A stretch of 39,590 nt of DNA, taken from assembly GCA_029776125.1 (NCBI GenBank), contig JARVJS010000006.1, forward strand, positions 1 through 39,590, written 5' to 3'. The DNA is from Nitrososphaeria archaeon (lineage in GTDB: Archaea > Thermoproteota > Nitrososphaeria > JACIWG01). The notes beneath the pieces are model-generated. The model did no database searches and had not been told where the DNA came from. It saw nothing but the letters and a program-made list of their open reading frames with translations. Position 1 is the stretch's first letter. Each line of letters begins with the position of its first letter. Made by a program: the position numbers and the translations under genes. Shown piece after piece: positions 1-39,590 of the stretch.

Positions 1-1188
1 ATTAAAGAAACTTTGGTCAGAGCAATTACAGACTGTGGTGTGGAGGTTTACGATCTTGGTTTAGTTCCTACGCCTGTTCAGTATTTTTCCCTGTTTACGC
101 TTCCTGTGGAAGGCGGGATGATGATAACCGCAAGCCACAATCCACCTGAATACAATGGTTTTAAACTGAGCATTGGTAAGGAAACAATTTTTGGTGAGGA
201 CATACAGAAAATAAGAAACATTATTGAAAACAAAACATTTGTAGCTTTGATGAAAAAGGAAAGGGCAATTAAATGCAATATGCGTAACTATTACATAGAT
301 TACATGGTAAATGCTTTTCCTTCACTTAAAGGGTTAAAAGTAGTGGTTGACTCGGGAAATGGCGTGGCAGGAGTGGTTGCTCCCGAGATAATGAAAAAAC
401 TTGGCGCAGAGGTAATAGAACTTTTCAGTAAACCTGATGGAACCTTTCCTAATCATCATCCTGACCCTGTTGTTCCTGAAAACATGAAAGTAATGATTGA
501 AACAGTGAGAAAAACAAAGGCACACGTAGGCATTGGTTACGATGGGGATGGTGACAGACTTGGCGTTGTTGATGAGAATGGAGAGATGATTTGGGGAGAC
601 AAGCTGATGATTATATTTGCAAAGGATGTTTTAAAAGAAAATCCTGGTGCAAAAATTATTGGTGAGGTTAAGTGTTCAGATGTAATGTATAGAGAAATAG
701 AAAGATTGGGCGGAAAACCAATAATGTGGAAAACGGGACATTCACTTATAAAGAGAAAAATGAAGGAAGAAGAAGCCTTACTTGCAGGAGAGATGAGCGG
801 GCACATGTTTTTTAAGGATAGATACTTTGGTTATGACGATGCTATTTATGCTTCCTTGAGATTACTTGAAATACTGAAAAATTCAGGAGAGCCCTACAGC
901 ATAGGCAAACTACTTAATGGTGTAAATTTCATGTGTACCACACCTGAAATAAGAATAGATTGCCCTGAAGAAGAAAAAGAAACAGTAATTGAACGTGCTA
1001 AAGAATGTTTTAAAAATTATGCCTGCTGTTTCATAGATGGTGTAAGAGTAAGTTTTGACAAAGGTTGGGCATTGATAAGACCGTCTAATACTCAACCTGT
1101 GCTGGTTGCAAGAATAGAAGCGGAGACAGAAAAACAGCTTAACGAAATAAAACAGATATTTCAGAAAGAACTTTCATTAAATTTTTAA
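1..1188 (+). CDS. Phosphomannomutase/phosphoglucomutase family protein, 5'-truncated by window edge
   Basis: TASHNPPEYNGFK phosphoserine loop, GYDGDGDRLGVVD metal loop, GEMSGH and RPSNTQP motifs; frame open to base 1, so the TTG at 13 is probably not the true start. Confidence 0.93.
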   Translation: MKETLVRAITDCGVEVYDLGLVPTPVQYFSLFTLPVEGGMMITASHNPPEYNGFKLSIGKETIFGEDIQKIRNIIENKTFVALMKKERAIKCNMRNYYIDYMVNAFPSLKGLKVVVDSGNGVAGVVAPEIMKKLGAEVIELFSKPDGTFPNHHPDPVVPENMKVMIETVRKTKAHVGIGYDGDGDRLGVVDENGEMIWGDKLMIIFAKDVLKENPGAKIIGEVKCSDVMYREIERLGGKPIMWKTGHSLIKRKMKEEEALLAGEMSGHMFFKDRYFGYDDAIYASLRLLEILKNSGEPYSIGKLLNGVNFMCTTPEIRIDCPEEEKETVIERAKECFKNYACCFIDGVRVSFDKGWALIRPSNTQPVLVARIEAETEKQLNEIKQIFQKELSLNF

Positions 1189-1226
1189 GGATGCAAAAGA
1201 TTGAAAAGACTAATTTTAACTAAATT

Positions 1227-1255
1227 TTGATACATCCATGTACCCTATATATAGG
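1227..1255 (+). promoter_or_regulatory. Promoter block copy 1: TTGATACATCCATGTACCCTATATATAGG
   Basis: -35-like TTGATA, 17-nt spacing to TATAGG, overlapping CCTATATATAGG palindrome; one of six similar blocks in the window. Confidence 0.7.
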
Positions 1256-1738
1256 ATGACATGGATTTCTCATAAGGCACTAACATTTTCTATACTGTTT
1301 GTTACAACAAACAACTTATGGTTTTCTTTGGTTGCAACAGTGGGAGCAATACTTCCCGATTTTCTTGAGGGAACAGGTTTTTTGTCTCTTAACCCATACA
1401 CTCAGTATAGGTGGAAGCAGAACCACAGAAAGATAACTCATTGGATATTTCCATATTTATTTTTGCTTTTGATAGCATGGATAATGTTTAAAGGAAATCC
1501 TTTTACCTTTAAGCCTGATTTTCAGTTTGCCCTTAATAATCGCTTGATTTTTTGGATTCTTTTCTCTGTTTGTGTAGGGGCTATATTTCATATACTGCAG
1601 GATGCTATCTCAGGAAAGGTTCCTTTACTTAATCCTAAAAGAAAAGATTTTGGTGTAAGGCTTATTCCTACAAAATCCACTATTGAATATATTTTCACAA
1701 TAGCTATAATATTAATAATTTTCATGATGAGGTATTAA
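1256..1738 (+). CDS. YdjM-like membrane metal-dependent hydrolase; probable start at 1256 rather than 1238
   Basis: MTWISHKALTFSI..GAILPDFLEG plus hydrophobic helices; ATG at 1256 directly abuts the promoter block. Confidence 0.6.
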   Translation: MTWISHKALTFSILFVTTNNLWFSLVATVGAILPDFLEGTGFLSLNPYTQYRWKQNHRKITHWIFPYLFLLLIAWIMFKGNPFTFKPDFQFALNNRLIFWILFSVCVGAIFHILQDAISGKVPLLNPKRKDFGVRLIPTKSTIEYIFTIAIILIIFMMRY

Positions 1739-1740
1739 AA

Positions 1741-2349
1741 ATGGAAAATAAACTGGACATCAAAGAATTACTTGCTTTAATAATTTACAAAAATGATTAC
1801 ATTTACCCTTTACTAAAAGATACTGTTCAATGCGTTATTCTTGACATTATTTTTTCACGAACTATACTTGAGGGGAAACCTTCTGTGAAAATAAGCTATC
1901 AGGATTTAGCACTTCTCGCAGGTTGTTCTGTAGGAACAGTAAAGTCTGCCTTGAAGGATTTAATACTGTCTAGTTTAATAAAAATTGTAGGAAACCATCG
2001 CAGTAGAATAGCAAACGAATACGCTGTTAACCTAAAAATACCTGAAAACTTGAAACAATTTATGCCACTGCAGAGATTACCTTATAAAACAGTAAGCCAA
2101 ATTATATCAGGAAATAATAGAAAACCTGTTTTACAGTTAACTGCTGAAGGAATGGCAATAGTTAACTCTATTAAAGCAAGTATGAGTCCTCATGAAAGGG
2201 CTTTATATGAGAAAAAAGCAGTAGATGAACTAATAATTGAAAATGTTGAAATAAATGATGAATCAATAGACAGAAAAATTACTGAAATAATAATTAGAGG
2301 GTTTAGCAGTGAAAAACGAAAAAAATATCTTGTCTCAGTTGAGCAATAA
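1741..2349 (+). CDS. Helix-turn-helix protein (replication initiator or regulator-like)
   Basis: winged-HTH pattern ISYQDLALLAGCSVGTVKSALKDLILSSLI. Confidence 0.5.
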   Translation: MENKLDIKELLALIIYKNDYIYPLLKDTVQCVILDIIFSRTILEGKPSVKISYQDLALLAGCSVGTVKSALKDLILSSLIKIVGNHRSRIANEYAVNLKIPENLKQFMPLQRLPYKTVSQIISGNNRKPVLQLTAEGMAIVNSIKASMSPHERALYEKKAVDELIIENVEINDESIDRKITEIIIRGFSSEKRKKYLVSVEQ

Positions 2350-2866
2350 AATACTTGCTACGCTTTTTGTTTCAGATAGAGAAGTTTATTTGTCTGAGCT
2401 AGCAAATAAGTTTAATACAACTGAACAAGAAATTAAACTGTGTGTTTATGAAATAGCAAATTATTTAGAACCATCGTCCTTAAAATTGTCAATAACAGAA
2501 AAGTCTGTTATGCTTACAGTTGAGAAAGAATATTTAGAGTATGTTCCTAAAGAAATCGTTTTTCAAACACAACTGTCAGAGCAAGCACTGGAGACTCTTG
2601 CAGTTATTATTTACAAACAACCCTGTACAAAACAGGAAATAGAGCAAATAAGAGGAGTAGACTGCGAAAAGACAATTCAAACTTTACTTAACACAGGATT
2701 AATAAAAAAGATAGCAACAATTTCTCAAACAGGCAATCCCGTGCTTTACAGTGTTACGGAGAAATGCGTACACGCTTTTGGTTTTAAGTCCTATGAGGAT
2801 ATGCTTCAATGGATTAAAACAAAAGTAGAACAGAAAGAAGAACTATCTACAGTACGAGAATTATAA
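2309..2866 (+). CDS. scpB: Segregation and condensation protein B-like
   Basis: two winged-helix repeats including LSEQALETLAVIIYKQPCTKQEIEQIRGVDCEKTIQTLLNTGLIKK; GTG start overlapping previous ORF. Confidence 0.85.
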   Translation: MKNEKNILSQLSNKILATLFVSDREVYLSELANKFNTTEQEIKLCVYEIANYLEPSSLKLSITEKSVMLTVEKEYLEYVPKEIVFQTQLSEQALETLAVIIYKQPCTKQEIEQIRGVDCEKTIQTLLNTGLIKKIATISQTGNPVLYSVTEKCVHAFGFKSYEDMLQWIKTKVEQKEELSTVREL

Positions 2867-2896
2867 CTTTCCCCCTTTTTTATGAATATTTCAATT

Positions 2897-2926
2897 TGAC
2901 AAAACTGTTTTGTTTTTGTTATAATA
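2897..2926 (+). promoter_or_regulatory. Sigma70-like promoter TTGACA-N18-TATAAT upstream of sbcDC
   Basis: ttgaca aaactgttttgtttttgt tataat. Confidence 0.7.
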
Positions 2927-2960
2927 TAATTATAACAAACAAGACAAAAGGAGCATTTCT

Positions 2961-4598
2961 ATGGAAATTAAAAATGCAATTAAAAACCTTTCTGATGCTC
3001 ACTTTTCGGTCATTTTGGCAAACTTTAACATTGGAAAACTCATACATGACGCATCGGTTATTAATAATGTCTCTCACGACGAAGTAATAAGAAAACTAAG
3101 TGAACATAATTTTTCTGTTAATTATCTTTACAACTGTTACAGAGCATATCAAAAGTTTAAGACTGAAAAGTTTCTTAAGAGTTTGAGAGCCTCTTTTGAA
3201 GGGTTGCTTACTTGGGGATTTATTGTAAACAACATACTTGAAGCACCAGAGGGAGACACACCTGAAGCAATTGCTTACTGGGAAGACAAATTAAGAAGTG
3301 CAGAGAAAATTCTTTATACTATTGAATACAATGTAGTTAAAAACTTTCATGCACTTCCTGAAGCAGTTAAATCTCAGATAGAAGGTTTACTTATTAGCCT
3401 TGGATATGAACTTCCAAATGGCAAAGAAAAGGAAAAAATTAAAATTGCTCACATAGCAGACATTCACATATCTGAAAAACTTACTACTGCAGGGAAGATC
3501 GTAATCAATCCTACTACAGGTCGCAATCGTAGACTTGATGACATACAAAGGTGCTTAACCTATGCAGTAGATAAAGCAATAGAGCAACAGTGTGACCTTG
3601 CACTTATAACAGAGCCCTTTGATAGATACAATCCTACCCCAAATGAAATAGACGTATTCGTAAACGAAGTGCTAAGACTTGCAGAACACATGCCTGTAGT
3701 CATTGAGCCAGGCAATCATGGAATGGATAGAAACCGCATGAACGCATCAGTATTCGTTTTTCTTAAAGGATATAACAATATTTTCGTAGCCGATGAGCCT
3801 ACTACATTTTATTACGATGGCAAGGTGTTAACTACAGAACCAACTATGCGGTTTGGTAAAAAAGGTTCCTGTTTTGTCCATGTCCTTCCTTATCCAGTTA
3901 AATATGGAAACGATGGTGATCCTGCAGAGGCAATGAAAGAACACATAGAAAGGTTTAAAAAGATAAAATCAGAAAATGCTTTATCTGTTTTACTTGCTCA
4001 CACAACAGTCGCAGGCTCAGAGGGAGCAGACTATGTTAAGTTTCTTTCAAGAGAACCTGTGCTTAAAATAGAAGATTTAAGTGGTTTTGACTATGTAGCT
4101 CTTGGGCACATTCATAGATTTCAAAAACTTTCAGACCGCATATACTATGCAGGAAACATTGAAAGAATAGATTTTGATGAAGAAGGACAATCTAAAGGTT
4201 TCATTATTGCAACCCTTGATACAGAAACTAAAGACCTTACTGTAGATTTCATTGAAACTCCTGCAACAGAGATGAAAACTGTTTCAGTGGATATGTTTAA
4301 AGAGATAGATTGGGAGCAAAGGATAAACAGTAATGTTCTTTATCGTGTAGTGGGTGTTGTAAATTCGGAGTCAAAGGTAGAACTCAAAGAAAGTGTTACA
4401 AAATTTCAGGAAAAAGCACCTCTTCTTTTAAAAGTGCAGGTAATAAGTAAGGAAAAACAAAATATACTTGCTCAAAGAATAACAGATAGCATTCAAGATG
4501 AGGAAGCATTGATTGAGTTTCTCAAAGCTAAAGAAATTCCTGAAAATTTTATTCCTGAAATAGTTGAGTATCACAAAAACATAAAGCAAAACGCATAA
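2961..4598 (+). CDS. sbcD: SbcD/Mre11-like metallophosphoesterase with ~150-aa N-terminal extension
   Basis: HIADIHIS, PGNHG, LLAHTTVAGSE, ALGHIHRF motifs; adjacent to sbcC. Confidence 0.85.
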   Translation: MEIKNAIKNLSDAHFSVILANFNIGKLIHDASVINNVSHDEVIRKLSEHNFSVNYLYNCYRAYQKFKTEKFLKSLRASFEGLLTWGFIVNNILEAPEGDTPEAIAYWEDKLRSAEKILYTIEYNVVKNFHALPEAVKSQIEGLLISLGYELPNGKEKEKIKIAHIADIHISEKLTTAGKIVINPTTGRNRRLDDIQRCLTYAVDKAIEQQCDLALITEPFDRYNPTPNEIDVFVNEVLRLAEHMPVVIEPGNHGMDRNRMNASVFVFLKGYNNIFVADEPTTFYYDGKVLTTEPTMRFGKKGSCFVHVLPYPVKYGNDGDPAEAMKEHIERFKKIKSENALSVLLAHTTVAGSEGADYVKFLSREPVLKIEDLSGFDYVALGHIHRFQKLSDRIYYAGNIERIDFDEEGQSKGFIIATLDTETKDLTVDFIETPATEMKTVSVDMFKEIDWEQRINSNVLYRVVGVVNSESKVELKESVTKFQEKAPLLLKVQVISKEKQNILAQRITDSIQDEEALIEFLKAKEIPENFIPEIVEYHKNIKQNA

Positions 4599-4609
4599 AG
4601 GAGATAGGA

Positions 4610-6796
4610 ATGATTCCTATAAAGTTACAGCTAATTAACTTTTTGTCCCATAAAAATACAGAGATTGATTTTACCAATCTTAATGCAATTTGCCTATATG
4701 GTGAAAATGGTGCAGGTAAAACTTCTATTCTCGATGGAATGCTTTACGCTTTGTACAGTTACACTTCTCGTGGCAGAGATGACTCTCTTATCAAACTTGG
4801 TGAAAGAAAAATGCGGGTTGAATTTCTATTTGAAATGGAAGGCACACTTTACAAAGTTATTAAGGAAAAAGAAATAGGCAAAACTAAAAATACTTCTCTA
4901 TACATGGTTACCCCTGATGAAGAAGTGCTTGTTGCAACAGGTGAAAGGGTAGATGAATACATAGAAAGCCTACTTGGTATGAATTACGATACCTTTACCT
5001 CTACCTTTTTTTTGCTTCAGGATAATGCATACAGATTTATACTTGCTACACCCACAGAAAGATACAAAATTCTCTTTGACATACTTGGTTTAGAAGTGTA
5101 TCAAGAATACAGAAAAGTAGCCTCTTACTCAAAGAGAGAAGCAGAAGGAAAGGTTACATTTTTTAGTCAACAGATTGCAGATAGGGTAAAGATTGTAGAA
5201 GGTAAGGATAGTCTTGTTAAGAGTTTACAAAACGTAGAGCAGGAACTTTCACGAATTGCATCGATTCGTATAGAGTCGGAAAAACATTACATAGACAAAG
5301 AAAAAGACCTCTCAACTATATTAGCCCGAATTAAAGAGATACAAAAAATAACTTCAACAGACATAGAAAAGGAGATCCTTAACTCTCAGAAAAAAATAGC
5401 ACAGTATCAGGCTACTGTTCGGATGAAACCACAGGTTGAGGAAGCATTGAAGCAAAAAGCAGAGTTAAATCAGAAACTTACGAATCTGTTTGAATCGGAA
5501 CGAATCGTAATGAAGGAATATGATGAGGCTAAGGCAAAGTATAACGAAGTAGTAGAAAGAGAAAATAAGGTAAAAATACAGATAGAACAGATAGAAAGTA
5601 AAATTCGTGAGTATTCGATACGAATCGAACAGAGTAAAAAAACAGTAGCAGATTACGAAAAAGTGGCAAATCTACTCAATCAGGTTCCTTGCGGTGGAGT
5701 AGGACAGTATGCTACTTGTAGGCTTATTGCGAATGCTGTAGAGTCAAAAGAGAAAATTCCACAGGTGCAGAATACTATAAAGCAGTATGAGGAAGAAATA
5801 AAAAAATTTGAACAAGAAAAGAAATCTCTCACTCAAATACTTCAAAAAATAGCAAAGGAAAAGGAACAAGTAATACAGTATGGAAAATCTGTATCTCAGA
5901 AGGTAAAAGAACTTCAAGCACAAAAAGATGCTTTAACAAAACAGATAGAGGAAGTAGAAAAACTCTGTAGTATGCAGTCCGCAGTAGCCTCTGCGGAAAA
6001 GGCATTAGAGATGGAACAGGAAAGGCTTAAGCAACTTGAACAGGAAAAGGAAAAACTTGCACAAACAAAACAAGAGGAACAAATTCTTGCAAAGTTGTAT
6101 AAAGAAACTCTCATTCAAGTTGAAACACTAAAAAAACAAGTAACAGAGTTAAAGAATAGTGAAACTGAATTAATCAGACAAAAATCTCAGATAGAAAGTC
6201 AGATAGAACTCTGCAATAAAGCAGAACTGGAACTTAAGGAACTACAGATTCAACTTGATAAGGCGAAAAAGAATGCTTACATTTACTCAGTGCTTGATGA
6301 AGCATACGAAAAGATACCCAAAATTATGTTTACAAATTACATAGTTGCACTTGAAAGTAAAGTAAATGAAATACTAAACAGAATTTCAAACACGGGTATG
6401 CAAGTAGAACTTGTAACTGAAAGGCAGACTAAAACAACTAAAACTGTAAAAAACACTCTTGACATAATTGTTTCAGACATCATTGGTGAAAGACGCATAG
6501 AAAACTTCTCAGGTGGTGAAAAGACAAGACTCACACTTGCATTCACAGTTGCCCTAAGTGAACTTGCAAGCAAAAAGGCAGGACACAGAATACTCACGCT
6601 TGCTATTGATGAACCACCTGGACTTGATATGCAGGGTTTTAAGGATTTTGCATCAACCATAAATCAGTTGATTCAAGAAGGAATGTTTGCAAAGTGCTTT
6701 GTAATATCGCACAGTGGTGAACTTATTGATGAGTTTGAACAGAAAATAAAAGTGCAGAAACTAAATGGAAGCAGTGAGGTTATGGTTGAGGTGTGA
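4610..6796 (+). CDS. sbcC: SbcC/Rad50-like ATPase
   Basis: Walker A GENGAGKTSILDG, coiled coils with hook-like PCGGVGQYATC, signature NFSGGEKTRLTLAF. Confidence 0.92.
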   Translation: MIPIKLQLINFLSHKNTEIDFTNLNAICLYGENGAGKTSILDGMLYALYSYTSRGRDDSLIKLGERKMRVEFLFEMEGTLYKVIKEKEIGKTKNTSLYMVTPDEEVLVATGERVDEYIESLLGMNYDTFTSTFFLLQDNAYRFILATPTERYKILFDILGLEVYQEYRKVASYSKREAEGKVTFFSQQIADRVKIVEGKDSLVKSLQNVEQELSRIASIRIESEKHYIDKEKDLSTILARIKEIQKITSTDIEKEILNSQKKIAQYQATVRMKPQVEEALKQKAELNQKLTNLFESERIVMKEYDEAKAKYNEVVERENKVKIQIEQIESKIREYSIRIEQSKKTVADYEKVANLLNQVPCGGVGQYATCRLIANAVESKEKIPQVQNTIKQYEEEIKKFEQEKKSLTQILQKIAKEKEQVIQYGKSVSQKVKELQAQKDALTKQIEEVEKLCSMQSAVASAEKALEMEQERLKQLEQEKEKLAQTKQEEQILAKLYKETLIQVETLKKQVTELKNSETELIRQKSQIESQIELCNKAELELKELQIQLDKAKKNAYIYSVLDEAYEKIPKIMFTNYIVALESKVNEILNRISNTGMQVELVTERQTKTTKTVKNTLDIIVSDIIGERRIENFSGGEKTRLTLAFTVALSELASKKAGHRILTLAIDEPPGLDMQGFKDFASTINQLIQEGMFAKCFVISHSGELIDEFEQKIKVQKLNGSSEVMVEV

Positions 6797-6803
6797 ATTG
6801 ATT

Positions 6804-6832
6804 TTGATACATTCGGGTACCCTATATGTAGA
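6804..6832 (+). promoter_or_regulatory. Promoter block copy 2 upstream of csf2
   Basis: TTGATACATTCGGGTACCCTATATGTAGA. Confidence 0.7.
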
Positions 6833-6885
6833 GATGCATTAATATATATAGAGAACAAAGTAAAAACAAAAAAGGAGGAAAAACT

Positions 6886-7941
6886 ATGAAGTCAGTAGTA
6901 TTTGAAGGAACAATTAAAACTGTATCACCATTGTTAGTTATGTTGCCTGAACCCAAAGGAGCACCAAGAAGTGCGGATAAGTCACCAAAGCATCCAAAAG
7001 CACCTGTTGTAGTAGGAGACATGGTAGTAGAAGTCCCTGTAATTCCGGGGAACACTATAAGGGGTGCTTTAAGAAGACAACTTGCTTTTAGTATTCTTTC
7101 AAAATTTAAAGACCTTGACTATTTAACCATTACCTTTCTTACTTGTGGTGGAGTAATAGACCCAAAAGAGGAAGACAAGGTTAGTCTTAAGCCAAATGAA
7201 GTATTTGAGTATGTCAAAGCAATTAAAGATAAAAACGTTGTTGCAAGTCTTTTCGGGGGATCTTTGCCAATAATAAAGATGATAAAAAGTAGCCTTATAA
7301 CAGAATTTGCTTGGGCAAAAGTAGGAGAAATTTATGATGGCTATCCTTATGTAGATGACATTATGCTGAAAAATATTACGTTTGCTAAGTTAGATGAAAC
7401 ATTAAGAAATTATGACATTTACAGTCTCCTTTCAGAAGAAGGCAAAGCAGAACTTGAAAAAAGATTTCAGAGCAAGAAAGAGAGAGTTGAATCAGGAGAA
7501 GAAAAAGGTAATGGTAAAAAACAAACAGGAGCAGAAACCGCAAACATTATTGGGTCTCTTGGTGATGCAGTAGCACCTAATGTTGAGTTTCAACACAGAA
7601 TAGAACTAACAGAGCCAACAGAAAGAAACTTAGGTGGTTTACTTTATGCTTTAAAAATGTTTGCCGAAAATGATGCTACTTTAGGAGGACATGTAAGGTT
7701 TGGTTTTGGAAAAGTTTATTGCGAATACAAAGTTTATGAAATAGAAGGAAAAGAAAAAAAAGAAATTGGAGATATTGCTGGTGGATGGGCACGCTTTGAG
7801 AATGAAGGTTTTGCTAGATTTTGTGAAATTAGTCCATCTTTAAAACCTTATTTGGCTACTTTTCAAGATTATTTTAGCAACTTAGAGAAAAAAGATATTA
7901 TTGTTGTTATTCCACAGGGGAAAAAGTCAAAAGGAGAATAG
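6886..7941 (+). CDS. csf2: Type IV CRISPR-associated RAMP, Csf2 (Cas7)-like
   Basis: RAMP motif VPVIPGNTIRGALRRQL, LGGHVRFGFGKV glycine loop; synteny with csf3, csf1, cas6, array and DinG. Confidence 0.75.
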   Translation: MKSVVFEGTIKTVSPLLVMLPEPKGAPRSADKSPKHPKAPVVVGDMVVEVPVIPGNTIRGALRRQLAFSILSKFKDLDYLTITFLTCGGVIDPKEEDKVSLKPNEVFEYVKAIKDKNVVASLFGGSLPIIKMIKSSLITEFAWAKVGEIYDGYPYVDDIMLKNITFAKLDETLRNYDIYSLLSEEGKAELEKRFQSKKERVESGEEKGNGKKQTGAETANIIGSLGDAVAPNVEFQHRIELTEPTERNLGGLLYALKMFAENDATLGGHVRFGFGKVYCEYKVYEIEGKEKKEIGDIAGGWARFENEGFARFCEISPSLKPYLATFQDYFSNLEKKDIIVVIPQGKKSKGE

Positions 7942-7942
7942 C

Positions 7943-8614
7943 ATGAGATTTGAGGTAAGCTTTGTAAACAAACAAAAAGCAGGGCTTGTTGTTTTAAATA
8001 CTAATACTCCTTTTGATGGAATACTATCTTATTTTGCTTATTTAAGAAATAAGGAAAAGTATTCTGAACAGGAAGCGGTGAGACTATCTCAAGAGGAACT
8101 TCCTTTAAAGAAGTATATTTTTGAAGGAGATTTCTTTTATTTTGCAGGTATGCCTGATATATTCACAACTACTCCTGTTAAAGATTACATGTTTGGTTTT
8201 ACTAACAAAATCTCTAATCCACAAACATACGAAAAAATGGGAAGCGATTTTGTAAAAAAACTGTTTTCAGTAAAAAAACTTGAACAGGGTAGTGGTGGGA
8301 CTGGTCCATACAAATGCTGGCTTGTTACAGTAAAAGCGACTTATTTTAACAAAATATCTTATGTTGTTGAAGTGGAAAATGAAAGAGTAGATGAATTTAT
8401 TTCTCTTGTAAAGAACATTAACGCAATTGGCAAATATACAAGGTTTGGATTTGGTAGGTTTGAAGAATGTGAAATAGTTGAAACAGACAAGCCAATAAGA
8501 AGATATATTCCTGTTAATGCAGGAATAAAAACAGAAAAACAGTTCATTATGTCAGCAACAAGACCACCATATTGGGGGAGGGAAACAGTATTATGCGGAA
8601 TGGCAGAGATATAA
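7943..8614 (+). CDS. csf3: Type IV CRISPR-associated Csf3 (Cas5)-like; likely start 7943
   Basis: IGKYTRFGFGRFEECEI and C-terminal RPPYWGRE..C pattern; RBS aaaggag before ATG. Confidence 0.72.
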   Translation: MRFEVSFVNKQKAGLVVLNTNTPFDGILSYFAYLRNKEKYSEQEAVRLSQEELPLKKYIFEGDFFYFAGMPDIFTTTPVKDYMFGFTNKISNPQTYEKMGSDFVKKLFSVKKLEQGSGGTGPYKCWLVTVKATYFNKISYVVEVENERVDEFISLVKNINAIGKYTRFGFGRFEECEIVETDKPIRRYIPVNAGIKTEKQFIMSATRPPYWGRETVLCGMAEI

Positions 8615-9339
8615 CTAAGCCTGCTCAGTTGTTTAAAGTAGCAGGATTTGACCTTAAAGTTGACGATAAAAAGAAGCTATATCAAACTGATGAGAGGATT
8701 CTTTGTTGTATTTGCAGGCAAAAAGACGCAGAGGTGTATAAAATTAACGATGTATTTGGTGGTGGATTTACAAGTTTTAACTTATTTAGCCACAGTAAAT
8801 TTATTTGCAAAGATTGTGCAGGTTTGGTTTCTGATTTCTACAGAAAAAGTCTTGGTAAAGTAATAATTTACTTTAATCCTGAGACTTCTGAGGTGTATTA
8901 TTTCAAAAGTAAAGCAGACAAGACAGAATCAGAACAGGGAGAAAGCATACAGTTAGTTTTAAGCGACGAAGAGAAAGAATTTTGGAAAAACTTTTTACTA
9001 AATCCATCTAAAGGATACTTTTTAATTTCAATTCCTGCTCGTCAGAATGCTCATTATGTAATTTTTGCGCCTCTTTGTTATTCAGATGGAAATATTAAGA
9101 CCTATCAGTTCAACTATGGTGAAACAGTAATGAATGTTGAAGTAGAGGAATTAAATCAAATTATAAATTCAGAAGCTCAAATTAAACAATTAAAAGAACT
9201 CTTAAAATCCATCAAAAAAGACAAGGAAAAAAAGATTTCCATAGTAAAGGAATTAAATGAATTATACCACCAATTAAACATTTTAAAAAGTAAAGACACA
9301 TACTTGCTTTATCAAAATTTTAGATTATTCTTCAGTTAA
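8572..9339 (+). CDS. csf1: Type IV CRISPR-associated Csf1-like, zinc-binding N-terminus (ATG at 8593 possible)
   Basis: CCICRQKDAE...FTSFNLFSHSKFICKDCAG (CxxC..CxxC); position in csf cluster. Confidence 0.6.
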   Translation: MGEGNSIMRNGRDITKPAQLFKVAGFDLKVDDKKKLYQTDERILCCICRQKDAEVYKINDVFGGGFTSFNLFSHSKFICKDCAGLVSDFYRKSLGKVIIYFNPETSEVYYFKSKADKTESEQGESIQLVLSDEEKEFWKNFLLNPSKGYFLISIPARQNAHYVIFAPLCYSDGNIKTYQFNYGETVMNVEVEELNQIINSEAQIKQLKELLKSIKKDKEKKISIVKELNELYHQLNILKSKDTYLLYQNFRLFFS

Positions 9340-9351
9340 AGGAGGATACTT

Positions 9352-10080
9352 ATGAAATTTACAATTTCGTTTTATTGTAAAGAACCAATTGATGGAATAA
9401 ACAGTATTATGGCAGTTCAGGGGTGGATATATCGTAATATGGAAAAGGTTAATCCAGAACTTGCTAATTGGCTACACAATGAAGGAATTTTTAAGAATAA
9501 CAAAGTAATGAAACCAATTAATTTTTCACCTGTTTACAAAACGCAAAGAAAAAATATATATGGAATTAAAGTATCTACTTTGGTTACTAAAATTCAGCAC
9601 GCAATTGTAGAAATGTTAAATGATCCTGAACCTCTTGTCCTAAAGGGCAAAAATGAAAGAACCATTTCCTTAAATGTTAGTGAAGTAAAAATGAAGAAAT
9701 TGAGAGATACCAAGGTTTATTTTACTCTATCTCCAATTATCTTTCGTGACAAAGACGGATTTGTAAAACTTGATTTTACTAAAGAAGAAGACATTGAGAA
9801 AGCACGACAAATTATTGAACACAATCTTACATGGAAATATGAATGTATCTATGATGAAGTATGTCCATACAGAGTTTATTACTTTCAACCTAAAAATATG
9901 AAAACTGCCTTTTATACAAATTATAAAATTCAGAGTAAAGACATTAAAATTCCTTTAACAGGTTACACAGGAAATTTCACGCTTATAGCGGATCAATCTC
10001 TTCTGGATATGGCGTACTACTTTGGCATTGGTTATATGACAGGCTCAGGTTTTGGATGTATAGAATCTGAAGTAAAATAA
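9352..10080 (+). CDS. Cas6/Csf5-like crRNA endonuclease
   Basis: RAMP fold with C-terminal GIGYMTGSGFGCIE glycine-rich loop; immediately upstream of array 1. Confidence 0.68.
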   Translation: MKFTISFYCKEPIDGINSIMAVQGWIYRNMEKVNPELANWLHNEGIFKNNKVMKPINFSPVYKTQRKNIYGIKVSTLVTKIQHAIVEMLNDPEPLVLKGKNERTISLNVSEVKMKKLRDTKVYFTLSPIIFRDKDGFVKLDFTKEEDIEKARQIIEHNLTWKYECIYDEVCPYRVYYFQPKNMKTAFYTNYKIQSKDIKIPLTGYTGNFTLIADQSLLDMAYYFGIGYMTGSGFGCIESEVK

Positions 10081-10085
10081 AACTT

Positions 10086-10291
10086 TTGTTCTTTGACAAG
10101 GCTAATTGCATCAAACCTGTTTTCGAGATTATTTGGCATAAAATGTTGATTCATAAGAGAAAACAGACATATTTAAGCAAATAAAAATTTTTTGACTACA
10201 GGTTTGATGCAAAAAACATGAAAAAGCAGAGGGTAAACATAACAAAAAGTCTGCTTTTTCTTAAGTTTGCTATTTCCTATAAAAGTTGGGG
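10086..10291 (+). promoter_or_regulatory. Array 1 leader with shared motif TTGTTCTTTGACAAGGCTAA
   Basis: motif at 10086-10105 recurs before arrays 2 and 3; 15-bp inverted repeat 10106-10120/10198-10212; 11-bp hairpin 10220-10230/10250-10260. Confidence 0.7.
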
Positions 10292-10992
10292 GTTTTAAAA
10301 GAACCAGTATGGAGTGAAAACCATAGCCTCTTTAGTTTGGTGGTGGATAAGTAAAAAAGTTTTAAAAGAACCAGTATGGAGTGAAAACCTTTTTTGTCTC
10401 CTTCTGCTTTATAAAGTGAGTCATAGTTTTAAAAGAACCAGTATGGAGTGAAAACCGAACTCGACGATGACAGACGAGATGAAATAGAGCTCTTGTTTTA
10501 AAAGAACCAGTATGGAGTGAAAACAGCATGAACAAAAAAACGAGAAAAAAACATGCGAGCAAGTTTTAAAAGAACCAGTATGGAGTGAAAACCGGTCAGA
10601 TGGGCTCTTAGGGAAAAACTCAAAGACAGTTTTAAAAGAACCAGTATGGAGTGAAAACATGTTTTTTTAAGAGTGCAATGCACTCTCTAATATAGTTTTA
10701 AAAGAACCAGTATGGAGTGAAAACGTGAAAGAATACAGTAAAGAATATCAATCTCCAGAGGTTTTAAAAGAACCAGTATGGAGTGAAAACATATATAGAG
10801 GAGGTGAAAATGTCAAAAGTAATCAGAGTTTTAAAAGAACCAGTATGGAGTGAAAAGAGAGAACGGTGGTTGGAAAGGATAAGGAGACTGAAAGGTTTTA
10901 AAAGAACCAGTATGGAGTGAAAAGTTGACTGTTTCTGATGTGGTCACATTCTGTCAGATGAGTTTTTAAAAAAACCAATATGGAATGAATTT
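10292..10992 (+). CRISPR. CRISPR array 1: ten repeats plus a degenerate terminal repeat; ten spacers of 36-39 nt
   Basis: GTTTTAAAAGAACCAGTATGGAGTGAAAAC at 10292, 10359, 10426, 10495, 10563, 10629, 10695, 10761, 10828, 10895; degenerate copy at 10962. Confidence 0.99.
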
Positions 10993-11036
10993 GCATTATA
11001 TATATTAGAAACAAAAAAAACAAAGGAGGAGATAAT

Positions 11037-13133
11037 ATGGAAATTTTAACTCAACTGTCAAAGAAAAAACTTATCACAAAAAGAAAAGAACAAGTAGAAC
11101 TATCTCAAAGCATATTGGATACCTTTGAGCAAAAGCGTATTGGTATTTTTGAAAGCCCTACAGGAACAGGAAAAACTCTTGCTTTTATGTCTGCGGTGGT
11201 GGAGTTTTGTCTTAAGAATTCTGCAAACAAGGTAATTATATCTACAAGTTCAAAGCAACTACAATCTCAAATGGTTCAGGAAATAGAAAAAATTAGCAAG
11301 GTTAAGGATTTAAGTAATTTTAGATATGTTATTGTTAAAGGTAAATCCAACTACTTACTCAGGAAAAAGATTGAAGAAAACCTTAAGAGATGTCTTAATC
11401 AAAAAAACTGTGAAATCTATAAAAAACTACTTAAAGCAGCTGACCAGGTTGATGGTGATATAGAGTTACTTTCTGATGAAATTATAGAACAGGTTAATTC
11501 AATAGCACCTGAAATGCTTGAAAGTTTAAGAACACCTGTAAGACTACCAATTTCTGAGACTGATTATGCATTGAAGGTTAGAGAACAGGCAGAAAAAGCA
11601 AATCTTATTATTGTGAATCACAGTTTATTTCTTTGTTATAACCTTCTTTTACAAAAAGAGTCAAATCCATTTTTTAAGACTTTTGCTTATGAATCTGAGA
11701 CACTTCCAGAAGACAGATCTATATCTGTAATTATAGATGAAGCACATACACTTGAAAATGTTGCTCAAAGACTTTTTGCTAAAGAAACTGCTATAAGAGA
11801 AATTCTCTTTGTGGCAGAACATTTGCTAAAAACAGTTTCATCTGTTAAATCTAATACAAAGTTTGTAATGGAGTATGGGAAAATAAAAGAATATATAGAA
11901 AACATAGCAAACAAAGCAAGAAAAGAAAAAGTTGAATACATACACATAACCAAAGACAAGATAAATTTTGATCCTGTAGTTAAATTAATAAGCACATATA
12001 TAGAATCATTTAAAATATTTGGCAAAAGGATTATGTCTCTTATTCCAAAAAATGATGATTTTATAAATCTAAAAGAAAAAGCATCAAAGATTAACGAAAT
12101 AATAAATGTTATCTACAATATTCTGAGAGAAAATAAACCTATTAAGAGTCACTGTTACCTCATTACTTTTTCTCCAGAAAAAAAATATCCTTCCTTTGCA
12201 GTAATAACACCCAGAATTGGTGGAGCTATGCACAATGTATTAGTAAACTTTGATTCCATAGTTCTTTTAAGTGGAACTTTAAGAGATCCAGACAAAGACA
12301 ACATTGATAATGATGCAGATAGGTTTAAAATTATCAGAACAAGACTTGCTATTGACTCATTAATTCCAAAGCGAAAAGAAGGTTTTTCTATAAATGCAAG
12401 AGTGTTTCAGGGATTTGATTTAAAAAAACTTGCTACTGTATATGTTTATCCAGAAGGACCATATCCACCTAAACTCAATGAAGAGAAAAACAAAGATAAG
12501 GATTACAGAGAATTATTAAAGAAAGAATATTTACTACCTCAAAAGGAAAGAATACTTTCTATCCTTAAAAACAGCAAAAAAGCACTAATTCTTACAACAG
12601 CTCACTATGAAACAGAGTTCTACAGAGAAATGCTTATGAATATTTCAGATAAAACAATAATAACTTACCCTGACAATGGTAGTTCTCTAATTCAAAAAGT
12701 AGAGGAATTTAAAAATTCTGATTCTGCAGTTTTTATTACAGCAAGTGCATGGGAAGGATTAGATGCTAAAATAGACACATTGATTATTTCCAAACTACCT
12801 TTTGCTTCTCCTAATGATCCATACTATATTGCATACCACGAAAATGAGAAAAACTATTTCCAAAGTTACTTATCAGAAAAAGACGCTCAAATAAGAGCAA
12901 ATTTAAGAGAACACATGAAAAGAGAATTTGATACATTTATTAAGTTTAGGCAAGGATTAGGTAGAGCAATAAGAGGAGGAGATGATTACTGCAATATTCA
13001 CATACTTGACCCAAGAGCATATGAACCAAAATATTATCAGAAGTTTTTACTTAATACTTATAAAGTTGCAGAGGTTAAGCAAAGAATAGAGGAAAGTAGT
13101 AAATCTGTAAGCAGTTCTGTTGTCGATATTTAA
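11037..13133 (+). CDS. csf4: DinG/XPD-like SF2 helicase, probable type IV CasDinG (Csf4)
   Basis: FESPTGTGKTLAF, VIIDEAHTLE, TASAWEGLDAKID, FRQGLGRAIRGGDD motifs; adjacent to csf genes and array. Confidence 0.82.
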   Translation: MEILTQLSKKKLITKRKEQVELSQSILDTFEQKRIGIFESPTGTGKTLAFMSAVVEFCLKNSANKVIISTSSKQLQSQMVQEIEKISKVKDLSNFRYVIVKGKSNYLLRKKIEENLKRCLNQKNCEIYKKLLKAADQVDGDIELLSDEIIEQVNSIAPEMLESLRTPVRLPISETDYALKVREQAEKANLIIVNHSLFLCYNLLLQKESNPFFKTFAYESETLPEDRSISVIIDEAHTLENVAQRLFAKETAIREILFVAEHLLKTVSSVKSNTKFVMEYGKIKEYIENIANKARKEKVEYIHITKDKINFDPVVKLISTYIESFKIFGKRIMSLIPKNDDFINLKEKASKINEIINVIYNILRENKPIKSHCYLITFSPEKKYPSFAVITPRIGGAMHNVLVNFDSIVLLSGTLRDPDKDNIDNDADRFKIIRTRLAIDSLIPKRKEGFSINARVFQGFDLKKLATVYVYPEGPYPPKLNEEKNKDKDYRELLKKEYLLPQKERILSILKNSKKALILTTAHYETEFYREMLMNISDKTIITYPDNGSSLIQKVEEFKNSDSAVFITASAWEGLDAKIDTLIISKLPFASPNDPYYIAYHENEKNYFQSYLSEKDAQIRANLREHMKREFDTFIKFRQGLGRAIRGGDDYCNIHILDPRAYEPKYYQKFLLNTYKVAEVKQRIEESSKSVSSSVVDI

Positions 13134-13163
13134 TAGTGTAAAAACATTTGAATATCGACAACA
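13118..13163. terminator. 13-bp perfect inverted repeat spanning dinG stop (no U-tract)
   Basis: TGTTGTCGATATT ... AATATCGACAACA. Confidence 0.5.
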
Positions 13164-13214
13164 AGTTAAATATTGAATTTATAAGAAATAACAAAACTTA
13201 ATACGAGATTAAGT

Positions 13215-13262
13215 TTGTTCTTTGACAAGGTTAAATTTGTTAATATTTGTATGTATAAATGT
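13215..13262 (+). promoter_or_regulatory. Short leader of array 2 with shared motif TTGTTCTTTGACAAGGTTAA
   Basis: exact core at 13215-13234; preceded by AAACTTAAT/ATTAAGTTT hairpin. Confidence 0.65.
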
Positions 13263-13690
13263 GTTTTAAAAGAACCTATAAGGAGTGAAAATCGCTCAAG
13301 TTCATACTGAATTTTTATTTCTGTTTCTGTTTTAAAAGAACCAGTATGGAGTGAAAAGGTAATAAATTGTTCGTTTGTCAACTTTAAGCGGTTTGTATTT
13401 TAAAAAAACCAGTATGGAATGAAAATTAATTCTCTGATATTTTTTGTTGCAAAAAAGGACTTGTTTTAAGAAAACCAGTGTGGAATGAAAAACAATTCCA
13501 ATTTAAGACATTCATCCACTTGTAGCATAGTTTTAAAAGAACCAGTATGGAGTGAAAACCAGAAATCGAGCAGTGGCACGACGTATGTGTAGCGGGTTTT
13601 AAAAGAACCTATGAGGAGTGAAAATAATCTCGTTCCGACGGCTATTAGTGTTTTATTTATATTTTAGTAGAACCTATAAGGATTGAAATT
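13263..13690 (+). CRISPR. CRISPR array 2: seven repeats, most degenerate, of the array 1 family
   Basis: repeats at 13263, 13329, ~13397, 13463, 13530, 13596, 13661; variants include GTTTTAAAAGAACCTATAAGGAGTGAAAAT. Confidence 0.93.
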
Positions 13691-13704
13691 GAAAGTATTG
13701 TTAA

Positions 13705-13734
13705 CTTGACAATTTTGTCATAATTTTGTTATAA
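13705..13734 (+). promoter_or_regulatory. Sigma70-like promoter TTGACA-N18-TATAAT
   Basis: ttgacaattttgtcataattttgttataat. Confidence 0.65.
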
Positions 13735-13761
13735 TAATATATTAACCAAACAGGAGAAAAT

Positions 13762-15384
13762 ATGCAATATACTGAAGAACAACAAGCAGTCATACAAGAA
13801 ACTTTTAATACACCTGTTACTGTTGTTAATGCACTTGCGGGAACAGGAAAAACTACAACTTGTTTTGGAGTAATACAGGAAGCAGTAAGTAAAGGATATA
13901 GGACTCTTTACCTTGTTTTTAATAAGGCAATGCAGTTAGAGGCAGAGGAAAGGGCAAAAAGGTTAGGATTAAATGGCAGTGTTGAAATAAAAACTGTTCA
14001 TGCACTTGCGTATAAAAACATAGTTAGAACAGGTTATTTTAAAAATAAAACAGTAGGAAATATTAGAGTTAAAGATATAGCAGATACATTTGGAACTTTT
14101 GATTACGATAGGGCGTATTTTATACTGAAAATTTTTCTTGAGTTTCTTTACAGTGATTATTCTATTGAAAATGTTGATAAGTTTCTTTATGAACTTGAAC
14201 AATCAAGCACTTATTATGAACAAGCGATAAACAGATATTCCGTATCTGCTAAAGATTTAACTTTTTTGTATGACTACATAGACAATGGACAACTTCCTTG
14301 TCCTCATGACTTTTATCTTAAGAAATTTATTGACTTTTTAAAAGATGGAAAAACTTACTGCAAATACGACCTTGTTATTCTTGATGAATCTCAAGATGCT
14401 AATCCCTGTTTTGCCTCACTGCTTAAGCACTTAAGGGCTAAAAATTTACTAATGGTAGGTGATAGACATCAATGGATTTATTCATTCAGAGGAAGTGTGA
14501 ATTTGATAGAAGAGTTTGAGAATGCTAAAAGACTATATTTAACTCACACATTCAGATTTGACAACAACATTGCGGATCTTGCCAATAAAGTGCTTTCTAT
14601 AAAGGGAGAAAAACACCTACTTAAATGTAAAAAATCTAAAACAGTAAATAAAGAAAGAGCAATTATTAGTAGAACTAATTCTGAACTTTTAAGAAAATAC
14701 CTCTCTATGCCTGATACTCTTAAAAAACTTGTAGTCTTTGAAAGAGGCATAGAGGAAATAATTAAACTTCCTCTTACCATTGCACTTATACTTGAAAGAA
14801 AAATTCCATATCCATATTGTGAGAGAAATAATTTACAAGTATCAAAAGTAATAGACGAAGGATTTTATAAACTTTTTAAAAATCCTGTTGATTTAAATCT
14901 TTATGTTAGAGAACTTGAATCTTTAAGCAAAGAAGGACAATCGTCAAGCACTGAGACAGATACAGTATCTGCTTATAAGATTGCAGATGACTATGGAACG
15001 AAAAATTTAACTAAACTTATCCATAAATACTATGCTTCTTTAGAAGATGATATAGACGAAGAAAGCAAACTTTACATGGCTACTGCTCACAGTAGCAAAG
15101 GACAAGAATATAAAAAGGTTACACTTCTTGATGATTTTAGGAAATTTTTAACTGACAAAGAATATCCAATGATTGAAAACAACCTCTTTGCACTTGATAA
15201 AAGCTTTAAAGAAGTACTAAAAGAACGCCTTCGCTCTAATTTGCCTGAGTTAAATTTGCTTTATGTGGCATTCACAAGAGCATCTGATAGTATTGACTAT
15301 TCAAGTGAAGTGCAAAAAAACCTAAGAATCTTTGATTACTGCATAAAAAATGGCATTTCCATTAAGCAAAAGAAAGGAGAGTAG
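13762..15384 (+). CDS. UvrD/PcrA-like SF1 helicase
   Basis: NALAGTGKTTT, LVILDESQDANP, GDRHQWIYSFRG, ATAHSSKGQEYKKV, LLYVAFTRA motifs. Confidence 0.88.
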   Translation: MQYTEEQQAVIQETFNTPVTVVNALAGTGKTTTCFGVIQEAVSKGYRTLYLVFNKAMQLEAEERAKRLGLNGSVEIKTVHALAYKNIVRTGYFKNKTVGNIRVKDIADTFGTFDYDRAYFILKIFLEFLYSDYSIENVDKFLYELEQSSTYYEQAINRYSVSAKDLTFLYDYIDNGQLPCPHDFYLKKFIDFLKDGKTYCKYDLVILDESQDANPCFASLLKHLRAKNLLMVGDRHQWIYSFRGSVNLIEEFENAKRLYLTHTFRFDNNIADLANKVLSIKGEKHLLKCKKSKTVNKERAIISRTNSELLRKYLSMPDTLKKLVVFERGIEEIIKLPLTIALILERKIPYPYCERNNLQVSKVIDEGFYKLFKNPVDLNLYVRELESLSKEGQSSSTETDTVSAYKIADDYGTKNLTKLIHKYYASLEDDIDEESKLYMATAHSSKGQEYKKVTLLDDFRKFLTDKEYPMIENNLFALDKSFKEVLKERLRSNLPELNLLYVAFTRASDSIDYSSEVQKNLRIFDYCIKNGISIKQKKGE

Positions 15385-16020
15385 ATGGAAATTAAAAATG
15401 CAATCATCTATTTTGATGGTGCTTGTCTTCCTTATAATCCCGGAGGAACTGCTACTTATGGATTTGTGGTCAAAGATACAGGTGGAAATACTGTTTTTCG
15501 TGGGAAAGGTGTTGCTGCAGAACAGGGAACAAATAACATTGCAGAGTATACAGGTTTAATTGAGGCGTTGAAGAAGGCTAAAGAGATGGGAGTAGAGCAG
15601 GTAAAAATCTATGGCGATAGCATGCTTGTTGTAAATCAGATTAATGGTGTTTATGAGGTAAGAAGCAAAAATATTTATCCTTTATATGAGATAGCTAAAA
15701 AACTTTTATCACAATTTTCTGATTGGAAAATACAATGGGTAGCAAGAAAAAATAATAAAGAAGCAGATAAACTTTCTACTGAAGCATTTATTGAATATAT
15801 AGAAAACAAAAACAGACAAAGAATTGAAAAGTTAAGAGAAGAACTTGTTATTTCTGAAAATGGTTGCTTTAAGATTAGAGATTATGTTATTACTCTCAAT
15901 CCTCCATCCTGTAATTGCCAATACTTTCAGAGAATAAACTCTTTTTCTCTGCTAAAGAAGGATAATATTGTAATCAAATGTAAACATATATTGTTTGTTG
16001 AAGAAAGCATTAGAAATTAA
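15385..16020 (+). CDS. RNase HI-like protein with C-terminal SWIM-like zinc motif
   Basis: IIYFDGACLPYNPGG, NNIAEYTGLIEAL, VKIYGDSMLVVNQI, RKNNKEADKLS; C-terminal CNC...CKH. Confidence 0.85.
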   Translation: MEIKNAIIYFDGACLPYNPGGTATYGFVVKDTGGNTVFRGKGVAAEQGTNNIAEYTGLIEALKKAKEMGVEQVKIYGDSMLVVNQINGVYEVRSKNIYPLYEIAKKLLSQFSDWKIQWVARKNNKEADKLSTEAFIEYIENKNRQRIEKLREELVISENGCFKIRDYVITLNPPSCNCQYFQRINSFSLLKKDNIVIKCKHILFVEESIRN

Positions 16021-16034
16021 GGTGAGGTGTCTAT

Positions 16035-16202
16035 ATGGAAAATACAAAAGTAAAGAAAACAAAGAAGCCTGCAGAAATGAAAAGAACAAGTTATATTCTT
16101 GTGAGACTTACTGATGAGGAAAAGAAAAGGCTAAAGAAACTTGCATACTCTCAAGGACTTGATATATCTGAGTATGTAAGAAAAAAGGTTTTTGACTTGT
16201 GA
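16035..16202 (+). CDS. 55-aa ribbon-helix-helix-like protein (not in ORF track)
   Basis: MENTKVKKTKKPAEMKRTSYILVRLTDEEKKRLKKLAYSQGLDISEYVRKKVFDL; RHH pattern. Confidence 0.6.
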   Translation: MENTKVKKTKKPAEMKRTSYILVRLTDEEKKRLKKLAYSQGLDISEYVRKKVFDL

Positions 16203-16232
16203 TAGAGAAATCTTTAAAGTCCTTATCCAATA

Positions 16233-16261
16233 AGGATACTCTGAGGTACCCTATATATAGG
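16233..16261 (+). promoter_or_regulatory. Promoter block copy 3 upstream of cas10
   Basis: AGGATACTCTGAGGTACCCTATATATAGG. Confidence 0.6.
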
Positions 16262-16266
16262 AATAT

Positions 16267-18543
16267 ATGTCATTGTATGAGGACTTTAGTGAAAAAATTG
16301 CTATTGGAGCCTTATTTCAAGATATAGGCATTATAATTGCCAAAACAAAAGGAACTTGTTCTGATTACATAAAAGAAAGTAAAAATTGGCTTAATCAATA
16401 TTATCCAAAAGACGTAGCATCTCTACAAGAGTATGAGGACTTACTTTCCTTATTGAATGTTTCTGCTTTATCAGGGCAATCAAGTAATATAGACTACAGT
16501 CTAATAAAAAATTCTTTTCTAAAAATTGACTACAAAGAAAATTCCAGAGATTTATATTTTCCTTTAAGACCTTCAAAAGTAATCAATTCAACTACAAATA
16601 ATAAAACTTCTCAGAAAAATTACGAAGAATTATTTAAAAACTTTGAAAGTGATTTTTTAAAAATTAACAGATATAATGTTAATGCTTTATTATTTTTAAT
16701 TAAAAAACACTTCTCTTTTGTTCCTGTTAATGGTGATATTTCCTTTTATGACCAAAGTTGCTTTAATGCTCTATTAGCGTGTTGTTTATTTCACTATCTC
16801 AATAATAATTCAAAACAATTAAGTTTACCAATCAAAGATAGATTGAAACAAAGTTTAGACGAAAAAGCTTTCCTTCTCATAGGTGGGGATATATCAGGTA
16901 TTCAGAATTTTATTTATGCAGTTGCAACCTCTACAGGTGCTTTAAAATCCTTCAAGGGAAGATCCTTCTATCTTGAACTTCTCACTGAACATGTAGTCAA
17001 CGAAATACTTAACCAATTAGGACTGTTTCGTTTTAATATTTATTTTACAGGTGCAGGGCATTTTTACATAATTGCCTACAATACTGATAAAGCAAAGAAC
17101 ATTGTTAACAACATCAAAGAAAGAATCAATAATTTTCTCCTAAAAGAGTTTAATGGATTACTTCAGTTCCACATAGATTTCATTGAATTTCCAATAACTG
17201 CTTTCATGCAGAATTTAGACTTACAATTTATTGATTACTTTAATGACTTAAAAGGTAAACTTGAAATTTCTAAAAAGAAAAAATGGAATGATTTCTTAGA
17301 TAAAGTATTCATGGTTGAAACTCCTCATCCTGACTGCTATACTGAAGGGTGTTCGGTTTGTCAAAGAGAGGACAAGCCATTAACCTCAATAAGTAAACCT
17401 GAAAAAGAAGTTAAATACTGCTCTTCATGTTACAGTCAATACAAACTTGGAGAGCAACTAACTAAACTCTCTTTCCTTGAAAAAAGCATGCCCTGTATAT
17501 ATAAATACGATTTAGATAGTGAAACAAGAAATTCTGATTGCATTATTATAGATAATTCCTGTTATGTTTTTAATCCTGATATTGCAGTTAATTCCTCTAC
17601 AAATAAGCCAAAAAATAAGTATTTAATTAACTGTACTAACGCTTACTATTACAATTCAGAGGAATCAATATATTTCCCTGCCGGCATATACAACAATTCT
17701 GATATTGTAGAACTGTCCGATGTAAAAGGGTATTTTGGTAAAGATTTAGTTTCAGTTTTAAAAATGGATGTAGACAATTTAGGATGGATATTTTCTTTAG
17801 GGATACCTAAAGAGTATAGAACATTTACAAGAATGTCTAACATTTCTGAACTGCTTACTCACTTTTTCAAGTATTCAAGCAACTACATAGCCAAAGGAAG
17901 CGTTCCTACTCAGACAAGTCTTTTAAGGGATATTAAGGAAGGTTTTGAAAGAAGAATATCTATCGTTTACGCAGGAGGAGATGACTTACTTGTCGTAGGA
18001 CACTGGCTTGATATTTTAGAGTTTAGCATAGATATTGACAAATACTTTAGAATGCTTGCAGGTAATCCTAAAGTAACATTATCTGCAGGAATCTCCATAG
18101 GGCATCCAAAGTGTCCGTTTTACCTATTAACTCATACTGCAAACGATTTACTTGAGATAGCCAAAAAATCTAATCCCAATAAAAATTCTGTTACTGTGTT
18201 TGACGAAATCTTTACCTTTAAATGGGATGATTTTGAAATTGTAGAAAAATATATAAAACTACTAATTCCTTACTTTAAAAAAACAGAAAAGGAGATTATT
18301 CCTGTAGCACTGCCAAAGACCTTCTTTTACAGGTTTCTTGCAATTGCTAAAAACTTTGTTAATCACAACAGACTTGAAATATCCAAATTTATATACTTGC
18401 TTTCAAGGATTGGCGATAAAAACATAAGAAATACTCTTAAAACTGAACTTGAACCTCTCTTTACTTTAGACAAAAAAGAGTGGAAGTGCGTTTACTTTGC
18501 ATTAGTTTTATTGTTAATGAGTAGTTTAAGCAAAGAATCATAA
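16267..18543 (+). CDS. cas10: Type III-A CRISPR Cas10/Csm1
   Basis: AGGDDLLVVG cyclase motif, zinc motif CYTEGCSVC..KYCSSC, N-terminal GALFQDIG in place of HD motif. Confidence 0.92.
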   Translation: MSLYEDFSEKIAIGALFQDIGIIIAKTKGTCSDYIKESKNWLNQYYPKDVASLQEYEDLLSLLNVSALSGQSSNIDYSLIKNSFLKIDYKENSRDLYFPLRPSKVINSTTNNKTSQKNYEELFKNFESDFLKINRYNVNALLFLIKKHFSFVPVNGDISFYDQSCFNALLACCLFHYLNNNSKQLSLPIKDRLKQSLDEKAFLLIGGDISGIQNFIYAVATSTGALKSFKGRSFYLELLTEHVVNEILNQLGLFRFNIYFTGAGHFYIIAYNTDKAKNIVNNIKERINNFLLKEFNGLLQFHIDFIEFPITAFMQNLDLQFIDYFNDLKGKLEISKKKKWNDFLDKVFMVETPHPDCYTEGCSVCQREDKPLTSISKPEKEVKYCSSCYSQYKLGEQLTKLSFLEKSMPCIYKYDLDSETRNSDCIIIDNSCYVFNPDIAVNSSTNKPKNKYLINCTNAYYYNSEESIYFPAGIYNNSDIVELSDVKGYFGKDLVSVLKMDVDNLGWIFSLGIPKEYRTFTRMSNISELLTHFFKYSSNYIAKGSVPTQTSLLRDIKEGFERRISIVYAGGDDLLVVGHWLDILEFSIDIDKYFRMLAGNPKVTLSAGISIGHPKCPFYLLTHTANDLLEIAKKSNPNKNSVTVFDEIFTFKWDDFEIVEKYIKLLIPYFKKTEKEIIPVALPKTFFYRFLAIAKNFVNHNRLEISKFIYLLSRIGDKNIRNTLKTELEPLFTLDKKEWKCVYFALVLLLMSSLSKES

Positions 18544-18554
18544 GGAGGTAATAA

Positions 18555-18989
18555 ATGTCTAACTTTTATCAACATCACAAAAGAGAAGAAAAACCAATGG
18601 ATGCTTTCTTTGACCTATATTTGAAGGAATTAACAAAAAGTTCAAACCTAAAACTGCTTTCTACTGATTTAATTGTAAAGTTTGCTGATCAGGCAGGCAG
18701 AGAGTTTAGCAGAATACCTTTGTCTCAGATTAGGAAGTTTTTTAACACAGTAAAGAAAATGTCCTTAGCAGAAAAGTTTAATATTAACGATGTAATGTTA
18801 TTAAAACCTATTGTTGCCTACACTTACAGCAGAAATAAAAATAATAATAATTCAAAAGCATTTGATAGGTTTAAAAACTTAATGGATATATGTCTTGACC
18901 GAATTAAAGACGAAGCAGACTTTAAAAGATTTTTAACTCTGTTTGAAAGCATACTTGCCTATCATAAATTCTATGGAGGTAGAGAGTAA
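18555..18989 (+). CDS. csm2: Csm2-like small subunit
   Basis: size and position between cas10 and csm3; helical, FFNTVKKM region. Confidence 0.75.
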   Translation: MSNFYQHHKREEKPMDAFFDLYLKELTKSSNLKLLSTDLIVKFADQAGREFSRIPLSQIRKFFNTVKKMSLAEKFNINDVMLLKPIVAYTYSRNKNNNNSKAFDRFKNLMDICLDRIKDEADFKRFLTLFESILAYHKFYGGRE

Positions 18990-19768
18990 TGGATAAGCAA
19001 AGATTTTTACAAGGCAAAATTGAAGTTACAGGAATAATTAAGTGCCTTACAGGACTACACATTGGAGCATCGAAAGACACAGTAGAAATAGGAGGAATTG
19101 ACCTTATAGTAGTAAGAGACCCAATAACTAAAGAACCTGTTATTCCAGGAAGTTCTGTCAAAGGAAAAATGCGTAGTCTCCTTGAGAAATCTCTTAAAAA
19201 ACCTGCAAACAGAGATTCAGGCTCAGGTGTAAAAATTCATGTTTGTGATGACGCAAAAGAAGCTTACAAGTGTGAAGTTTGTCGTCTGTTTGGAACAACA
19301 GGAACAGGGAAAGACGCAAGCGGAAACAGAAATAAAAACTTTCCTTCAAGGCTTACTGTGAGAGATTCTTTCGTAACAGAAGAAAGCATGCAGGTATTAA
19401 GAAAACTTGATACAGGACTGCTTTACACAGAGTGGAAGTTTGAGAATGTTATTGATAGAAATACCTCTGCAGCCAATCCAAGACAGATTGAAAGAGTTCC
19501 TAAAGGAACAGAGTTTGATTTTTCTATGGTTTACGATGTTGAGGACTTAGAAACACTACAAAGTGACATGAACAATCTGCAACTTGCAGTAAACTTACTT
19601 TTGCGTGACTACCTTGGAGGACATGGAAGTAGAGGCTATGGAAAGATTGACCTTGTATTTAAAAGCATCGTGTTTTACTCTATACCTGAACTTGCAAAAC
19701 CAAATCCTGTAGGTATAAGGCTTGATAACCTATTAGACATAGAGAAAGTAAAGAACGCAATCAAATGA
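18989..19768 (+). CDS. csm3: Csm3 (Cas7-like RAMP)
   Basis: CLTGLHIGASKDTVEIGGIDLIVVRDPITKEPVIPGSSVKGKMRSLLE, GGHGSRGYGKI. Confidence 0.94.
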   Translation: MDKQRFLQGKIEVTGIIKCLTGLHIGASKDTVEIGGIDLIVVRDPITKEPVIPGSSVKGKMRSLLEKSLKKPANRDSGSGVKIHVCDDAKEAYKCEVCRLFGTTGTGKDASGNRNKNFPSRLTVRDSFVTEESMQVLRKLDTGLLYTEWKFENVIDRNTSAANPRQIERVPKGTEFDFSMVYDVEDLETLQSDMNNLQLAVNLLLRDYLGGHGSRGYGKIDLVFKSIVFYSIPELAKPNPVGIRLDNLLDIEKVKNAIK

Positions 19769-20739
19769 TAGATAGTTTATTTGTATTCAAAATAAAGTTT
19801 AAAAATTTTGTTAAGTTTGGGCATCTACTTTCTGCCAGACCTGTTTCTCTGGTTGAATCTGACGCACTGTTTTCGGCGTTATTAAATACAGTTAGTATCT
19901 ATTATGGAGAAAAAGAAACTAATACTTTAGTAGAGGAATTTATAAGCAATCCTCCCTTTTTAATTTCATCTCTGTTTCCCTACTGTAAAGATACTTACTA
20001 CTTACCAAAACCTTTATGGGATGACTTTATAAGTAATGATACTAAAAAACAACTTGGTAAACTCATCAAGAAAAGAACCCTTATAAATGTAGAGGATTTT
20101 TACAAATGGCTAACCAAAAATGAAAACTACTTCTTGCAAAGACTTACTACTGAACAATTCAAAACCGAAAAGACTTCCTTTCTAAAGACTGTTTTACTTC
20201 CCAAAACAGTGTTAGATAGGGAAAGTAAGTCAACTAATCTATATCATGTCGTATATGGAAAATTTGAACCTAATACAGGTGTCTATGGTTTTGTTTACTT
20301 TAAAAAACCTGAATACATAGAAAAATTTCACAAATACCTAATTTTATTGGGCAAAACAGGACTTGGTGGAGAAAGAACCTTTGGTTATGGACAGTTTGAA
20401 GTAGTAGAATATGCTCCTGTAAGAGGATTACTTAAAGATATATTTTTAACTAAAACAGATTTTTATGTTTCTCTATCATTAATTTATCCTGAACAGGAAA
20501 ACTTTATTTTAATAAAAAATTCACTTTTAGCATACGACTTAACTAAAAAAGGTGGTTTTATTTGTTCAGGAAAAAACCAAATCTCCATTAAAAAGAAAAC
20601 AGTAACCTTTTTGAAAGAGGGGACTTCAACTTCAGAACCTTTCAGAGGCTCTATTGTAGATGTAACACCTGAGAACGCTCACTACTACATTAACCACAAA
20701 GTTTATAAATATGGATATGCCCTTTGGGTGCCTTTATAA
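19765..20739 (+). CDS. csm4: Csm4 (Cas5-like RAMP)
   Basis: GLGGERTFGYGQFE; C-terminal FRGSIVDVTPENAHYYINHKVYKYGYAL. Confidence 0.88.
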   Translation: MIDSLFVFKIKFKNFVKFGHLLSARPVSLVESDALFSALLNTVSIYYGEKETNTLVEEFISNPPFLISSLFPYCKDTYYLPKPLWDDFISNDTKKQLGKLIKKRTLINVEDFYKWLTKNENYFLQRLTTEQFKTEKTSFLKTVLLPKTVLDRESKSTNLYHVVYGKFEPNTGVYGFVYFKKPEYIEKFHKYLILLGKTGLGGERTFGYGQFEVVEYAPVRGLLKDIFLTKTDFYVSLSLIYPEQENFILIKNSLLAYDLTKKGGFICSGKNQISIKKKTVTFLKEGTSTSEPFRGSIVDVTPENAHYYINHKVYKYGYALWVPL

Positions 20740-20745
20740 ATAAAT

Positions 20746-20919
20746 TTGTTCTTTGACAAGGTTAATTTCATAAAACATTGATATTGCTTGTTTTAGACTA
20801 AACAAGAAATCAAGCAGTATCAATAACCTGTATTATATTCGTAAGTAGAAAAACACAAAAATTTTTGTATAACCCTACTTATAACCTATTGAAATATAAA
20901 AGAAAAAACATAGGGTACA
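20746..20919 (+). promoter_or_regulatory. Array 3 leader with shared motif TTGTTCTTTGACAAGGTTAA
   Basis: core at 20746-20765; inverted repeat 20777-20790/20811-20824 with one G.T; inner CTTGTTT/AAACAAG. Confidence 0.65.
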
Positions 20920-21104
20920 GTAGGAAAAGAGACCTGTTTTAAAGGGGATAAGGACATGTGGTCGTTTAGAAATGCCTCCACAATCTCCTTCGTAGGAAAA
21001 GAGACCTGTTTTAAAGGGGATAAGGATTGGTTTAGAACAGATTCTAACCCTTCGCATCTACTTTTGTAGTAGGAAAAGAGACCTGATTAAAAGGGGATAA
21101 ACAA
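20920..21104 (+). CRISPR. CRISPR array 3: two full 36-nt repeats plus degenerate third; two spacers
   Basis: GTAGGAAAAGAGACCTGTTTTAAAGGGGATAAGGAC at 20920 and 20992 (last base T), degenerate at 21069; spacers 36 and 41 nt. Confidence 0.9.
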
Positions 21105-21128
21105 AAAAAAACAAAAAGGAGGAATAAG

Positions 21129-22307
21129 ATGAACATATTAGTTAACCTTGTTTCAGACCAAACTATACCTAATGTTCTTGTTACTTATAGCATTAGAGAA
21201 AGGTTTTCGATAGATAGGCTTTTTTTCATTTCTACCAACTACATGAATAAGAAAAACAAAGTGAAACACATTGTTAATACTCTTTCAGAATTGGGGATTA
21301 ATGTAGATTATGAAATTTTAACATTAACTAACGAGTATTCTTTGTATGATATTTATAAGGATTTAAGTTATTTATCTGAAAGGTATAAAAATGCTCAATT
21401 CTTTGTTAATCTTACATGCGGAACAAAGATAATGTTTTTTGTTACTCATGAGTTTTTTAAAAGTTTAGGTAGTAAGTTTTTTTACTTACCTGAGTGGAAG
21501 AAAAATTCAATTATAAATTTATCAGTATTTGATGCAGATGAGGAGATTCCAATTAACTTAAAACTGTCGGCAAAGAACTATTTGTCTGGCTATGGAATTA
21601 CTCTTGAAAATTACAATAGTTTGCCTAATTATATAAACAGAGCATTAGAGAGAAAAAACATAACCCTGAAACTATACAACAATTATCCTCAAACAAAACA
21701 AATGCTATCAGAGCTTTTTGAACAGATAAAGACCAATGGATATAAAATCAAGCAAAAGAAAATTTTGCTAACTTTTGAACTTTCTAACTTAAACGACATA
21801 CAAAAAAGTATTCTTAAATCTTATGGATTTACAATTAAAGGTAGCAGTGTTTCTGCATCTCTCGACAAATATGATATTGAGTATCTTACAGGTGGATGGT
21901 TTGAGGAATATGTTTTTATAACTCTATATGAGATGAAAAACGAAGGAATAATTGATGATGTTGTATTAAAAATGCAAACTTTAGTAAGTAATTTAGCAGT
22001 TCATAACGAACTTGATGTTGCCTTTACAAAAGATAATAAACTATTTATAGTTGAGTGTAAATCTCTTGATCCTGATGATGAAATAAATAAAAATGCCCTT
22101 TATAAAATTCAATCGTTTAAAGATAGAACCAATATAGGAGCCAATGTTAAAGGTTTTTATGTAACTACTTCAAGTGCAATATTTGACAATCACTCTAACG
22201 ATGTGAAACTTCACTTAAAAAATAGAGCAAAACTGTATAACACTGAAATCATCCACCTTGATGGTAGTAAAAACCTTAAAGAAATCATTTTGCCATATAT
22301 TAATTGA
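21129..22307 (+). CDS. Card1/Can2-like CARF + PD-(D/E)xK nuclease (DUF1887 family)
   Basis: N-terminal Rossmann/CARF pattern (FFVNLTCGTKIM); nuclease GGWFEEYVF...NELDVAFTKDNKLFIVECKS. Confidence 0.85.
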   Translation: MNILVNLVSDQTIPNVLVTYSIRERFSIDRLFFISTNYMNKKNKVKHIVNTLSELGINVDYEILTLTNEYSLYDIYKDLSYLSERYKNAQFFVNLTCGTKIMFFVTHEFFKSLGSKFFYLPEWKKNSIINLSVFDADEEIPINLKLSAKNYLSGYGITLENYNSLPNYINRALERKNITLKLYNNYPQTKQMLSELFEQIKTNGYKIKQKKILLTFELSNLNDIQKSILKSYGFTIKGSSVSASLDKYDIEYLTGGWFEEYVFITLYEMKNEGIIDDVVLKMQTLVSNLAVHNELDVAFTKDNKLFIVECKSLDPDDEINKNALYKIQSFKDRTNIGANVKGFYVTTSSAIFDNHSNDVKLHLKNRAKLYNTEIIHLDGSKNLKEIILPYIN

Positions 22308-22316
22308 GGGAGGGCT

Positions 22317-23282
22317 ATGCAGATAGAGATACCTTATCAAACATATACTGTTATTGCAGAGGCTAAAAACACTCTTGAATTACCTCTGTTTTATGGTGCA
22401 ACAATTCGTGGCGGTTTAGGTTATGTGTTAAAGGAATTCACCTGCACAAATAAAAAATTGAATACCTGTTCCTCTTGTTATTTAATTCAGAAGTGTAGAT
22501 ACAGTTTTCTTTTTGAGGCGGTCTCCAAAGTAAATGGAGCAGGGCAGTTTTTCTTTAAACAAGGTGAAAAAATTCCTCCACCTTTTGTTATTGAATCAAC
22601 ATTAGCGAATACAAAAGTAGTTCAAAAGGGAAGTTCTTTTTCCTTTTCTTTTACTTTGTTTGGAGAGGCAATTAAGTATTTAACATATTTTGCTTATGGA
22701 TTTGAGCAATTGGGTAAGTTAGGACTTGGCGGGAAAGGGGGGAAATATTGTTTAAAGGCAATAACAGTTGACAATGGTGATACTTCTGTTCCTGTTTATC
22801 AAGATGGAGTTTTGCAAGCAGTAGAAAATAAGATTTTTAAATTATCTATTGATACAGATAATTGTGAAAAATTAAATAATGTAAAATTATGTTTTGATAC
22901 ACCTGTAAGAATTAAAATAAATGGCAAATTAATGACTCCTGATGATTTTAATTTTCTTAAATTTTTTGCTTCACTTCTCAGAAGGCTTTCCTGTTTATTG
23001 TATTTTTATTGCGGAAAACAAGTTATAGATATAGAGGAAGTAAAACATTTAATTCAACTTGCAGAAACAGTTAAAGTCAACAAGAAAAACCTTCACTGGT
23101 TTGACCTATCAAGATATTCAACAAGGCAAAAAAGCAAAGTAAAGCTTGGCGGTTTTGTTGGTCATGTCACATTAAATCAGGTTCCTGTTCCTGCTTATGA
23201 AATATTAAAAGCAGGAAAAATAATTCACATATCAAAAAATGCAAGTTTTGGATTGGGAAAGATTTCCTTAATTTGCCTTTGA
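22317..23282 (+). CDS. cas6: Cas6 pre-crRNA endoribonuclease (RAMP)
   Basis: FYGATIRGGLGYVLKEFTC..CSSCYLIQKCRYSFLFE, GLGGKGGKYCL, C-terminal ASFGLGKI. Confidence 0.87.
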   Translation: MQIEIPYQTYTVIAEAKNTLELPLFYGATIRGGLGYVLKEFTCTNKKLNTCSSCYLIQKCRYSFLFEAVSKVNGAGQFFFKQGEKIPPPFVIESTLANTKVVQKGSSFSFSFTLFGEAIKYLTYFAYGFEQLGKLGLGGKGGKYCLKAITVDNGDTSVPVYQDGVLQAVENKIFKLSIDTDNCEKLNNVKLCFDTPVRIKINGKLMTPDDFNFLKFFASLLRRLSCLLYFYCGKQVIDIEEVKHLIQLAETVKVNKKNLHWFDLSRYSTRQKSKVKLGGFVGHVTLNQVPVPAYEILKAGKIIHISKNASFGLGKISLICL

Positions 23283-23307
23283 TACATTAAGGTACCCTAT
23301 ATATAGG
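23279..23307 (+). promoter_or_regulatory. Promoter block copy 4
   Basis: TTGATACATTAAGGTACCCTATATATAGG overlapping the cas6 stop. Confidence 0.7.
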
Positions 23308-23336
23308 AAAGCAAAAAAACTAACAAGGAGGCACTT

Positions 23337-23615
23337 TTGGCAGACAAACTTTTTAAGATAGCCTGTGCAGTAGCATATTATTTTGACGTTGAGGAACCTG
23401 ATGTTAATGCAGACACTCAAGAACTTGCCATGTTTATTAAGAATGCACTGAAAGGAAAACTTCCTGAGTCAAAACTATGCATAAATTGTGGTAGTGTTTT
23501 AGCAAAAAGAGTAACAAATGGAATAGAAAGATACCACTGTAAAAAGTGTTTTTCTGTTTTTGATATTAAAACCTATAGAAAGAAAGAAAAGGAGACATTA
23601 TGCCTAAGCAACTAA
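23337..23615 (+). CDS. Small zinc-ribbon protein (TTG start)
   Basis: CINCG...YHCKKC; RBS aaggagg. Confidence 0.6.
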   Translation: MADKLFKIACAVAYYFDVEEPDVNADTQELAMFIKNALKGKLPESKLCINCGSVLAKRVTNGIERYHCKKCFSVFDIKTYRKKEKETLCLSN

Positions 23616-25579
23616 TTTTATGCGAAAAACCCTCAGTAGGGATAGACTTTGCAAAAGGGCTTGGAGGCAATTTTGTTCGCAAGGATGGTTTTCTTGAAAA
23701 CAGTAACTACATAATTACATGGGCACATGGGCATCTGTGTGAGCTTAAAACTCCTGAAGAATACAATCCTGAGTTGAAACAGTGGAGTCTTGAGACTCTT
23801 CCAATTTTTCCTGAAAGGTTTGAATACAAAATCATTAAAGAGAGTGCAAAACAATTTAAGATTATTAAAGAGTTAATACACAAACAAGATATATCAAGTG
23901 TAGTGATCGCTACAGACTGTGGTCGTGAAGGAGAATTGATTGCAAGACTCATACTGCTACTTGCAGGAAACAAAAAACCTCTTTATCGTTTTTGGACTTC
24001 AGAGGCACTTACTCCAGAAGTAGTGCAAAGAGAGATAAGAAACCTTAAGCCTGCGAAAGAATTTGACCGACTTTATCAGTCTGCTTTAGCAAGGCAGTGG
24101 GCAGACTGGCTCGTAGGGATAAATGCTACAAGAGCAGTAACCATAAAAAATAGGGGAGAACTTTTCAGCGTGGGAAGGGTTCAAACTGCAGTTTTATCGC
24201 TCATAGTAAACAGAGAAAAGGAAATTAAGGAATTCAAACCACAAACATTTTACAACGTAGTTGCAGAATTTGAAAAAGGTAAAGATTCTTACAAAGGTAT
24301 TTACTTCAGAGTAAAAAAAGAGGAAGTAGAAGTTGATGAAGTTGAACAGGAAGGAGATGAAAAGCAAGAGGAAAGTATAAATTCCAAATATGCAATACTT
24401 AAGAAAGAGGAAGCAGAGAAAATAGCAGGTGAAGTTTCAGGCAAAAAAGGCGTAATAAAGAGCATACAAAGCAAAATATCCTCAGAAAAACCACCACTTC
24501 TTTTCTCGCTTACCACACTACAACAGGAAGCAAACAAAAAGTTTGGCTATTCAGCTGATAAAACTCTCAACATAGCACAGTCTCTTTATGAAAAACACTT
24601 AATATCTTACCCAAGAACAGAGTCTCAGCATCTTGATCCAGGCTATGTAGCAGAGGTTAAGAAAATTGTAACTCTGTTATCACAAGCAAATGTAATAAGT
24701 TTTGATATAAAAAAGTGTAATATTAATGCAGGTAATAAAAGAGTATTTGATTTAAGTAAACTTACAGATCACCATGCACTTATACCTCAGCAGACACCTA
24801 AAAGTGCACTTACTGAAGACGAAAAGAAAATATACGAACTCATTTGCAAAAGATTTATCTCTGCTTTTTATCCTGACTGCAAATACAAAAACACAACAGT
24901 AATAACAGAAGTAGCAGGCTATTTATTTGAAACAAAAGGTAAGCAGTTAGTTGATGCAGGATGGCGTGAGATATATGGTGGGCTTACTCAGGACATTATA
25001 CTTCCTGCAACCATTCTTGAGAAGGATACTGTAAACACAAAGAAAGCAGAAGCAGTACAAAAGCAGACTCAACCACCGCCAAGATATACAGATGCAAGCT
25101 TACTTAACATAATGGCTAATGCTCACAAAGTAGTGCAAAACCCTGAACTTAAAAAGATACTTAAAGAAAACGCAGGCATAGGAACACCTGCGACAAGGGC
25201 ACAAATACTGAAGGTACTGCAGGACAGAAAATATGTTTACAAGCAAGAGAAACAGTTTGTTCCTACAGAAAAGGGAATTTTTCTCATAGAGATGCTTAAG
25301 GGTGAAAAAGTTGCTTCTCCTGAATATACAGCAGTGTGGGAGCAGGAACTTGAGAAAATTGCAAAAGGAGAAAGTAAGGATGTAGGAGTGTTTTTAAACT
25401 CAATTAAGCAGTATGTAGTTAATTTTATTGAAACAACTAAAAAAGCGAATACAGTATGGGAAAAGAAAGATAACAGTAGTGGAAAATTCACAAAATCATA
25501 TACAAGCAAATATCAAAAAGCAGGGAAACCCTATAAGCCGAAAACAAAGGTTTATAAGAAAACAGGGAAAAAATATTAG
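23600..25579 (+). CDS. topB: Type IA DNA topoisomerase (TopB-like)
   Basis: LCEKPSVGIDFAKGLG, ATDCGREGELIARLI, GRVQTAVLSLIV, LISYPRTESQHL. Confidence 0.95.
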   Translation: MPKQLILCEKPSVGIDFAKGLGGNFVRKDGFLENSNYIITWAHGHLCELKTPEEYNPELKQWSLETLPIFPERFEYKIIKESAKQFKIIKELIHKQDISSVVIATDCGREGELIARLILLLAGNKKPLYRFWTSEALTPEVVQREIRNLKPAKEFDRLYQSALARQWADWLVGINATRAVTIKNRGELFSVGRVQTAVLSLIVNREKEIKEFKPQTFYNVVAEFEKGKDSYKGIYFRVKKEEVEVDEVEQEGDEKQEESINSKYAILKKEEAEKIAGEVSGKKGVIKSIQSKISSEKPPLLFSLTTLQQEANKKFGYSADKTLNIAQSLYEKHLISYPRTESQHLDPGYVAEVKKIVTLLSQANVISFDIKKCNINAGNKRVFDLSKLTDHHALIPQQTPKSALTEDEKKIYELICKRFISAFYPDCKYKNTTVITEVAGYLFETKGKQLVDAGWREIYGGLTQDIILPATILEKDTVNTKKAEAVQKQTQPPPRYTDASLLNIMANAHKVVQNPELKKILKENAGIGTPATRAQILKVLQDRKYVYKQEKQFVPTEKGIFLIEMLKGEKVASPEYTAVWEQELEKIAKGESKDVGVFLNSIKQYVVNFIETTKKANTVWEKKDNSSGKFTKSYTSKYQKAGKPYKPKTKVYKKTGKKY

Positions 25580-25592
25580 TCCTTATCCAATT

Positions 25593-25621
25593 TTGATACA
25601 TTCGTGTACCCTATATATAGG
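25593..25621 (+). promoter_or_regulatory. Promoter block copy 5 upstream of nrdD
   Basis: TTGATACATTCGTGTACCCTATATATAGG. Confidence 0.72.
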
Positions 25622-25667
25622 AGGGATAAAAATTAACCCTTCAAAACTTTCTCGTGGAGGTTCATCC

Positions 25668-27815
25668 ATGTTTTCCCAAATTATTAAGCGTGATGGGAGA
25701 TTTGTCTCTTTTGACGCACAAAAAATAGTAAATGCCATTGCCAAAGCAGGCAAGGCAACAGGTGAGTTTGACGAAAAAGTAGCAAAGAGACTTGCAGGTA
25801 GGGTTCTTGCAGTGCTTGAGGATTTAAATGGTGATGGCACTTACATTCCACATGTAGAGGAAGTTCAGGACATAGTAGAGGAAATTTTACTTCGTAGTCA
25901 GTATAAGAAAACTGCTAAAGCATACATAATCTACAGAGATCAACACGCAAAGATGAGAGAAATTGCCACACAAAGTGGTATAGAATTGGTAGATGCCTAT
26001 CTTAGTAAAGCGGACTGGCGTGTTAATGAAAATGCTAATGTTCACTTTTCACTGCAAGGACTTAACAACTACATATCCTCAGAGATAAGTAAATCCTACT
26101 GGTTAAATAAAATCTATCCACCTGAGATAAGAGAAGCATACAAAAACGGTGCTATGCACATTCACGACCTCGGGCTACTTAGCCCGTATTGTGTGGGGTG
26201 GGATTTACAGGACCTTTTAAGAGTTGGATTTAGAGGACTAAAGGGCAGAGTAGAGTCCAATCCACCAAAACACTTCAGAGTTGCACTCATGCAAGCAGTA
26301 AACTTTCTCTATACACTTCAGAATGAAACTGCAGGTGCTTCTGCATTCTCTAACTTTGACACCCTTCTTGCACCTTTTATTGCTTATGACAATCTCACCT
26401 ACAAACAGGTAAAACAATGTATGCAGGAATTCTTATTCAACATAAATGTTCCTACAAGGACTGCAGGACAAGTGCCATTTACGAACATAACACTTGATAT
26501 AACAGTTCCACCTCATCTGAAAGATCAAGCAGTAATTATTGGTGGTATACTACAGGATAAGACTTATGGGGAGTTTCAAGAATACATGGATATGTTCAAT
26601 CAAGCATTGTTTGAATGTATGATGGAAGGAGATGCTTCAGGTAGAGTGTTTTCTTTTCCTATTCCTACGATAAATATAACTAAAGAATTTGATTGGCATA
26701 GACCTGTTGTAAAACAGATGCTTGAGTTGACTGCAAAGTATGGAACATTTTACTTTGCAAACTTCGTTAATTCAGATATGAAACCTGAAGATACCTACTC
26801 AATGTGTTGCAGGCTTCGTTTAAACAAAAAAGAACTTCAAAGGAGAGGTGGAGGTCTTTTTGGTGCAAACGCCCTAACTGGGTCTATAGGTGTGGTTACT
26901 ATTAATTTGCCACGCATTGGTTACTTAAGCACTTCAGAGAAAGACTATTTTGAAAGACTTGAAGCAATGATGAACCTTGCAAAGAACTCTCTTGAAATAA
27001 AGAGAAAAGTTATTGAAAGATTTACAGAAGCAGGCTTATATCCTTATGCAAAATTCTATTTAAGAAGCGTCAAAGAAAAAACAGGTAAATACTGGAGTAA
27101 TCACTTCTCTACAATTGGTATTATTGGCATGAATGAATCTATTGCAAATGCAAAGTGGCTTGGTGAACCAGGTATCTGGACAAAAGGTGGTAAAGAATTT
27201 GCACTTAAAGTACTTGATTTTATGAGAGAAAAACTCATTCAGTATCAAGAAGAAACAGGAAACTTCTATAATCTTGAAGCCACACCTGCAGAGGGAACAT
27301 CATATAGATTTGCAAAGATAGATAAACAACATTTCCCTGATATAATTACTCAAGGAAATGGTCATCCTTATTATACAAATTCCACATGGTTACCTGTAGG
27401 ATTTACTGAATCAATTCATTATATACTTGACCATCAGGACGAACTGCAGTGCAAATACACAGGTGGCACAGTGCAACATATATTCTTGGGTGAAAGTCCT
27501 GATCCTGAGAAATTAGGTAATTTTATTATGAGCGTGTTTTATAAGTATAAACTTCCATATATAAGCATAACACCAACTTTCAGTATATGCGAGGAACATG
27601 GATACATTAAAGGAGAACATTCTATTTGTCCAAAATGTGGAGCAGAGTGTGAAATTTATTCTCGTGTTGTTGGATACCTTAGACCTGTCAATTATTGGAA
27701 TGAAGGTAAAAAAGAGGAATTTAAAGATAGAAGGTATATCAATTTATCTCCCCTGCCGGGAAGACTCCTTCCTTACGGAAGGAGTAGTTCACTTGTGAGA
27801 GTAAAAAACATTTGA
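25668..27815 (+). CDS. nrdD: Anaerobic ribonucleoside-triphosphate reductase; likely start 25668
   Basis: ATP-cone N-terminus, C-terminal CPKCGAEC and RVVGYLRPVNYWNEGKKEEFKDRRY glycyl radical region. Confidence 0.94.
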   Translation: MFSQIIKRDGRFVSFDAQKIVNAIAKAGKATGEFDEKVAKRLAGRVLAVLEDLNGDGTYIPHVEEVQDIVEEILLRSQYKKTAKAYIIYRDQHAKMREIATQSGIELVDAYLSKADWRVNENANVHFSLQGLNNYISSEISKSYWLNKIYPPEIREAYKNGAMHIHDLGLLSPYCVGWDLQDLLRVGFRGLKGRVESNPPKHFRVALMQAVNFLYTLQNETAGASAFSNFDTLLAPFIAYDNLTYKQVKQCMQEFLFNINVPTRTAGQVPFTNITLDITVPPHLKDQAVIIGGILQDKTYGEFQEYMDMFNQALFECMMEGDASGRVFSFPIPTINITKEFDWHRPVVKQMLELTAKYGTFYFANFVNSDMKPEDTYSMCCRLRLNKKELQRRGGGLFGANALTGSIGVVTINLPRIGYLSTSEKDYFERLEAMMNLAKNSLEIKRKVIERFTEAGLYPYAKFYLRSVKEKTGKYWSNHFSTIGIIGMNESIANAKWLGEPGIWTKGGKEFALKVLDFMREKLIQYQEETGNFYNLEATPAEGTSYRFAKIDKQHFPDIITQGNGHPYYTNSTWLPVGFTESIHYILDHQDELQCKYTGGTVQHIFLGESPDPEKLGNFIMSVFYKYKLPYISITPTFSICEEHGYIKGEHSICPKCGAECEIYSRVVGYLRPVNYWNEGKKEEFKDRRYINLSPLPGRLLPYGRSSSLVRVKNI

Positions 27816-27837
27816 AATATAAAAAGGGGCATAAAAT

Positions 27838-28311
27838 ATGAAAAAAACTAAAAAATTTCATATTGGATGGGGGTTTGGAAACTGTAATTTTAAATGTATC
27901 CATTGTTACAATAGTTCAAAAAAACAAAAGTATAAATATCAATTAGATTTATTATTGTCAACTGCACGACAGTTATGTCTTATAGCAGATTCTATAAATT
28001 TTGGTTCAGGCGAATTTATCTATAATGACCATACAATTGAATTGTTAGAATTCATTCATTCTGAATTTTCTGAAGTTCCTATTGCATTAACAACCAATGG
28101 TTCTTCAGTGTTACGATTATCTGAAGAAAAACTTTTATATTTTCATGACATAGATGTCTCTTTGGATTTTCCAACTAAAGAAAAACAAGTTGATTTTAGG
28201 CAACACAGCAGTGCTTGGGATATTCCTATTAAGGCATTACAAAAACTAAAGTCAATAAATAAAATTCCATTTACAATAGTAACTTGTGTCACAATTGTTA
28301 AAATTATGTAG
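27838..28311 (+). CDS. Short or truncated radical SAM protein
   Basis: GNCNFKCIHCYNSS (CxxxCxxC); only 157 aa, ends soon after the central strands. Confidence 0.6.
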   Translation: MKKTKKFHIGWGFGNCNFKCIHCYNSSKKQKYKYQLDLLLSTARQLCLIADSINFGSGEFIYNDHTIELLEFIHSEFSEVPIALTTNGSSVLRLSEEKLLYFHDIDVSLDFPTKEKQVDFRQHSSAWDIPIKALQKLKSINKIPFTIVTCVTIVKIM

Positions 28312-28323
28312 AAAGGAGGAAAT

Positions 28324-28776
28324 ATGAAAAATGTAACAGTTCTAATTAAAAAATTATCCCATGCAGAGGATTTACCGCTTCCTCAATATGCAACAGAACA
28401 CTCTGCAGGAATGGATTTGATTGCAGCAGTTACAGAACCTGTTAAACTGAAACCTTTTCAGAGATTATTAATACCTACAGGTATATCTATTGAACTACCT
28501 GTTGGTTACGAAGCACAGGTAAGACCAAGAAGTGGACTTGCGATAAAACATGGAATAACTGTGTTAAACACGCCAGGCACAATAGATGCAGACTACAGAG
28601 GTGAAATAGGAGTAATTTTGATTAATTTAGGCTACCAAGATTTTATTATTGAAAGAGGTATGCGTATTGCTCAGTTAGTTGTATCGCCTGTAGTAAAAGC
28701 AGAAATTGTTGAAGTTGGAGAGCTTCAGGAGACTGTAAGAGGCAGTGGTGGATTTGGTTCAACAGGAACAAAGTAG
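28324..28776 (+). CDS. dut: dUTP diphosphatase
   Basis: [52 protein letters not shown]. Confidence 0.96.
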
Positions 28777-28785
28777 GTGATAGCT

Positions 28786-29151
28786 ATGGTAAACAAAAAC
28801 TACATATTTGTTTATGGAACCTTAAAAAAAGGAAAATGTAGACACGACATACTTGTAGAGGGAAAGGCAGAATTTATTGATTACGCAGAACTTGAAGGAT
28901 ATGACATATATGATACAGGTTATTATCCAGGAATAGTGAAAGGAAAGGGAAAGGTTTATGGAGAAGTTTATTGCGTAAGCGATGAATTATTAAATGTTTT
29001 GGATATTATTGAAGGAGTTGATTATAATTTATTTAAAAGAGAAATTTTGCCTGTAGAACTGCTAAATTATAAAACAAAATTATATGTTTTTGTTTATGTG
29101 TTCCAAGGAAACACAAACTACTTGCAACTGATTGCAAATGGAAAATATTAA
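28786..29151 (+). CDS. Gamma-glutamylcyclotransferase/AIG2-like protein
   Basis: YIFVYGTLKKGKCRHDIL, GYYPGIVKG, VYGEVYCVSDELLNVLDIIEG. Confidence 0.85.
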   Translation: MVNKNYIFVYGTLKKGKCRHDILVEGKAEFIDYAELEGYDIYDTGYYPGIVKGKGKVYGEVYCVSDELLNVLDIIEGVDYNLFKREILPVELLNYKTKLYVFVYVFQGNTNYLQLIANGKY

Positions 29152-29167
29152 GAAAGGAGATTAAATT

Positions 29168-30013
29168 ATGGAATTAATTGAAAAAATTAAAACATTACTA
29201 GTTAATGAACAGCAAAAAAACGAAAAAACACAAATGCTTGCAACTCAAGAAATTCAGGAAGAAGAGGATCAAGAAGAGATACAAGAGCAGGTTAAAGAGT
29301 CCTACATTGCAGCAATTGTAGATGTAGCAAATTTTATGGACAGAGATCTTACAAATTTATTTGAAAAAGTTTTTGTCATAACCAACAATGCAAATGCAGA
29401 TATAATTGCAATAGTAAACATTCACAGAAAAGAAATCATTGAAAAGATTGAAACCATTGCAAACATATTTAAGAAGTTTTCTGTGCTTGTCTATTTTGCT
29501 ACCTCTGAGACTGACATTGAAGTTACTAAATTTGCCATGCGGAAAATAAATCTTGGTATAGGAAAAGTATTAGTTGCAACAGGAGACTTTGGTTTAATTC
29601 AAACTATTGCCTCGTTTGTTTCCCCTGAAAAGGTTGGATTTTTCATTGACAAAAATAATATTCCCTCTCAAATACACTCTCTCACTCAGATAGGATATTC
29701 TGTTCGTATTGCAGACATAATCTCAAAGAAAGAAGGATTAATAAGAAGGTTAATACATGTATCACCAAACTATATTCGTAGGGCAAGAAACTACAGTTTA
29801 CCCGATGAAATAGAGGAAAAGATACTGAGCGTCCTACCTAAAACAACAGAGGAATTAAAAGCCTTTATTGAGCAAAACAACCTTATGAATAACATTGACA
29901 ACTACAAAGTTGAACTTGCCTCTCTTGCAATAAGAAATAAAGTAAAATTTTTCCATGACAAAGAGAAAAATATCGTAACAGTCCTTCCTGTATCATCTAA
30001 ACAGGAAAATTAA
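29168..30013 (+). CDS. NYN/PIN-like protein with C-terminal helical domain
   Basis: AAIVDVANFMDRD and VLVATGDFGLIQTIASF acidic positions. Confidence 0.5.
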   Translation: MELIEKIKTLLVNEQQKNEKTQMLATQEIQEEEDQEEIQEQVKESYIAAIVDVANFMDRDLTNLFEKVFVITNNANADIIAIVNIHRKEIIEKIETIANIFKKFSVLVYFATSETDIEVTKFAMRKINLGIGKVLVATGDFGLIQTIASFVSPEKVGFFIDKNNIPSQIHSLTQIGYSVRIADIISKKEGLIRRLIHVSPNYIRRARNYSLPDEIEEKILSVLPKTTEELKAFIEQNNLMNNIDNYKVELASLAIRNKVKFFHDKEKNIVTVLPVSSKQEN

Positions 30014-30033
30014 TAAAAGACAGAGACAAACAA

Positions 30034-30080
30034 AAAACCCACTAAGGGTTCTCTTAATGAGAAACGCCTTAGTGGGTTTT
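30034..30080. terminator. Bidirectional nested-hairpin terminator
   Basis: AAAACCCACTAAGG ... CCTTAGTGGGTTTT with inner TTCTC/GAGAA. Confidence 0.8.
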
Positions 30081-30087
30081 CCCCAAT

Positions 30088-30354
30088 AAAAAAGCCCGCC
30101 GAATGCACGGGCGGTTGGTGAGGGAACCAACCCTCCCCGTCGGCGGGCTAAAGCAAATTTGTTAGGTGGAGATTAAATTATTCTCCACCTAACAAACCGA
30201 AATACTGACTCTCCCCCAACCCATCCAAGATGGAATTAGGAGAGAATAAAAAAAGCTTATTTCTGGATTTTTTTATCTCTCAGGTGCCCCTGAGAGAATT
30301 TTTATAGATTGGCTTGTTAGCCAATCTATAATAGCCCTTTGCGGGCTAAAAAAT
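30088..30354 (-). ncRNA. Candidate structured ncRNA ending in an intrinsic terminator
   Basis: minus-strand promoter at 30362-30390, consecutive perfect hairpins, terminator AGCCCGCCGA..TCGGCGGGCTTTTTT on the minus strand, no ORF. Confidence 0.5.
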
Positions 30355-30361
30355 ATAATTT

Positions 30362-30390
30362 ATACTAACCTATACTTTACAGGTTGTCAA
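30362..30390 (-). promoter_or_regulatory. Minus-strand promoter TTGACA-N17-TAGTAT
   Basis: reverse complement of 30362-30390; related to promoters at 32136 and 35809. Confidence 0.6.
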
Positions 30391-30444
30391 GTAGCAAAAT
30401 TTGATAGGCGAAAATTGACAATCAAAAGTTTAACCAAATAAAAA

Positions 30445-30484
30445 AGCCCGCTAAGGGCTCTCTTGAGGAGACTCCTTGCGGGCT
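30445..30484 (-). terminator. Nested-hairpin terminator of minus-strand small-gene operon
   Basis: AGCCCGC..AAGG/CCTT..GCGGGCT, U-tract on minus strand. Confidence 0.75.
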
Positions 30485-30494
30485 ATGAGATAAA

Positions 30495-30722
30495 TTATTC
30501 AGTTCCATTTAATTCCGCTAAAACCATCTCTACAACTTCTGTTCTATCAACACCTGGATCTTCGTCATCCCAAATTACTTCGTATTCAGGCTCAAGCTCT
30601 AATCCACCAACTATATTTTTTGTTTCTATAACTACCCCTTCATAGGTTTTACCTTTCCATTCAATTTCAAAAGGGATAGTTCTTTCGTATGATACCTCAT
30701 CCTCAAATACTCTTATTTTCAT
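30495..30722 (-). CDS. Small acidic hypothetical protein, paralog of 30879..31115
   Basis: RBS AAAGGAGGTG; PFEIEWKGKTYEGVVIE. Confidence 0.65.
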   Translation of the reverse strand: MKIRVFEDEVSYERTIPFEIEWKGKTYEGVVIETKNIVGGLELEPEYEVIWDDEDPGVDRTEVVEMVLAELNGTE

Positions 30723-30868
30723 AGATACACCTCCTTTAATATTTTGTTTTTCTTATTCTTAAAATTCTTACACTCATTCTTACTGCTTCTTTTCCTTTTA
30801 TCCTCTGCTACCCTATGGGCTTTGCGTAGGAAAAGAACCGCATCCATTGGTAATCTTGCTTTTATCAT
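30719..30868 (-). CDS. 49-aa basic hypothetical protein overlapping the next ORF start (not in ORF track)
   Basis: RBS AAGGAGGTGCACATG; MIKARLPMDAVLFLRKAHRVAEDKRKRSS...; ATGA overlap. Confidence 0.5.
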   Translation of the reverse strand: MIKARLPMDAVLFLRKAHRVAEDKRKRSSKNECKNFKNKKNKILKEVYL

Positions 30869-30878
30869 GTGCACCTCC

Positions 30879-31115
30879 TTAATTTGTTAATTTTTGTGAT
30901 TCTTCTAAAAAGCAATTTAACACTTTCTTAAAGATTTCTGCTTCAGTAACAGGGTCTATATCCTCAAGAAAAGTAATTTCTGCATCCTCTTCAAAAGTTC
31001 CATTGACATCAAGGTAAGATATTTCAAGTATGCCTTCATAAGTTTTGCCTTGATGCGTAACTTCAAAGGGATAGGTTTTAATTATGTTTTCTTTGTCATA
31101 AAATATTTTTACCAT
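30879..31115 (-). CDS. Small acidic hypothetical protein, paralog of 30495..30722
   Basis: PFEVTHQGKTYEGILEI; RBS AAAGGAGGG. Confidence 0.65.
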   Translation of the reverse strand: MVKIFYDKENIIKTYPFEVTHQGKTYEGILEISYLDVNGTFEEDAEITFLEDIDPVTEAEIFKKVLNCFLEESQKLTN

Positions 31116-31142
31116 AATTTTCCCTCCTTTTTTTAATTAAAA

Positions 31143-31613
31143 TTACATTTTAATTCCATAGGCATTTTTCTCAATTTGTTCTTGTAATGGAATGACCTCT
31201 AATGGAATTTTACTTGATAGAATATTGATGAAATTGTCCAAATCCCGACTGTCGTTTTCTACTTTGTATTCATACCACTTACTTTCAATCTCCTCTGGAT
31301 TAATCTCTATTGGAATACGAATGATTTTTTGAGTGAAATTACTATCTTCATCAAAAAATACAATATGCTGATAATCTTGTTCTAAATAGTTCCTTATCAA
31401 AGAAAAATGTTCACCTTTGATAAAAAGTTCTATTAGACATTCTGCACAAAGAGGATTGGCATCCCCATGATTTAAGATAAGGTCTAAATGTTCTTTTGCT
31501 TTTTCGTAACTTTCCCCCATCCAATAAAGATAATCCGTCTCTTTAGCACAATTTCCACATTTGTTAGTACCTAATTCTTTAGCAGAAAATTTAAATATTT
31601 TTTCCTTTTTCAT
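31143..31613 (-). CDS. Hypothetical protein with possible zinc site
   Basis: CGNCAKE..PLCAEC; RBS AAAGGAG. Confidence 0.65.
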   Translation of the reverse strand: MKKEKIFKFSAKELGTNKCGNCAKETDYLYWMGESYEKAKEHLDLILNHGDANPLCAECLIELFIKGEHFSLIRNYLEQDYQHIVFFDEDSNFTQKIIRIPIEINPEEIESKWYEYKVENDSRDLDNFINILSSKIPLEVIPLQEQIEKNAYGIKM

Positions 31614-31659
31614 ATAATTCTCCTTTTTAAATAAATTAATTCGTCAAAGACGAATTTCA

Positions 31660-31986
31660 CTACATTAATAAAACTTTTAATTCATCAAAAACTGCAAATT
31701 TTAAATCCTCAAAATCTTTCTTTGTTATATCTGTTTCTCTCCCGTTTTTAATTTTTATTACTCCAAGCGTGTTGAAATAATTAGTTTTCCATTTGGGAGT
31801 TTCAATGTAAATTAAGTTTCCATCTCTTTTTAAATTCACATTGTTTAAGACAATATTATATCCATGTTTAAATCCAATAATATCTGCCACAAATGCTCCA
31901 ATGTCATAAATAAACTCAGCTTCCTCAAAATCATTAAATCCAAATCTCCATAAAAATTTTTCTCTTGATATAGTTTGATTTTTCAT
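31660..31986 (-). CDS. Hypothetical protein, first gene after duplicated leader
   Basis: RBS AAAAGGAGG; preceded by leader 32011-32141. Confidence 0.65.
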   Translation of the reverse strand: MKNQTISREKFLWRFGFNDFEEAEFIYDIGAFVADIIGFKHGYNIVLNNVNLKRDGNLIYIETPKWKTNYFNTLGVIKIKNGRETDITKKDFEDLKFAVFDELKVLLM

Positions 31987-32004
31987 ATAACCTCCTTTTA
32001 ATAA

Positions 32005-32141
32005 ATAATTAATCCGCCAAGGGCGGATTTTATAGAAATATTAAATTACTTGTTTTTAAGGATATGACCTTTTTGGCGGGATCTGAGGTTACATAACCTC
32101 AGAGAAAGGGATTGGAAACAAACTATTACACTATCAGATTA
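32005..32141 (-). promoter_or_regulatory. Structured 5' leader copy A, with promoter TTGACA-N17-TAATCT at 32136-32164
   Basis: hairpins TCTGAGGTTA/TAACCTCAGA (32082-32103) and AATCCGCC/GGCGGATT (32011-32029); copy B at 35683-35814. Confidence 0.65.
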
Positions 32142-32229
32142 CCACTATATCCCACAGGTGTCAAGTGGTAAATTTTGATAGTCATCTTGTTTGGTGGAAA
32201 ATTTTTCCACCATGTATAAAGCCAATAAA

Positions 32230-32276
32230 AAAGCCCGCTAAGGGCTCTCTTGAGGAGAGACTTCCTTGCGGGCTTT
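32230..32276. terminator. Nested-hairpin terminator
   Basis: AAAGCCCGC ... GCGGGCTTT with inner CTCTC TTGA GGAGAG. Confidence 0.8.
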
Positions 32277-32290
32277 GATGTTGGAGTTAA

Positions 32291-33181
32291 TTATGTAAAT
32301 AAAGTTTTTGATGGAGTTTTCTGCTGTGCTGCCTTCCTTCTTGTTGCCAAAATCTCTACCAATATCTGTTTAAGCTTAATTTGAAAATCAACAAAGAAAT
32401 CCCAATCATCAGGAACAACAAACACTAAAAAATCAGATGAAGCAAAGCCATTCACCTGCCGAAAAACATCGGAGCATGCTATCACAAGATCAGGCTTATA
32501 AGGATATTTGCCATTGAACTGAGACTTCAGATGATAGAGAAATTGCAGGAGTCTGTTTCTTTGGTAGGTGATTTTTATTTTCTCAATAAAAGCATATAAA
32601 GTTTTCACAACTACCTGTTTTTTATCACCAATTTTTCTAAATAAGCAATCCTGCAGAGAGAAATATATATTGCCTTTAGTCTCTACTTGAGGAAGGCTCT
32701 TGCCATAATACTGTTCCACTTTTTCAGTTATCAACTTCTTTTCGATTGGTGTTAACGATGGAATTAAAGAAAGTTGTTCTGTTTGCGAATAAAAACGCTC
32801 ACTGTTAAGATAGTTTTCGTTCTTATAAAGCAAGATATTCCCAAAAATATCGGTTTTGCCTGTTAGGAAGTCCATTAATTTCTGTTGTTTGTTATCTGTT
32901 TCATAGTTAGGATGAAAATCCCAATAGGTAGTGAAATTAACATCTTCCGCAAAATGCCTATAATAGTCTTCAGGTAGATTTTGAAGTTGTCTTCTGCGTT
33001 GGTCAGAAACACAGTTATTGATAACATCCCAAAATATCTCCCAATAGGGAAACTCCTTTTCAAGTTCAGAAGGAAAATCCATTGGAATAGCTCCTTCTTG
33101 TGAGTAGAAAATAACAAGTTCTCCTGTGCGAGAATCCTTCCCGAAAAACCTCACTGTGCCTGTTGCTTTAACTTCTCCCAT
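32291..33181 (-). CDS. Hypothetical protein (ORF extends to 33214; likely start MGEVKATG at 33181)
   Basis: RBS AAGGAGG upstream of the internal ATG; no family recognised. Confidence 0.6.
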   Translation of the reverse strand: MGEVKATGTVRFFGKDSRTGELVIFYSQEGAIPMDFPSELEKEFPYWEIFWDVINNCVSDQRRRQLQNLPEDYYRHFAEDVNFTTYWDFHPNYETDNKQQKLMDFLTGKTDIFGNILLYKNENYLNSERFYSQTEQLSLIPSLTPIEKKLITEKVEQYYGKSLPQVETKGNIYFSLQDCLFRKIGDKKQVVVKTLYAFIEKIKITYQRNRLLQFLYHLKSQFNGKYPYKPDLVIACSDVFRQVNGFASSDFLVFVVPDDWDFFVDFQIKLKQILVEILATRRKAAQQKTPSKTLFT

Positions 33182-33271
33182 AAAAACCTCCTTAATTGTT
33201 ATATAAAGAGCCATACGCTCCTTATATAATTAATGCAATTTGAAATATTAAAAATTTTTGTTAGACAAATT

Positions 33272-33300
33272 TTGATTAATATAGGTACCCTATATGTAGG
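33272..33300 (+). promoter_or_regulatory. Promoter block copy 6, abutting an ATG
   Basis: TTGATTAATATAGGTACCCTATATGTAGG|ATG. Confidence 0.68.
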
Positions 33301-34047
33301 ATGAATAAAACTTTAATTGAATGGTGTGATTATACATGGAACCCTATAACAGGCTGTTTCCATCCCTGCAAAAACACTTACTGTTATAACACCACAAAAC
33401 TATCTTCTCCATTAAACAGATTTGGTGCTAAATATAAACAAAATGGAACTTTTCATTTTGAAAAAAATTGGAAAAGCAGACAAACAGGACAGTGTCATGT
33501 AGCAGAGAAAGGAGAAATTTATCCTTATGGCTATGATCCAACTTTTTATCCTCACAGGCTTGATGAACCTCTGAAAATAAAAAAACCTGCGAAAATATTC
33601 GTTGTAGATACAGGAGATATGTTTGGAAATTGGGTTCCAGAGGAATGGATTGAACAAATTTTAAATGTGGTAAAACATTGTAGCTGGCATACTTTTCAGT
33701 TTCTTACAAAGAATCCTGAAAGGCTTATTAAGTATGAATTTCCCGATAATGCATGGGTAGGAACGTCGGTAAACTCAGACATAGATGTCAAACGATCAAA
33801 TATTATCAAACAAGCAAAGGCAAAAATAAAATACTTAAGCATTGAACCTCTACTTGGATCTATTACTTTTGACCTAAAAGGAATAGATTGGATAATTATA
33901 GGAGCTCAAACAGGTAAAAATCCTTTTGTGCCTAAAACAGAATGGATTGATAAAATAATCAAACAATCAAATAAATACAAAATACCTGTATTTTTTAAAG
34001 AAAACATTAAACAGTATTCAAACTATTTTGTTCAACAATTCCCTTAG
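33301..34047 (+). CDS. DUF5131 (phage Gp37/Gp68-like) radical SAM-like protein
   Basis: IEWCDYTWNPITGCFHPCKNTYCYN, IFVVDTGDMFGNWVP, FQFLTKNPERL, WVGTSV, LSIEPLLG motifs. Confidence 0.88.
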   Translation: MNKTLIEWCDYTWNPITGCFHPCKNTYCYNTTKLSSPLNRFGAKYKQNGTFHFEKNWKSRQTGQCHVAEKGEIYPYGYDPTFYPHRLDEPLKIKKPAKIFVVDTGDMFGNWVPEEWIEQILNVVKHCSWHTFQFLTKNPERLIKYEFPDNAWVGTSVNSDIDVKRSNIIKQAKAKIKYLSIEPLLGSITFDLKGIDWIIIGAQTGKNPFVPKTEWIDKIIKQSNKYKIPVFFKENIKQYSNYFVQQFP

Positions 34048-34082
34048 TGGAAAATTTTTCCACCATGTATAAAGCCAATAAA

Positions 34083-34129
34083 AAAGCCCGCTTAGGGCTC
34101 TCTTAAGGAGAGACACTTTAGCGGGCTTT
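34083..34129. terminator. Nested-hairpin terminator between convergent genes
   Basis: AAAGCCCGCT ... AGCGGGCTTT with inner CTCTCTTAAGGAGAG. Confidence 0.8.
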
Positions 34130-34137
34130 GAGAAAAA

Positions 34138-35304
34138 TCATTTCCTCTTTCTTAACTGCAAGGCTATAAAGACCATTGGGACTGCTTTGCAAGCTCCCAT
34201 TTCCTCTTTATAGACCTGTGCTTTAAGTACTTCTACTTCGTATCCATATTTTTCTGCTATTTCTTTATACTTATTAGGTATTACAGTTTTTCTTGCCTCG
34301 TGCATGTTTTTTTCCTTTGGGCAAGTCTGCTGATACACCTCAAGGACATCAGAGGTTTCTCTACCGCCCATAAAGGTTAAAGCAACAAGGCATTCATCTT
34401 TGAGGAAACCATTTTTAATTGCATTTTCAAATACTTGAAGTCTCTGAAAATTAAATTGTCCCATATAGTCCAACCAAAGTAAATCAAACAAAAAGGAATG
34501 CTTTTCCTGAGCAAAAAACTCTTTATCGCTTATATTGTAGAAATCAATATTTTTAACAGGTGGCATATTGTGTTTGCTAAATTCATACACCACAGGGTCA
34601 ACTTCAATTCCTACTATACTTTTACAATTGTTTTGTAAAAGTAAGTCTCTCTCAAATATCCATTCTGTACCGGGTAAGGTAAAAGCAGAAATTGGAGAGT
34701 AAGACTTGGCAAGCTCAAGTAAGTATTTTCTTATTTCAAATTTTTCAAGTCGGTAGGAGAGATTGATTACTGTGTTTGTTTTCCCAGGGGTAGAAGCTTT
34801 AAGCATTTTAGAAGTAATTTTTTGTTTCTTATGGTTTTCTTTACAAAGAGGATTAGACGCTTTTAATTTTTTTAATTTTGCGATTCTGTTTTTTATTCTT
34901 TCATAATCATCGGTAAATATATATTTTTTCACTCCATTTGGAATAGAATCATAATATTGACATACTTTTTCAATATTTTCAGGAGTTCTTTCTGCTCTAT
35001 ATTGTTCATAGAATTTATAAAAATTGTTTCTTATCTGTAAGTAGTTGTTTTCAAATAAAGTACTAAGCTCTACTTCATTCTTTTTTCTGTTATTTTCAGG
35101 CTTATTTATAGCTTTCTTTTCGCTGTAGAGGTTATTTTTTATTCTAAAAACAACCCCTGCTACTGCATATATTTCTTTGCCTAATACATTTTTTTTGTCC
35201 TTTAAAGAAGAATACAATTCAACAATTTGATTAGCAACTTCTTTGTCTCTTGTTTTTCTAAATAAAGAAACTAAATTTAATATTTTTTCCCTTAATTCAA
35301 CCAT
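34138..35304 (-). CDS. Methyltransferase-like Rossmann protein, function unknown
   Basis: TLPGTEWIFERDLLL, SIVGIEVDPVVYEFSKHN, LLWLDYMGQF. Confidence 0.45.
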   Translation of the reverse strand: MVELREKILNLVSLFRKTRDKEVANQIVELYSSLKDKKNVLGKEIYAVAGVVFRIKNNLYSEKKAINKPENNRKKNEVELSTLFENNYLQIRNNFYKFYEQYRAERTPENIEKVCQYYDSIPNGVKKYIFTDDYERIKNRIAKLKKLKASNPLCKENHKKQKITSKMLKASTPGKTNTVINLSYRLEKFEIRKYLLELAKSYSPISAFTLPGTEWIFERDLLLQNNCKSIVGIEVDPVVYEFSKHNMPPVKNIDFYNISDKEFFAQEKHSFLFDLLWLDYMGQFNFQRLQVFENAIKNGFLKDECLVALTFMGGRETSDVLEVYQQTCPKEKNMHEARKTVIPNKYKEIAEKYGYEVEVLKAQVYKEEMGACKAVPMVFIALQLRKRK

Positions 35305-35364
35305 ATAGTTCCCTCTTAAAATAAAAATTATTTATCCGCCAAGGGCGGATTCATAAGTAAAAAA

Positions 35365-35655
35365 TTAAATTGGTTTTGTTATTCCATATTTCTTATCACA
35401 AATTCTCAAATAAGGAGTTGTAGGCTCATCAGGATACTCAAAAGATATTAACCCTGGCTCACCATATAATAGAATTGATAATTTGTCTACAAGTTTCTTG
35501 ATTGCCTTCTCATGCTCTGTTTTTCTTTGTTCCTCCTTTTTTGTTAGCCCTCTCTGATAATCACAAAGTCCTAAATCAAACATTTTTTCACTCCAAAAAG
35601 AAAGTTCCTCTAAAACTTCCTTTGCCTCATAGAGTTTTTCAAGATTAGAAACCAT
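35365..35655 (-). CDS. Hypothetical 96-aa protein downstream of leader copy B
   Basis: RBS AAGGAGG before ATG. Confidence 0.6.
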   Translation of the reverse strand: MVSNLEKLYEAKEVLEELSFWSEKMFDLGLCDYQRGLTKKEEQRKTEHEKAIKKLVDKLSILLYGEPGLISFEYPDEPTTPYLRICDKKYGITKPI

Positions 35656-35682
35656 ATAATCCTCCTTACAAACAATAAAATT

Positions 35683-35814
35683 AATCCGCCAGAGGCGGAT
35701 TTTATAAAATTCTATTGAATTATCTTTTCTTAGGATAGAACCTTTTTGGTAGGGTCTGAGGCTTAAGTAACCTCAGAGAAAGGGGTTGAACCAAACTACT
35801 ACACTATCAGAATA
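35683..35814 (-). promoter_or_regulatory. Structured 5' leader copy B, with promoter TTGACA-N17-TATTCT at 35809-35837
   Basis: hairpins TCTGAGG/CCTCAGA (35755-35777) and AATCCGCC/GGCGGATT (35683-35701). Confidence 0.65.
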
Positions 35815-35890
35815 CCACTGTATCCCACAGGTGTCAAGTGGTAAAATTTGGTAGGCGAAATGATTGTCATAGAGGAAAAATCAACATAAC

Positions 35891-35942
35891 CACCATTGCG
35901 TAGAATCGCTTTAGAGACACTTTTTAGCTTTGACCTATACCT
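35891..35942 (+). repeat. 52-bp direct repeat, left copy
   Basis: CACCATTGCGTAGAATCGCTTTAGAGACACTTTTTAGCTTTGACCTATACCT; 51/52 identical to 39341-39392. Confidence 0.95.
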
Positions 35943-35995
35943 ATATAAGTAGTTTTTATGTCTCTTTCTAAAGTTTAAAACACTAGCATTCAGAT

Positions 35996-36799
35996 TTAAA
36001 TATTGGTATTATTTTGAAAGTTTTTGTCTTTTATTAAATCTAAAAGATACTGTACATATTCATTTGTATATACACCAAAATTATTAGGCAAAAATTTTAA
36101 AGAGTGCTTAAATCCTTGTTTTAAGGTATACGGAAAATCAATATGTATTCCTGAGAGTTTATTTGAATGTTTCATATTACGTTTTTTTTCACGATAAAAC
36201 TTGGCTCTTTTTGATTCAATAAATATATGAATATTGTATTTTTCTTTAAATGTTGGATCAAATATTATACAATCAACTCCTAATCTGTCTAAAGTAGAGC
36301 TACGGAATATCAAATATCCTTGTGGAACAAAAACAGTTGCTAAAAGTATAACTGCATGATATTCGGTTAAAAAACCGAATTGTGTACGATAAAGTCTGGC
36401 TTGCAGATGTTTGTGAAAATCTTTTCCTAAAGATTTTATAATAGGGGAAAATTCCAGATAAAGTTTATTTTTATATTTTTCCAAATAAAGAGAAGCAAAT
36501 TCCGGGAAATCTATCCATTTCTTTTCATTCCAGAAAAGAATTTCTAAAAGTTCAGTCGGATTAAGTTCACCTTTTAAATCTACCTCAAAGCCTTTATAAT
36601 TTTTAAAATTTGGATTAACAGATAATGTTGAAAGAAATTTTTCAAGTTCACATAAATTATATTCAGAAGGATTAACCTGAAAAAGTTCTATATTATAGTT
36701 TTTACTATTTATCTTTAATTTTTTCAAGCAAAATATCCCATGTATAGTAATTAAATGATGAAGTTTTATTGTTAACAATATGTTTAAGAAATTCCTCAA
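35996..36799 (-). CDS. Putative restriction endonuclease subunit (PD-(D/E)xK); true start uncertain
   Basis: RLYRTQFGFLTEYH and GVDCII..HIFIESKRAK; paralogous to upstream ORF. Confidence 0.6.
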   Translation of the reverse strand: MRNFLNILLTIKLHHLITIHGIFCLKKLKINSKNYNIELFQVNPSEYNLCELEKFLSTLSVNPNFKNYKGFEVDLKGELNPTELLEILFWNEKKWIDFPEFASLYLEKYKNKLYLEFSPIIKSLGKDFHKHLQARLYRTQFGFLTEYHAVILLATVFVPQGYLIFRSSTLDRLGVDCIIFDPTFKEKYNIHIFIESKRAKFYREKKRNMKHSNKLSGIHIDFPYTLKQGFKHSLKFLPNNFGVYTNEYVQYLLDLIKDKNFQNNTNI

Positions 36800-37502
36800 C
36801 GGTTTTTGGATATTCTGGATCGAATATTACAAAATCGTTTTTAAGCCAACGTTGAAATTTATAAGCACACAAATAAAACAATTCTGCTTGACTTTTGCGG
36901 ATTTTACTGCGTGCTCTATGAATAATTTTTAGCCATTCATCTGGTTTAGTTAAAGTATATGGGATTTCAATCACTATTTCATATTCGTGTTGACGATTTG
37001 CAAATCTTCCGCCAGTGTTGGCTTCACTTCTATAAGTTTCTTTTTTTATCTGTAAAGCAATTTTAGTGTTTTGTATATTTACTTCAGCATCAATGCCTTT
37101 TAGGTCTAATTCTGAATTAGTATTTAATGCAGATAAACATGATAACTTCCATGTATAACAAAAATGAAATTGCGTTAACACTGAAATTGTAGTACGATAA
37201 AGTCTTGCTTTGAATCCTTTACGGATAAATTCCCATGAGCATCCCCAAAAGTATTTGCGAACAAACTCATCTATAAAAGAAAGTTTGCTTTCCCACCAAT
37301 TATCAAAAAAATTTTCAAAACTTGGGAAATTTTTTATCACCTCTGTCCAGTAAGCATCATAAATTGCCGGTATTGGATTGAGAGATCTAGGTAAATCTTG
37401 CTCTACTGTTTTAACAGAAAGAAGTTCTTCCCTATACTGTTCAAGTGGAATGCTCTCTAAAAAATTTTCAAAAGCCGAAAGAATATTTTTAATGCTTTCC
37501 AT
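36705..37502 (-). CDS. Putative restriction endonuclease subunit (PD-(D/E)xK-like)
   Basis: RLYRTTISVLTQFH and GIDAEV..IALQIKKE; next to the DNA methyltransferase. Confidence 0.6.
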   Translation of the reverse strand: MESIKNILSAFENFLESIPLEQYREELLSVKTVEQDLPRSLNPIPAIYDAYWTEVIKNFPSFENFFDNWWESKLSFIDEFVRKYFWGCSWEFIRKGFKARLYRTTISVLTQFHFCYTWKLSCLSALNTNSELDLKGIDAEVNIQNTKIALQIKKETYRSEANTGGRFANRQHEYEIVIEIPYTLTKPDEWLKIIHRARSKIRKSQAELFYLCAYKFQRWLKNDFVIFDPEYPKTVEEFLKHIVNNKTSSFNYYTWDILLEKIKDK

Positions 37503-38820
37503 TTTTTTCTCCTATAGTAAAAAGATTGTAAGAATCAAACTTAACTATTTGTTTTGGAACAGGTACTAATTGTAACATTGTTCTAGTTAAATGTGGTGTA
37601 AAATCTTGATATACATTTTGCAAGTATTCTTGTATTTGTTCGCTATTTAAATAAATTTCTAATTTCTGTAAATCTATTTTTACGTCTGTATGTGGAACAA
37701 GATGATATTCTTCTCGCCATGGGTAACACTTCCAATCAATTGCACATACTAACTTAGTTCCTTTTGTATGTCCTACTACTAAATGCGGAAATGAGTAAAA
37801 ATGTCTTAATGTGGCTACTTTTTTCTTTGGAATCCACCACCCACTAAAACAGTTATCATAATCAATTTTTCCTGCTTTTAAGTTACGTCCAGTTAGAACA
37901 GGAACATAACCTTTTTGCGGAACATTACTCAATAGACCGCTTTTACGATATTCGGGACTTCGTGCAGCAAAATGAATATTGAACAATGAACCAAGTGGAA
38001 TACCAGATCTTTCAAATATTATCCATTCAGGAGAATCAAAGCGTATTAATTCTCCTTCATATTCAGACTTACTAATTGAGCATGAAGGCAACAAATGGTT
38101 CAATTTTACTTCTACTGGAAAACAATTGTTATTTGCTAAATTATATAATTTAAGTCCTTTTTGTCCTTTTGTAAATTTAAGCACTACCGCAGAAACGTTA
38201 ATTTTTGGAAAAACTTTGCCGACATAAAATACTTCAATAAGTCCATGCTTGGCAAGAAACTTGCGTAAATATTTAAAATCATCTAAAATTAGCCACGTCG
38301 TTGGCACTATAAATACTAACCTACCATTTTGTTTAAGTAAATTTATAGCCTTTTCTATAAAGGCACCATAAACATTATATTTACCGCTCCAGGTAACAAA
38401 GCGTTTCTTATATTCTTTTTTAAAATTTTTTAAAGTATAAATAGGATAATGTGAAGCATCTCCAATAATACCATAAGGGGGATTGCCAATAATTATATCA
38501 AAGCGTTCAGAAGTGTCCCATAATAAAAAATCAGTATTAATTAGGTTAATTTTTATATTTCTATCAAATTTTATGCAATTCAACGCTTGTAAATTAATAT
38601 CTATACCAACAAAACGATGATTTTTACCATAAGCAAGAGCAAATTGTTTAAGAAATCTTGCATCACCACAGGCAGGATCTAAAACACTACAAGAATCTTT
38701 ACATGGTCCGGCTAAGTGAATTATAAAATCCACAATTTCATAAGGCGTTGAAACAAAACCAAGAGAACGATATTCTTCCTTATTTATATTTGCACAAAAT
38801 TCAGGCACTGTGTCTATCAC
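37489..38820 (-). CDS. N6-adenine DNA methyltransferase (type II-like)
   Basis: VLDPACGDARFL and IIGNPPYG motifs, C-terminal specificity region. Confidence 0.92.
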   Translation of the reverse strand: MIDTVPEFCANINKEEYRSLGFVSTPYEIVDFIIHLAGPCKDSCSVLDPACGDARFLKQFALAYGKNHRFVGIDINLQALNCIKFDRNIKINLINTDFLLWDTSERFDIIIGNPPYGIIGDASHYPIYTLKNFKKEYKKRFVTWSGKYNVYGAFIEKAINLLKQNGRLVFIVPTTWLILDDFKYLRKFLAKHGLIEVFYVGKVFPKINVSAVVLKFTKGQKGLKLYNLANNNCFPVEVKLNHLLPSCSISKSEYEGELIRFDSPEWIIFERSGIPLGSLFNIHFAARSPEYRKSGLLSNVPQKGYVPVLTGRNLKAGKIDYDNCFSGWWIPKKKVATLRHFYSFPHLVVGHTKGTKLVCAIDWKCYPWREEYHLVPHTDVKIDLQKLEIYLNSEQIQEYLQNVYQDFTPHLTRTMLQLVPVPKQIVKFDSYNLFTIGEKNGKH

Positions 38821-38866
38821 AAATTTTGTTTTTCCTTAATTTTTTTAATCTTGCATTTTTGTTTGT

Positions 38867-39205
38867 CTAACTGTTTTTTCTATAAAGTTCGCTTTTAAGA
38901 ACAATTTGATCTTGAACGTGCATGTCATTGTCTTTTAATGAGACAATAAGTTCTAAATTTAAGATTTTTGCAACCTTTCTTAAGGTCCTTAAGGAATAAT
39001 TATCATAAAAAGGATTTTCAAGCCTTGATACTGTGGACTGAGATGTCCCAAGTAATTTTGCAAGTTCCTTCTGAGTTAGACCTCTTTTTTCTCTGTAATA
39101 AGCAATTTCAGTTGCAATTCTTGTTTTTTCAAGCCCCCTGTAGAATTCTTCTTTTATTTTCTCATCTTTAAATTGTTCCCTTAAAACCTTTTCAAATTTT
39201 TTCAT
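38867..39205 (-). CDS. XRE-family HTH regulator (controller or HigA-like)
   Basis: YREKRGLTQKELAKLLGTSQSTVSRLENP. Confidence 0.88.
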   Translation of the reverse strand: MKKFEKVLREQFKDEKIKEEFYRGLEKTRIATEIAYYREKRGLTQKELAKLLGTSQSTVSRLENPFYDNYSLRTLRKVAKILNLELIVSLKDNDMHVQDQIVLKSELYRKNS

Positions 39206-39216
39206 TTATTATATTT

Positions 39217-39234
39217 TATCTCAAATTTGAGATA
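39217..39234. promoter_or_regulatory. 18-bp perfect palindrome operator between minus-strand -35 and -10
   Basis: TATCTCAAATTTGAGATA following minus-strand TTGACA. Confidence 0.6.
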
Positions 39235-39340
39235 TTTGTCAATAAAAAATTTCACCCAATCAACTGAAATGTGATAACAGATATTTCTATGAAATCTATG
39301 ATTAGTTTCTGATACCAAAGTGAACTTTTTGTTCAGACTA

Positions 39341-39392
39341 CACCATTGCGTAAAATCGCTTTAGAGACACTTTTTAGCTTTGACCTATACCT
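39341..39392 (+). repeat. 52-bp direct repeat, right copy
   Basis: CACCATTGCGTAAAATCGCTTTAGAGACACTTTTTAGCTTTGACCTATACCT. Confidence 0.95.
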
Positions 39393-39590
39393 TAATATCC
39401 CCCTTTTTTTCACTTTCTTTGCCCCAGAGGAACTAAATCCCTTTTTTTCCATAAAATTATCTTAAATTTCTTAAGATAATTTACATTATCTTAAATATAC
39501 CCTTTCGTCTATCAATTTTGTATAGTCATAAACTTATAGTTAAATTTGATAGTCATGAGAGGAGTGCGCATCCTCGGCAAGGCCATGCCC

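What the first reader, a model, noticed from the sequence alone, without database searches (positions are those of the whole stretch)
6804..13133. Type IV-A-like CRISPR-Cas locus with rearranged gene order and array between cas6 and dinG
Sequence: RAMP ORF (VPVIPGNTIRGALRR), Csf3-like ORF (RFGFGRFEE..RPPYWGRE), CxxC..CxxC ORF, Cas6-like ORF, a 10-spacer array, then a DinG/XPD helicase, all on the + strand. Established knowledge: type IV-A combines Csf1/2/3, a Cas6/Csf5 and DinG (Csf4), usually on plasmids and usually without adaptation genes. Inference: this is a divergent type IV-A in an AT-rich, possibly thermophilic host. The order csf2-csf3-csf1-cas6-array-dinG differs from the usual arrangement and could be a new subtype or variant.
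Basis: partly seen in the sequence, partly recalled or inferred. Interest (0 to 1): 0.85.

Follow-up and report, generated by a model that had tools for sequence, protein, structure and literature searches.

The report
Divergent type IV-A CRISPR beside type III
A bacterial DNA contig carries an unusually divergent version of a known CRISPR system thought to silence invading DNA with a helicase instead of cutting it, and right next to it a second CRISPR system of a different type whose arrays share the same leader signal.

Summary
Window 6886-13133 encodes, on one strand, Csf2 (Cas7), Csf3 (Cas5), Csf1 (Cas8), Cas6, a 10-spacer array and a DinG-type helicase. All csf genes match type IV profiles better than Csm, Cmr or type I. 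In a 21-sequence tree the helicase groups with CasDinG (99/96), away from housekeeping DinG/YoaA, and lacks the iron-sulphur cysteines. Most likely it is a divergent type IV-A system: Cas6 makes crRNAs, Csf1-3 form an R-loop complex, CasDinG unwinds the target without cutting it. Scores are far below those of IV-A3, IV-B, IV-D and IV-E-like proteins tested alongside; Csf2's place within type IV is unresolved. Gene order differs from five IV-A plasmid loci, but order varies across type IV and an internal array occurs in a IV-D-like locus, so order alone makes no subtype. All three arrays share an exact 17-bp leader motif. No cas1 was found in the bin and no protospacer was found. The contig is probably bacterial, misbinned in an archaeal MAG.

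The parts
6803..6831 (+). promoter-like element TTTGATACATTCGGGTACCCTATATGTAG upstream of the csf operon
   Evidence: The same element precedes ORFs at 1226, 16232, 23278, 25592 and 33271 of the window (2-8 mismatches) and on contigs C85, C146 and C2 of the bin. The promoter role is inferred.
6886..7941 (+). csf2 (Cas7-like backbone), 351 aa
   Evidence: PADLOC Csf2_0_IV E 3.4e-38, best Csm3 4.6e-9; TIGR03115 69.8 bits, below its cut-off of 130; groups with type IV against Csm3 100/100
7943..8614 (+). csf3 (Cas5-like), 223 aa
   Evidence: PADLOC Csf3_0_IV E 1.1e-16; TIGR03116 E 2.3e-11; C-terminal RPPYW...C shared with type IV Csf3
8593..9339 (+). csf1 (small Cas8-like, four-cysteine zinc finger), 248 aa
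   Evidence: PADLOC Csf1_0_IV E 2.1e-15; TIGR03114 E 1.3e-6; C38(39)xxC41...C72xxC75 align with the invariant Cys of other Csf1. hhalign with a 7-sequence set failed.
9352..10080 (+). cas6 (generic Cas6/Cas6b clade, not Csf5, Cas6e or Cas6f), 242 aa
   Evidence: PADLOC Cas6b E 1.1e-25, typeIV_Cas6 4.5e-13; TIGR01877 72.1 bits, above its cut-off of 58.65
10085..10101 (+). leader motif TTTGTTCTTTGACAAGG of array 1
   Evidence: Exact 17-mer; within 1 mismatch its core occurs only at the three arrays in the whole bin
10292..10992 (+). CRISPR array 1: repeat GTTTTAAAAGAACCAGTATGGAGTGAAAAC, 10 spacers, degenerate last repeat
11037..13133 (+). casDinG (csf4), 698 aa, Walker A and DEAH box present, FeS cysteine set absent, no HNH
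   Evidence: PADLOC Csf4_0_IVA E 5.8e-64; no HNH in Pfam; tree with CasDinG 99/96 and alignment; AU tests
13214..13230 (+). leader motif of array 2
13263..13690 (+). CRISPR array 2: same repeat, 7 repeats (one perfect, others degenerate), 6 spacers
16267..18543 (+). type III-A-like cas10/csm1: GGDD present at residue 570, no HD motif (FQDIG instead)
   Evidence: PADLOC E 2.6e-119; Pfam Cas10 palm; motifs
18555..18989 (+). csm2 (Cas11)
   Evidence: PADLOC Csm2 E 5.6e-24
18989..19768 (+). csm3 (Cas7), GGID motif present
   Evidence: PADLOC Csm3 E 1.8e-69; motif
19765..20739 (+). csm4 (Cas5)
   Evidence: PADLOC Csm4 E 6.8e-51
20745..20761 (+). leader motif of array 3
20920..21104 (+). CRISPR array 3: different repeat GTAGGAAAAGAGACCTGTTTTAAAGGGGATAAGGAC, 3 repeats, 2 spacers
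21129..22307 (+). Card1/Can2-like CARF-PD(D/E)XK effector
   Evidence: Pfam CARF_Card1 E 9.5e-27 and Card1_endonuc E 5.2e-20; ELDV...ECK motif
22317..23282 (+). second cas6, of the type III module
   Evidence: PADLOC Cas6 E 5.2e-83

Best explanation
This is a divergent type IV-A CRISPR-Cas effector module. Cas6 cuts precursor RNA from arrays 1 and 2 into crRNAs. Csf2 filaments on the crRNA with Csf3 at the 5' end, and the zinc-finger Csf1 (with Csf3) checks the flank of a DNA target. The R-loop then recruits CasDinG, which unwinds DNA 5'-3' and blocks transcription or replication of the invader without cutting it. Shown here: gene content, family matches, helicase clade and motifs, arrays, absence of an HNH nuclease, absence of cas1 from the bin. 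Inferred from studied IV-A systems: complex assembly, DNA targeting and the silencing mechanism. New spacers, if any, must come from cas1-cas2 supplied in trans (inferred). The neighbouring type III-A-like module is a separate effector that shares the leader signal.
For: Type IV profiles are the best match for Csf1, Csf2, Csf3 and (in PADLOC) Csf4. Csf2 separates from Csm3 with the type IV sequences at 100/100. DinG joins CasDinG at 99/96; joining it to three chosen housekeeping sequences or pairs is rejected (p 1.7e-7, 3e-5, 0.023); FeS cysteines are missing as reported for CasDinG (PMC10450177). Csf1 has the four-cysteine zinc finger that reads the PAM in IV-A (PMC11519345). A clean 10-spacer array and its Cas6 lie in the operon. 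No cas1 in the bin and no HNH in DinG.
Against: Scores are well below those of the other type IV proteins tested (Csf2 130 bits against 195-307), and none of the csf genes reaches its NCBIfam cut-off. Csf2's place within type IV is unresolved (p 0.38-0.43 for alternatives). Csf1 was not recovered by hhalign or by structure. The DinG branch is long (2.23) and NCBIfam ranks YoaA above Csf4. No protospacer was found, so DNA targeting is unproven.
Confidence: 0.8

Rival explanations
1. A separate type IV lineage (own subtype): the csf core branched off near the base of type IV and acquired a CasDinG and a generic Cas6 on its own, so it works like IV-A without being a IV-A descendant. (Its mechanism overlaps with the best explanation; the two differ in ancestry.)
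For: Csf2 is about as close to IV-B/D as to IV-A/E in trees; IV-B/D grouping and a position basal to all type IV are not rejected (p 0.38, 0.43). In the smaller tree it joined IV-B/D at 93/85. Low profile scores for Csf1, Csf2 and Csf3. The Cas6 and its unstructured repeat differ from the Cas6e or Cas6f of the plasmid systems read here.
Against: DinG groups with CasDinG of both IV-A3 and Cas6f-associated systems, and the best-scoring tree, slightly favoured, puts Csf2 with IV-A/E (88/68). IV-A systems with a generic Cas6, such as Mahella, are known (PMC8175902).
Confidence: 0.3
2. The csf genes and the csm genes form one hybrid system: csm5 is missing from the type III module, and crRNAs of the shared locus load both complexes, with Csf2 or Csf3 standing in for Csm5.
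For: csm5 is absent; the only Csm5-profile hit in the bin is csm3 itself. All arrays share a leader motif. The modules lie 3 kb apart on one strand.
Against: Each module has its own Cas6 and its own repeat, a promoter-like element sits before each operon, and UvrD-like and RNase H genes separate them. Type III modules without one Cas7 paralogue may work alone (general knowledge).
Confidence: 0.1
3. A decaying CRISPR island: the type IV module is a relic that no longer functions.
For: Array 2 repeats are degenerate (21-30 of 30 matches). Scores are low. No adaptation genes in the bin.
Against: All five ORFs are intact with conserved motifs, array 1 is nearly perfect, and the operon has a promoter-like element.
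Confidence: 0.1
4. The helicase is an ordinary DinG/YoaA and the rest a type III variant; there is no type IV system.
For: NCBIfam's best helicase hit is YoaA (172.6 bits, against 121.7 for Csf4).
Against: The PADLOC best hit is Csf4_0_IVA; the tree and AU tests put it with CasDinG and the FeS cysteines are absent; Csf2 and Csf3 match type IV better than Csm, Cmr or type I profiles, and Csf1 matches only the type IV large-subunit models plus a weak unrelated hit.
Confidence: 0.04

Closest known systems
Type IV-A3 (Klebsiella/Raoultella/Aeromonas plasmids, loci L058, L059, L069-L071)
   Same: csf1, csf2, csf3, a cas6, CasDinG without FeS cysteines, no nuclease
   Different: Gene order there is csf1-cas6-dinG-csf3-csf2, here csf2-csf3-csf1-cas6-array-dinG; Cas6e annotated in three of them, generic Cas6 here; Csf2 identity is low (23-24% at best to any type IV sequence in the trees)
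Type IV-A with generic Cas6 (Mahella australiensis)
   Same: IV-A effector set with a Cas6 rather than Csf5 or Cas6e (PMC8175902)
   Different: No sequence was available here for comparison; gene order not checked
Cas6f-associated type IV with CasDinG (IV-E-like; Pseudomonas L054, Halomonas L055)
   Same: CasDinG clade, csf2 first, cas6 directly before dinG
   Different: Cas6f, and cas1f beside it in L054
Type IV-D (Paenibacillus L042, L043; IV-D-like L101, L104)
   Same: type IV csf core; an array can sit inside the operon (L104)
   Different: RecD-like helicase instead of DinG
Type III-A (Csm) with a Card1-like effector
   Same: neighbouring module has Cas10 with GGDD, Csm2, Csm3, Csm4, CARF-nuclease, Cas6
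   Different: no csm5, no HD nuclease motif, no cas1-cas2

Membership tests
Type IV-A | type IV Cas7 (csf2) | tested here: met
   Csf2_0_IV 130 bits against Csm3 35 bits; tree 100/100 apart from Csm3
Type IV-A | csf3 (Cas5) with type IV C-terminal signature | tested here: met
   E 1.1e-16; RPPYW...C; hhalign P 8e-4
Type IV-A | csf1 with zinc-finger N-terminus | tested here: met
   E 2.1e-15, four Cys; but hhalign with 7 sequences negative
Type IV-A | CasDinG, distinct from housekeeping DinG, FeS cysteines lost | tested here: met
Type IV-A | cas6/csf5 and a CRISPR array in the locus | tested here: met
Type IV-A | no adaptation genes | tested here: met
   none among the window ORFs matched to families; no Cas1 in the bin, which is incomplete and mixed
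Type IV-A | carried on a plasmid or other mobile element | tested here: inconclusive
   SbcCD, topoisomerase, DnaD-like, RNase H and UvrD-like genes, but no relaxase or transfer genes recognised
Type IV-A | crRNA-guided DNA silencing without cleavage | not testable with these tools
   needs experiment
NCBIfam equivalogs TIGR03114-03117 (Csf1-Csf4) | score above curated cut-off | tested here: not met
   Csf1 28.2/140, Csf2 69.8/130, Csf3 43.8/140, Csf4 121.7/400 bits
Type IV-A2 | HNH domain in DinG | tested here: not met
   no HNH in Pfam
Type IV-D | RecD-like helicase with csf core | tested here: not met
   the helicase is DinG-type
Type IV-B | cysH-like gene, no array | tested here: not met
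   arrays present; no CysH match among the genes scanned
Type III-A (neighbouring module) | Cas10, Csm2, Csm3, Csm4 | tested here: met
Type III-A (neighbouring module) | Csm5 | tested here: not met
   no separate Csm5 in the bin; 20739-21129 holds only leader and array

The most novel reading that the evidence does not exclude
A deep-branching type IV lineage, outside the named subtypes, that pairs a CasDinG with a generic Cas6 and works in tandem with a type III-A-like signalling module, both kept supplied with spacers through a shared leader signal by adaptation proteins acting in trans.
Probability: 0.25. Interest if true: 0.7.

Novelty: new variant of a known kind. Interest (0 to 1): 0.5.

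Why it matters
The type IV-A complexes studied in the papers read here come from proteobacterial plasmids and strains. A divergent IV-A with a different Cas6 and an unstructured repeat would show how far the CasDinG mechanism extends. Its neighbour, a type III-A-like module with an identical leader motif but a different repeat, offers a direct test of whether two effector types share one source of spacers, which is an open question for systems without cas1-cas2.

Tried and rejected
Gene order as proof of a new subtype: rejected, because order varies among type IV loci and an internal array occurs in the IV-D-like L104. Helicase as housekeeping DinG: rejected by the tree and AU tests. Csf3 structure prediction: pLDDT 33, useless. 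Csf1 model (pLDDT 54) against the PDB: no meaningful match. PDB sequence searches for Csf1, Csf3 and Cas6: no type IV hit. Spacers against phages, plasmids and the bin: no convincing protospacer. Relatives with the same architecture: none in viral contigs (IV-B wherever classified), GTDB genomes (four distant hits: two IV-D, one IV-B, one unassigned), 54 genomes of the Caldisericia hit's phylum or 398 of the Paenibacillus hit's phylum. The contig scans used narrow peptide patterns, so this is weak negative evidence. Csf2 tblastn against plasmids and phages: no match. Papers on IV-A and III-A in one locus: none found in the open library.
Full report
WHAT IS THERE. Five intact ORFs and an array lie on the + strand between 6886 and 13133. 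PADLOC assigns them to Csf2_0_IV (E 3.4e-38), Csf3_0_IV (1.1e-16), Csf1_0_IV (2.1e-15), Cas6b/Cas6 (1.1e-25) and Csf4_0_IVA (5.8e-64). NCBIfam agrees on Csf1, Csf2, Csf3 and Cas6, but the csf scores are under the curated cut-offs. For the helicase NCBIfam's best hit is YoaA (172.6 bits), with Csf4 at 121.7. Array 1 (10292-10992) has ten repeats, eight identical and two with one change, a degenerate last repeat and 10 spacers.

Array 2 (13263-13690) carries the same repeat in mostly degenerate form. Further downstream lies a type III-A-like module, 16267-23282: Cas10, Csm2, Csm3, Csm4, array 3 with another repeat, a Card1-like CARF nuclease and a second Cas6. Cas10 keeps GGDD (signalling) but has no HD motif. 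No separate csm5 was found in the bin. An exact 17-mer, TTTGTTCTTTGACAAGG, lies in front of all three arrays. Its extended core, allowing one mismatch, occurs nowhere else in the 1.24 Mb bin.

IS IT TYPE IV-A? First, the csf ORFs match type IV better than Csm, Cmr or I-B profiles. Csf2 separates from eight Csm3-like sequences together with all type IV Csf2 at 100/100. Second, in a 21-sequence tree the helicase groups with seven CasDinG proteins at 99/96, against 13 housekeeping-type DinG/YoaA proteins. It lacks the iron-sulphur cysteines but keeps Walker A and DEAH. Holding it with three chosen housekeeping sequences or pairs is rejected (p 1.7e-7, 3.2e-5, 0.023). Loss of these cysteines is a published mark of CasDinG (PMC10450177). 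Its branch is long (2.23), so a wider tree is needed. Csf1 has two CxxC pairs that align with other Csf1; in studied IV-A complexes the zinc-finger domain of this subunit and Csf3 touch the PAM (PMC11519345). Csf1 remains the weakest assignment: a small hhalign test and the structure search did not recover it.

HOW DIVERGENT? On Csf2_0_IV the window protein scores 130 bits. The Csf2 proteins of IV-A3, Cas6f-associated, IV-D, IV-B and other loci tested alongside score 195-307. The pattern is similar for Csf3 (59 against 174-240) and Csf1 (55 against 182). Some of those sequences may resemble the training sets of the profiles, so the gap is a guide only. Within type IV, Csf2 joins IV-A/E at 88/68 in the larger tree and IV-B/D at 93/85 in the smaller one; the alternatives tested on the larger tree are not rejected. 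Its place is open.

GENE ORDER. Five plasmid IV-A loci have csf1-cas6-dinG-csf3-csf2 (several genes there are annotated only as hypothetical and were named by position, partly by profile). Here csf2-csf3 come first, then csf1-cas6-[array]-dinG, so the run csf1-cas6-dinG is kept with an array between cas6 and dinG. A Cas6f-type locus has csf2-cas6-dinG. A IV-D-like locus (L104) has an array inside the operon between recD and csf3. Order is therefore not a subtype mark by itself.

MECHANISM. By analogy with studied IV-A systems (PMC11519345, PMC10450177, PMC8175902), Cas6 releases crRNAs, Csf1-3 assemble on them and open DNA next to a PAM, and CasDinG unwinds it to block expression or replication. 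No HNH domain is present, so cleavage as in IV-A2 is not expected. The repeat is predicted to be unstructured, as is common for generic Cas6 enzymes (general knowledge). No protospacer was found in phages, plasmids or the bin, so DNA targeting and PAM are unproven here. The type III-A-like module would act apart, by cyclic oligoadenylate signalling to the CARF nuclease (inference).

HOST. The window is a whole contig of a bin whose 16S gene reads as archaeal (my reading of the sequence). The window's own genes look bacterial: a DnaD-like protein, strong Shine-Dalgarno sites, bacterial-type SbcCD, TaqI restriction-modification. Contig C85, which shares the promoter-like element, has type II secretion-like and polysaccharide export-like genes (my reading). 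A misbinned bacterial contig is the likely reading. The best plasmid hit for its topoisomerase is from Persephonella marina at 42% identity, a weak hint at a hot-spring or vent bacterium. Thermophily is not shown.

NOVELTY. No locus with this architecture turned up in the searches made, but the contig scans were narrow. IV-A systems with a generic Cas6 are already reported (PMC8175902). Plasmids with more than one CRISPR-Cas system are known but infrequent, with combinations involving type I the commonest (PMC9071438). I rate this a new variant of a known kind. The shared leader motif across two repeat families and two effector types is the most testable oddity.

Noticed in passing
window 16267-23282: Type III-A-like module (Cas10 with GGDD but no HD, Csm2-4, Card1-like nuclease, Cas6, own short array) without csm5, 3 kb downstream of the type IV module.
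   Followed up: partly
window 10085, 13214, 20745: Identical 17-bp leader motif TTTGTTCTTTGACAAGG before three arrays of two different repeats; not found elsewhere in the bin.
   Followed up: partly
window 10106-10120 and 10198-10212: Perfect 15-bp inverted repeat inside the leader of array 1 (TTGCATCAAACCTGT / ACAGGTTTGATGCAA). Leader 3 also holds an inverted repeat, and one spans the dinG stop before array 2.
   Followed up: no
window 1226, 6803, 16232, 23278, 25592, 33271; bin contigs C2, C85, C146: Recurrent promoter-like element TTTGATACAT...TGTACCCTATATATAG upstream of many ORFs; it suggests that these contigs belong to one genome.
   Followed up: partly
G000, locus L046: The bin's 16S gene reads as archaeal while the window and contig C85 look bacterial: probable contamination of the MAG.
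   Followed up: partly
window 35996-38820: TaqI-like restriction-modification genes: one methylase and two TaqI-type endonuclease ORFs, the second more divergent.
   Followed up: no
L054 4890-10313: Pseudomonas plasmid type IV locus (csf2, Cas6f, CasDinG) with a cas1f gene directly beside it, unusual for type IV.
   Followed up: no
L023 1489-3816; L025 1008-3600: Type IV-like csf2 genes in other genomes of the host bin's phylum (L023 with csf3 and a CxxC protein; L025 with a CxxC protein and a small protein upstream).
   Followed up: no
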